A DNA stretch of 49,121 nt from a virus. Positions 1-49,121 of this stretch are shown here, piece after piece. Location of the stretch: the IMG/VR virus record IMGVR_UViG_3300027833_000075, positions 1 to 49,121 of that record; one strand, written 5' to 3'. Under the pieces are notes generated by a model. It did no database searches and was not told the origin of the DNA. It worked only from the letters and a program-made list of their open reading frames with translations. Each line of letters starts with the position of its first letter. The stretch's first letter is position 1. A program made the translations under genes and the position numbers.

Positions 1-706
1 AACTGTTATTAACTGTAGCAGTATAATATGCGAATGGATTGTCAGATTTTGCTTCGTTAAATTGCAATCCGATTTGTGCTAGTTGTACTAATGCTTGTCC
101 ACGCATCTCGTCAACATAAGTGTAACCACGCCAGTTACCTCTTTGACTATAACGTTCAACAAGTTTCATAAACATGCTACCAAGGGTGTTTGTAATCTTT
201 CCGTGGTCAACACTGAAATGTCCATTGTGTAGTCCGCCTACCCAATGACTTCTAGCAACTTCTCTTGGATTTGTTCCAGCACCATCAACAATGTAATGCT
301 TGAACGGAGGGAAATTTAGTTTTGCTTTTGTGTCAGCAATTGTTTTAGTAGTTTTCTTTCTACCAGGCTCATCTGGAATATGGTCATATCCCATTACCCT
401 GAATACCAGTTCGTCTACTGGAATTGATTGTGGGTCGATAGCAAAATCTTTTTGCTTAGGTTTTTTATCCCACCCACCTGCCTTCATTGCAGATTGGTAA
501 CCTTCTGATTGGATAATAGATGCCCTATTGTCTTGAGCTTGTTTTATAGTAGTCTTATTAATTTCCTTAACATCCATTATAATGATGTCTGGGTTCATGT
601 ACATGTCGTCCTGAACATAACAATAAGACATCTTACTAGCATGTATTTGCTTTAGTATATCTTTATTGTTTAAATAGTTAACCTTTTTTGGTTGAGCGTG
701 TGCCAT
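1..706 (-). CDS. gp55: T4 gp55-like late-transcription sigma factor (3' end cut by window edge)
   Basis: In T4, gp55 is the small sigma factor that lets host RNA polymerase recognise late promoters (TATAAATA). The visible 235 residues start at the ATG complementary to 704-706, behind a good AAGGAG. The supporting stretch is near residues 180-235 (ERYSQRGNWRGYTYVDEM, then ALVQLAQIGLQF, then NPFAYYTATVNNS). It has the aromatic, helix-rich character of sigma region 2 and resembles gp55 of marine T4-like phages. The N-terminal ~120 residues are longer than in T4 gp55 (about 185 aa in total) and of unclear role. The gene lies behind a strong sigma70-like promoter, fitting early expression, and the many NATAAATA sites in this window are its expected targets. 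The stop codon is outside the window. Confidence 0.72.
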   Translation of the reverse strand, partial: MAHAQPKKVNYLNNKDILKQIHASKMSYCYVQDDMYMNPDIIIMDVKEINKTTIKQAQDNRASIIQSEGYQSAMKAGGWDKKPKQKDFAIDPQSIPVDELVFRVMGYDHIPDEPGRKKTTKTIADTKAKLNFPPFKHYIVDGAGTNPREVARSHWVGGLHNGHFSVDHGKITNTLGSMFMKLVERYSQRGNWRGYTYVDEMRGQALVQLAQIGLQFNEAKSDNPFAYYTATVNNS

Positions 707-728
707 ATAATCTCCTTAGTTAAACAGT

Positions 729-757
729 AGTATAGTGCCTAATCAAGGCAAAGTCAA
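729..757 (-). promoter_or_regulatory. Sigma70-type early promoter of gp55
   Basis: Reading leftward: TTGACT (-35, complement of 752-757), 17-nt spacer, TATACT (-10, complement of 729-734). The spacer contains a small inverted repeat, GCCT-N5-AGGC, which could be an operator or chance. The reverse-strand promoter at 6897-6925 shares the TTGACTTTG start. Confidence 0.75.
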
Positions 758-797
758 CTGATTTCTAATAATAGTACTGATAATTAAAACGTACTAT

Positions 798-805
798 TAT
801 TTATC
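798..805 (-). promoter_or_regulatory. Leftward late promoter octamer GATAAATA
   Basis: The complement of 798-805 reads GATAAATA, a T4-type late promoter octamer pointing toward gp55. With 808-815 it forms a perfect 8-bp inverted repeat separated by TT. If active, transcription would start near 792 and give gp55 a second, late promoter with a leader of about 86 nt. Confidence 0.45.
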
Positions 806-807
806 TT

Positions 808-815
808 GATAAATA
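808..815 (+). promoter_or_regulatory. Late promoter GATAAATA for the gp48/54-gp53-hub-gp5 operon
   Basis: This T4-type late octamer starts 25 nt before the ATG at 833. By the T4 rule (octamer at -13 to -6) transcription starts at 821, the first base of AAGGAG (821-826). The Shine-Dalgarno sequence would therefore be the very 5' end of the mRNA. The same spot is a mirror-image late promoter pair with 798-805. Confidence 0.8.
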
Positions 816-832
816 CAACGAAGGAGCACAAT

Positions 833-1573
833 ATGGCAGATGAAACAAAATTAAACCAAGAGACCGATATAAGTTCAGAACAAACGTTTGATGACTTTAT
901 GCAACGTTCGGATGGTTCAGAATTTAAAGAGATAGATTGGCGAGCAAGAATCCGACCTAAGAAAGGCGGAGAGAAGTGGGCATACGGTCTAGTAGATCCC
1001 GACGATCCCACAAAAGAAGTTACTGATAGTGTACTAAAGCCATTGCAAGATAAAGGCGGAATTGTGTTTCCTTTCACTCCGGATATATTCTTAACGGCTT
1101 CAGTTGACTACAACGAAGCAGTACAGCATGGATCAAATTATCCGTTTTACACTTACATTAATAGTAGACCTACAACACTTCCTATAACAGGAACGTTCAC
1201 AGCAAATACTATAGAAGAAGCTCAATACTTATTAGCAGTATTCCATTTTTTAAGAAGTGTAACCAAAGCATTTTATGGTGATAGTGCAGTTAAATCAGGC
1301 TACTACGGAACACCTCCTCCAGTATTGTTGTTTGAGTACTTGGGAGAATTCGGCTTCAACAAAGTGCCTGTAATTATAAAAAACTATAACTTCCAATTAC
1401 CACCCGATGTTGATTATGTTCCAGTTAAATACAATGGCACAACAACAATGATGCCAACCCAAACTAGTATTATGATAGAACTTGCACCACAGTATACATA
1501 CAGAAAAACTAGAAAGAAATTTAATTTGCAACGATTCACTAGCGGCAAAGGATTATCCGATGGCTTCATTTAA
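833..1573 (+). CDS. Baseplate / tail-tube junction protein, gp48 or gp54-like
   Basis: This 246-aa protein is probably one of the two T4 proteins (gp48, gp54) that cap the baseplate and start the tail tube. The indicative region is residues 75-210: GGIVFPFTPDIFLTASVDYNEA, then a fibrous middle with FTANTIEEAQYLLAVFHFLRSVTKAFYGDS and TPPPVLLFEYLGEFGFNKVPVIIKNY. These resemble gp48-type proteins of marine T4-like phages. The ATG at 833 has AAGGAG 7 nt upstream; the upstream in-frame TTG at 806 lies inside the late promoter and was rejected. The gene overlaps gp53 by 14 nt. gp48 and gp54 are paralogues and cannot be told apart here. Confidence 0.7.
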   Translation: MADETKLNQETDISSEQTFDDFMQRSDGSEFKEIDWRARIRPKKGGEKWAYGLVDPDDPTKEVTDSVLKPLQDKGGIVFPFTPDIFLTASVDYNEAVQHGSNYPFYTYINSRPTTLPITGTFTANTIEEAQYLLAVFHFLRSVTKAFYGDSAVKSGYYGTPPPVLLFEYLGEFGFNKVPVIIKNYNFQLPPDVDYVPVKYNGTTTMMPTQTSIMIELAPQYTYRKTRKKFNLQRFTSGKGLSDGFI

Positions 1574-1859
1574 TAGTAAAGATAGTTTCCTAAAACGAGC
1601 ACCAACTAACAGTTGGTATCTTGACGTAAACGATTTGCCAAAACTTCCAAAAAGTAGAGCAGACAGATTTTACAAAATAGAGCCAAAGTTTGCAAAAAGA
1701 CCAGACTTGCTGGCGCATGAATTATATGGCACTGTGAGATTGTGGTGGGTATTTGCTTTAAGAAACCCGGATCTACTTATAGATCCAATAGAGGACTTTG
1801 CATCAGGTTTATCAATTTATATACCAACTAAAGAGACCATCGACAGAGTAATTAACTAA
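1560..1859 (+). CDS. gp53: Baseplate wedge protein gp53
   Basis: This 99-aa protein is likely the gp53 baseplate wedge subunit, which helps join wedges around the hub. The family pattern is clear: RADRFYKIEPKFAKRPDLLAHELYG, then WWVFALRNPDLLIDPIEDF and SGLSIYIPT, with the RPDLLA, YG, W-W-F, DP and IP positions characteristic. It is about half the length of T4 gp53 (196 aa), as in other marine relatives, which keep mainly this core. The ATG at 1560 is preceded by AAAGGAT; a longer in-frame extension back to 1482 would run inside the previous gene and lacks a ribosome site. Its stop overlaps the next start as TAATG. Confidence 0.85.
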   Translation: MASFNSKDSFLKRAPTNSWYLDVNDLPKLPKSRADRFYKIEPKFAKRPDLLAHELYGTVRLWWVFALRNPDLLIDPIEDFASGLSIYIPTKETIDRVIN

Positions 1860-4240
1860 TGTTCGGATTCGGAAAGAAAGACGAGCCAAAAGCCGAAACA
1901 GTAATTAAGGAAGATCGGTATCTAGGTCAAGTTGCTGGAAACAAACTAGACGCTTTTAATAACGCCACATACAACTGGCGTTTATACATGATCCCCGATG
2001 AAACTCCAAGTGGCGGCGGATACATGAATGGAGCAGTAAAAGCCAAACCAGAAGAAACTGTAATTATTGCACAGACAGGTGTAACAGGTATAGCAATAGA
2101 AAATATTTCACTTAATATAGTTAAAGGTAATTCGGGTGCTTTTGTAACTAATGGATCATTTACACTTATACAACCAGGCGCCGCAGACTTATTAGACCAA
2201 ATACAAATGGCTAAACATGCTCTAGGAATTAAAGCAGGCATGTTTGCTAACGCTCCTGTATTTCTTGAACTTTCATTCAAAGGCTACACAGACGATATAG
2301 ACGATAACGAAGCTGGAGGCGACCCTGTCACAATAGATGGCCCATGGTGTTGGCAATGTGAGATTGCAACAATAGATGTGTCCATAACGGCAGAAGGTAG
2401 CACATATGACTTCACTGTAGCAATTGGTTCACAATCTGCTTTCTCAGATACATTTTATACATTGCCATCAGATACTAGTATGACTGGTGACACAATTAAG
2501 GAATGCTTAGAAGACTTAGAAGAAACACTTACTAAGTTCAGGAATGACAACTATAAAGAACATGCAGTACAAGACGAGATAGTTTTTGACCTCAGTTCAA
2601 TTAAAAAAACACTTGGCGATGGTACAATTAAATATTCAAATGCTGATACAGCCGAGCAAGTAAACAGATTAATGAATGCTGAATCACAGGGTATAAAAAC
2701 TAGAGAAGAGTACGATAAAGCATTAGAAGATAATCCAGAAAGTCTAGATGGCGGCATAAAAGCATCAGGCGGAATATTTGCAAGAGACAGAATTCAAGTT
2801 AAACAAGGAACAAACTTTCATAGGATAATCACAACATTGCTAGTAATGAATGATGACTTTTTAGAAATGACATCTAGGAAGAAAGACTTTGCTAGTCCAA
2901 ATGTTGATCCTGACGGTTTAGACTTGAATCAAACATTTACCAGCTGGTATAAAATTGAAGCACATGTCGAGTGGTTAAAGTATGACCATAGGCGAAACAC
3001 ATATGGAAAGAAAATAACATATAAGCCAGTAATTTACGCCACAGCAGATGAAGGCACTGCTATATCGTTGGCTGAATTTGAAACTACTAAAGACAATGTA
3101 ACTCATCGTATAAAAGAGATGCAGATTAAAAAAGCATATCATTACTTGTACACAGGATTAAATGACCAAATACTAAGTGCTGATATTTCTTATAAAGCAG
3201 GACAACTATTACTAGGTGCTCCGGGCGGCGGATCAATGGGAGACTCTTCAACTAGTCCAAACGGTCCAGCCGGAGATCCAAATGATCCTAATGCCGCTGA
3301 GTCAAAGGCAACAAGAGCGGCACTACAAACAGACAGTAAAGCATTAGCAAAAAAATTAGCAAAGGATGATACTTTGCGACAACAAGCAATAGATTCATTA
3401 GGACTAACACCAGCCCAGCAAAAATTAATGGCAGATGATAAATCTCGATACATGACACTAGCAGAAGCAATTGTGTTTAAGGCTAATGGTGGACAGAACC
3501 CACTAGGGTATCAGAAGGATCCGATTACAGGTGAGCAAACACTTGACCCCGTAGGTGAAGAAGGCGGAGTCAACAACCAAGGTAATTATAAACCTGAGCC
3601 AAGCGGTTACTTGTATGGTGCTGACTTAACAGCAGACTCGGGTGGCGGCACGGAAACTATTATAGGCGAGCTAAGTGGTTATAAGGCTATGGGTGAGCTT
3701 CGAGATGCCGCGGCAGGAACTGTTAAACCAAGTTTCAGTAACACAACAAGTATTGTAACAACATCGGGTAATACCAGTGACGGTACTCCTAAAGCAACAT
3801 TATTTGGATACATGTTTCAAAACGTAAACGATGCAAGTATACTCGTTGACTTAGGTCTAAAAGTAAGAGGCGATCCTTGGTATTTAGGACCAAAGCCAGA
3901 AAACCCAACTGAAGGAAAAAGCTACGAACTCAGCCAATCCGGCGTCAAAGAAACCACAATGGACGAGATATCATACAACGGCAACGATAATTACTTTTTG
4001 TTTACAATGCAAACGCCTAGGGTAATAGATCCAGACTTAGACGACGAAGACAATAACACAGGTTACATGTCAAAGGCGGGAACAGCATATTTTTTAAGTG
4101 GAGTGTATCAGATAATGCAAGTAACTGCTACATTTAATAATGGTATGTTTGAACTAGATTTAAATGCTAAGAAACAAACAGCATTAGATTTATCAAACTA
4201 CGAAATAACAGACATTGATTATGGGTTAGAGGGCGAGTAA
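1859..4240 (+). CDS. Putative baseplate hub structural protein (gp27 position)
   Basis: This 793-aa protein has no motif that fixes its function by eye. It lies in the slot between gp53 and gp5 and is translationally coupled to both (TAATG overlaps on each side), which suggests a hub component that seats the gp5 spike, as gp27 does in T4. Residues 30-200 are beta-rich (ISLNIVKGNSGAFVTNGSF; VFLELSFKGYTDD). The centre (about 440-640) is Gly/Asn/Pro/Ser-rich and looks flexible. The C-terminus (VYQIMQVTATFNNGMFELDLNAKKQT, about 750-775) resembles the closing strand of hub/late-control-type proteins. It is twice the size of T4 gp27 (391 aa). The hub role is inferred from position. Confidence 0.55.
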   Translation: MFGFGKKDEPKAETVIKEDRYLGQVAGNKLDAFNNATYNWRLYMIPDETPSGGGYMNGAVKAKPEETVIIAQTGVTGIAIENISLNIVKGNSGAFVTNGSFTLIQPGAADLLDQIQMAKHALGIKAGMFANAPVFLELSFKGYTDDIDDNEAGGDPVTIDGPWCWQCEIATIDVSITAEGSTYDFTVAIGSQSAFSDTFYTLPSDTSMTGDTIKECLEDLEETLTKFRNDNYKEHAVQDEIVFDLSSIKKTLGDGTIKYSNADTAEQVNRLMNAESQGIKTREEYDKALEDNPESLDGGIKASGGIFARDRIQVKQGTNFHRIITTLLVMNDDFLEMTSRKKDFASPNVDPDGLDLNQTFTSWYKIEAHVEWLKYDHRRNTYGKKITYKPVIYATADEGTAISLAEFETTKDNVTHRIKEMQIKKAYHYLYTGLNDQILSADISYKAGQLLLGAPGGGSMGDSSTSPNGPAGDPNDPNAAESKATRAALQTDSKALAKKLAKDDTLRQQAIDSLGLTPAQQKLMADDKSRYMTLAEAIVFKANGGQNPLGYQKDPITGEQTLDPVGEEGGVNNQGNYKPEPSGYLYGADLTADSGGGTETIIGELSGYKAMGELRDAAAGTVKPSFSNTTSIVTTSGNTSDGTPKATLFGYMFQNVNDASILVDLGLKVRGDPWYLGPKPENPTEGKSYELSQSGVKETTMDEISYNGNDNYFLFTMQTPRVIDPDLDDEDNNTGYMSKAGTAYFLSGVYQIMQVTATFNNGMFELDLNAKKQTALDLSNYEITDIDYGLEGE

Positions 4241-5784
4241 TGAGTATAAGTGGAAAGTATAGAGCAGATAAATTTAAGGTTAGCAATAATAATCCTACAG
4301 CGTCATTAACTAAAAATGCTGACTTAGACTTTGGTGTATATCTAGGCGAAGTTATAGTTAGACCAAAAGACGATACACATAGTGGACGATTAACTGTATA
4401 CATTCCAGCATTAGGAAAAGACAGAGATAATCCAAGCAACTGGGTGAATGCATTCTGGAGTACTCCATTCGGTGGAAGTACACCTTCCCAAAGAATCGGT
4501 GATAACTTAGCATCATATGTTGAAACACAAAAAGCATATGGTATGTGGATGGTGCCGCCCGATGTAGGTAACTGGGTGTTAGTGTGTTTTGCAGATGGTA
4601 AATCTAAATTGCCGTTTGTGATAGGTTGCTTGTTACCTGACCAAATGGCTAATATGGTTCCTGGCAACGCCGCTGGTAAAACATTTGGCACAGACCAAAA
4701 ATTGCCTGTAGCAGAAGTTAATAGACGTACACCAGAAATAGACCATGGTAAAAACTCTAATAGACCAGTCAATCCATACATAACAAAACCTATTTTAGAC
4801 CAAGGTTTAATTAATGACAAGCTCAGAGGTATATCAACATCTAGCGGAAGAAGAGAATCGCCGAGTAGTGTGTTTGGTATAAGCACTCCAGGTGCCGAAG
4901 ATATAAATTTAACAACTGGCAAAAAGGACGGCACACATAGAAGAGGCGGTCATAGTTTTGTAATGGATGACGGTGACATCAACAGTGAAAGTAGAAATAT
5001 TCGGTTGAGAACAGCCGGTGGCAACCAAATACTAATGGATGACACAAACGGACTAATCTATGTAATAAATGCAAAAGGAACAGCATGGATAGAAATGAGT
5101 GGCGATGGCGACATTCAAATTTATAGTGAAAAGGATATTTCATATAGAGCTAAAGGTAACATTAGTTTAAGAGCAGACAAAAACTTAAACTTAGAAGGCA
5201 ACACATCTGTAAATATAGCGGCTGGAGTTTATGGCGAAGCACACCAAGAAGTAGATGAAGATGGTAATCAGCGTGGCGTACTTAACATTAATGCAGGTGC
5301 AACAGGTACAATGAAAGTTATGCAAGATTTTGTGCTAGAAGTCGACGAGCAAGGTTCGTTGAATCTAACATCGAGAAACTCACTATATGCCACAGCAGAA
5401 AAAAATATGCATTTAAATAGTAAGGCTAGTATGCATAGTACAGCGGCAGATAATCAGCATATTAAAGCTGGTAGTGATACAACAATACAATCCGGCGGTA
5501 GATCAAACGTATTGGGCAGTACAGTACATCTAAATGATGGCGGAACTGCAACACAGGCAGAGCTTAGTAAAACAGCAGAATTAATTCCACAAACAGGTTT
5601 TGAGGATCAGCCTATAGAAACACCAGGTTGGGAATACGACTTACAGGATACTACCGAAGACAATCCGTTAACTACTGACGGTAAAAGAGAAGGTGCTAAA
5701 GATACTGTTAATACTATAATGGATAAGTTGTTAACTAGAGAACCATACATAGGTCATGCTGATAAAGACAAGCCTGTTACTTAA
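4240..5784 (+). CDS. gp5: Baseplate hub / central spike protein gp5 (VgrG-like), without lysozyme
   Basis: This 514-aa protein is the likely trimeric tail spike at the hub. Residues ~30-150 look like the OB-fold domain of gp5/VgrG proteins (FGVYLGEVIVRPKDDTHSGRLTVYIPALG; GMWMVPPDVGNWVLVCFADG; PFVIGCL). From ~235 to 435 follows a run of short beta repeats (IRLRTAGGNQILMDD; IEMSGDGDIQIYS; ISYRAKGNISLRADKNLNLEG) typical of the trimeric beta-helix needle. No lysozyme domain lies between them, unlike T4 gp5 (575 aa). A charged tail of ~80 residues follows the needle. It is coupled to the upstream gene by TAATG and its 3' end overlaps a convergent gene by 8 bp. Confidence 0.85.
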   Translation: MSISGKYRADKFKVSNNNPTASLTKNADLDFGVYLGEVIVRPKDDTHSGRLTVYIPALGKDRDNPSNWVNAFWSTPFGGSTPSQRIGDNLASYVETQKAYGMWMVPPDVGNWVLVCFADGKSKLPFVIGCLLPDQMANMVPGNAAGKTFGTDQKLPVAEVNRRTPEIDHGKNSNRPVNPYITKPILDQGLINDKLRGISTSSGRRESPSSVFGISTPGAEDINLTTGKKDGTHRRGGHSFVMDDGDINSESRNIRLRTAGGNQILMDDTNGLIYVINAKGTAWIEMSGDGDIQIYSEKDISYRAKGNISLRADKNLNLEGNTSVNIAAGVYGEAHQEVDEDGNQRGVLNINAGATGTMKVMQDFVLEVDEQGSLNLTSRNSLYATAEKNMHLNSKASMHSTAADNQHIKAGSDTTIQSGGRSNVLGSTVHLNDGGTATQAELSKTAELIPQTGFEDQPIETPGWEYDLQDTTEDNPLTTDGKREGAKDTVNTIMDKLLTREPYIGHADKDKPVT

Positions 5785-5968
5785 TCATTTGTTTTTGTAA
5801 ATCAGCAAACTTGATATATGCTCGATATTTGCCTTCTTGTTCTTCAGCAACGAGTTTTTTCAAAGTTTCTATTTCTGCTCTTAACGCCGCACATTCATTA
5901 TTCTTTTCAACAAGCATAGAACGTAATTGCTCTTCTAACGTATCATTTAGTGGATTAGGCTTTATCAT
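5777..5968 (-). CDS. Small coiled-coil protein, unknown function
   Basis: This 63-aa protein is predicted to form one coiled coil: residues 10-62 carry hydrophobic residues at heptad spacing among Glu, Lys and Gln (LEEQLRSMLVEKNNECAALRA and onward). It is the third gene of the leftward island. It overlaps the hydrolase gene by 14 nt, and its 3' end overlaps gp5 by 8 bp tail to tail. The ribosome site is weak (CCGAGAT), so translation probably depends on coupling. It could be an adaptor for the hydrolase, but nothing in the sequence shows this. Confidence 0.6.
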   Translation of the reverse strand: MIKPNPLNDTLEEQLRSMLVEKNNECAALRAEIETLKKLVAEEQEGKYRAYIKFADLQKQMIK

Positions 5969-6587
5969 AAAATATCTCGGTTTTAATAATTTCTACTGTA
6001 TCAAAGTTTACTAGCACTTCATTGTGACTAGTACCCATCTCAATCTGTGTTAAGTTATTAAAGTTACTTGGCACAGATTTTTGTGTTCTAACAGTTAGAG
6101 TGCCATCATTAGATTCGCCCATACCGGCAAGGTCATTGCCTATACCTCTTGTTCCTGTTGTTACAATATTAATTATCTTAAATTTGTTATTAACACTTTG
6201 TAATGATGTGATAAACGCACTCTTTGGGTTTAGTGCATTAAAAAGTTTACTATGCCTAAAAGCATATGATAGCCATTTAGCAGTTCTACTTCCTCCCCAC
6301 GGAGCACTCATGGCTACAAATTCTTCGCAGTTGTCAAATACAACAACTGCCGTTATACCGAGCAGGCAACCGTAACTGTGTGCAATCACAGAAAATGGTT
6401 CGCCTTTGAATTCGGAATGTATTTCCGTTTGTATTCGCCCTACAATCTTTTCCGGCGGTTCCTGAGTGTCATATTCAATATGAAGTATGTTATGTTCAGG
6501 TAACCATATTTCTAAAAAGTTAAAACTAAGAGTGGAGGCTCCACTCCCATGAATGAATACAATATTTTTTCTAGGATTTAACGGCAT
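5955..6587 (-). CDS. Alpha/beta hydrolase (lipase/esterase-like)
   Basis: This 210-aa protein is probably an esterase or lipase-type serine hydrolase acting in the infected cell; no signal peptide is seen. It has the oxyanion motif HGSG (13-16), the nucleophile elbow AHSYG with Ser71, an acidic residue in SNDGTLTV (Asp161) and a C-terminal His in TSHNE (His188), so a complete Ser-Asp-His triad is plausible. The NDGTLTV pattern is typical of PGAP1/lipase-like members. It overlaps both neighbours (14 and 17 nt) in a leftward operon with an early-type promoter. The substrate is unknown; host lipid, an acylated metabolite or an ester signal are all possible. Confidence 0.8.
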   Translation of the reverse strand: MPLNPRKNIVFIHGSGASTLSFNFLEIWLPEHNILHIEYDTQEPPEKIVGRIQTEIHSEFKGEPFSVIAHSYGCLLGITAVVVFDNCEEFVAMSAPWGGSRTAKWLSYAFRHSKLFNALNPKSAFITSLQSVNNKFKIINIVTTGTRGIGNDLAGMGESNDGTLTVRTQKSVPSNFNNLTQIEMGTSHNEVLVNFDTVEIIKTEIFYDKA

Positions 6588-6846
6588 TCTTTAACATGTT
6601 TTCCATGTCATAGAACTCTTGTGGTATTTTGCCTTTTTGGCCTACAAGATTAACCATTTCAAATAACACATATCCTTTGGTGTGGTAATCATAGATGCCT
6701 ACAGATTGTAGACGGTTTTGTTTTTTCGACATCATTTTTTGGAAACGTGGACCGTAACCAGATGAAGCATCAGTTAATTTTAACTGTTTGTTAACTGAAT
6801 CTGCTTTTTTGCAGATACTGTCGAATCGTTCAATGATATTTCTCAT
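6571..6846 (-). CDS. Conserved-looking hypothetical protein, first gene of leftward island
   Basis: This 91-aa protein was not recognised. It is basic in the middle (RFQKMMSKKQNRLQ) and helix-rich at both ends, with a short beta-like stretch (VGIYDYHTKGYVLFEMVNL), so a small nucleic-acid or protein-binding role is possible but unproven. The ATG complementary to 6844-6846 was chosen because AGGAAC lies 7 nt upstream; an in-frame TTG one codon earlier is less likely. It overlaps the hydrolase by 17 nt. UvsY was considered because it neighbours gene 25 in T4, but the length and sequence do not match. Confidence 0.65.
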   Translation of the reverse strand: MRNIIERFDSICKKADSVNKQLKLTDASSGYGPRFQKMMSKKQNRLQSVGIYDYHTKGYVLFEMVNLVGQKGKIPQEFYDMENMLKNAVKS

Positions 6847-6896
6847 CAAATGTTCCTATAAATTTATAAAAGTAGCAAGATAATTCTTACTATGTT

Positions 6897-6925
6897 ATTA
6901 TGTATCCTTTTAACTACAAAGTCAA
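6897..6925 (-). promoter_or_regulatory. Sigma70-type early promoter of the leftward island
   Basis: Reading leftward: TTGACT (complement of 6920-6925), 17-nt spacer, CATAAT (complement of 6897-6902). The start region TTGACTTTG is identical to that of the gp55 promoter, suggesting one expression class. Transcription would begin near 6890, giving a leader of about 45 nt. Confidence 0.65.
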
Positions 6926-6977
6926 CATTTTTTTAGGCTTTTTATAGTGGTTATTATAACTAGTTTTAATACATTGG

Positions 6978-6985
6978 GATAAATA
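6978..6985 (+). promoter_or_regulatory. Late promoter GATAAATA, leaderless arrangement at gp25
   Basis: The octamer starts exactly 13 nt before the gp25 ATG, so the predicted +1 is the A of ATG. No Shine-Dalgarno sequence lies between 6960 and 6990. Confidence 0.8.
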
Positions 6986-6990
6986 GTTGT

Positions 6991-7362
6991 ATGGCTAATA
7001 TATACAAAGGATTCAGTACAGTAGGCAAAGTAAGGGCACCTTATACACTAATAGACGGCGACCTCATAAAAGCAGACTTACTCAACGAACTTTATACCAA
7101 GAGAGGTGAGAGATTGATGAGACCTACATACGGAACTAGAATTTGGGATATTTTGATGAATCCGTTGGACCAGTACGTTGTTGCAGAAATCAAAGAAGAT
7201 ATAGAACGTATTGTAGAAAAAGATTCACGTGTAGAAATGACAGATATCTTTACAGAAGTATTAGACCACACAATTCGCATAACGTTACATTTAAAGTTTA
7301 AGCCTTATCTTTCGGAAGACACTTTATATGTAGAATATGCTAAGGACAACGTAGAGATTTAA
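6991..7362 (+). CDS. gp25: Baseplate wedge protein gp25 (GPW/gp25 family)
   Basis: This 123-aa protein is the gp25 wedge component, which in T4 sits at the inner baseplate and helps start sheath assembly. The length matches T4 gp25 (132 aa). The motif GERLMRPTYGTRIWDILMNP (39-58) corresponds to the conserved E-R-P-x-x-G-x-x-x-W/L segment of the family, followed by the IKEDIERIVEKDSRV helix and a beta hairpin (IRITLHLKFKPY). The gene opens the gp25-gp6-giant protein unit, 1 nt ahead of gp6. The ATG is the only sensible start and coincides with the predicted +1 of its late promoter, so the message may be leaderless. Confidence 0.9.
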   Translation: MANIYKGFSTVGKVRAPYTLIDGDLIKADLLNELYTKRGERLMRPTYGTRIWDILMNPLDQYVVAEIKEDIERIVEKDSRVEMTDIFTEVLDHTIRITLHLKFKPYLSEDTLYVEYAKDNVEI

Positions 7363-7363
7363 T

Positions 7364-10300
7364 ATGGCAGTTAATAGTAGACAAAATAATTTATTCGCGG
7401 CAGAGGACTGGGCAGTAGCATATCAGGCATATAGCCAAGTAGACTTTCAAGCATATGACTTCGACACCATTAGAAATGCAATGGTCGAATACATCAAAAC
7501 TAACTTCCCGGAAAACTTTAATGACTACACCGAAAGTTCAGAATTTATTGCAATCATCGAATTGCTTGCCTACCTCGGGCAAAGTATTGCATTCAGAATG
7601 GATGTTAATACAAGAGAAAACTTTTTAGAAACGGCTGAGAGAAGAGACTCCGTATTTAAACTTGCAAGACAGTTAGGTTATAATCCAAAACGAAATATTC
7701 CTGCAAGTGGATTAATGAAAATTGTAAGTGTTGCAACCACAGAGCCATTAACAGATAGTTCAGGTGCAAGTATAAACGATAAGACTATTAGTTGGAGTGA
7801 TTCAAACAATCCTGATAGTTACGAGCAATTTTTAACTATTTTAAATAGTGCATTTGGTAATGTTAACAGATTTAGTAAGCCTGTAAAAACAGGAACAGTG
7901 GGTGGTATTATAACTGATAGATACGACATCAACACACCTGTTGCTTCGCCACTAGCACATGGCTTTGGTGTAAATGTTAACGGTATCAACAGAAACTTTG
8001 AATTTGTAAACGTTGACTTTGAGGACTCAGGCGTGTTTTTTGAAAAGCACCCAGACCCTACGAATAACTTTTCAATAGTTCACAGAAATGATGGACTAGG
8101 AGCGTTGAGTAAAAATACTGGCTTCTTTATGTTATTCAAGCAAGGTATACTTTCAGAAACTACATACGATTTTACTACGCCTATAGAAAATAGACAACAG
8201 GATATTGCTATTGCTGATATCAATGAACAAGATGTATACTTGTCTGAGATAGACACAGCAGGAACAGTAATAACTAAGTGGACAAAAGTGCCAAACACAG
8301 TTGGACAAACGTTGATGTATAATAACAAGGCTAAAAATACGCCATTGTTATATGCTGTTCAAAATTTAGGCACAGGCGGTATTAGATTACAATTTGCTGA
8401 TGGCAACTTTGCAAATGTTCCTATGGGTACATATGTAGCACAGTACAGAGTTAGTGACAACGAAAGATTTACAATGCAACCCGATGATGTTAGGTCTGTG
8501 GTATCTACTATTCCATACTTAACACAAGACGGCAAGCAACATACATTAACAATTACAACAAGATTAGAGAAAGCAATCTCTAATAGTTTGCCTGCAGAAA
8601 CACTTGCTGGTATTAAGGAAAGAGCACCACAGGCGTATTATGCCCAAGACAGAATGGTTACAGCTCAAGACTACCAAGTTCTTCCTTTAGCAAAAAGCAC
8701 AAACATTGAAAAATTAAAAGTTACAAATAAAACACATGCTGGGCATAGTAGATATATTGATATTACAGACCCTACTAGTACTTTCCAAACTACTACAAGT
8801 ATTGCAGAAGACGGTGCATTGTATGAAGAGGCAAGTAACTCCAGCGATGCATTTACAATAACTACAACAAATACAGCTCAGGACTTTATAAACACAAGGT
8901 TCCCACAAATTATTAAGAACTTAAAACTTAATGATTTTATTTACAGCACATTTAGAACTAAGGTCAAAGAAGTTCCTGCTTATAACGGAATGTTCGATAT
9001 ATCATTGTATGGCATATCATGGAACACATTACCTAGAAAAAGTAATGGCGAGTTTGGGTACTTAACAGAAATATACACAGCAGGTGGAACTGAAACTGAT
9101 GTGAATAATTCAAACTCACTGTTTAAAATTATACAGCCGGGATACATGTTAAAGTTTTACGATCCAACAGACAAAACAATTTACGAGTGGGTCAAAGTTA
9201 TCAGTATAGATAACAACGGTGTTAGGAACTCAGCAAGTAGTACAATAAACGGGCCTATCAAACTTAACAAGAAAGTTAACAACGGATGGAAGTGTGACGA
9301 GCTAATTGTTATACTTAGAAAAACATTATTTGCTCTAGAAGAAGCAAATTTAAAAACTGCTATGGAAGCCAGACGTACATTTGGTATGCGGTTTATGCCT
9401 AGCGATAATAGGTATTACATTGTTGAAAATAATAACCTAAGTGCAGAAAAAGAATTTAGTGCCGCTGGTACTGGTGATGTAACTGGTACTGGAAAAGATG
9501 CAAGTTGGATTATAAAATTCAATTATGTAAACGTAGATACATTATCATATAGATATGATATAGAAATTAGAGGCACACAATTTGTTTTTGAAAGTTTAGA
9601 AGATGTTAGATTTTATAATGTTAATGAAAACAGGATTCAAGATAACGCAACTGGTTTAGCAAAATTCGATTCTATTGAATTGCCCACATTAAATATTAAG
9701 CCTAGTTTTGTAGAAGGCTTTTCGTGGGTAGATGAAGACGGTACCACACAAGGCGACAGATGGTATTTAGGCACAACTGGATCGTACTTTACTAATATAC
9801 CGTTAATTTCTAGAAGCGTTAAACATTACGATATACAAGTTTCAGTTTCGTCTAACTTCGGAATATACACAAACGGAACAGTGGGATCATTTGTACTACC
9901 AACAGAAATAGAATTAGGAACTAGTGACTCGACGACTGACAATGGAAACGTTGTAGTAGTTGCAGACACAGGCGTTGTAAATTCGTTACCAACAGTTAAA
10001 GTACGATTTGATGGCTCAACGTTTGGTGGCAACATACTAGATTCGCAAGGACGTATAGCATTTAGATATGCAGACGCCAGTAATGCACCAGCAGATTATG
10101 TACTATCAGTATCAGATGTAAGTGGTATTGCGCCAGCTGGAGTAAATTTCTTATTACTAGATATTAATGGTAATACAACTCCTACGGCGGCGGACATAAC
10201 AACCCAAACAGGCAACATCCAGGTAAACTTAAATGCACGACATCATTATGCTGTAGACAATACAACTAGAAACAACAGAAGTGATAATGTGTCAATTAAA

Positions 10301-11812
10301 TATGTTAACGACAACAGCAGATTAGAATCGCCGATTGTTTATAGTGCTATAGGAAACTTTAGTTACCCAGATGGATATACAGATCCTAAGAAGGTAAAAG
10401 TTACGCCTGTTAATACACAATCATCTGACAGTCCAGATAATCCAATTCAGTTTGAACAGTTTGTTGGTGAAGATGATATTGTGTTGTTTGAAAATTACGA
10501 AGACTTCGATGGCTACACATATACTAGACCTGTTAAAGCAGGAATATTAGATTTACGAAAAGAAATTGGAATTAATTTTAGTGCTGATATGACATATATC
10601 GCAGGTGACTCTATCGGTGATGCTACTGTAGAACCTAGGACAGGCGTAACACATGCAACCGCAGATTACGACTTCTTTTTAGTTAGAAACAAAACAGTTG
10701 TTAATCTATTTAACAATACAAAGGGATCAGAAACTTCTAAAGGTTTGCATAACAAAAAGATTTATGCTAAAGATACCGGGAAGGTATTTATTTTAACTAA
10801 AAGTAGTACAGACTTATCTAGAGTTAGTAACTACGAAAGCTCGTCCCATTTCGCTAAGAAAGGAAGAAGTTTTACGCAGAATACACAATCACAAAGACAA
10901 AACGGTGTTATATTTAAATGGACTCATGTTGCAGATAATAGCATGAGAATTGATCCTAGTGTTAGTAATGTACATGAATTTTTTGTACTTACTTCTACAT
11001 ATTGGACAGATATGCAGGCATATATTAAAGTACCAGGAACAGCATTTCCAACAGCACCTACTAGTTCTGAATTAGAAAATGAGTTTGCAGTATTGCAAGA
11101 CTTTAAATCCGCTAGTGACCAACTAGTATTTAAGAGCGGTAGATTTAAACTTATATTCGGAACTGATGCGGCAGATGAACTACAAGCAAAATTTAAAGTT
11201 GTTAGATTGCCAGGCACAAGTTTAAGTGATAATGAAATTAAGACAAAAGTAGTAGGAGCCATTAATGCTTATTTTGATATTGAAAATTGGGATTTTGGAG
11301 ACACATTCTACTTTACAGAATTAAGTAGTTACATACATCAACAAGTTGGTAATTCTATCGGCAGTATTGTTATTGTACCAACAAAGGCTTCCGGCGTGTT
11401 CGGAGACTTATTCCAAGTTAAAGCGGATGCAGATGAATTATTTTTAAGTACAGCAGGCATCGACCAAGTTGATGTTGTAGATAAATTGACACATGGTAAT
11501 ATTAAGCCTAACAAGTCAAGTACTGGACTATTAACAACATACAATGGTGTTGAAAGTGAAGTAGGCCCGTATGCCATTAATGGATATTATCCGTTATATG
11601 CTTCAGCTGAAGCGGCAAATTTTGCAGGTGACGGAACAAGTCATACTCACACATTCTTTGGGCAAACATTTTATATGCCTAACGGTGTAACATACTATCA
11701 CGGTACTTATGTACTGGATCAAAGTGTAGCGGACACTACATTAGGTAATACAATTACTTTAAATAATACTGTTGGCAACTCAGGTAGCTCAACAGATAAC
11801 AGCGGATATTAG
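7364..11812 (+). CDS. gp6: Baseplate wedge protein gp6, greatly enlarged
   Basis: In T4, gp6 (660 aa) forms the iris ring that holds the wedges together; this homologue has 1482 aa. The N-terminal 20-115 residues carry the family signature: a long helix-rich segment with YTESSEFIAIIELLAYLGQS, FRMDVNTRENFLETAERRDSV and KLARQLGYNPKRNIPASG. A baseplate-J-like core follows (ERAPQAYYAQDRMVTAQDYQVLPL, ~420-450). The extra ~700 residues are beta-rich insertions. A motif near residues 1426-1445 (SHTHTFFGQTFYMPNG) recurs in marine phage structural proteins. The gene starts 1 nt after gp25 with only a weak ribosome site, implying coupling to gp25. Confidence 0.85.
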   Translation: MAVNSRQNNLFAAEDWAVAYQAYSQVDFQAYDFDTIRNAMVEYIKTNFPENFNDYTESSEFIAIIELLAYLGQSIAFRMDVNTRENFLETAERRDSVFKLARQLGYNPKRNIPASGLMKIVSVATTEPLTDSSGASINDKTISWSDSNNPDSYEQFLTILNSAFGNVNRFSKPVKTGTVGGIITDRYDINTPVASPLAHGFGVNVNGINRNFEFVNVDFEDSGVFFEKHPDPTNNFSIVHRNDGLGALSKNTGFFMLFKQGILSETTYDFTTPIENRQQDIAIADINEQDVYLSEIDTAGTVITKWTKVPNTVGQTLMYNNKAKNTPLLYAVQNLGTGGIRLQFADGNFANVPMGTYVAQYRVSDNERFTMQPDDVRSVVSTIPYLTQDGKQHTLTITTRLEKAISNSLPAETLAGIKERAPQAYYAQDRMVTAQDYQVLPLAKSTNIEKLKVTNKTHAGHSRYIDITDPTSTFQTTTSIAEDGALYEEASNSSDAFTITTTNTAQDFINTRFPQIIKNLKLNDFIYSTFRTKVKEVPAYNGMFDISLYGISWNTLPRKSNGEFGYLTEIYTAGGTETDVNNSNSLFKIIQPGYMLKFYDPTDKTIYEWVKVISIDNNGVRNSASSTINGPIKLNKKVNNGWKCDELIVILRKTLFALEEANLKTAMEARRTFGMRFMPSDNRYYIVENNNLSAEKEFSAAGTGDVTGTGKDASWIIKFNYVNVDTLSYRYDIEIRGTQFVFESLEDVRFYNVNENRIQDNATGLAKFDSIELPTLNIKPSFVEGFSWVDEDGTTQGDRWYLGTTGSYFTNIPLISRSVKHYDIQVSVSSNFGIYTNGTVGSFVLPTEIELGTSDSTTDNGNVVVVADTGVVNSLPTVKVRFDGSTFGGNILDSQGRIAFRYADASNAPADYVLSVSDVSGIAPAGVNFLLLDINGNTTPTAADITTQTGNIQVNLNARHHYAVDNTTRNNRSDNVSIKYVNDNSRLESPIVYSAIGNFSYPDGYTDPKKVKVTPVNTQSSDSPDNPIQFEQFVGEDDIVLFENYEDFDGYTYTRPVKAGILDLRKEIGINFSADMTYIAGDSIGDATVEPRTGVTHATADYDFFLVRNKTVVNLFNNTKGSETSKGLHNKKIYAKDTGKVFILTKSSTDLSRVSNYESSSHFAKKGRSFTQNTQSQRQNGVIFKWTHVADNSMRIDPSVSNVHEFFVLTSTYWTDMQAYIKVPGTAFPTAPTSSELENEFAVLQDFKSASDQLVFKSGRFKLIFGTDAADELQAKFKVVRLPGTSLSDNEIKTKVVGAINAYFDIENWDFGDTFYFTELSSYIHQQVGNSIGSIVIVPTKASGVFGDLFQVKADADELFLSTAGIDQVDVVDKLTHGNIKPNKSSTGLLTTYNGVESEVGPYAINGYYPLYASAEAANFAGDGTSHTHTFFGQTFYMPNGVTYYHGTYVLDQSVADTTLGNTITLNNTVGNSGSSTDNSGY

Positions 11813-11820
11813 GAAAAAAC

Positions 11821-14800
11821 ATGGCTGATAAGCAAATAAGTAAGTTGCCTGGACAAGGGCAAACTACAGTATTAAAGAACTTTTTTGAAACTACAGTAGA
11901 ACAGTTATTCAGTAAGAGCAATATTGAAACAATTTCCGCTTATGTTGGACGTAAAGAACCAGATCAGTTTGACTCTAGTAGGGACCATTACATTACTGAG
12001 CCAGATGCTAGTAGACAAAAGTATAGTTTAGAGCCAGCAATAAACACAATTGATGCAACCACAGGGCGTTCAACTAACATACTTTTTTACGAAGATTTTG
12101 TTAACCAAATAAAAAGTTATGGTGTAGATACAAAAAATGAAAACGTGTTGTTCGATACGAACTTTTATAGTTTCTTACCGCCAATTGATTACGACAAATT
12201 AGTTAATTTCCAAGAATATTTTTGGAGCCCAGAAGGGCCAAATAAACTTGCAATAAGTGGAACAGCACAATCTACAATTAACATTTTAAAAGATGTTATT
12301 GGCAAAAAGGAATACACTTCACCTAATGGCGTAACACTTAAAAACGGTGCTGTTATAGAATTCGAAGGAACACATGTTATTCCTGCTTCATATCTCAATA
12401 ATCGTTATATTGTTGAAGGTGTAGGCGAAAGTATAGTTTTGTATTTGAAGGATCAAAACTTCAGTGCTATATTTTCCACACCAGCATTTACACCATGGGA
12501 CGAAGAGCTTATAACTGAAGAGACAACACTTATAGCAACAACTATACCTTCAGGATCAATATCTGCTTCTGCATTACTACTAGAAGACAACGGCACACCT
12601 AGACAGTATTACGATGAGTTTGGCGAAGTTGTTGAAAACGAATTTTTCACTAGTTTAGCCGATACAGATTTAAATGGTAATGCTTACTGGACAGGTTATG
12701 TTACTGGAGCTGACGGATTCTTATCGTACATGAATACAGGTCTATACGGCTTTGATGCTGAACCATGGGATGGTGGCAACACACAAAGTACTCCAGACTA
12801 CATGCTTATGCAAAGGGGAGCAGTTGATAACAACACTTGGAGTAGGATCAACTTTTGGCATCATAAAGACAGATTCATAGATTCAGGTACATCATTGCCT
12901 AGCAAAAATGTTAGAGCAAAACGCCCAATTCTAGAATTTAATAGAAACTTAGAATTATATAATTTTGGTACAACAGGATTAACCTTTAGTGCAGATTTAA
13001 GTGGTGCAGATTATACTAAAGCTGAAATACAAGGTAGACCGATTAGTGCGCCACTTGATAGCCAAGGCTTAAAAGTTGCTAACAAAATTGTGTTGCCAGA
13101 CGAAACAACTGCAATATCACAATATATCTATGTTGTGGAAGATACTCAAACACAAACGCTAAATGGAGCAGTTACTAGTTCCACTACAATTGTTTTAGAT
13201 AATAGCCAAGATGTTTATCCTGGTGCTAGAGTTACAGGTACTGGTATATCAGCTGGCTCAAACACTCTCGTAGACACAGTTGATACTGACACCAATACTG
13301 TTATATTAACTACAGCAGAAACTTTAGCAGACGGTGTTACATTAACATTTAGTAATAGAGTAAAACTAACAAGAATGCCACATGACACTAACCCTGTGGG
13401 TGCTGTCGACGGTGATGCTAACTTTATACCATGGACACCTACAGTAGGTGATACATTGCCAATACTATTCGGTAACACCCACCAAGGTAAAGAATATTAT
13501 TGGACTGGCACAAATTGGGAAGTTGGACAACGAAAGGCAAGTGTTAATACCGCACCTTTATTTAAGGCTTATGATTCTAAAAAACGTGCATTAGATGACG
13601 ACTTGCTTTACCCACAATCATCCTTCAAAGGAACTCCACTGTTTTCATATAAAACTGCTACAACTAGTACAGTTAACGATAGCGTTTTAGGTTTCCCATT
13701 AGAATATAGAAACTTCAATAACTTCAGTGAGATTGTATTTGAAAATAATATGTCGTCTGCTGTTATTAGTTATACACCATTTGGCGCTAATGCAACTAAC
13801 TTTGTAAAAGGCTACATATATTATAAGCAATCAAATACAGACGGAACAATAACTTATGACACAGCATGGCGTGGACATAAAGATCCGTTCAAGCAAAAAG
13901 TTGAAGATGACTATGAAGTAGCACAGGCTGATATTGATAACAGTAGAGTCCATTGGGAAATTACTGCTATACCATCAGATGTTAATGACATCAGAGTAAA
14001 AGTAAACGGCGAAAGAAGAACAGACTGGACATACAATGCTTCGTTAAAAACTATACAATTTAATGAATTTAATCTTACTAAAGATGCTACTATAAGAATT
14101 AGCACTCCTACTACAACAGGCTTGCTAGAAGATAAAGCAAGACATGGTAGATATGAGTTGCCTATAGGCTGGTATGCAAATACAAATAAAGACGATATTT
14201 TAAGTGTAAGTGAACCACAGTACTTAGAGCATGTTAAAACATATATCGAAGAACAAGAATTTATTTCAGGAGATGCATTAGGCGATAACAACTTTGTCGA
14301 CTTAGACGACGACAAGAAACTTGCAAACAAAATTGTACAAACAGATGACGATTTGTTAATGGCAGGCTTCCTTGTAAGTAACGATGCATTTAATATTGTA
14401 GACGCAATTAAGTTTAATGGAGATGAATATCTCAAGTACAAGAACAGATTTAAGAAAGAGACTAAGCGTTATATCAATACTACCGACACAACATCGATGA
14501 CCAACCATGCAATTTTGGAAGATGTTTTACAAAATGTTATAGCATATAATCCAGGCAAACTTGTATTTGATTATAGTTACATGTTAGCAATAGGCGATAG
14601 ATACGATGAAGAGATAGTTGTTATTAATAATATTGTACAAAAAGAATACACATTAACAAATTACTTAAATCTATCTAACATAGAAAACGCTATTCATGTT
14701 TATGACCAAGATGCAAACGGTAACGATGTACTATTATTAATAGACAAAGATTATACTATGACTGGTACTTCAGGAGTATGTACATTAACATTTACTACAG

Positions 14801-17800
14801 AGTATGATTTAACATTAGGTAGTTCAATTAAAATTAGATTCTTTAATAAGAATAGAGAAAGTGCTCAATGTCCGCCGACTACAGCGGCAATGGGAATTAC
14901 ACCTGTACATATACCAACAATGATGTTAGACACATCATTTGCTGATCCTATTAATGTTATTGTTGGACATGACGGAAGTAGAACAGTTGCAGATAACGAT
15001 AAGCAAGATGAAATTTTATTAGAATTTGAAAAGCGAGTTTACAATAGTGTACAGCAAGTTTATAGAAGTAGACCTTCATATCCTGACTTGAATGTGCATG
15101 ATGTTAGACCCGGCGCATTTAGAAATACTGGAATTGACAGAACAGCATACTATAATATTTTAAGAGAAAACTTTAATAAGTTTATTGCACGAAACGAAGC
15201 AGACTTTGTTGTTAACGAATACTATGATGCAGATAAGCCATTCAGTTGGAACTACAACTCAGGTACTACAGAACCTGGTTACTGGAGAGGAATATTTGAA
15301 GATTGTTTTGATACTGCTAGACCCCACACTCATCCATGGGAAATGTTAGGTCTTGTTAAAAAGCCAACTTGGTGGGACTCACAGTACATTACAACAACGT
15401 ATACCAACTACGGCAGTAATAACAAACCTATGTGGACTGACATCGAAGATGGTATAATTAGACAAGGTGATAACGAGAATTTAATTAATTCAGTATACAA
15501 AACTAATAATCCTTATGCTAGAATAGGACTAAAAGCAATGTTGCCAGTGGACGAAAATGCTAACTTATTAGCACCTGCAAACATTGCCAGCACATCATCA
15601 ACAACTAAAACTATATCATGGGTCCAAACAGAAACTGGTACAGCAACAGCCAACGCAACATCATTTGTAGGTACCACAGACGGGCTACACTTAAATGAAA
15701 GAACAGATGGCAATACTACATATGTTAATGTAACAACAAATAACATATTAAATCATGACATAGGCACATTCCCTATTAGTAATAGTACTGCATTTGTAGA
15801 AGACAAAGAATCAAAATACGCTATAAAAGTTACTGATGATACAACTAACGGCAACTATTATATACAGGCAAATACAACAGTAGCAACGGCTTTCACTGGT
15901 GCTACTACAACAGGCAGTACTCATAAAGGTATTGCAGTTAACGGTGCATTAGTATTCAACGAAGACTCAGGTGTTGCTATTGATACCAGTAATAACTGGC
16001 ACTACAATGCTATGTTCAGAAACGAAGTAGGCAGAGATTCTGCAGGCGGCAATCCAGACACAAATAATCGTTATGGATATGTACAACCTAGTCCACAAAC
16101 AGTTGGACTTACAGAATGGGATACATCTTCCCACAGTCCAATCGTCGGCTGGGCATTTGACGGCAACCCGATTTACGGACCATATGGCTACACTGATAGA
16201 TTAGACGACACTAGTGCAATTAAAAGATTAGATTCTGGTTACAGTTTGAGAACAGACTCAAGAGACACAATAGCATTGGGTGTAGGCGGAATGCCTACAG
16301 GCGAGTTCATAGAGGACTATGTGTGGGATTCATCAACAGGCGACTTGGATCCATTTAACGGACGCTTCATGGTTACACCAGAATTCCCAAGCGGTGTGTG
16401 GGCATATGTAGCCACTATAGATAGTGCAGGCGCTCCTGCTTACCCATATACTACTGGGCCTAAATTTAGATTCGCGCCAACAGACCTTGCAAACAATATA
16501 TTGGGTGCAGGAACATTTGCTACTGCTGGTACTGAAAATTACGAATTAGTAAATACACAAACAACAACATATACTGCTGACACAGTATCAACAGCAAACG
16601 AGTGGAAATTTGGCGATGGTGCACCAGTAGAAAATGCATGGAAGATGTCTGAGCAATATCCATTTGCATTAGCTGAAGCATTGTTCCTCACTAAACCAGG
16701 TAAGTTTGCAAGTGTATTTGCAGAACCAGAAAAAATTATTAGAAGTACAGCGAATTCACTACAACTTCTAGACAGTCAAACATTTAAACGTTATAAAGTT
16801 AAAGATGCAGTTGTACATGGTAACACTGCCGCTGATAATAAAACACTATTAACAAATACAGGTTATACACAATTTATAGATTCGTATTTACGCTTTAACG
16901 GTATAGATACAAAAACAGTATTTGCAGAACCATTTAAAACTGTTAATGGCAAACTAGGACACAAATTTGCTGGCTTTGTTGATAAAGACACAATGACAGT
17001 ATTCAGCGATAGTTATAGTACAACAGGTGATAGTTCAAGTTTAATACTTCCACATGAAGATATTCAGGTTAATATTCATGTTGGTCCATACGCAACAACA
17101 AATCAATATACAGGTGTAATGGTCGAACTCACTGAACAAGGATACTATAAAGTATCTGGTTACAGTAGTACTAAACGATTCTTTGAAATTGAAACAGCAA
17201 ACAAAGAAGGTAAACGTACAGAAGTAATGGTTGGCGGTGAAGCCGCAGACTTTGTACAGCATAGTAGCACACTTCAATATGTAGCAGGAGATATTATTAA
17301 GTCTGGGTATAATTATTTCCAAGCAAAATCAACAGTTCCTTTAGGAACACCTGTTACAGATACAGGCTACTATCAAAGACTTCCGTCATTGCCAATGGTT
17401 AATGCCGCTGAAGCAACTTACTACTTAGAAGGCACTGGTATAACAGAACGTGTAGAGTACGGCACAGTTTATAAAAATATAGGCGATGTATTTGAATTTT
17501 TAGCAGACTTAGGCAGAAAGCAAAAAGCATTAGGCTACGACTTTAACGATTATGATAATTCAATCGGTGATGTAAGCGACTGGATATATGCAGGTAAGCA
17601 ATTCTTATTCTGGAGTTTAGGAAAGTGGGCGGCTGGTAATACATTGAGCCTAAGCCCAATGGCAAGAAACATTAAATTTACTGCCGCTACAGGAAGAATA
17701 AGCGGAATAGATGAATCCAACAAAGGACAATTTAGCATACTTGATGAAACAGGCAAAAAGATATTGCCTGCAGATTGTGTTATAGTTAGAGACAGCAACA

Positions 17801-20800
17801 CAATAGAAGTAAGTCCTCCAGAAGGAAAACAAATCTTTGGTATTATTTTACATACAAATAATATAGAACATGCTATGCTTGTTAATAACAGAACTGTATT
17901 CGGCGATACTATTTACGACACAGTATTTGGGCATAGACAAAAACGATTAAAAATTAAAGGTAAGCGAACTGCAAACTGGACTGGTTCGTTAATGAGTGAA
18001 GGTTATTTAATAACCGATAATGGCTTGAAGCCAAACTATGATACACTTGCGGCAGACATAGGAAGATACAATGAAGTTGGCTATGTGCCAGTTGAAAGAC
18101 ATGTCTATGAAGCAAGTAGAAGACAATACGGATATAATGAAAGAAAGTATCTTAGAGAATTTGAACTTGTAGATGATAACCAGTTTGATTTCTACAACGG
18201 TATGATTAGAGACAAAGGTACTAAGTCGAGTATCGAAAAATTACTTAACAGTGATAAAGTTTTAGTACCAGGTAGCATAGCAGTATACGATGAGTGGGCT
18301 CTTAAGAACGGCGAATTCGGTGATGTTGAAAATACTCAACGTTTAGATATTAAAGTAGAAGATTCTGAAATTACAAGTGAAAACCAATTAATACAAATTG
18401 TTTATCCAGAAGATGTAGTTAGTGTAATCAGCGAAGTAGAAGTACTTGGTGCTACTACTAAGTTCTATAGTGTTCCTGTATTAGAAATTGAAGGTCCTCC
18501 AGCAGAGATTCCAGGAAGTTTTGCATACGGCGGCGGAACAACTGCCGAAGCATTAGTTAACCTAAACACAGACGGTACAATTAAAGATGTTGTTGTTACT
18601 GAACCTGGATACGGTTATACTATTAATCCTAGTGTAACAGTTGTTGCGGCACAGTTATTAACTGCAAACATTACAACATACTTCAGTAAGCCATATGCTA
18701 TTAGTAATTCATACCTAGATAACTCGGGTACATACTCAGGTAATGCATTAACAGGAATAAGTATAACGGATAATTTTTCAGCAAATGCATCTTCATTTAT
18801 TGACCTAAGTTCTTCTAGTAATATTAGTTTAGTTGCAGATGCAATTAATTTAAATGCTAATACAAATGCAAACGTTTCAGCAACAGTACTTACAATTAGT
18901 ACAAGTGTTGCAACTAACTACATGCTACAAATAGAAGGTAACGACTTTACATTAAGTAGTGCCAATGATGCACAAAAAGATGACCTTGTAAATAAATTAA
19001 AATTAGATAACTCCGCAAATATTATCCTCGACACAGGAACAAAACGTTTCCAACCTAGACAGCGATATAGTTTCGAGAGTGCGAATGCTACTACATCATC
19101 TGATGTTATTGTTAACGTAAACGGAGAAGCAGTAGATGAGTCTGGAAATTGGGTATTTGATTCTGGTAGTAGAACAACTATTACACCTACAGAAAGAACA
19201 GTAGCAGGCTCATTAACATACACCTTTGCTCCAATGTCAGGTAACGGATTATCACAAACAACACTAGCAAGTGGAAACATTGAACTAGAAAACTTGCAAG
19301 TAATAAACGGTAACTACCCACATATAGAAGTGCTTGTTAACGGAACATTATTAAGTGATGCATTAGAGACAGACGGAACAAATGGATTCCAAATTGATAA
19401 CATTGCTGGTACAGACAATGCTACAATTACATTTTATGATGTTACTAAATTGCCAGGCGGAGAGCTAAACGAGAATACGCCTATTACAGTTATTGAAAGA
19501 GCGTCAATAGACTTCCTCCCTGCATACCAGGGCGACTTACCAGGCAAAGGTTTAAACATTAAAGTTAAAGCCACTGATGCACTTGCGGCAAGACTTAAAC
19601 AACAACGAACATTAGAAATAACACCAGACGACTTATCAGATTCAACTATATTGATTGACGTGGATGACAGCGAGAGATTTATTCATAGACCAACAGATAT
19701 GAAATCTAAAAACTTGTGGCCCGTTACAAAAAATGTAAACTTCACAGGTGTTACAGATAGTAAGTACAGTCCTTTACCTAACGCAGGTTATATATCCTCA
19801 TATAATGTAGGATATCAAGCAATGGATTTACAAGACTTTACAAACTTGTTTGACATAGAATCACGTCCTGCAAGTAAGATACCACAAGAGAATGATGTAG
19901 TACATTTTGCTATAAGTGAACATGACGACTTTGATGCATACAAACTAGTAGAGCCTGCAAACAGTAATGTTGCTTACATTAAGTTTAATGAAGACAGGGG
20001 CACATCACTTTTATATACAGATGTAAGTTTAAACCAATATGCTAACATGAACGTGTTATCAGATGAAGCAAACATTACAAACTATTACGACAATGTTATA
20101 GCACTAAAACGTGACGGAATTGTAATGGATGATTTCTTTGCAAACATTGAACTTGCTAATGGCGAGAAAGCATATGACAATACTATAATGGAAGTTAATA
20201 GTCCTGTTGCATATTTCTTAAACGAAGATCAAATTATTAAGAATTCTATAACAATATCAGGCATTGGCTATAAAGAGCCACTAAGATTACTGATAGATAA
20301 AATTGAACCAACAGTAAGTGGTAATGTTTCGGCGGCAACATATTATGTTAATACTTCAGAAACGTTTGCTCTAGATGCCAACGTTGGTACGGGCAATACA
20401 GTTGACTTAACTTACACAGGAACAACTTCGATAAATGATTTAGAAGAAGGTTCGTATGTAACATTCACAGATGCAAGTTCAGGATCATTAAACGGTAATA
20501 CATATAAAACAAGTAATGTATCTGTAAGTCCTCCCACAATGGCAACAACATTAACTGGCACAACCGATACTGGAGTTTATTCTACAACAATTAACGGTAC
20601 AGTATCTAGTGCAACTACTATAGTTATAACAGCAACATCTACGTTAATTAGCATTGGACAAATTGTAAGTGGAACAGGTATTCCTGCAGACACAAAAGTT
20701 ACTTCAATTGACTCCGACGGTGTTACAATTGGATTGGATACAACAGTTTCGATAACAAGCGGCACAGATGTTCAGTTCTCTAAAAGAACTAGTAATTTTA

Positions 20801-23800
20801 GTACAGCAAATTCTATTGTAACTACATTCACAGTTGAGGACGCAAGTTTTAGTGCAAATGTAAGTTCAAGTGCTTTAAGTCTAGCAGTTAATAACGGATT
20901 AGTATTTACAACAGATATGGACACATCTACAATTGCAAATTTAGGTGTTGTTAAAATTAATAATGCAGGTTACTATTCAGGCGTATACAGAGTTGTTGGC
21001 AAAACAGCAAACTCAATAAGTGTTTATGGTGACTATGTTGAACCTACAAGTGTTGTACTCACAGTAGCCACAACAAGTGGAAGCACAGATACAACTATTG
21101 CTACATCAAATGTATTAATTTCTACAGGCATGTTAGTAAGCGGCACAGGTATTACTAGTGGTACAACAGTTACAGACATTACAGCAACTGGAGTAACATT
21201 ATCTCAAAATGCAACAGCAACTGGAACAGCAAGCCTTACATTCCAAGATAACATATTTGTTGATGCAACTATATTATCAGACCAAGTAGATGTTACATTA
21301 GTTGAAGCACATACACTTGCAACTGACGGCTCTGACACAATTGTAGATAAAGTTGTAAACATTGAAGAAATGGAACCAAACTATTATAACTGGGCATGGA
21401 AAGTAGAGTCTGTACCTAGCAACACAATTATACGTTTAGAAGGTTTTGCTTATGACCATCCATATGTAACTGGTGGTGTAAGATACGTTTCACAAAAAGA
21501 ATATAATATACATGGAGTAGATACTTTAGCAACAGATGGCGGTGAAGATTCTGAAGCATACCTAATTTCAAAACATGATGGTGATATCATAGTTAACGGA
21601 GCCAAAGTAGCTAATGCCTTCCCAATGCATACATCACAAGAATATGCTGATGAAATTAATAGGCAAGTGGCAATTAAAGCAGGCGCGATTATTCAATGTG
21701 ACTCAATGTACCTATCGTTAACTGGTATATCAAACAATCCTAGGATCCGTGGAAGACAGCATGTAATGAGAAATGGCAGAGGTACTAGAGGCGGCAGAGG
21801 CAGAGGTCAAATACCATTTAAGTCAGGCATGAAATTGCCTAACAATGTTTTTAATAACATAACAACACAAAATCCTATACCTGCTGTGGGCACACCATTT
21901 GTGCCGCAGACACCATCTCCGGCGTCAGTAGCATCTAGCGTGTTCGGAGGAGTCGTAAATAGTCTTATTAATGTAACAAACAATGTAAGGGCAGGCGGTA
22001 CAAATATTAAAGGCAACCCGGTACCAGCACCGGCAACACCACAACCTATACCAACAATTATTCCACCAACAGCAGTGGGACGAGGTATCACTGGACCTGG
22101 AGCGGGGCCAACGGCTTCCGGAACAACAGTTGTAGACTGGACACCGTTAATGACTATTACACAGCATGACGAACCATGTCCTCCTCCTCCACCAGTACCA
22201 CCAGCGCCACCGGTGCCGCCAGTAACATCCGTATTTGTAAACGAGATGAACTCGCAAGGCAGAGGTACAACAGAATCATTTAAATATAAGTTTGCTTCAG
22301 ATTCTAGTCAATCATACACAGTTAAAATACTGTTTGATATGTATAGTGCTAAAGACAGACTAACAGTATATCAGAGTAAATCTGCAGGGCAAAGAGGTAC
22401 TAAAATTGCAGGTACAGGTGTTTTAAGTACGTTGAGTAATATAACACAGGCAGATGTAAATGCATGGTCTAATGCTAAGTGGCAGATTTCCGCTGGCTTA
22501 ACACAATGGCAAAGGAATAATATAGGGCCCGGTAGCCTATTAGGTCAAAACTATACTTCACATGGCAACGGATTTGTAAAAGAAAACGGTAAAGTAACAT
22601 GGTCATATAATGCCTCTAAAGGTCAATACATAACTATTACGGTAGACAAAGATTCTAAAACTAGTACAGCATTTAGATATTACATGGAACATCCAGCAGA
22701 CGATAACAAAGGTGGTGGATATCCTGCGGCAGGCACTACAGGAATTGGATCTCCACCTCCAAACGGAAGCCAGGGTATAAAGTTTCCTAACTTGCCAAAC
22801 CAAACACAGGTACATGGCACACCGTTCTCATTACCTAATTTACAAAATATAGTATCATCAGGTGTCGGTGTTGGTTTCTTGAATATGGGAGGCAACTTCG
22901 GTCTCGGCGGAAGTGGAGGCGGCTTTGCTTCAGTTAATTTGAATTCATCTATGACGTACCCACTGAATCTTTCACCAGCTGGTGTCCCTTCATATAAACT
23001 TCCTGGATCAGCAAGTTATCCGCTTGGTAACCAACTATCTAATGTTGGCACAGGAACTAAGACAACAAATTCAGCAGGAACATCTTACATATCATTAACT
23101 GCATTAAAGAAAAATTCTACTAACGGCACAGTATCGCCTGTGTCAAAGCCAGTACATGTTCCAATATGTAAGCCTAAGGCTAGAGTTAAAGTTTGTGGAC
23201 AAACTAAAATGGTTGGTAAAGGCGATTCGTTCTTTGTTAACGGTGACAAGATAACATTAAGTGGAACTACTAACTTAGACGCAATTAAGAACGAAATACA
23301 AAGTCAATCAAAATCAGTTAATGTATCAATAACAGTAGATCCAGCAACAAAAGAAAAGTGTTTGATGATTGTTAACAAATTATCCGATCCAATGATACTT
23401 AGAAATGGTTGTGCTGGCGGCATATACAAAGAAGTGCTTGACTACTCTATTAAACAAGATAATCAAGTATGCTTTAGCAAAGAAACAGTAGCAGGTCCAA
23501 CAACGTTAACTAATGCGCCAAGTGGTGGCGGTAATGCTACTATTGTTGGAAGTAGTGTGGCATCATATACTACTAATACTATAACAGCAGATCAAAACAA
23601 ACAAGGGCTTGTTAAAAATAATATATGTATTACAGCAGGCACAGGATACAGTCCAGGTGACGTAGTAAGGGTTATGGGTGGCACACCTGTAGTTAGTCAA
23701 GGTACTAGTGGTATAATTGATCTTACTGTTAGCAATCCAGGTTACGGATATACAAATGCAAACGGCATTGCTACTCCATTAACAATTAAAATCGGACAAC

Positions 23801-26800
23801 GAGGAGAACCAGGATCAGGTGCAACAGTAGATTATAATTCAATTAGTTATGATTCAAATGGCGGCATACAAAAAATTAGTATATTACTAGAAGGTAGTGG
23901 ATATAGCATAGATAATCCTCCAACTGTGACAGTTAAAGGACAGGGTAGAGATGCAGTTATATCAGCAAGACTTAAAGAACAAGTTGCAGTTGAAAGACCT
24001 GCTAAGTTTATTATCACAGGTGTTGATGCTGACGGCGGCATAACTGATATACAAGTTATTGATAGAGGCATATACAAAATATTCCCAAGTGACTTAGACA
24101 GCGGTGTACCTATCCAATATGATATTAAGCGTTCGCAAACAGGTGCTAATCCAAATGAAGTATTAGGAACACTGGGCTCAGCAGGCGAAGGCTCAGGCGG
24201 TAGAGTATTCCTAACAGCAAGAGATATTCCTAGTTGTAATGAGAAAGGTAATGCGTTAAACGATTTAGGTTTACCTGAAGGAACAATTAACAGACGTTCT
24301 CCATTAGGTCAATTAGCAGATGATATCACTAGATGGTCACCTGTAGACGAATTTGGTAATCCTTTCTTTGGAGCCGAAGAGAAACAATACGGGCCAGACG
24401 GCAGAGAACTTAATCCAGATGACGGTGGCGCTGGCGGACTTTTACCAGGCACTACAGGACGTCCAGGTGGAGGTTTTGCAGGTAGTGGTGACGGCACAGG
24501 CGCTGACGGTGACGGTATCAATTTCACTGATGATCCGTTAATGTTTAGTGAACTTATTTTAGGTGGACCTGATATCGATGGTATAAGAATAGAGGATCCA
24601 TTGAACCCAGGACTATTGAACTCAATGGGTATAACTGACGGAGACTATGTATGCGGAGTACATCCAAACTTTGAAAACATTGATTCTACTGGAATTGATC
24701 CTCAATTGGATGTCACTGGAGCATTAATAGATACCACCACAGGACAACAAATAGGACGTGGCGGCGGCTACCAAGGCAACATGCCGTGGGCGCCAGGCTT
24801 TAACTTAGCAATGGGGTTAGGTAATGCTAGTACAATTGCTAACTTATATGAGTATGAACTTAGACAAGTAGACGGCACTAGTCCTGTAATATTTACTAAC
24901 GACAATCTTCTTAGACAAGATGTTAAGCCGTTACTATTAGAAAGTATGCGATTTGATACTGAATCAGGCTTAACATTATCAGGCATGAGCAACGTTTGGA
25001 TTGATAATTACGGTGGCAATGGCTGGGCATATATAGAAAATGGCACTGTTATTAGAAAGCAAGAGTCTATGACAGATATTGCATTCTTAGATGATGTAAT
25101 TACATATGATGCCGAGACTGCTGAAAAAGAATTTGATATTAATTTATATGATCCGTTCAAAGGTATTATACCAGGATTCATAGATAAAGATATTACATAT
25201 AAATCAGAACACGATCCAATTGTGTATGATCCAATGTATACTAAATTTGGTGCTGAGCAAGTAGGACAAACTTGGTGGGACACTAGTAGAGTTAGATACA
25301 ACTGGTATGAGCAAGGCACAGGATCATATGGACAGTTTGCTTACAACAACCAAGAAAGAAATAATAATTGGGGCTCTAAATTCCCTGGTAGTGAGATTAT
25401 AATTTACGAGTGGACTAAGAATTCTGTTCCACCCGAAGACTACAGCGGACAAGGTGTTGCTATAAATTCTAACCAGTTTGTACAAGAACAACACATTAAC
25501 CGTAAAGGCAAAACAATAACTTCTTATTACTATTGGGTTAGAGGGTTGGCAACTGTATCAAATGATGCTATGGCGAATTTAGGTAGAACTCATAGCACAC
25601 AAGAACTAGAACAATTGCTGGACAATCCAGAAGGAAATAGAATACCTTACTTTGCACTTGTTTCACCAGAAGCAATGACTATTAATAAGTTAGGCGATTT
25701 AATTAAAACAGAAGACTCTATTGTAAGTTTAAACTTTAGAAGAAAAGATTCAGGGTTAGCACAAAAGCATACCAGCTGGTCACTAGCAGGTGAAGGCGAT
25801 GCTAGTGCATCTATACCTGACAGTTTAAGTATTAAAGTTATAGACAGTTTAGCAGGATATAATGCTATAGACGAAGTGGTTCCAGTAGCAGGATTAAGTG
25901 CTGGCGAAAGATACGGATCATCGTTTAGACCTAGACAAACAATGTTTAAAGATATTAAAGCGGCTAGGAAGCAAATGTTCGAAACATTAAATGACATATT
26001 CTCAGAATTGCAAATGGACACAGTGTTTTTAGATTGGAGATACGGCTTGCCAGCGGCAACACCACATTTATTAACTACTAATTGGTTTAAGGTATTAAGA
26101 ACTAACAAGGTAAAGAATAATAAAATTTACTACAACGAAGACTATAAGCCACTTAGACGAGTTACATCTGAAAAGCAATTACAATTATTAGTAAACTTAT
26201 TAGATAAGAGTATTGTCCAAGTACAACAAGATAATGCATCTAAATATAAATTATTTGAATATTCTAAATCAGATAATACGTTTACACTAATTGCAATAGA
26301 AAATGAAACTGTACAATGGGACACTTCGGTGTACACTGAAAAGCAACAAATAGAACTTGGAAAAGAAATTAGACAAGTATTAAATCACTTGTATACTAAT
26401 GTGTTTGTTGGTTCACACAAACTATTTTGGAACAAGTTATTCTTTAGTATGGTCAAATATGCAATTGGCGAACAAGTAGAATTAAGTTGGGCATTTAAAT
26501 CAACATACTTGAATGTACAAAAACAAGAAACAGACTTAATACAATTTAAAGGTTTAAAAGTTGATAACTTTAGTAAAGCAGTAGATTACTTCAACGAAGT
26601 TAAGCCATACAGTAGTAAGATTAGAAACTACAGGGATATTAAACAAGCACCGATAGAAGTAATGACTGGCTCAACAGGCGACTTTGATAGGCCTCCGTAC
26701 TTCGACGAAGATTCATCTACTGTAAGAATATTAGACGCCAGTATTAGTACTGATGCAAATATACTTAATAGCGATCCGGCATACGCAGGATTTGTAAGTA

Positions 26801-28338
26801 GTAATGCACCTGTAAGACAGGTTAATACTAAAATTATATTTGACAGAGTAAATGCAGACTTGTTTGAAAATAGTTATGAAACACTTTCACAAACTGTAAC
26901 AGCAACATCTGACTTAACCGAAGTAGCATTTAACTTTATACCATACATTACTGATGCAAGTGACGTATCAAGTCTTACAGTTAAAGTCAATGATGTAATT
27001 GTGCCTAATGTTAGTACTAGTACGTTACTAAGTGGAGATCAGACTAGAACAATAGATGCTGATGGGAACGAGACTATACTAACCGGTGATGCAATAGTTA
27101 ACTGGACATACAATGTTGCTGATAACAAAGTAGTATTTAATAAAACGTACACAGATAATCCAACACTAGGTGGAATACAAGCAGGTGACGTTCTAACATT
27201 TGAATCAGTGTCTGGGTACAACCCAAGCAAAGAAACATTAAAACAGAGTGTTGCTAAGAACATTGTGGCAATTGAGTCAGAGGGTTTTGCTAGTTTAGGA
27301 AATACTTCATTGAACTGGAGAGCCGCTGACAGAGAGTTTAAGTTTAATACAGAAATTAGAACAGCGTTTATACATGCTATGGATTCTGCACACGGTGTAG
27401 GCACAGGAATTGATCCTATATACACAACTGATAAAGCTCTTATGACCAATATGGTAAATGATGGTAACCTAGACTATACATTAAGTTTAGTTAGGACTGC
27501 AATCGGTGGAGACTTTAAAGGTGAAATGCTAGATGCTAACGTGTTCACTGATATTGTTCCTGGAGAACATCCAACTACATACTACACTGATGCAAGAGGA
27601 TTTGACTTCTTTGCATGGGATGATGAAGTTTGGGATAAAGATGTTAGTGTTAAAAACTTCCACGGTGTGTTTAATCAAGACAGACAGGGCAATGTGAACT
27701 ACAGAATTAATAACGAAACTATATTTGGTTTTGATGCTGTAACATTTACTAAGTCTGGCTACGGACCAAATAGACCAGAAGAACTAGTTGTTGTGCAACC
27801 GTTTGAAACATTAGTTATGAATGTTTACACTAGTAACGTTTCGCATGGTAATGTAGCAATAGGAACAACAAGTTCTAAGCCAGTAAGACATACTGTGTTT
27901 ATGGATTTATTTGGAAGAACAGATTATTATAGAAGTTCTACTACAGGATTAACAACAGTTACAGAAGTAGTTAATTCTTGGGATACTTCAATTACAGTAG
28001 CAGATGATAGCGTGTTACCACAAGCGGCGGCAAGTAATAAAGGTGTTATATGGATTAACTCAGAAAGAATAGAGTACACAGGAGTTGATTCAGTAAATAA
28101 CAAGTTGCTAGGCATTATACGTGGTACTAGAGGTACAACAGTTAATCCAAGTATTGCAGTAGGCAGTAAAATATATAACGGTGAAGAGACAGAAAATATA
28201 GCACTGGAGAATTTCAGAGATCCACAAGACCTTAATTGGTTGGCATCAGACAGTAGTAGTTATATTACAACAAGTTTAAGTGATACATCGGGCGGTGTAG
28301 ACACAGATAGTATCGTAGGATTCATTCAAGGTACTTAA
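11821..28338 (+). CDS. Giant 5505-aa virion structural protein (gp7/gp8/gp10 position)
   Basis: This uninterrupted 5505-codon frame fills the place where T4 encodes gp7, gp8 and gp10, so a giant baseplate wedge or fibre scaffold is likely. Visible modules are: a helical-acidic N-terminus (1-150); three copies of a beta repeat with the core TGTGI/SGTGI (near 447-514, 2921-2989, 3081-3143); a YHYH-like domain (about 1381-1460, WHYN and GWAFDGNPIYGPYGYTD); PGYGY/GSGY beta-strand repeats (about 2234-2277 and 3937-4090); an Arg-Gly-rich patch (3308-3330); a Pro-rich hinge (3452-3469) followed by a beta-sandwich-like domain (3471-3627); a Gly/Asp-rich linker near 4200-4234; and a C-terminal hairpin repeat (about 5377-5444). 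AGGA lies 6 nt before the ATG. The exact T4 equivalence is inference. Confidence 0.75.
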   Translation: MADKQISKLPGQGQTTVLKNFFETTVEQLFSKSNIETISAYVGRKEPDQFDSSRDHYITEPDASRQKYSLEPAINTIDATTGRSTNILFYEDFVNQIKSYGVDTKNENVLFDTNFYSFLPPIDYDKLVNFQEYFWSPEGPNKLAISGTAQSTINILKDVIGKKEYTSPNGVTLKNGAVIEFEGTHVIPASYLNNRYIVEGVGESIVLYLKDQNFSAIFSTPAFTPWDEELITEETTLIATTIPSGSISASALLLEDNGTPRQYYDEFGEVVENEFFTSLADTDLNGNAYWTGYVTGADGFLSYMNTGLYGFDAEPWDGGNTQSTPDYMLMQRGAVDNNTWSRINFWHHKDRFIDSGTSLPSKNVRAKRPILEFNRNLELYNFGTTGLTFSADLSGADYTKAEIQGRPISAPLDSQGLKVANKIVLPDETTAISQYIYVVEDTQTQTLNGAVTSSTTIVLDNSQDVYPGARVTGTGISAGSNTLVDTVDTDTNTVILTTAETLADGVTLTFSNRVKLTRMPHDTNPVGAVDGDANFIPWTPTVGDTLPILFGNTHQGKEYYWTGTNWEVGQRKASVNTAPLFKAYDSKKRALDDDLLYPQSSFKGTPLFSYKTATTSTVNDSVLGFPLEYRNFNNFSEIVFENNMSSAVISYTPFGANATNFVKGYIYYKQSNTDGTITYDTAWRGHKDPFKQKVEDDYEVAQADIDNSRVHWEITAIPSDVNDIRVKVNGERRTDWTYNASLKTIQFNEFNLTKDATIRISTPTTTGLLEDKARHGRYELPIGWYANTNKDDILSVSEPQYLEHVKTYIEEQEFISGDALGDNNFVDLDDDKKLANKIVQTDDDLLMAGFLVSNDAFNIVDAIKFNGDEYLKYKNRFKKETKRYINTTDTTSMTNHAILEDVLQNVIAYNPGKLVFDYSYMLAIGDRYDEEIVVINNIVQKEYTLTNYLNLSNIENAIHVYDQDANGNDVLLLIDKDYTMTGTSGVCTLTFTTEYDLTLGSSIKIRFFNKNRESAQCPPTTAAMGITPVHIPTMMLDTSFADPINVIVGHDGSRTVADNDKQDEILLEFEKRVYNSVQQVYRSRPSYPDLNVHDVRPGAFRNTGIDRTAYYNILRENFNKFIARNEADFVVNEYYDADKPFSWNYNSGTTEPGYWRGIFEDCFDTARPHTHPWEMLGLVKKPTWWDSQYITTTYTNYGSNNKPMWTDIEDGIIRQGDNENLINSVYKTNNPYARIGLKAMLPVDENANLLAPANIASTSSTTKTISWVQTETGTATANATSFVGTTDGLHLNERTDGNTTYVNVTTNNILNHDIGTFPISNSTAFVEDKESKYAIKVTDDTTNGNYYIQANTTVATAFTGATTTGSTHKGIAVNGALVFNEDSGVAIDTSNNWHYNAMFRNEVGRDSAGGNPDTNNRYGYVQPSPQTVGLTEWDTSSHSPIVGWAFDGNPIYGPYGYTDRLDDTSAIKRLDSGYSLRTDSRDTIALGVGGMPTGEFIEDYVWDSSTGDLDPFNGRFMVTPEFPSGVWAYVATIDSAGAPAYPYTTGPKFRFAPTDLANNILGAGTFATAGTENYELVNTQTTTYTADTVSTANEWKFGDGAPVENAWKMSEQYPFALAEALFLTKPGKFASVFAEPEKIIRSTANSLQLLDSQTFKRYKVKDAVVHGNTAADNKTLLTNTGYTQFIDSYLRFNGIDTKTVFAEPFKTVNGKLGHKFAGFVDKDTMTVFSDSYSTTGDSSSLILPHEDIQVNIHVGPYATTNQYTGVMVELTEQGYYKVSGYSSTKRFFEIETANKEGKRTEVMVGGEAADFVQHSSTLQYVAGDIIKSGYNYFQAKSTVPLGTPVTDTGYYQRLPSLPMVNAAEATYYLEGTGITERVEYGTVYKNIGDVFEFLADLGRKQKALGYDFNDYDNSIGDVSDWIYAGKQFLFWSLGKWAAGNTLSLSPMARNIKFTAATGRISGIDESNKGQFSILDETGKKILPADCVIVRDSNTIEVSPPEGKQIFGIILHTNNIEHAMLVNNRTVFGDTIYDTVFGHRQKRLKIKGKRTANWTGSLMSEGYLITDNGLKPNYDTLAADIGRYNEVGYVPVERHVYEASRRQYGYNERKYLREFELVDDNQFDFYNGMIRDKGTKSSIEKLLNSDKVLVPGSIAVYDEWALKNGEFGDVENTQRLDIKVEDSEITSENQLIQIVYPEDVVSVISEVEVLGATTKFYSVPVLEIEGPPAEIPGSFAYGGGTTAEALVNLNTDGTIKDVVVTEPGYGYTINPSVTVVAAQLLTANITTYFSKPYAISNSYLDNSGTYSGNALTGISITDNFSANASSFIDLSSSSNISLVADAINLNANTNANVSATVLTISTSVATNYMLQIEGNDFTLSSANDAQKDDLVNKLKLDNSANIILDTGTKRFQPRQRYSFESANATTSSDVIVNVNGEAVDESGNWVFDSGSRTTITPTERTVAGSLTYTFAPMSGNGLSQTTLASGNIELENLQVINGNYPHIEVLVNGTLLSDALETDGTNGFQIDNIAGTDNATITFYDVTKLPGGELNENTPITVIERASIDFLPAYQGDLPGKGLNIKVKATDALAARLKQQRTLEITPDDLSDSTILIDVDDSERFIHRPTDMKSKNLWPVTKNVNFTGVTDSKYSPLPNAGYISSYNVGYQAMDLQDFTNLFDIESRPASKIPQENDVVHFAISEHDDFDAYKLVEPANSNVAYIKFNEDRGTSLLYTDVSLNQYANMNVLSDEANITNYYDNVIALKRDGIVMDDFFANIELANGEKAYDNTIMEVNSPVAYFLNEDQIIKNSITISGIGYKEPLRLLIDKIEPTVSGNVSAATYYVNTSETFALDANVGTGNTVDLTYTGTTSINDLEEGSYVTFTDASSGSLNGNTYKTSNVSVSPPTMATTLTGTTDTGVYSTTINGTVSSATTIVITATSTLISIGQIVSGTGIPADTKVTSIDSDGVTIGLDTTVSITSGTDVQFSKRTSNFSTANSIVTTFTVEDASFSANVSSSALSLAVNNGLVFTTDMDTSTIANLGVVKINNAGYYSGVYRVVGKTANSISVYGDYVEPTSVVLTVATTSGSTDTTIATSNVLISTGMLVSGTGITSGTTVTDITATGVTLSQNATATGTASLTFQDNIFVDATILSDQVDVTLVEAHTLATDGSDTIVDKVVNIEEMEPNYYNWAWKVESVPSNTIIRLEGFAYDHPYVTGGVRYVSQKEYNIHGVDTLATDGGEDSEAYLISKHDGDIIVNGAKVANAFPMHTSQEYADEINRQVAIKAGAIIQCDSMYLSLTGISNNPRIRGRQHVMRNGRGTRGGRGRGQIPFKSGMKLPNNVFNNITTQNPIPAVGTPFVPQTPSPASVASSVFGGVVNSLINVTNNVRAGGTNIKGNPVPAPATPQPIPTIIPPTAVGRGITGPGAGPTASGTTVVDWTPLMTITQHDEPCPPPPPVPPAPPVPPVTSVFVNEMNSQGRGTTESFKYKFASDSSQSYTVKILFDMYSAKDRLTVYQSKSAGQRGTKIAGTGVLSTLSNITQADVNAWSNAKWQISAGLTQWQRNNIGPGSLLGQNYTSHGNGFVKENGKVTWSYNASKGQYITITVDKDSKTSTAFRYYMEHPADDNKGGGYPAAGTTGIGSPPPNGSQGIKFPNLPNQTQVHGTPFSLPNLQNIVSSGVGVGFLNMGGNFGLGGSGGGFASVNLNSSMTYPLNLSPAGVPSYKLPGSASYPLGNQLSNVGTGTKTTNSAGTSYISLTALKKNSTNGTVSPVSKPVHVPICKPKARVKVCGQTKMVGKGDSFFVNGDKITLSGTTNLDAIKNEIQSQSKSVNVSITVDPATKEKCLMIVNKLSDPMILRNGCAGGIYKEVLDYSIKQDNQVCFSKETVAGPTTLTNAPSGGGNATIVGSSVASYTTNTITADQNKQGLVKNNICITAGTGYSPGDVVRVMGGTPVVSQGTSGIIDLTVSNPGYGYTNANGIATPLTIKIGQRGEPGSGATVDYNSISYDSNGGIQKISILLEGSGYSIDNPPTVTVKGQGRDAVISARLKEQVAVERPAKFIITGVDADGGITDIQVIDRGIYKIFPSDLDSGVPIQYDIKRSQTGANPNEVLGTLGSAGEGSGGRVFLTARDIPSCNEKGNALNDLGLPEGTINRRSPLGQLADDITRWSPVDEFGNPFFGAEEKQYGPDGRELNPDDGGAGGLLPGTTGRPGGGFAGSGDGTGADGDGINFTDDPLMFSELILGGPDIDGIRIEDPLNPGLLNSMGITDGDYVCGVHPNFENIDSTGIDPQLDVTGALIDTTTGQQIGRGGGYQGNMPWAPGFNLAMGLGNASTIANLYEYELRQVDGTSPVIFTNDNLLRQDVKPLLLESMRFDTESGLTLSGMSNVWIDNYGGNGWAYIENGTVIRKQESMTDIAFLDDVITYDAETAEKEFDINLYDPFKGIIPGFIDKDITYKSEHDPIVYDPMYTKFGAEQVGQTWWDTSRVRYNWYEQGTGSYGQFAYNNQERNNNWGSKFPGSEIIIYEWTKNSVPPEDYSGQGVAINSNQFVQEQHINRKGKTITSYYYWVRGLATVSNDAMANLGRTHSTQELEQLLDNPEGNRIPYFALVSPEAMTINKLGDLIKTEDSIVSLNFRRKDSGLAQKHTSWSLAGEGDASASIPDSLSIKVIDSLAGYNAIDEVVPVAGLSAGERYGSSFRPRQTMFKDIKAARKQMFETLNDIFSELQMDTVFLDWRYGLPAATPHLLTTNWFKVLRTNKVKNNKIYYNEDYKPLRRVTSEKQLQLLVNLLDKSIVQVQQDNASKYKLFEYSKSDNTFTLIAIENETVQWDTSVYTEKQQIELGKEIRQVLNHLYTNVFVGSHKLFWNKLFFSMVKYAIGEQVELSWAFKSTYLNVQKQETDLIQFKGLKVDNFSKAVDYFNEVKPYSSKIRNYRDIKQAPIEVMTGSTGDFDRPPYFDEDSSTVRILDASISTDANILNSDPAYAGFVSSNAPVRQVNTKIIFDRVNADLFENSYETLSQTVTATSDLTEVAFNFIPYITDASDVSSLTVKVNDVIVPNVSTSTLLSGDQTRTIDADGNETILTGDAIVNWTYNVADNKVVFNKTYTDNPTLGGIQAGDVLTFESVSGYNPSKETLKQSVAKNIVAIESEGFASLGNTSLNWRAADREFKFNTEIRTAFIHAMDSAHGVGTGIDPIYTTDKALMTNMVNDGNLDYTLSLVRTAIGGDFKGEMLDANVFTDIVPGEHPTTYYTDARGFDFFAWDDEVWDKDVSVKNFHGVFNQDRQGNVNYRINNETIFGFDAVTFTKSGYGPNRPEELVVVQPFETLVMNVYTSNVSHGNVAIGTTSSKPVRHTVFMDLFGRTDYYRSSTTGLTTVTEVVNSWDTSITVADDSVLPQAAASNKGVIWINSERIEYTGVDSVNNKLLGIIRGTRGTTVNPSIAVGSKIYNGEETENIALENFRDPQDLNWLASDSSSYITTSLSDTSGGVDTDSIVGFIQGT
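13159..13362 (+). repeat. Beta-repeat module, copy 1, in giant protein
   Basis: The encoded pattern is NGAVTSSTTIVLD, then VTGTGISAG, then VDTDTNTVILT, then GVTLTFSN. It is the first of three diverged protein-level repeats in the giant gene; phage fibre and tail proteins often carry this type. The DNA is diverged, so the copies are old. Confidence 0.65.
15961..16200 (+). other. YHYH-like domain segment in giant protein
   Basis: The encoded residues NNWHYNA and, about 40 residues later, HSPIVGWAFDGNPIYGPYGY match the hallmark pattern of the YHYH domain family. Its role in virions is not established. Confidence 0.6.
20581..20787 (+). repeat. Beta-repeat module, copy 2, in giant protein
   Basis: The encoded pattern is NGTVSSATTIVIT, then VSGTGIPADTKVTSID, then GVTIGLDTTVSITSGTDVQFS. 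It aligns with the modules at 13159 and 21061. Confidence 0.65.
21061..21249 (+). repeat. Beta-repeat module, copy 3, in giant protein
   Basis: The encoded pattern is TTSGSTDTTIATSN, then VSGTGITSGTTVTDIT, then GVTLSQNATATGTASLTF. It lies under 300 nt after copy 2, so copies 2 and 3 probably arose as a local duplication. Confidence 0.65.
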
Positions 28339-28354
28339 TTAAAACTATTTTTAA
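28339..28354. other. AT-rich stem-loop upstream of a late promoter
   Basis: TTAAAA (28339-28344) and TTTTAA (28349-28354) can pair across a 4-nt loop, directly after the giant gene's stop. It has no GC and no T-run, so it is a weak terminator at best. A late promoter follows 8 nt later. Confidence 0.35.
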
Positions 28355-28362
28355 AGAAAAGT

Positions 28363-28370
28363 GATAAATA
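28363..28370 (+). promoter_or_regulatory. Late promoter GATAAATA, leaderless arrangement
   Basis: The octamer starts exactly 13 nt before the ATG at 28376, so the predicted +1 is the start codon itself. There is no ribosome binding site upstream. Confidence 0.8.
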
Positions 28371-28375
28371 ACAGC

Positions 28376-28996
28376 ATGGAAGATAAAGAGATAATTAACC
28401 AAGAAAAAGCGGAGAGTCCTGTGGATGATACAATGGGTCTAAAGATGTCCGGGCATATTCTTATAAAAGATAAAGAAACCGGCGAAGAACTTGTTAACAA
28501 ACGTAATGCTATTCACTATGGTAACATGGCGAATATGATTGCTCGTGCAATGACTGATAAATTAGGTGACTACTATGTTCACTTTATGGGTTTTGGCAAC
28601 GGAGCAACAAGTGTTGACACAGCAGGTAAAGTAATTTACAAATCTCCAAGAGTAAGTGAAAGTTACGAAAGTAGTGGAACATTATACTCAAGAACTTATC
28701 AGAAAGTAGTTAGTAATAACACAGCAACGGATAAAATCGAAGTTATCCCTGGGCCAAGTTATACTGACTTAAAAATTACTTGTACATTAGGATATAATGA
28801 GCCTAGTGATGCTGATGCATTTGATACTAGTACAACACAAGATGGCTCATATGTATTTGACGAGCTAGGTTTATTATCTTATGCTGATGATATTAACGAC
28901 AGTATTTTACTGACACATGTTATATTTCACCCAGTACAAAAAAGTAAGAACAGAGAAATTGAAATCGTTTATACGGTTCGAGTTCAATTAAATTAG
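28376..28996 (+). CDS. Virion-associated structural protein, conserved in marine T4-like phages
   Basis: This 206-aa protein probably belongs to the distal baseplate or fibre assembly. The segment GLKMSGHILIKDKETGEELVNKRNAIHYGNMANMIARAMTDK (24-65), followed by FMGFGNGAT, resembles small proteins that sit next to fibre genes in marine T4-like phages. The rest is beta-rich (ITCTLGYNEPSDAD; ILLTHVIFHPVQ; IEIVYTVRVQ). The start at 28376 was chosen over an upstream in-frame start at 28361 because that one lies inside the late promoter. The next gene starts 13 nt downstream, so the two are co-transcribed. Assignment is by family memory and position. Confidence 0.6.
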   Translation: MEDKEIINQEKAESPVDDTMGLKMSGHILIKDKETGEELVNKRNAIHYGNMANMIARAMTDKLGDYYVHFMGFGNGATSVDTAGKVIYKSPRVSESYESSGTLYSRTYQKVVSNNTATDKIEVIPGPSYTDLKITCTLGYNEPSDADAFDTSTTQDGSYVFDELGLLSYADDINDSILLTHVIFHPVQKSKNREIEIVYTVRVQLN

Positions 28997-29009
28997 AGGA
29001 ATTTAAAAA

Positions 29010-31148
29010 ATGACGTATTCAGTAAAAACGACAAACGAAGGTAGCACGATTACTGTCGCAACAGGTGAGGTAAGCACTAAATATGGTGTAGCACTTGTAG
29101 GCAGAAACGTATCAGGCTACGGTCAATTTTTCGTACAAAACACTTTATGGATGCTAGAGAACTTTGCTTCTACTAGTAGTCCAATTGCTAGAGGCGATTC
29201 AGCACTAGTAGGTCAACATTGGTATAACACCACAGACAACACCATGCGTGTATATGATGGCACAGTATGGAGAAGACAAACTCCTCTTATTGCTTCTTCG
29301 GCTCCGACATCAGACTTAGGTCAAGGCACTAGTTACTTCGATACAGTTGACAACAAAGAAAGAATTTATGACGGTACTACATGGCGTGATGTTTCATATC
29401 CTGGTACTGTTACTAGCAGATGGTCAGCAGAAAAAGGCGGATCTGCATACGGAACAAAATTTAGAACATTATACTTAACAGATAACACTTCAACTAAAAG
29501 AGCAGTTACGGCATTAGTTTATGTCAACGATGGTACTTCAGCTGGTTATACTACTAATGAAACCATTATGGCAATCTTTAGTGATTATCCAAACTTTACA
29601 TTAACATCAAGTTCGCTATCATCTAGTTATAGAGATAGTGAAAGTGCTCCGATTAACTTGTACGCTGAATTCAATGATCCACAAGGTATTGGTTTAGAAA
29701 TCAAACGTGGTATGAACTTAAGACGTGCATACAGTGATACATCTGTACCACTAGCAGACTTGGCTACATCGGCTACATCTGCAAATGCATTACTAGTTGG
29801 CTCGGACATTATATCGTCATCAAACTTCTTCCACACAGGAAGTTCGTCGATTGCTCCTACAAGTACAGATAGTGTTAACTTAGGTGAGTCGGCGGCAAGA
29901 TTCAATAATGCGTTCTTAGGTGGCGATATTGTATTAGGTGATTCAACATCAGGCCTCGCGGCTACTCATACTATTAGAGATGCAGGCGGACTTGCAACAT
30001 TGTCAGTTGGTACAACATCAAATCCTGTTGCTACACTTTATGTAGACGACATTCATATGTCAGGATCTATTATAGGCTTTGGCGCAGACACAATTGAAAC
30101 TATTGGTAGTTCAGGCAATCCAATGGATACAGCACACATTAGTAATGTGTCTGTAACTGCTACGCAGAATATTACTACTAATGGTATAAAAGGTTTTGAT
30201 TTAAAAGCAACAGATGGCACAGTTATTTTTGATGCTAGTACAGGTAACTTACAGAATACATCATTAAGTAACTCGTTAACAGACGGCGATGGTATAGCAA
30301 ACTTTTCATATAACGGTGGAGCGGCAACTTCTGTTGCAGTAGACAACACAGTTATTAGAACAACAGGTACGCAAACATTAGGTGGAGCAAAAACATTCAG
30401 TTCTGAAACTGCATTTACTTCAGGAATAGATTCTTCAACTGCAACTGTTAAGTTTGGTTCATTAAGTGATGGTGCTATTACTATTACTGCATTCGTTGAC
30501 GAAGACAACATGGCAACTAATAGTGCTACAATGGTTCCAACTCAACAATCAGTTAAAGCATACGTTGATGCCCAAGTGGCAGGCAAAGATAATACAGACG
30601 AAATAACAGAAGGTTCAACTAACTTGTACTTCACAAACGCAAGAGTGGATGCAAGACTTGTAGGTGATATTGCCCCAGCGGCAAATAACACTTCAGACCT
30701 AGGTACTTCAAGTAATAAGTATGCAAATGTTCACGCAACTACATTCCAAGGTGTTGCAACCTCGGCACAGTATGCGGATATGGCAGAAATATATTCTGCA
30801 GATGCAGACTATGAGCCAGGCACAGTTGTTAAAATTGGCGGTGAAGCAGAAATTACAATGACTACAGACCATGCAGACACAGACGTGTTTGGAGTTATAT
30901 CAACAGACCCTGCGTACTTAATGAATAGTGCGGCAGAAGGTTTACCAGTAGCATTGGCAGGAAGAGTACCTGTTAAAGTAATTGGAAAAATTAAGAAAGG
31001 ACAACGTTTAGTATCTAGTGATGTTCCAGGAATTGCATGGGCAAGTATGGAAGATGAGTATGACACAAGAGCCATTGTTGGCAGAAGTTTAGAAAATAAA
31101 GAAGATGGCGGCGAAGGAATCATAGAAGCTGTTATCGGTGTTAGATAG
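29010..31148 (+). CDS. Tail fibre-like protein
   Basis: This 712-aa protein looks like a fibre. Residues 45-130 have repeated WYNTTDNTMRVYDGTVWR / YFDTVDNKERIYDGTTWR units seen in phage fibres. The middle (240-570) is a Ser/Thr/Asn-rich beta-helix-like stretch with INLGESAARFNNAFLGGDI and YADMAEIYSADADYEPGTVV. The C-terminal ~120 residues (GTVVKIGGEAEITM; KKGQRLVSSDVPGIAW; IVGRSLENKEDGGEGIIEAVIG) form a compact domain common at the ends of marine phage fibres, probably for trimerisation or maturation. AGAGGA precedes the ATG. The stop codon's last base is the first base of the next late promoter. Receptor binding is plausible but not shown. Confidence 0.7.
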   Translation: MTYSVKTTNEGSTITVATGEVSTKYGVALVGRNVSGYGQFFVQNTLWMLENFASTSSPIARGDSALVGQHWYNTTDNTMRVYDGTVWRRQTPLIASSAPTSDLGQGTSYFDTVDNKERIYDGTTWRDVSYPGTVTSRWSAEKGGSAYGTKFRTLYLTDNTSTKRAVTALVYVNDGTSAGYTTNETIMAIFSDYPNFTLTSSSLSSSYRDSESAPINLYAEFNDPQGIGLEIKRGMNLRRAYSDTSVPLADLATSATSANALLVGSDIISSSNFFHTGSSSIAPTSTDSVNLGESAARFNNAFLGGDIVLGDSTSGLAATHTIRDAGGLATLSVGTTSNPVATLYVDDIHMSGSIIGFGADTIETIGSSGNPMDTAHISNVSVTATQNITTNGIKGFDLKATDGTVIFDASTGNLQNTSLSNSLTDGDGIANFSYNGGAATSVAVDNTVIRTTGTQTLGGAKTFSSETAFTSGIDSSTATVKFGSLSDGAITITAFVDEDNMATNSATMVPTQQSVKAYVDAQVAGKDNTDEITEGSTNLYFTNARVDARLVGDIAPAANNTSDLGTSSNKYANVHATTFQGVATSAQYADMAEIYSADADYEPGTVVKIGGEAEITMTTDHADTDVFGVISTDPAYLMNSAAEGLPVALAGRVPVKVIGKIKKGQRLVSSDVPGIAWASMEDEYDTRAIVGRSLENKEDGGEGIIEAVIGVR

Positions 31149-31155
31149 ATAAATA
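31148..31155 (+). promoter_or_regulatory. Late promoter GATAAATA (with leader)
   Basis: The octamer begins on the last base of the upstream stop codon, 35 nt before the ATG at 31183. Predicted +1 is at 31161, giving a 22-nt leader with TAGGAG (31171-31176). Confidence 0.75.
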
Positions 31156-31182
31156 TAAGTAAGAAACTAGTAGGAGTTTAAT

Positions 31183-32229
31183 ATGGCAAGTGGAAGCACT
31201 TTATCAGTATCCGGTGGATACACAATGACCCAAGTGGTTGCTGGCGACACTATCGATGATGCAGATTACGACGGAATGAAAAACAATGTCTACAGGCAGT
31301 TAAGTACTCCTGCTGATTATACATTGGGAACATACACAGCAAGTTCAATATACGGATACAACCAGTCAATAGGATCGCTTGATGCGGCGGCTGGAGAATT
31401 GGTCAGAGCAAGTAGTACAGACAATGGATATAAAAATTTACAAGACGAGATTCAAGCGGTAGGTACATTCCTTGGCTTGTCATTAAACAGCACTAGTACT
31501 TCAGACGAAGTAGCAGGTGGATCTATAACAGCAACAGACTGGTCAAACTTAATGTCAGATGTTAAAAGTTGTTTTGATGGAAGATTTAGTGTACCAGGTG
31601 GAAGTTTAACTTCTGAAGCATTAATATCTAATTCAAGAACATCAGGCTGGGGCAGTTCAGGAACACCAGAAGTAACACATGAATTTTCAGTAAACTTCTC
31701 AAATGAAGCACATGCTAGAGCATTCTTTAATGCAGGCGGCGAAGTTAATTTTACTGCGGCACGTTCAGGCGGAACATCAGGTTCTTCAGCAGGAACAATT
31801 GGATCACAGAATGCTAACTGGACAGCATTATTAAGTGCGATGGGTACTTTAACATTTAATTTAAACAATGTAGTAAGTTCAGGTTCAACAGGAACAAGTG
31901 CTGGTAAAGGCTTTTACGAACTAACTACTTCATATCAACAAGTATACATCAAGTATGGTTCTAGTTCATATGCAAGTAACTACTATCAATTAGTTGCTAA
32001 AGTTAACAGTACTACTAACCCAACTGCGATAACATTCAAAGCAACATTTAGAGATGACCACGCACTAGGCGATGGTATTGGAGCAGATGGTGTAGACGGA
32101 AACGCAGATGATACAGTTGGATACGTTGACAGTGTAGACGGTACAGTTTCAAGTACTGCTACAACAAAACGTGCGAACAACGGTATAGCATTAGCACAAC
32201 CAAGCTCAACTGCAATTTCAAATTTATAA
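31183..32229 (+). CDS. Putative virion/fibre-associated structural protein
   Basis: This 348-aa protein is rich in Ser, Thr, Gly and Asn and has low charge, like a secreted or virion-surface beta protein. Residues 15-60 (VVAGDTIDDADYDGMKNNVYRQL) resemble the start of structural proteins found beside fibre genes in marine T4-like phages. Later segments alternate beta strands and short Gly/Ser loops (EFSVNFSNEAHARAFFNAGGEVNFTAARSGG, ~165-195). It has its own late promoter and ribosome site and is closed by a strong terminator, so it forms a single-gene late unit. Function beyond the virion is not evident. Confidence 0.6.
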   Translation: MASGSTLSVSGGYTMTQVVAGDTIDDADYDGMKNNVYRQLSTPADYTLGTYTASSIYGYNQSIGSLDAAAGELVRASSTDNGYKNLQDEIQAVGTFLGLSLNSTSTSDEVAGGSITATDWSNLMSDVKSCFDGRFSVPGGSLTSEALISNSRTSGWGSSGTPEVTHEFSVNFSNEAHARAFFNAGGEVNFTAARSGGTSGSSAGTIGSQNANWTALLSAMGTLTFNLNNVVSSGSTGTSAGKGFYELTTSYQQVYIKYGSSSYASNYYQLVAKVNSTTNPTAITFKATFRDDHALGDGIGADGVDGNADDTVGYVDSVDGTVSSTATTKRANNGIALAQPSSTAISNL

Positions 32230-32240
32230 TTTAAAATTAC

Positions 32241-32277
32241 AAAAAAAATAAGCCAGTTCTAGTAGCTGGCTTTTTTT
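32241..32277 (+). terminator. Rho-independent terminator T1
   Basis: AGCCAG (32251-32256) pairs with CTGGCT (32266-32271), followed by seven T (32271-32277). The A-run at 32241-32248 could pair with the T-run. It closes the structural block, and a nearly identical copy lies at 32771-32796. Confidence 0.9.
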
Positions 32278-32292
32278 ATGGCTATAAATATA
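32252..32292 (+). repeat. Terminator plus late-promoter unit, copy 1
   Basis: GCCAGTT-N7-CTGGC, T7, ATGGCT and ATAAATATA follow in a row. The same order recurs at 32771-32812, so the DUF805 gene is flanked by direct repeats of a composite regulatory element. Confidence 0.75.
32283..32290 (+). promoter_or_regulatory. Late promoter TATAAATA for the DUF805 gene
   Basis: This is a perfect T4 late consensus octamer, 6 nt after the T1 T-run and 44 nt before the ATG at 32327. Predicted +1 is 32296, giving a 31-nt leader with AAGGAA. Confidence 0.8.
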
Positions 32293-32326
32293 TCTGTATA
32301 ACACATTTTGTTGTACAAGGAAATAT

Positions 32327-32752
32327 ATGAATATAATAAATCATTTTATTGATACAATGAAGACGGTGTTGGTCACAAGAGCAACAGATATTAACGGAAG
32401 GTCAGATAGACCAGAGTACTGGTGGTTCACACTATACGCATGTATAGTATTTGGATTATTAGCAGTAGTAGATTACTATGTAATAGGATTTACATTCTGG
32501 AGTATGTTAGAACCATTCGGAGAGATGAAAGAGGCTGGAGTGCTAGTAGCACTATTCACACTAGGAACACTAGTGCAAAGTATAACACTAACTGCAAGAA
32601 GATTACATGACAGAGGTCGTAGTGGTTGGTGGCAGTTAATGTTAATAGTACCAGGATTAAACTTTATAGTATTCTATTGGTTAGTAAGAAGTGCTAAAGA
32701 TACACCTGAAGCAAAGAAATATAAAAACCCTTACGGTAAATTACCTAAGTAA
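32327..32752 (+). CDS. DUF805 inner-membrane protein (YhaH-like)
   Basis: This 141-aa protein is predicted to sit in the host inner membrane. The DUF805 hallmarks are clear: GRSDRPEYWWF (24-34) before the first membrane span (about 34-57), a second span (70-88), the loop ARRLHDRGRSGWW (90-102), and a third span (103-121). Length is normal for the bacterial family (about 110-150 aa). DUF805 has no established biochemical role. The gene has its own late promoter and sits between two near-identical terminators, so it is insulated from virion and accessory genes, as expected of an acquired 'moron'. A late-acting membrane protein could affect lysis, superinfection or envelope stress; none is shown. 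Confidence 0.88.
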   Translation: MNIINHFIDTMKTVLVTRATDINGRSDRPEYWWFTLYACIVFGLLAVVDYYVIGFTFWSMLEPFGEMKEAGVLVALFTLGTLVQSITLTARRLHDRGRSGWWQLMLIVPGLNFIVFYWLVRSAKDTPEAKKYKNPYGKLPK

Positions 32753-32770
32753 GTTTTAAGAACATTAGGG

Positions 32771-32796
32771 GCCAGTTATGATTACTGGCTTTTTTT
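32771..32796 (+). terminator. Rho-independent terminator T2
   Basis: GCCAGT (32771-32776) pairs perfectly with ACTGGC (32784-32789) across a 7-nt loop, followed by seven T (32790-32796). Stem, loop size and T-run match T1. Confidence 0.9.
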
Positions 32797-32802
32797 GTGG
32801 TT

Positions 32803-32810
32803 GATAAATA
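32803..32810 (+). promoter_or_regulatory. Late promoter GATAAATA, leaderless arrangement, start of accessory cluster
   Basis: The octamer begins 6 nt after terminator T2 and exactly 13 nt before the ATG at 32816. Read-through from upstream is blocked by T2, so translation of the next gene most likely relies on a leaderless message. Confidence 0.85.
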
Positions 32811-32815
32811 TAGAT

Positions 32816-33184
32816 ATGACTTCTAAACTAACTAAAGCATTAGAGTTTTCAAATTATAGATTAACTCTAAACATACAGCAAAATGCACTTCGATCCAAAG
32901 TGCAAACATTATTAAGTTACAGTACTAACGGAGGCACATTCGAGATATCTCAAATGCTTATTTCGTTTGTACAAACATTAATAACACAAGGACACAGTAA
33001 AGCAGTACTACTAGATGTGTATAATAACCCAGTCGAAATTGTCGGACTAGACGACTTCCTAGATGAAATTTTATCAAGATACTTTGAAGCAACAAACGAA
33101 TATCACGCAGAATATTCTAAGATAAAGAAAAGCAGAAAAGTACATAAGTTGGTAGATTTGGAACTCGATGACAACTCCAAGTAA
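32816..33184 (+). CDS. Conserved hypothetical protein of marine T4-like phages
   Basis: This 122-aa protein is helical and of unknown function. The central pattern FSNYRLTLNIQQNALRSKVQTLL, then GGTFEISQMLISFVQTLI, then KAVLLDVYNNPVEIVGLDDFLDEILSRYFEATNEYHAEY resembles a small protein frequent in marine T4-like phages. The start at 32816 is preferred over an in-frame start at 32795 because the latter lies in the T2 T-run and promoter. The gene overlaps the following glycosyltransferase by 17 nt. It is the first gene of the accessory cluster and is predicted to be read from a leaderless late mRNA. Confidence 0.65.
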   Translation: MTSKLTKALEFSNYRLTLNIQQNALRSKVQTLLSYSTNGGTFEISQMLISFVQTLITQGHSKAVLLDVYNNPVEIVGLDDFLDEILSRYFEATNEYHAEYSKIKKSRKVHKLVDLELDDNSK

Positions 33185-34064
33185 AGGTATATTAATATTT
33201 GCTCATAACAATGAGGAGATAGATTACCTAAAATTAGCAACTATAAACGCATACTATATCAAGGAGAATTTAGGTATAGATAACATTACGGTTGTTACAA
33301 ATCAATTTAGTTACGATTATAACTTAGATGAAATGGGGTATGATTTTATACACAATGCTATATCAAATATTATTATAACAAGTAAAGATAAAGCATTTAA
33401 GAATATTAACAGACGCTCATACAAAGATACAAGTCACAAAAGTACATCACTGCCGTTTTATAATATAGATAGATGTGATGCTTATGACCTAAGTCCATAC
33501 GATGAAACTATACTCATTGATGCTGATTATTTAATTATGAGTGATTCATTAAATCAGTGTTGGGGACACGACAACGAACTAATGATGAACTGGAACTACG
33601 AAGACATAATGTCAGAACGTAATGACGAATCATTAAAACGTTTAAGTCCTGTGGGCATAACAATGTATTGGGCTACAGTGGTATACTTTAAAAAGTCTAA
33701 CTATGCACAACAATTTTTTAATACGGTACGACATGTGAGAGACAACACACAATACTATCAAGAATTATACAGATGGCCCGGAGGCTTATATCGTAATGAC
33801 TATAGTTTTAGTGTAGCCGCACACATGCTGTCTGGGTTTGTAGAGAAAGGAGTTCCGCAACTACCTGTGCCTGCACTCTACAAAACATTTGACACCGACG
33901 ATGTTCATTCTTCTCCAGAGAAAAATGAATTACTATTCTACTTAGAGAAGCCAAAAAGTTTAGGCGACTTTATGTTATGTAGATGGCGCGGTATAGATAT
34001 TCATGTTATGAATAAGTGGGCGATAAACAGAGTAAGCAAGGAGTTACTAAGCCATGTCATCTGA
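33168..34064 (+). CDS. GT-A-fold glycosyltransferase-like protein 1
   Basis: This 298-aa protein is probably a nucleotide-sugar-dependent transferase acting in the cytoplasm. An N-terminal beta strand and turn (GILIFAHNNEEIDYLKLA, 7-24) is followed by SPYDETILIDADYLI (109-123), whose D-A-D at 118-120 fits the metal-binding DxD motif of GT-A (GT8-like) enzymes. A downstream segment (AATVVYFKKSNYAQQFF-like; YSFSVAAHML) fits the acceptor side. It is clearly paralogous to the protein at 34551, sharing the (S/T)PYDET(I/V)xxDxDxL block. It overlaps genes on both sides. Donor and acceptor sugars cannot be read from the sequence. Confidence 0.7.
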   Translation: MTTPSKGILIFAHNNEEIDYLKLATINAYYIKENLGIDNITVVTNQFSYDYNLDEMGYDFIHNAISNIIITSKDKAFKNINRRSYKDTSHKSTSLPFYNIDRCDAYDLSPYDETILIDADYLIMSDSLNQCWGHDNELMMNWNYEDIMSERNDESLKRLSPVGITMYWATVVYFKKSNYAQQFFNTVRHVRDNTQYYQELYRWPGGLYRNDYSFSVAAHMLSGFVEKGVPQLPVPALYKTFDTDDVHSSPEKNELLFYLEKPKSLGDFMLCRWRGIDIHVMNKWAINRVSKELLSHVI

Positions 34065-34212
34065 AGACAAAGACTTTAGGAAGAAGCAACAAGATTTGAC
34101 AGAATTAAACAGTGATGGAAACCGTCAACGTGGTCGTTACGGAGAAGATGAAAGTCACCTTAAACCAGAGAAGGATGAAGAAGATAGCAAAGAAAACACC
34201 AAAAGTAGGTGA
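34054..34212 (+). CDS. Small highly charged protein, unknown
   Basis: This 52-codon frame begins at an ATG overlapping the end of the previous gene and has AAGGAG 9 nt upstream, the best ribosome site in this stretch. The product is almost entirely charged and polar (SSEDKDFRKKQQDL; EKDEEDSKENTK) and probably disordered. It overlaps the next gene out of frame by 65 nt. Strong initiation signals support it; the low-complexity product and overlap argue for caution. Confidence 0.5.
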   Translation: MSSEDKDFRKKQQDLTELNSDGNRQRGRYGEDESHLKPEKDEEDSKENTKSR

Positions 34213-34354
34213 CCAAATTGAACATACCTGTACACTAAACGGTACGTTCGAAGGCAAAGTAGTACAATTATTGTCAATGCAGTTTGTATATGAAACAGCA
34301 AAAGGCGATAGGCGTTTCTGCATGTTCAGAGAACAATGGAAATTTAAAGAATGA
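34148..34354 (+). CDS. Small beta-rich hypothetical protein
   Basis: This 68-aa protein is of unknown function. After a basic leader (MKVTLNQRRMKKIAKK) comes VGDQIEHTCTLNGTFEGKVVQLLSMQFVYETAKG and RRFCMFREQWKF, a pattern expected of a small SH3-like beta barrel that occurs in marine phages. The start is uncertain: 34148 has GGAG 3 nt upstream, while 34175 has AGAAGG directly abutting the ATG; earlier in-frame GTG/ATG at 34112/34115 lack any ribosome site. It overlaps the next start by 4 nt. Confidence 0.6.
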   Translation: MKVTLNQRRMKKIAKKTPKVGDQIEHTCTLNGTFEGKVVQLLSMQFVYETAKGDRRFCMFREQWKFKE

Positions 34355-34554
34355 ACTTACGAGAAAAGTTAGATAAAAGAATGGATCAAATACAATCATG
34401 GATGGAAAGTAATTACCATTTGGATCATCCACAAGAAGTAATTGATCTCATAGACAAAGTTACGTTTGCCTGGGAAGTACTAAGCGAAGAGGACCGTGAT
34501 TACATACACGGTTGTCAGTATGCCATAGAAGAAAAAATGGAATGGAATGTATGA
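34351..34554 (+). CDS. Small helical hypothetical protein
   Basis: This 67-aa acidic, helical protein (LREKLDKRMDQIQSWME; HPQEVIDLIDKVTFAWEVLSEEDRDYIHGCQYAIEEKMEWNV) resembles small proteins common in marine T4-like phages; no function is known. It is translationally coupled on both sides: 4-nt overlap with the previous gene and ATGA overlap with the following glycosyltransferase. Confidence 0.65.
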   Translation: MNLREKLDKRMDQIQSWMESNYHLDHPQEVIDLIDKVTFAWEVLSEEDRDYIHGCQYAIEEKMEWNV

Positions 34555-35414
34555 GTAAAGGCTACATAGTGATTGCACAAAACAATGGCACTGTAGATTA
34601 TTTACAGCAGGCATATGCACTCGCTATGAATTTAAAGTTAACACAGGGCGATGTAAGTAATCTAACGGTATGTGTAGATGCCAGTACTAAAAAACTTATT
34701 ACTGCAAAACACAAAAAAGTATTTGACCATATTGTAGATATTCCGTGGGAGGATGACTCCAAAGACAAAGACTGGAAAATTAATAATAAGTGGAAATACT
34801 ATTACATGACTCCGTATGACGAAACAGTTATACTAGACACTGACATGTTGTTCCCTACAGATGTTAGCCAGTGGTGGGATATCTTACAGCAAAAAGATAT
34901 ATGGGCATGTACTAATGTAAAAACATATAGACAAGAATTGATACACGACATGCATTATAGAAAGACACTAAAACTAAATGACATGCCTAATGTATATACT
35001 GCATTTTTTTATTTTAAAAAGTCAGATCTTGCTACAGAGTTTTTTAAGATGGTAGAGATTATATTCCAAAATTGGGAACGTATGTATTTTAAATATATGC
35101 CAAAAGGAAAACCTGATTGGCTAAGTGCTGACGTGGCGTTCAGTCTTGCAATAGATATTTTAGGAATATCAGATAAGTGTACAGCAGACCATATGACAGA
35201 ACTTCCTACATTCATCCATATGAAAAGCGAAATACAAAATATACCTACGAGCTTAGTGTATGATGATTGGACTGAGACTTTACCTACATATTATAAATCT
35301 TATAAGGATTTCAAGATAGGAAATTTCCAAATAACACATCCGTTTCACTATGTTTCTAAGGAATGGTTAACAACAGATATGGTTGCTCAATTAGAAAGTG
35401 ACTACCTTAAATAG
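34551..35414 (+). CDS. GT-A-fold glycosyltransferase-like protein 2
   Basis: This 287-aa protein is likely a nucleotide-sugar transferase. It has YIVIAQNNGTVDYLQQAYALA (5-25) and TPYDETVILDTDMLFP (87-102), with D-T-D (96-98) as the probable metal-binding DxD. YTAFFYFKKSDLATEFF and WLSADVAFSLAIDILG align with the acceptor-side region of the paralogue at 33168. The start at 34551 overlaps the upstream stop (ATGA); an upstream in-frame ATG at 34512 would add 13 residues that merely read through the previous gene. Two diverged copies in one operon suggest sequential sugar additions. Confidence 0.7.
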   Translation: MSKGYIVIAQNNGTVDYLQQAYALAMNLKLTQGDVSNLTVCVDASTKKLITAKHKKVFDHIVDIPWEDDSKDKDWKINNKWKYYYMTPYDETVILDTDMLFPTDVSQWWDILQQKDIWACTNVKTYRQELIHDMHYRKTLKLNDMPNVYTAFFYFKKSDLATEFFKMVEIIFQNWERMYFKYMPKGKPDWLSADVAFSLAIDILGISDKCTADHMTELPTFIHMKSEIQNIPTSLVYDDWTETLPTYYKSYKDFKIGNFQITHPFHYVSKEWLTTDMVAQLESDYLK

Positions 35415-35423
35415 GACACAATT

Positions 35424-36032
35424 ATGACTCCAGGTGAAAGATTAGCATTACTTAAAAAAGAACAAGGCAGTCTTGCCAAAGTAATGGCACATGAAAACGA
35501 CACCACATATATGATATACACCGATGACGGAGATATTGTGTATAAGAGTACTAAACTTCCTGTTGAAGAAACGATAGGTGAAAATTATCTTGCAAAATTT
35601 AAGTCTATTGACTGCAAGATGATTGACGAAAATAAAAAAGGCATGGGTCAGTTCAGTATAGAAAAAGATGAACATGATGTATGTCACATAGTATTAAAAA
35701 CATACGAAATTGATAAAGTTACTACAGCAGGAAACTTTTTGACTGAAGTTACATCTGGTGCCGCGAATGTTTTTGATGTAAAAGTATCATTAACTGAAAA
35801 CGATATTACTGTTACAATACATGCTAACACAATCAAAAAGAACAAAACTACACACAATTTAAAAATATATGCAACAGAAAAAGGCGATCCGCATTTTATA
35901 ATAGAGCAATTTTTAATAGACGGCAATGCTTTACATAAAAATAAAACTGTTACATTACCTCACTCACTTACTGATATTACCGACATTAGTATATATACCT
36001 CCAAAATATATGATAAATACGTTAGAGTATAA
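35424..36032 (+). CDS. Hypothetical beta-rich protein
   Basis: This 202-aa protein was not recognised. It begins with a short helix (TPGERLALLKKEQGSLAKVMA), followed by alternating beta strands (TYMIYTDDGDIVYKS; CHIVLKTYEID; FDVKVSLTENDITVTIHANTI; HNLKIYATEKG; ISIYTSKIYDKYVRV), suggesting a small beta-sandwich or carbohydrate-binding-like fold. It lies between two glycosyltransferase-like genes, 9 nt after the first, which may point to glycan work, but this is only context. A late promoter for the next gene is embedded in its last codons. Confidence 0.6.
   Translation: MTPGERLALLKKEQGSLAKVMAHENDTTYMIYTDDGDIVYKSTKLPVEETIGENYLAKFKSIDCKMIDENKKGMGQFSIEKDEHDVCHIVLKTYEIDKVTTAGNFLTEVTSGAANVFDVKVSLTENDITVTIHANTIKKNKTTHNLKIYATEKGDPHFIIEQFLIDGNALHKNKTVTLPHSLTDITDISIYTSKIYDKYVRV
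36012..36019 (+). promoter_or_regulatory. Late promoter GATAAATA inside the end of the upstream gene
   Basis: The octamer starts 44 nt before the ATG at 36056; predicted +1 is 36025, giving a 31-nt leader. Its overlap with coding sequence lowers certainty, but the match is exact and the position is right. Confidence 0.65.
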
Positions 36033-36055
36033 ACACACTAACACAGGATAAATCC

Positions 36056-37051
36056 ATGGCTAAGATAGATGTAACGGAACTAGATATATTTTATATCAGT
36101 TATGACGAGCCTAATGCTGAAGAACACTGGGCAGACTTGCTTAACAAAGTACCGTGGGCCAAACGAGTTCATGGTGTTACTGGCTTCGATGCCGCACATA
36201 AGGCATGTGCAAACCAATCAGAAACAGATCGCTTTATCACAGTAGACGGTGATAACATTGTTATGGACGACTTCTTTGAACAAGTATTAGATGTACCAGA
36301 AACAGACCACGATGGCAACGACATAAGCAAGTGCATCTTTAGTTGGAATGCTAAAAACATTCTCAACGGATTAGTATACGGTAATGGTGGACTAAAGTGT
36401 TGGCCCACTGAATATACTAAAAGTATTAACACACATGAAGCCGCACAAGATGGCGAAGGTATGGAGTTTTGTTGGAAGTTAGATTACATACAACTTAACG
36501 ATACGTTTAGTGAAGTACATCAAACAGCAAGTCCTTTCCAAGCCTTTAGAGCTGGATTCAGGGAAGGTGTTAAAATGAGTACAGACCAGGGTGCAAGAGT
36601 AAAGCCCGATGAGTTTAAAGAAAAGATTTGGTGGCAAAACTATAACAGATTACAAACATGGTGCAATATTGGCAGTGATGTAGAGAATGGCTTATGGGCC
36701 ATATATGGAGCAAGGCTTGGTTGTCAAATGACTGTACTAACTGACTGGGACACTAATTTAATCAGTGACTACGATTGGTTTAGTGACTTCTTTAATAATA
36801 AAGTACTGCCACGTTTTCCAGGAGATACTGTTTGCCCTTACACTAAAGTAACATTTAATCCTGAAATGTTAGAAATCGCTATAAAAGATATTGGCGTAAC
36901 ATTAAATGATGAAATAAATGAGATGATGCTTTTCAATCCAGATCCTAACATGTGTAAATTTTTTAAGAAAACTTTTGTGAATCCAAAACGTTGGGGTGCT
37001 ATGATTAGAGAAAAACAAATACAAGAACTATTAGAAAAAGGGTTAATGTAA
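36056..37051 (+). CDS. GT-A-like glycosyltransferase family protein 3
   Basis: This 331-aa protein is a probable glycosyltransferase of a type seen in marine viruses. IDVTELDIFYISYDEPNAEEHWADLL (4-29) is followed by RFITVDGDNIVMDDFFEQV (59-77), where D-G-D (64-66) is a candidate DxD metal site. Later regions include NILNGLVYGNGGLKCWP, FQAFRAGFREGVKM and GLWAIYGARLG, which recur in this family. It is not closely similar to the pair at 33168 and 34551. It has its own late promoter and a weak AGGA ribosome site. Substrate unknown. Confidence 0.65.
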   Translation: MAKIDVTELDIFYISYDEPNAEEHWADLLNKVPWAKRVHGVTGFDAAHKACANQSETDRFITVDGDNIVMDDFFEQVLDVPETDHDGNDISKCIFSWNAKNILNGLVYGNGGLKCWPTEYTKSINTHEAAQDGEGMEFCWKLDYIQLNDTFSEVHQTASPFQAFRAGFREGVKMSTDQGARVKPDEFKEKIWWQNYNRLQTWCNIGSDVENGLWAIYGARLGCQMTVLTDWDTNLISDYDWFSDFFNNKVLPRFPGDTVCPYTKVTFNPEMLEIAIKDIGVTLNDEINEMMLFNPDPNMCKFFKKTFVNPKRWGAMIREKQIQELLEKGLM

Positions 37052-37054
37052 CTA

Positions 37055-37696
37055 ATGGTTATTTTTATGATAGGTTCGTCAACTGCGTTCCCTCAAACTA
37101 TTGCAGAATATCTAGGTACTGCTGGACACGATATACACTTACTTGGCAGAGACACATTAGACTATACTAAGCCAGCCCAAATGGAAAAACATTTTAAAAC
37201 ACTTCCGTCTCCAGACATTGTAGTGTTTAATCAGCGGGTGGCAGGAGGCGAAGTCTCAAAGTACAGTCGTAACAATAAAGTTGATATGATGTACTTGGAC
37301 GACTTTGAAAAATTTAAAAGAATAAACGATCAAAATTTAACAGATTCATTCTACGGTAAACTTGCCATATACGACATATTGAAAGATTGTAAACAGTTTG
37401 TTTTTATATCTAGCTCTATAACGTTACACACTAAGGAATACGGATTTAGACATCTTTCATATAGATATCTTAGAGGAGCAGAACAACAACTAATGAAATG
37501 TATTGCATTAGAGCCAGGCAAAACAGCATACGGTTTATGCCCGGGTGGCATGGATGCAAACCCTGAGAAGTTTGCAATTGCAACTGCTAAAATTATCAAT
37601 AACGAACTAGAAGAAGAAGATTATGTATCATTGAACAGTAATGTTACATTAGTATCTTCAATACCACAATCCAAAGCCTTCCTTGACGAACAATGA
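37055..37696 (+). CDS. Atypical SDR-like Rossmann-fold protein
   Basis: This 213-aa protein looks like a short-chain dehydrogenase/reductase whose key motifs have drifted. The nucleotide loop reads GSSTAFPQTI (7-16) instead of TGxxxGxG; FVFISSSITLH (116-125) supplies the Ser region; the expected Tyr-x3-Lys is represented by Tyr136-x3-Arg140 (SYRYLRGAEQQLMK); and YGLCPGGMDA matches the PG region. It may be inactive, or use a different cofactor or chemistry. It begins 3 nt after the glycosyltransferase and overlaps the radical SAM gene by 4 nt. The canonical SDR at 41100 makes a useful comparison. Confidence 0.6.
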   Translation: MVIFMIGSSTAFPQTIAEYLGTAGHDIHLLGRDTLDYTKPAQMEKHFKTLPSPDIVVFNQRVAGGEVSKYSRNNKVDMMYLDDFEKFKRINDQNLTDSFYGKLAIYDILKDCKQFVFISSSITLHTKEYGFRHLSYRYLRGAEQQLMKCIALEPGKTAYGLCPGGMDANPEKFAIATAKIINNELEEEDYVSLNSNVTLVSSIPQSKAFLDEQ

Positions 37697-39330
37697 GTAT
37701 TTACGACCAAGCCGCAGACAAGGCAAAAGAGCAACTAGACACTATTAGTCCTAGCATGTGTTATGCTAAATGGAGCCAAGTGTCTATGCATTTAACAAAT
37801 GGTCAAACACACAGTTGTTACCATCCACCTACGCATTCGATACCACTAGATGAATTAAAAGATAATCCTACAGCACTACATAACACTAAAGAAAAGAAAG
37901 AACAACGTAGACAAATGCTTAAAGGCGAAAGACCTGATGGGTGTAGTTATTGTTGGGATATAGAAGACCAAGGTGACAGAAGTGACAGGGTATATCGCAG
38001 TGGCGAGTACTGGGCACAAGAAAGTAAAGAAGATATAATGGATGCCGGTGCTAGTGGCAACATCAATCCACGTTATGTAGAAGTAAACTTTAACCAAGCA
38101 TGTAACTTTAAATGTAGTTATTGCAGTCCACATTTAAGTACGGCATGGCAAGAAGAGATCGACGAGTTTGGGGAATATCCCACAACTGCTCCACATAATA
38201 ACATTGACAGTTTAGCATTAAAAAATTTAATGCCGTTAAAAGTAAAGCAAGATAATAATCCGTATGTTACAGCATTTTGGAAGTGGTGGCCCGAGATGTA
38301 TAAAACATTACGAGTGTTCCGTATGACAGGCGGTGAACCACTTATGGATAAAAACACATTCAAGGTACTTGACTATGTGTACGATAATCCGAATAAAGAT
38401 TTAGAGTTAAGTATAACAACAAACATGTGTCCTGTCAACGATGCATTGTTCGTAAAGTTTTTAGAAGCAGTTAAGAAGTTAGATAATGTACAGCATGGTG
38501 CTGAAGTATATGTTGCTGATCCGTTAGACGGCACAGAGTGGCAAACATGGGATCATGCAATTATAGGTGCAGATGCAAAACGTTATCACGATAGCGACCT
38601 AGCAGTAATAGAGCGAGAAGAAATACCGCAAACATTTATGCAAGTTGGACAATGCGAAGAGCAGGACAACAATAGTTTTACATACATTTATGAATATAAT
38701 GATAAAGCATATCATAACTTTAGTGTATTTTGTAGTCTAGATGGTTGGGGAGAACAAGCAGAGTATATGCGTAATGGCATGGACTTCGATACAGTATGGA
38801 GTAACTGTCATAGATTTTTAGATGAAACTAGATACACTAGTATAAATTTTATTAATACTTTTAACTGTTTAAGCATAACAAGTTTTAAAGAATTCCTGCA
38901 GGGAATACTAGAGCTTAGAGAAAAGTGGAGTAAAGAGAATCAGTATGCAATGGGTTGGGAAGTTCCTGAGCAACGTATATGGTTTGACATTCCTTTACTT
39001 AGAGCTCCTGCTTGGCAAAGTATACAAGTGTTACCAGGACAGTATCAAGAGTATATGCAAGAAGCAATACAGTTTATGGAAGAAAATAAAGCCAACGAGG
39101 AGTATGTAGACTACAAAGGATTTAAAGATTTTGAAATTGCAAAAGCAAAACGAAATCTAGATTTTATGAAATCTGTACTACCACAAGAAAAACTAATAAG
39201 AGACCGTGCAGATTTTTATAAGTTTTTTACAGAACACGACATACGAAGAGATACAAATTTCCTAGCCACGTTTCCAGAAATGCACGACTTCTGGTTTGTC
39301 TGTGAGGAGGCAGATGCATTAAATGGATAA
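37693..39330 (+). CDS. Radical SAM protein A with N-terminal Cys-rich (twitch-like) module
   Basis: This 545-aa protein should use a [4Fe-4S] cluster and SAM to make a 5'-deoxyadenosyl radical. The cluster motif is CNFKCSYC (Cys137, 141, 144, C-x3-C-x2-C), and the SAM-contacting GGEP is at 213-216. Before it lie Cys23, Cys42 (SCYHPP) and the pair Cys84/Cys87 (GCSYCW), arranged like an auxiliary-cluster twitch/SPASM module. That module is normally C-terminal but here precedes the barrel, as in phage 'N-terminal twitch' radical SAM proteins. It is paralogous to 42439, and a long insert (about 250-350) separates barrel halves. The substrate is unknown; glycan, peptide or metabolite modification are open. 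Confidence 0.8.
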   Translation: MSIYDQAADKAKEQLDTISPSMCYAKWSQVSMHLTNGQTHSCYHPPTHSIPLDELKDNPTALHNTKEKKEQRRQMLKGERPDGCSYCWDIEDQGDRSDRVYRSGEYWAQESKEDIMDAGASGNINPRYVEVNFNQACNFKCSYCSPHLSTAWQEEIDEFGEYPTTAPHNNIDSLALKNLMPLKVKQDNNPYVTAFWKWWPEMYKTLRVFRMTGGEPLMDKNTFKVLDYVYDNPNKDLELSITTNMCPVNDALFVKFLEAVKKLDNVQHGAEVYVADPLDGTEWQTWDHAIIGADAKRYHDSDLAVIEREEIPQTFMQVGQCEEQDNNSFTYIYEYNDKAYHNFSVFCSLDGWGEQAEYMRNGMDFDTVWSNCHRFLDETRYTSINFINTFNCLSITSFKEFLQGILELREKWSKENQYAMGWEVPEQRIWFDIPLLRAPAWQSIQVLPGQYQEYMQEAIQFMEENKANEEYVDYKGFKDFEIAKAKRNLDFMKSVLPQEKLIRDRADFYKFFTEHDIRRDTNFLATFPEMHDFWFVCEEADALNG

Positions 39331-39580
39331 ATTAATAACAGCCTTAAAACAAGGTGTAGTAACAATAGTATTTGAGAAGATAGGTACAGGTGAGATTAGG
39401 ACAATGCCTTGCACACTTAATAACGAATTGTACGAGCAACAAATAGAAATAGTAAAGTATGACAGCAAGAGTGACACAATTATTATGTGGGCATTAGATA
39501 AAAAAGCCTGGCGTGATGTAAGAGTAAACACAATACAAGAATGGTACGAAGGTTACCCAAAGGAGAACACACAATGTTAG
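39323..39580 (+). CDS. Small SH3-barrel-like phage protein (DUF2693-like)
   Basis: This 85-aa protein resembles the small SH3-like barrel proteins of T4-like and marine phages: a beta strand with Arg-Thr-Met-Pro-Cys-Thr-Leu (GEIRTMPCTLNNELY, 24-38), then IIMWALDKKAWRDVRVNTI (54-72). It may bind nucleic acid or peptide; no function is established. It overlaps the upstream radical SAM gene by 8 nt and the next gene by 7 nt, so all three are probably translated together. Confidence 0.6.
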   Translation: MDKLITALKQGVVTIVFEKIGTGEIRTMPCTLNNELYEQQIEIVKYDSKSDTIIMWALDKKAWRDVRVNTIQEWYEGYPKENTQC

Positions 39581-39897
39581 ACTACGGAACAATCAAACAA
39601 GACTTGGAAAATAAGTTTCAAGTAGACAAATCAGAAGGCATCGATATTGACATTAATGTTAATGTTATAAGTGAGACTAATGGAAAATTTTCTATAAGTG
39701 TACACGATAAGAAATGTATTCTGTGTGACGAGCATTTAGATAAAGCGGATATCACAGTAGGCTTTGTTAATAAAGATACTATGATTGAAATGTTTACTAA
39801 AGGTGCTGACCCAGTTAAATTAGTTATGGGCGGCAAAATGACATTCAATGGTGATATGTCAAAAGGGAAAAGCATGAAAGGATTATTCGTAGCTTGA
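39574..39897 (+). CDS. SCP2-like sterol/lipid-carrier domain protein
   Basis: This 107-aa protein fits a stand-alone SCP2 domain, which in other organisms binds a hydrophobic ligand. Residues 30-105 match the family rhythm: FSISVHDKKCILCDEHLDKADITVGFVNKDTMIEMFTKG, then DPVKLVMGGKMTFNGDMSKGKSMKGLF. Two cysteines sit side by side in the strand region (CILCDEH). The start at 39574 has AAGGAG upstream; an in-frame ATG at 39541 lies in the preceding gene. Its coding end overlaps the -35 of the next promoter. A lipid-carrier-like protein between a radical SAM gene and metK is unusual; it may hold a hydrophobic or lipid-linked substrate. Confidence 0.65.
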   Translation: MLDYGTIKQDLENKFQVDKSEGIDIDINVNVISETNGKFSISVHDKKCILCDEHLDKADITVGFVNKDTMIEMFTKGADPVKLVMGGKMTFNGDMSKGKSMKGLFVA

Positions 39898-39922
39898 TTA
39901 ATCTTGTAATGCATGTTATAAT
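39894..39922 (+). promoter_or_regulatory. Sigma70-type promoter of metK
   Basis: TTGATT (39894-39899), a 17-nt spacer and TATAAT (39917-39922): a near-consensus host promoter. It overlaps the late promoter at 39922-39929, so metK can be read both early and late. Confidence 0.75.
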
Positions 39923-39929
39923 ATAAATA
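39922..39929 (+). promoter_or_regulatory. Late promoter TATAAATA of metK
   Basis: This is a perfect T4 late consensus sharing its first T with the last base of the sigma70 -10 box. Predicted late +1 is 39935, giving a 42-nt leader. Confidence 0.8.
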
Positions 39930-39934
39930 GAACA

Positions 39935-39950
39935 CTTCATTCGATTGAAG
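39935..39950 (+). promoter_or_regulatory. Stem-loop at the 5' end of the metK leader
   Basis: CTTCA (39935-39939) pairs with TGAAG (39946-39950) across a 6-nt loop. The stem starts exactly at the predicted late +1, so it could protect the mRNA 5' end. It is too small to be a SAM riboswitch. Confidence 0.5.
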
Positions 39951-39976
39951 ATATAAAAAAATATAAGGAGAGGATT

Positions 39977-41077
39977 ATGTACGAATTCACAAGTGAAAGC
40001 GTGAGTAACGGACATCCGGATAAAATAGCCGACTTAATCTCTGATACAGTAGCAACATTTATTATCGATGGCAACATTAATAATAGAGCCGCAGTTGAAA
40101 CATTAGTTACAACTAATATGGTTACAGTAGCAGGTGAGTACAAGTCAGACAAACTCATTAGTAAAGAGCAAGTTGAATCGCTAATACGGAAAGTAGTAAA
40201 AGAGATTGGTTACGAACAAGACGGATTCCATTGGGAAACATTAGTGGTATACAACGAGCTACATGGACAAAGTGCAGACATTGCCTTAGGCACTGACGAC
40301 TTTGGAGCAGGAGATCAGGGAATTATGTTTGGTTACGCATGTGACGAAACAGATAACTTTATGCCTAGCACTATTCACTACAGCCATAAAATACTACAAG
40401 CATTAGAAGAAGCAAGACGCAATGGTGCGGACTGGCTTGGACCAGATGCAAAGAGTCAAGTAACATTTGCATATGAAAAACTAGGAGAGCCTGCATACAT
40501 TAAGACAGTGGTATGTAGTACTCAACACAGTGACGAACTAAGCATAGAAGAAGTTAGAGAACGTGTAACTGACATCATATTGCCAGTTATAAAAGACAAA
40601 GTAGACTTACTAAAAACAGTATGGCATATTAACCCCACAGGTAAATTTGTTATAGGTGGACCAGATGGAGACACAGGACTTACAGGTCGTAAGATTATTG
40701 TAGACACATATGGTGGCTATGCCCCTCATGGCGGCGGAGCATTTAGTGGTAAGGATTGCACTAAAGTAGATAGAAGCGGTGCTTACATGGCTCGTTACTT
40801 AGCAAAGAATGTTGTTGCTAGTGGCAAGGCTAAAAATTGTGTAGTGCAACTAAGTTATGCTATCGGTGTTAAAGAACCTACTAGCATATATGTGTATGCT
40901 GACGGCATTGTTAGAAAAGAGTTCGAGAATTACTTTAGAGAAAATGTTGACTTAACTCCGCTAGGAATTATTAAACGTTTTGATTTGTTTAACTTAGACC
41001 TAACAAAAACAACTAACTACGGACACTTTGGTAAAGACGAGTTGCCTTGGGAAAGCGTAGATTTGTTTAAGAACTAG
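39977..41077 (+). CDS. metK: S-adenosylmethionine synthetase
   Basis: This enzyme makes S-adenosylmethionine from methionine and ATP in the cytoplasm. The 366-aa length is close to bacterial MetK (about 384). Hallmarks present: SVSNGHPDKIADLISD (near the start, GHPDK at 12-16), GAGDQGIMFGYA (110-121), HINPTGKFVIGGPDGDTGLTGRKIIVDTYGG, and GGGAFSGKDCTKVDRSGAY (252-270). The second signature has Cys261 where most enzymes have Pro (GKDPT/S), a mild oddity. All catalytic-type Lys and Asp residues of these motifs appear kept. AGGAGAGG precedes the ATG. Early and late promoters overlap upstream. Its neighbours include three radical SAM proteins, so it likely supplies their co-substrate. Confidence 0.95.
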   Translation: MYEFTSESVSNGHPDKIADLISDTVATFIIDGNINNRAAVETLVTTNMVTVAGEYKSDKLISKEQVESLIRKVVKEIGYEQDGFHWETLVVYNELHGQSADIALGTDDFGAGDQGIMFGYACDETDNFMPSTIHYSHKILQALEEARRNGADWLGPDAKSQVTFAYEKLGEPAYIKTVVCSTQHSDELSIEEVRERVTDIILPVIKDKVDLLKTVWHINPTGKFVIGGPDGDTGLTGRKIIVDTYGGYAPHGGGAFSGKDCTKVDRSGAYMARYLAKNVVASGKAKNCVVQLSYAIGVKEPTSIYVYADGIVRKEFENYFRENVDLTPLGIIKRFDLFNLDLTKTTNYGHFGKDELPWESVDLFKN

Positions 41078-41086
41078 AAAAAAGCA

Positions 41087-41094
41087 GGTAAATA
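41087..41094 (+). promoter_or_regulatory. Late promoter-like GGTAAATA, leaderless arrangement
   Basis: It matches the late octamer at 7 of 8 positions of GATAAATA and starts exactly 13 nt before the ATG at 41100, the same pitch as three perfect sites. It is weaker than the others because of the mismatch; the SDR could also be read from the metK mRNA. Confidence 0.6.
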
Positions 41095-41099
41095 GTAGT

Positions 41100-41702
41100 A
41101 TGGCACACACAAAGAGAGTTGCAATAACAGGACACACACGAGGCATCGGAAAGCATCTAGTCGAACGTCTAGAAGCTCAAGGTATCGAAGTTATGGGCTT
41201 TAGTAAAAGCAATGGCTACAATATCATGAAAGAGAGTACATGTAAACGCATTGTTAAAGAAGCATTAGAATGGAAAGCTGATATATTTATTAACAATGCA
41301 TACGCACCTGGAAGCCAAGTCAGACTACTATACCTATTTTATGAAGCATGGGAAAACAAACCTAGGCAAATAATTAACTTGGGTGCAACAAGTAGCGACA
41401 GTATACATAACTTTAGTCAGATGGGGTACAACAAAGATTGGACTCCGTATGTTAGTGACAAAGCAAGACTTGACTGGGCTAGTTTACAATTAGCAAACCA
41501 ATTCCGAAAAGGTAAGTGTAGAGTAACAAACATTAAGCCTGGCTTAGTAGACACCGACAGTACAGCATGGCTCAAAGACTATGCAGAAGATTATATGATG
41601 ACTGCTGATAGTGTAGCAGAAATGTTAGAGTGGATAGTAGGTCTAAACAATCAAGTACAAGTAAGAAGTTTAAGTTTTGATGTAGGAAATATACAGCAGT
41701 GA
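41100..41702 (+). CDS. Short-chain dehydrogenase/reductase (classical SDR)
   Basis: This 200-aa protein is a probable NAD(P)-dependent oxidoreductase. It has the full set of SDR motifs: TGHTRGIG (10-17, cofactor loop), INNAYAP (64-70), NLGATSS (93-99, catalytic Ser), Tyr117-x3-Lys121 (YVSDK) and KPGLVDTD (146-153). It is shorter than typical SDRs (about 250 aa), with compact loops. It follows metK by 22 nt and is read together with the SGNH-like gene (GTGA overlap). Members of this size often act on sugar nucleotides or acyl chains; the substrate here is unknown. Confidence 0.85.
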   Translation: MAHTKRVAITGHTRGIGKHLVERLEAQGIEVMGFSKSNGYNIMKESTCKRIVKEALEWKADIFINNAYAPGSQVRLLYLFYEAWENKPRQIINLGATSSDSIHNFSQMGYNKDWTPYVSDKARLDWASLQLANQFRKGKCRVTNIKPGLVDTDSTAWLKDYAEDYMMTADSVAEMLEWIVGLNNQVQVRSLSFDVGNIQQ

Positions 41703-42439
41703 AACCCTTCGACGAATATGAAAGGTTCTTTGCCTTTGGTTGTAGTGTGACAAATTATATATGGCCCACATGGGCAGATATTATTGCTACAGAAATACCT
41801 AACTATTTTAACTTTGCTAGATCCGGATCTGGTAATTTATTAATTGCTAATAGTGTAGTAGAGGCTAACGTAACATGGAAATTTACTGAAAAAGATTTAG
41901 TAATGGTTATGTGGAGTAGTCCTCAACGAGAGGATCGTTATAAGAATGGTCGTTGGGTGTCAACTGGTAATATATATAATCAAGATGTAATGGACGAGTC
42001 GTTTGTGACCGAGTGGGCAGACGAAAGATTTTATTTGATAAGAGACTTAGCATTAATCGAGTCTACTAGATCTTATCTAGACAACTTGCCTTGCGATTTT
42101 GAGATGTTAAGCATGGTCGACTTTTCTGATGATTCAAACCCGGACATAATAAATTTATACAGCGACACAATAAATAGTATTAAGCAAAGTATAAAAGAAG
42201 TTTCTTACAGTGGAACTTGGCCCGAAACATTTTTTAAAGAAAAAGGTGTGAACGGAGGACATTTAGATAATCATCCGAGACCATTGGGGCATCTTAAATA
42301 CTTGGAAAGTTTTTGCAATACAACGACAGCAATGACACGATATGCACAAACGCATGAAAGGAATCTTCTAGGATGCACTTATCTAGAGGATATAACGAAA
42401 CACTGGGTGCCTGAAGGATATAACGTAGAGAGATTATAA
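41699..42439 (+). CDS. SGNH/GDSL-like hydrolase
   Basis: This 246-aa protein resembles SGNH-family esterases, which often remove acetyl groups from sugars. Block I reads FAFGCSVTN with GCS (Ser16) where classic enzymes have GDS; SGSGN (42-46) supplies the Gly and Asn of blocks II/III; and LDNHPRPLGHLKYL (189-202) gives the C-terminal Asp190/His192 block. No signal peptide is seen. The start is a GTG that overlaps the SDR stop by 4 nt; no in-frame ATG is close. It overlaps the next radical SAM gene by 1 nt, which supports a shared pathway. Activity as O-acetyl or glycan esterase is inference. Confidence 0.7.
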   Translation: MKPFDEYERFFAFGCSVTNYIWPTWADIIATEIPNYFNFARSGSGNLLIANSVVEANVTWKFTEKDLVMVMWSSPQREDRYKNGRWVSTGNIYNQDVMDESFVTEWADERFYLIRDLALIESTRSYLDNLPCDFEMLSMVDFSDDSNPDIINLYSDTINSIKQSIKEVSYSGTWPETFFKEKGVNGGHLDNHPRPLGHLKYLESFCNTTTAMTRYAQTHERNLLGCTYLEDITKHWVPEGYNVERL

Positions 42440-44124
42440 TGGTAAGAAAAGTAGACGAGACTCACAGAGAATTTAAAGCAAGAATGATAGATCCAGTATC
42501 AGATTCTTTCTGTGGCGCCAAATGGTATAACGCCACAATATGGCTGGGACACGGCGGAACTACAAGTTGTCACCATCCCCCAGCACACCAAATTGATTTA
42601 GAAGACATTAAAGAAAATCCTAGTGCTATCCACAACAGTAGACACAAGAAGAAGATGCGTCAAATGATGCAGGAAGGTACACGACCTAAAGAATGTGAGT
42701 ACTGTTGGAAAATTGAAGACATGGGACAAGATGCAGATGGCAACGAGCCTGTATCTGATAGAGTATATAAAACAGTTATATACGAAGATAGAGATTTAGA
42801 ACATATTGCAGTATTAGATCCTAATGCCGATGTTAATTTAAAGACATGTGAAGTTGCGTTTGACAGGACATGTCAATTAGCATGTAGTTATTGTAACCCT
42901 GCGTTTAGTAGCACATGGGTAAAAGATATTAGAACTAACGGCGGTTATCAAGGTATTAAGAGTGATGCTAGAGGACACTTCATTGATGATGCACCATATG
43001 CCGAACCATTTGACCAAGGTGAAGCCAATCCGTACGTGGATGCTTTTTGGAGATGGTGGCCTGAACTAAGTAAAGAGTTAGAAGAGATTCGTGTTACTGG
43101 CGGCGAGCCATTAATGACTCCTAGCATATACAAACTGTTTGACTGGTTCAAAGAATCGGACGAGCCTAATGCAAAGAATATGCGTTTAGCAATTAACAGT
43201 AACTTAATGGCTAAGCCTGGATTACTAAACAAGTTTATTGATGCAACTCAACACATAAATCATTTCCATGTGTATACAAGTTGTGAAGCCTTTGGAGCCC
43301 AAGCAGAATATATCAGAGATGGGTTAGATTGGGAGATATGGACAGCACAGTTCGAACGTTTTGCCACAGAGGCAAGATACGAAGGTGTACACATGATGAT
43401 GACTATAAATGCATTATGCCTAGATACTATTTGTCAATTCTTAGATTGGACATTGTCTATGAAAAGAAAATACGGACATCACGTTCCAGGTATAAGTGTA
43501 AACATATTGCGTTTCCCTAGTTTCCAAAGTCCACTTACATTGCCAGATGATTTGCGTAAAATGTATCATGATGAACTTAGTGAATGGTTAGACGATGTTC
43601 GAAGCAAAGGCGAAAGAGATATGAATGGGGTCGAGTTACTCCAGGCATGGGAACAGGATCAAATTAGTAGGCTGATAGAATACTTAGACGTTGTTAAAAC
43701 TCCGCACAGGAATACAGCAGAGCAACATTTATTACATCACGACTTTAAAGTATTTTACGAACAGTATGACTCTAGGCGTGGATTCGATTTTAGAAAAACT
43801 TTCCCTAGACTAACAAACTGGTATGACAGCATAGACGTATTAGATATATCAGATGATACTGATATACAAGCACCAGATAGTGTAGGTGTAACTAATACAA
43901 TGTATGCTAAACGTATTGTTACAGAGGACGGCGAAGTTAAAGTAGTTGAAATGAAAGTACGTGGTAGACAGACCGGTGAGAGTCAAGACGATTATGATGA
44001 TGACAAATACGCTAATGAGATAGAAGGGACTAATCCAAATATCAAAAAACGTGCAGGTAGTAGTATCGGTTGGGACACCGACACAGACGGACTTGGCGGA
44101 GCAGTAGATGACGAAGTTTTATAA
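42439..44124 (+). CDS. Radical SAM protein B with N-terminal Cys-rich (twitch-like) module
   Basis: This 561-aa paralogue of the protein at 37693 has CQLACSYC (Cys145, 149, 152) for the [4Fe-4S] cluster and VTGGEPLM (219-226) for SAM. The N-terminal module carries Cys25, Cys44 (SCHHPP) and the Cys86/Cys89 pair (ECEYCW), matching protein A position for position, so an extra metal site is likely. It lacks the long insert of protein A and instead has an acidic C-terminal tail (about 500-561, VRGRQTGESQDDYDDD), possibly flexible. It is coupled to the SGNH-like gene upstream and overlaps the unknown gene downstream by 17 nt. The substrate is unknown. Confidence 0.8.
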   Translation: MVRKVDETHREFKARMIDPVSDSFCGAKWYNATIWLGHGGTTSCHHPPAHQIDLEDIKENPSAIHNSRHKKKMRQMMQEGTRPKECEYCWKIEDMGQDADGNEPVSDRVYKTVIYEDRDLEHIAVLDPNADVNLKTCEVAFDRTCQLACSYCNPAFSSTWVKDIRTNGGYQGIKSDARGHFIDDAPYAEPFDQGEANPYVDAFWRWWPELSKELEEIRVTGGEPLMTPSIYKLFDWFKESDEPNAKNMRLAINSNLMAKPGLLNKFIDATQHINHFHVYTSCEAFGAQAEYIRDGLDWEIWTAQFERFATEARYEGVHMMMTINALCLDTICQFLDWTLSMKRKYGHHVPGISVNILRFPSFQSPLTLPDDLRKMYHDELSEWLDDVRSKGERDMNGVELLQAWEQDQISRLIEYLDVVKTPHRNTAEQHLLHHDFKVFYEQYDSRRGFDFRKTFPRLTNWYDSIDVLDISDDTDIQAPDSVGVTNTMYAKRIVTEDGEVKVVEMKVRGRQTGESQDDYDDDKYANEIEGTNPNIKKRAGSSIGWDTDTDGLGGAVDDEVL

Positions 44125-45094
44125 ACTAAGTTTAAGTCCTACACAATCAGGAGTAATGGACTCTGGCGGCACAAATGTAATGGGCAAAGATAGTTTCAAA
44201 GGCGGCAATGTAGAAATAGTCTGGGAACTTGCTGATACACATATTGCAAATCAGTTTTATAAAATAACACAAACAGCAATAGCAGATGAATACAGATGGC
44301 TACACTGGAATTTGTATAATGCAAACCAAAGTGTAAACATGCAATTGTTAATTAACAGTTTAAATACAGATATTGATTCGCAAGGTGCAGATCCTGAACT
44401 AAAGTTATCTATAACTGACAGCCAGAAGGTTATGCATGATAAACTAAACGAAGTGCATTTTGTTTTTGAAAAACAGTTAGTAGATTTAACAGATAGTCCT
44501 GACTTCACGTACACAGAAGAATATCACCCAGAGGTAGAAATACTAGAGCGTCTAAATAAAACTGTACATGAAATAGAAGCAAACATGTCTCGTTTCTTTG
44601 CAGTAGAAACTATAGATGAGAAGCAGTATTTTTTAGTAACAAGACATTTTAGTCCTAATGCAGAAGCAATGTACATGGACTTAACAGACGACGACTATGC
44701 ACATTTTCAAAGTCAGTACTATACAGGAGATTTATTTTTAGACTTCTTTACAGTAGGCAAAGATTTAAGTCATGCATATTCAACAAAAGATATAGAACTT
44801 ATAAAGCGTAAAGAAGTTAAACCGCAAACATTAATAACTGGTAGTGCATGTATAGGACTAAATGCTAAAGACTTTAATTTCTTTGAACAAGGAAGAGAAG
44901 ATAGTCTCAATAGAAGATTAGCACAATGGTGTGAAGCCAATGAAGTTTCTAAATATGGCATTGACCACACAGAGCCTAAACATGCCGTAGGCAGAGCTAA
45001 ATTAGGAACGTTGCAAAACGAAACGTTCGAAAGTATTATAACAAAACTAGAAGCATGTCCGTATATATCAGACATAGCAGTGTGGGAAGAATGA
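44108..45094 (+). CDS. Unknown protein between two radical SAM genes
   Basis: This 328-aa protein was not recognised. The N-terminal ~30 residues are Gly/Ser-rich (SPTQSGVMDSGGTNVMGKDSFKGG); the middle is helical and acidic (YNANQSVNMQLLINSLNTDIDSQG; EILERLNKTVHEIEANMSRFF), followed by aromatic-rich DDDYAHFQSQYYTGDLFLDFFTVG. It ends with TFESIITKLEACPYISDIAVWEE. No membrane span or catalytic motif is seen. It overlaps both flanking radical SAM genes (17 and 4 nt), so it is made together with them and could be a partner or substrate-presenting protein; that is inference from context only. Confidence 0.7.
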   Translation: MTKFYKLSLSPTQSGVMDSGGTNVMGKDSFKGGNVEIVWELADTHIANQFYKITQTAIADEYRWLHWNLYNANQSVNMQLLINSLNTDIDSQGADPELKLSITDSQKVMHDKLNEVHFVFEKQLVDLTDSPDFTYTEEYHPEVEILERLNKTVHEIEANMSRFFAVETIDEKQYFLVTRHFSPNAEAMYMDLTDDDYAHFQSQYYTGDLFLDFFTVGKDLSHAYSTKDIELIKRKEVKPQTLITGSACIGLNAKDFNFFEQGREDSLNRRLAQWCEANEVSKYGIDHTEPKHAVGRAKLGTLQNETFESIITKLEACPYISDIAVWEE

Positions 45095-46509
45095 GTAAAA
45101 GAATAAAGCCTAAATGGGCACATGGCAGTATGGCAGAAGATTCTGAGAATAAAGTATTCTGTACTGCACCATGGACACATACATATATTAGCCCACAGTC
45201 AGAGAGACGTATGTGTTGTGCTAGTAGAGAAGAACATCAGTTTCAAAAGCAATACATTGATGCAAGTAATGATGAAAGTACAGGTAAGTTTAAAGAAAGC
45301 GGAACTATAGATGACTACAAGCCTGTTAGTTTAAAAGAACACTGGAATAGTCCTTACATGATGGACATACGAAAGAAACTACTTGCTGGCGAAGAGATAC
45401 CACAGTGTAATGTTTGTAACGATAGTGTACTAAGTCAAAGTACATATCGACAATGGTTTACTGGATTTTTATTCGAAGATAAGATTGACCAATGTTTTGA
45501 GGAGACCGACGATGATGGACGTACAACTATGGACCCTATCAGTTTTGATTATCGGGTTAGCAATTTGTGTAACTTTAAGTGCCGTATGTGTGGCGAGCAA
45601 CTTAGCTCAGCATGGGAAACGGAGAAGAGGCAGAATGACCACTGGACGCCTGAGAGCCAACCGTTCATGGTACCAGAAAACAAAGCAATAATACAAAAGT
45701 TTCAAAAGGATGTAGTAGAGGAAGAGTTTTGGGAAGCCATTAAGTCAGGCACAGTAGAAGAAATATATTGGGTTGGCGGTGAGCCATTGATGTATGATAT
45801 TCATTGGAAAAGTATGGCAAGGCTAGCCGAAGATGATAACTTACGCAAAGTACATTTACGTTACAACAGTAACCTAAGCAGAGTACGTTTTGGTAAGCAC
45901 TATTTGTATGACTGGCTACCACAAGCAAAAGACTGGACTATGTGTGCTAGTATCGACGGCATAGGCAAGATAGGAGAGTTTATACGCACAGGCTTAGTTT
46001 GGGAAGAGTGGGATAAAAACTTTAGAGAAGGTGTAGCATGTCCTGGTGGCGATAGTAAAATGCTTATGGACTTAACACTAACAGGCCCTGGACTATTTGG
46101 CTTACGTGAGTTTGTACAGTACGCAATAGACCTAAATGTTAAAATAGAAACAAAGAACATGTTTGCCTTTCATGCAGACATTGTGTTCAGTTTTATGAGT
46201 TGGCCCAGACATATACTAGATAGAATAGTAAACAGTTTGCTAGATGACTTACGCCCTATTGTAACTGAAAAGCAAAGTACAGTTATAACGCAACTAGAAG
46301 CAATATTAAATACACCTACGTTTGCAGAACAATTCCCTGATACACATGAGGAGCAATTTTTTAATGGTAGACAGTGGCAACAAACTATAGCACAGATTAG
46401 AAATGATGGTGCGCCAGATGAAGCATTGACTATACAAGAAATTTATAAAGCAGATGAAGAACTGTACAACTGGTATACCCGAACAGATCCCAAGCACAAC
46501 AGCAGATGA
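45091..46509 (+). CDS. Radical SAM protein C with N-terminal twitch-like module
   Basis: This 472-aa protein is a third radical SAM enzyme. The cluster motif is CNFKCRMC (Cys160, 164, 167) and the SAM motif WVGGEPLM (227-234). Its N-terminal module is the clearest twitch/SPASM-like one: FCTAPWTH (Cys24), RRMCC (Cys42/43), and IPQCNVC (Cys106/109) after a WNSPYMMDIRKKLLAG helix, the order usually found at the C-terminus of SPASM enzymes. It is more distant from A and B than they are from each other. The start at 45091 (ATGA overlap) is chosen over an in-frame ATG at 45055 inside the upstream gene. Substrate unknown. Confidence 0.8.
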   Translation: MSKRIKPKWAHGSMAEDSENKVFCTAPWTHTYISPQSERRMCCASREEHQFQKQYIDASNDESTGKFKESGTIDDYKPVSLKEHWNSPYMMDIRKKLLAGEEIPQCNVCNDSVLSQSTYRQWFTGFLFEDKIDQCFEETDDDGRTTMDPISFDYRVSNLCNFKCRMCGEQLSSAWETEKRQNDHWTPESQPFMVPENKAIIQKFQKDVVEEEFWEAIKSGTVEEIYWVGGEPLMYDIHWKSMARLAEDDNLRKVHLRYNSNLSRVRFGKHYLYDWLPQAKDWTMCASIDGIGKIGEFIRTGLVWEEWDKNFREGVACPGGDSKMLMDLTLTGPGLFGLREFVQYAIDLNVKIETKNMFAFHADIVFSFMSWPRHILDRIVNSLLDDLRPIVTEKQSTVITQLEAILNTPTFAEQFPDTHEEQFFNGRQWQQTIAQIRNDGAPDEALTIQEIYKADEELYNWYTRTDPKHNSR

Positions 46510-47723
46510 TAGTATTTTTAAATTTTAAAAACATAGGCGAGTATGAGATGGGTTCACCTCTTACAAACGTATGGGACGACAGTCAACAACCTGGACCTAA
46601 GTTTGCATCTGCGGCTTGGTTAACACATGATGCAAATCAATGGCCCGAGGGTTATAAGCCGGTAGGTCATCGTACTGAAACAATCGATTTGAACTTGCCT
46701 ATTAAAAAACAGTTAAGAAGAATTAATGGCACACCTGTTGTACTATTGCTATTACCTATATACATACATGATATAAAAGATGACTCTGACACATTACACA
46801 AAATAATAAAAATATTCGAGCCTTTCCCACAAGTTAACTTTATGTTTTTAAATACTTGGGACCTAGGACACTATGAGCATGTAGGATTCAATGCCGTAGA
46901 TTATATATTGGATAGCGTTAAAGATATTAATAGTGAGCGACTTAATTTTAACCTGTGTAACAAATATGTTATAGATGCTGTTAAAACTAAACGCCCTGAT
47001 GTAGATGCAAAGTTCATGTCTGTGTATTTCAATAGGATAAAACATTTTAATAAACAACCAACTGAACACAATGCAGATAAACGTTCTAAACATTTTTTAT
47101 GTCTAAATAATTTAGAGAAAAAACATAGAACATTTATTGTAGACAGGATGCCTCCAGAAGCCAGTTATGTATCGTACTTAGAAAAAGGAATTGCTTTACA
47201 ACAAGACGTTACACTATCTCAAAATACTTTATCCCAATGGCAAGATTCGTTGCCATTGAATTATTACAACGATAGTTACATCAATGTTGTAAATGAAACT
47301 ATGCACGATTTTGATGTCAGGTCCGTGATAAAACAAGGCGGCGAAAATTTATCAATGCAAGGCCACATTACTGAAAAAAGTATTAAGCCAATTTACTTTA
47401 GACAACTGTTTTTAATATCAGGTATAGTGGGTGCTAATAATCTAATGCGAGACTTAGGATTTAAATTGTTTGATAACTTTATAGACTACTCATTTGATAC
47501 TGAGCCTGATCCGCTATTGCGTTTAAAAAAACTGTATGTAGAAATAAAACGATTAACAGATATTGATATAGCAGACATTCATGAGTATTACAATAGTACA
47601 GAATGTCAAAGCATTATAGAACATAACTTAACAGTATATGACACACATTGTTTTAATCCTACACAAGATTTGCTAACTAAATATAACGTTGGGTATACAG
47701 CACCTCCGGAGTTTAAGTTATGA
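46506..47723 (+). CDS. Viral glycosyltransferase-like protein (GT-B-type C-terminus) 1
   Basis: This 405-aa protein is probably a glycosyltransferase. The C-terminal half has KHFLCLNNLEKKHRTFIVDRM (195-215), an INVVNET strand, and ITEKSIKPIYFRQLFLISG (288-306) followed by LMRDLGFKLFDNFIDYSFD, the pattern seen in a group of marine virus proteins related to GT-B / fucosyltransferase-like (GT10-type) C-terminal domains. The N-terminal half (1-180) is alpha/beta but unrecognised. It is paralogous to the next gene and coupled to both neighbours by 4-nt overlaps. The transferred sugar is unknown. Confidence 0.6.
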   Translation: MIVFLNFKNIGEYEMGSPLTNVWDDSQQPGPKFASAAWLTHDANQWPEGYKPVGHRTETIDLNLPIKKQLRRINGTPVVLLLLPIYIHDIKDDSDTLHKIIKIFEPFPQVNFMFLNTWDLGHYEHVGFNAVDYILDSVKDINSERLNFNLCNKYVIDAVKTKRPDVDAKFMSVYFNRIKHFNKQPTEHNADKRSKHFLCLNNLEKKHRTFIVDRMPPEASYVSYLEKGIALQQDVTLSQNTLSQWQDSLPLNYYNDSYINVVNETMHDFDVRSVIKQGGENLSMQGHITEKSIKPIYFRQLFLISGIVGANNLMRDLGFKLFDNFIDYSFDTEPDPLLRLKKLYVEIKRLTDIDIADIHEYYNSTECQSIIEHNLTVYDTHCFNPTQDLLTKYNVGYTAPPEFKL

Positions 47724-49030
47724 TTATATGTGTATTAGATTGTTTGTTTGATAGCAGTGACTCTCACGACACAATGGATAATGACCGACCTTCTGGTATA
47801 GCAACAATATCTTCGAGTATGACCGAATTAAATAGTTCACAAAAAGATCTATCACGATACACGGGTGTGAGGTATTATAAAAACATACATGACCTTATTG
47901 AAAAAGCACAAGACGGCATTTATTATGATGAAGAGTATTACATAGAACTTGGGCTTAGTGTGAACCCGAATTATGATATTAGTCCAACATTAGAGAAGTT
48001 AGTAAAAGCAATTGAAGGCATAGAGTATATACACATATTGTTTTCATCAGGTTGGGACATGTACAGTAGTAAGATTTTCCAAGGCCCTGCTCTTTATTTT
48101 AATAGAACTGTGGAGTTACAAAAACAGTTACAACATATATCGAATGAACGTTTACATTTTTGGCTTGGCAATACTACTGAAGTTACTGACCATAAACGAA
48201 TGTTTCCGGGTGCGGATGTACAATACTATAGTGTGTATCCTACAAGGATGGCAGTTAAACATGTACGAGCCGATATGCCATTTTACAAACCGCCGGGATC
48301 AGATACTGTAAGAGACAAAACATTCTTATGTTTAAATAATTATGAGAAAGAACACAGGACTCACATGGTCAGATTCTTTAAGGATCATACTGACCTTAGT
48401 GCTGAAGCACATGTAAGTTATTTAAAGCCTGACGATCCTACATTGCATATAACTGTTGATGGTGGAAAAGACCAAACTGAAATAGGCGAGTGGCAAGATA
48501 TTGTTGATTATAAAATTATAGATGATTGCTACACTTATGTGGTAACAGAAACTCACTTTAAATCAGAGCTACCATTACTATGGAAATACCAACAATACCC
48601 TAATATACTATGGCCTGACGGAGTGCCTGAGCATGAGATGCCTGAATATGAGATGCCATTGTCTGGGTGGGTATCAGAGAAGTCTTTAAAGAGTGCGTAT
48701 TATCAGTTACCATTAATAGTAGTAGGCTATCCTGGATCACTGGATGCATTTAAGAAACTAGGGTTTAAAACTTTCCCAGAGTTCTTCGATGAGGAGTATG
48801 ACACCGTAGGAAATTTTGGATTGCGGTTAAAACTTATACAAGATAATATCGAACGACTAGCATCTATGAATAAAGGAGAGTTGCACAACTTGTATCACAG
48901 TGAAAGTGTACAAGAAAAACTTCAATACAACAAGAATCATTTAATATCTATGATACAAGAAGACCCTTACATGAACTTATTTAGGCGCATAGATATACAC
49001 AAGTCCATACAAGATTTTCTCAATACCTAA
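47720..49030 (+). CDS. Viral glycosyltransferase-like protein (GT-B-type C-terminus) 2
   Basis: This 436-aa protein is a paralogue of the protein at 46506: KTFLCLNNYEKEHRTHMVRFF (200-220), YTYVVTETHF, and WVSEKSLKSAYYQLPLIVVG followed by LDAFKKLGFKTFPEFFDEEYD, the more typical form of the motif. A low-complexity insert near 313-325 (VPEHEMPEYEMP) is absent from its partner. Tandem duplicates with N-termini that no longer align suggest specialisation for different acceptors. It ends the block of overlapping genes; a stem-loop spans its stop codon and a late promoter follows. Confidence 0.62.
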   Translation: MIICVLDCLFDSSDSHDTMDNDRPSGIATISSSMTELNSSQKDLSRYTGVRYYKNIHDLIEKAQDGIYYDEEYYIELGLSVNPNYDISPTLEKLVKAIEGIEYIHILFSSGWDMYSSKIFQGPALYFNRTVELQKQLQHISNERLHFWLGNTTEVTDHKRMFPGADVQYYSVYPTRMAVKHVRADMPFYKPPGSDTVRDKTFLCLNNYEKEHRTHMVRFFKDHTDLSAEAHVSYLKPDDPTLHITVDGGKDQTEIGEWQDIVDYKIIDDCYTYVVTETHFKSELPLLWKYQQYPNILWPDGVPEHEMPEYEMPLSGWVSEKSLKSAYYQLPLIVVGYPGSLDAFKKLGFKTFPEFFDEEYDTVGNFGLRLKLIQDNIERLASMNKGELHNLYHSESVQEKLQYNKNHLISMIQEDPYMNLFRRIDIHKSIQDFLNT

Positions 49031-49039
49031 GTTTTTAGG
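49026..49039. other. Stem-loop abutting a late promoter
   Basis: CCTAA (49026-49030, includes the stop codon) pairs with TTAGG (49035-49039) across a 4-nt loop and directly touches the late promoter at 49040. It has no T-run, so it is not a classic terminator. Confidence 0.45.
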
Positions 49040-49047
49040 CATAAATA
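49040..49047 (+). promoter_or_regulatory. Late promoter CATAAATA
   Basis: The octamer matches the late set at 7 of 8 positions of TATAAATA/GATAAATA. Predicted +1 is 49053, giving a 36-nt leader with TAGGAG before the ATG at 49089. Confidence 0.65.
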
Positions 49048-49088
49048 CAGTAGTATACGATACACACAAAAAATTTAGGAGATAGATA

Positions 49089-49121
49089 ATGGCCTCAATC
49101 GGATTTATTGGGGTAGGCAAG
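49089..49121 (+). CDS. Start of a Rossmann-fold dehydrogenase (partial)
   Basis: Only 11 codons are visible (ASIGFIGVGK after Met). The GxxGxGK pattern directly after the start is that of an N-terminal NAD-binding loop, as in UDP-glucose/GDP-mannose dehydrogenases or 6-phosphogluconate-type dehydrogenases. A nucleotide-sugar dehydrogenase would fit the glycosyltransferases upstream, but the fragment is too short to decide. It has TAGGAG and a late promoter. Confidence 0.5.
   Translation, partial: MASIGFIGVGK

Follow-up and report, generated by a model that had tools for sequence, protein, structure and literature searches.

The window, that is, the whole stretch of DNA that was analysed (a 49 kb IMG/VR fragment of 49,121 nucleotides), contains two units on the + strand, at 32250-32292 and 32771-32812, which enclose a single gene encoding a DUF805 membrane protein (Table 1). 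Both units are built in the same order from a perfect stem (AAGCCAG..CTGGCTT in unit 1 and GCCAGT..ACTGGC in unit 2, with predicted folding energies of -13.0 and -11.7 kcal/mol, respectively), T7, RTGGYT and ATAAATATA. A repeat search returned a 30-nt direct repeat (32252-32281 and 32771-32800) with an identity of 80% and a spacing of 519. The preliminary description had placed two composite units around the DUF805 gene, and both are present with the sequence and at the coordinates that it gave: a scan of the whole window for a stem of at least 6, T6 and TAAATA within 18 nt found two composites on the + strand, compared with a mean of 0.003 and a maximum of 1 in 300 dinucleotide shuffles. The two units are also the only perfect-stem terminators on the + strand of the window, and a late promoter follows both. 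The order of the parts is the same in both units, as had been stated; the two terminators differ and are 70% alike. No Rfam family matched the region above gathering scores. The promoter of unit 2 looks like the resident promoter of an empty site.

Table 1. Features of the locus and their positions in the window. Terminators and promoters are predictions; L302 and L241 are related contigs with and without DUF805 at this place.
Feature	Positions	Strand	Basis
UP, upstream neighbour, 348 aa, gene of the late structural region; left border of the slot	31183..32229	+	Open frame; position shared by homologs in empty relatives
Unit 1 terminator AAGCCAGTTCTAGTAGCTGGCTT, stem-loop and T-tract	32250..32277	+	Perfect stem; matches L302 at 26/27 nt
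Unit 1 late promoter TATAAATATA, for DUF805	32283..32292	+	T4-type late motif, ATG 43 nt on
Cassette leader, AAGGA ribosome-binding site at 32317-32321	32293..32326	+	Promoter and leader match L302 at 48/50 nt
Cargo gene DUF805, small membrane protein, 141 aa	32327..32752	+	PF05656; phrog_12855
Unit 2 terminator GGCCAGTTATGATTACTGGC and T7, predicted end of the DUF805 transcript	32770..32796	+	Matches L302 at 25/28 positions
Unit 2 late promoter GATAAATATA, for DN	32803..32812	+	L241, the nearest empty relative, has TTGACTGATAAATATAGCTATGACTTC at the same place
DN, downstream neighbour, 122 aa, no assigned function; right border of the slot	32816..33184	+	Open frame; family in hundreds of viral contigs

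The enclosed gene belongs to PF05656 with an E-value of 1.4e-22 (80.7 bits against a Pfam gathering cut-off of 25.7), and its product, which has about three hydrophobic stretches, matches phrog_12855 (membrane protein/moron); the predicted structure has a pLDDT of 56. At the sensitivity used, relatives of this protein were not found in annotated phage genomes or GTDB contigs.

Of the ten ATAAATA sites on the + strand of the window, eight are followed after 12-54 nt by the ATG of a frame with 60 codons or more and a ninth (49041) falls at the window end, while none of the three sites on the - strand precedes such a frame, which makes a role of ATAAATA as a late promoter in the window credible. 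The late sigma factor was sought in long relatives of the lineage and not in the 49 kb fragment itself; a family of the gp55 type (phrog_12791, E 1e-85 or better) was present in all eight long relatives with this site. Both marks of a T4-type late promoter system are therefore found, namely NATAAATA 5' of late genes and a gp55 homolog in relatives. The activity of the terminators and promoters as such is predicted from sequence. Back-to-back late-type ATAAATA motifs on opposite strands at 798-815 might form a divergent late promoter. Elsewhere in the window, a single open frame of 5505 aa occupies 11821-28338 in the late structural region, a baseplate wedge protein is ~37% identical to those of large phages, e.g. 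PA5oct and SCTP-2, and the proteins at 37693-39330 and 42439-44124 both show weak matches to the radical SAM family.

Empty and filled states of the site in related phages

The window belongs to a group of uncultured marine T4-like phages. Relatives with the same UP and DN and without DUF805 (L241-L258 and others) have a gap of about 62-70 nt that holds one unit, for example AAAGCCAGTTCACAGTAACTGGCTTTTTTTTGACTGATAAATATAGCTATG in L241. Single-copy genomes lacking the gene, which the preliminary description had suggested looking for, thus exist with the same neighbours; the nearest, L241, is 96% identical to the window over 411 columns of DN and the adjacent protein. The content between two copies varies at this same place, which we call site 1. 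Two units surround DUF805 alleles at 64% (L216/L302) and 37% identity (L205/L271), a 53-aa ORF (L142/L291) and, at eight loci (L259, L263, L269, L270, L273, L275, L285 and L289), Ala/Pro-rich proteins of 59-72 aa with a lipobox-like start; some of the latter have a variant upstream promoter motif, e.g. TATAAGTAT. L290/L030 carry DUF805 (86%) and unit 2 on a contig that stops short of unit 1. In L266, L284 and L299, one unit is followed by larger genes, and DN stands behind a bare TAAATA. These three loci share a ~209-aa protein family, alone or with a ~390-aa gene, behind the one unit; the L266 member had no Pfam match. PADLOC reported nothing for the DUF805 or lipoprotein-like cargo.

The comparison of these contigs shows site 1 to be a cassette slot with empty and filled states and several cargo classes. 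It had been proposed that a single gene could be inserted here without disturbing its neighbours, and every two-unit insert does appear to keep the promoters and terminators of the neighbours intact. A homing endonuclease or another mobile element could in principle lie behind the insertions, such elements being common in T4-like phages (PMC2988022), but the inserts consist of the cargo gene and its signals only and the cargo is not nuclease-like, so we consider this origin very improbable.

In a tree of DN and the next protein (48 rows), the window is sister to the empty L241, L302 to the empty L301, and L290 to the empty L287 and L292, the placement of L271 being without resolution; the lipoprotein-like loci form one clade. 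Parsimony requires at least four changes for DUF805 and nine for all states, and a single DUF805 clade was rejected (AU p 2.5e-50). Judged by this tree, DUF805 was gained separately several times, and four lineages carry it at site 1.

The GCCAG..CTGGC stem is conserved here among nearly all of the close relatives. Followed by T5, it occurs nowhere but at this site in the contigs that carry it (72-340 kb): a 340 kb contig has it at one place, and a 250 kb contig has two flanking copies. A single stray match lies in an outlier. A search of the genome and its relatives for the composite element thus confirms its recurrence at the same site but not a dispersal through the genome. Candidates of the form TTTTTT..TAAATA elsewhere in long relatives mostly look, by eye, like chance matches. 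Composites of another stem, a T-tract and a late motif were seen in L321, L323, L326 and L327 (G001, G003, G014) and are possible further slots.

A second site, a resolved joint and the exchange of alleles

At a second, unrelated place in other marine phages, which we call site 2, the units on either side of DUF805 have the stems GCAGAC..GTCTGC and GCCTC..GAGGC, and empty relatives (L343-L371) have the GCCTC..GAGGC unit only. Site 2 lies 3' of a ~136-aa gene, and two or more DUF805 alleles occupy it (L338/L011, L339, L409, L410); a search of 14 long site-1 relatives, whose contigs may be incomplete, did not find its downstream protein. The occupied L338 and the empty L365 are identical in 1892 of 1894 bases up to AATTAAAA, as far as the first base of the terminator stem, share the GC that opens both stems, and then diverge. 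Right of the unit the two are mostly 60-77% identical (about 72%), with 85% in the first 150 nt, and another empty contig, L371, is 94.5% identical to L338 over 237 nt on that side. By these comparisons, L338 is joined at the terminator. This is the only breakpoint resolved to the base, it comes from metagenome contigs, and L365 is a single contig; as the occupied form is found in three contigs from three samples, and a second allele in four further contigs, the occupied form is unlikely to be an artefact of assembly. The filled state of the window is known from one contig. L247 and L254, at site 1, have an identity of about 86-94% in the 600 nt to the left of the unit and of 71% to its right; left junctions at this site are blurred because the UP gene itself is variable.

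The nucleotide identity of the window and L302 changes from segment to segment: 57% in the tail of UP, 96% in terminator 1, 96% in promoter and leader, 73% in DUF805 (90% in its last 90 nt), 89% in terminator 2 and 74% at the start of DN. The 5' frames are 94% identical within site 1 and 85% within site 2, with 52-57% across sites; for the DUF805 ORFs the same allele is 81% and 90% identical across sites, and identity within a site is 71% and 65%. As the frames follow the site while the ORFs cross sites, recombination is required, and these alignments show that DUF805 alleles have been swapped inside site-specific regulatory frames. The DUF805 genes of the window and L290 have the 86% identity given above despite DN proteins that are 58% identical, and the window allele is nearer to genes at other sites than to that of L302 at the same site. 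It could be argued that DUF805 is ancestral at site 1 and that recombination between the units on its two sides has removed it repeatedly. Four lineages have homologous frames at the same site, and deletion between flanking repeats is easy in principle; yet four gains stand against many losses in the parsimony count, and both allele relationships just described run counter to this history of gene loss only, which we rejected as quite improbable.

With an identity of only 70%, the two terminators of the window show no sign of a duplication by recombination, and each is closer to its counterpart in L302 than to the other, which argues against a fresh duplication. Across the filled loci, flanking terminators of the same genome are 85.6% alike compared with 79.7% for permuted pairs (p 0.002), a difference that is indicative, as the lipoprotein genomes are related; in L263 and L269 the two are identical. 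Because the unit is bound to one site, exchange is likeliest between phages there and not between copies within a genome. The homologous recombination between units that had been proposed earlier thus has a counterpart in the one joint at a terminator stem, but the divergence of the copies in the window fits an exchange between phages better.

A different explanation would be that genes enter by random illegitimate insertion, that the survivors are those lying between a terminator and the next promoter, and that the unit plays no part in the joining. The site-2 stems (incoming GCAGAC..GTCTGC, resident GCCTC..GAGGC) differ, so stem homology is not needed there, and DUF805 also occurs at many positions without a unit: its relatives occupy many unrelated genomic places and, outside the two sites, stand mostly in operons or behind a bare late promoter with no flanking terminator, so that what the unit marks is the slot, and DUF805 in general is not carried by it. 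Against random insertion, the first stem base is the exact position of the resolved joint, both terminators of site 1, incoming and resident, belong to a GCCAG family that is absent elsewhere in the 72-340 kb relatives, and flanking terminators of one genome are more alike than permuted ones, although the genomes are not fully independent. As only one joint is resolved to the base and the site-2 stems differ, we find this explanation unlikely, yet still to be reckoned with. Mere likeness of ordinary terminators and promoters under a shared functional constraint, with no exchange, would agree with the conservation of the GCCAG..CTGGC stem in nearly all close relatives, but it cannot yield empty and occupied sites, differing cargo and alleles that cross sites; contradicted by the allele-by-site comparison, the DN-based tree and the site-2 breakpoint, it was rejected, its probability being close to nil.

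Proposed mechanism and relation to known systems

From these results, the locus is probably a slot for late-expressed gene cassettes, which co-infecting phages fill by recombining at the edges of terminators. When empty, as in the ancestor, it would hold one terminator that ends UP and a T4-type late promoter that starts DN. An incoming cassette would bring a late promoter, a leader, one gene and a terminator on one or both sides, and its joining at the edges of the resident terminator would give the order terminator-promoter-cargo-terminator-promoter. Every gene would then stay a separate late transcription unit, so a cargo gene could enter, leave or be exchanged with no read-through and with the neighbours still expressed; within a cassette, the ORF could itself be replaced by another allele. 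The exchange would most likely take place between co-infecting related phages by short-homology recombination, the homology being provided by the terminator and the conserved neighbours. Recombination of this kind is typical of T4-like replication, and at this site it was presumably driven by the phage. As DUF805 has hydrophobic stretches and the other common cargo looks like a lipoprotein, one may guess that both act at late times on the host envelope, for instance in the exclusion of superinfection or the tuning of lysis. More generally, marine T4-like phages might possess dedicated, site-bound docking units for insulated late cassettes of envelope proteins, exchanged across lineages with the hairpins as preferred crossovers and distinct from early PeSL shuffling, a generalisation to which we would give somewhat less than an even chance. 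A slot for late cargo in the structural region, with empty and filled forms and one joint resolved to the base, shows how late functions can be added gene by gene in lytic phages, its defined empty and filled sites make gene gain in phages testable by comparison, and small envelope proteins (DUF805, lipoprotein-like) are marked as traded late functions.

PeSL elements carry an early promoter of the sigma-70 type and occur in many dispersed copies, dense clusters and hyperplastic regions, with mini-circles as the product of exchange between neighbouring elements. These promoter early stem-loops of T-even phages were reportedly described by Arbiol in 2010 and by Comeau in 2014. In the part of the literature that we consulted, they are presented as early-promoter composites that mediate shuffling in T4-like phages (PMC4503421). 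The likeness lies in a composite of terminator and promoter that borders the shuffling of single novel genes in T4-like phages, whereas the promoter here is late (ATAAATA, gp55) and not early sigma-70, and the units are bound to a site in the late structural region and not spread in dense dispersed clusters. The preliminary description had seen in the units a late-promoter counterpart of PeSLs: a stem-loop is indeed joined to a promoter, and gene indels and swaps occur at the element between similar phages, but the early sigma-70 promoter and the many dispersed copies are missing. The slot works on a principle like that of PeSLs, and promoter class and dispersal keep it from being one of them. 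We did not find a late-promoter counterpart of PeSLs described in the literature that we consulted, which does not prove that none has been.

In cyanophages, to the extent that the two accounts cover it, pstS has flanking promoters and terminators with 'no single regulatory solution', and both pstS and the g15-g18 region resemble our case in accessory genes with their own signals and a variable region in the structural module; a common composite unit or base-level pairs of empty and occupied sites were not found in these accounts (PMC3037559, PMC2984593). Accessory genes of T4-like phages were previously tied to early transcription: according to Nolan 2006, late promoters precede conserved late genes only, and novel ORFs lie with early genes and are mostly not moron-like (PMC1524935). 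Variable genes are lodged among conserved ones there too, but the novel cargo described here carries late promoters. With the morons of lambdoid phages, whose G+C content is unlike that of the phage (PMC1524935), the cassettes share the design of one ORF, equipped with a promoter and a terminator of its own, that separates genes which are neighbours in relatives; they differ in their lytic T4-like late transcription, in a resident slot with a pre-existing unit, and in related frames and several cargo types at one place. We would class the slot as a variant of the PeSL/moron idea that has a late promoter and is bound to its site.
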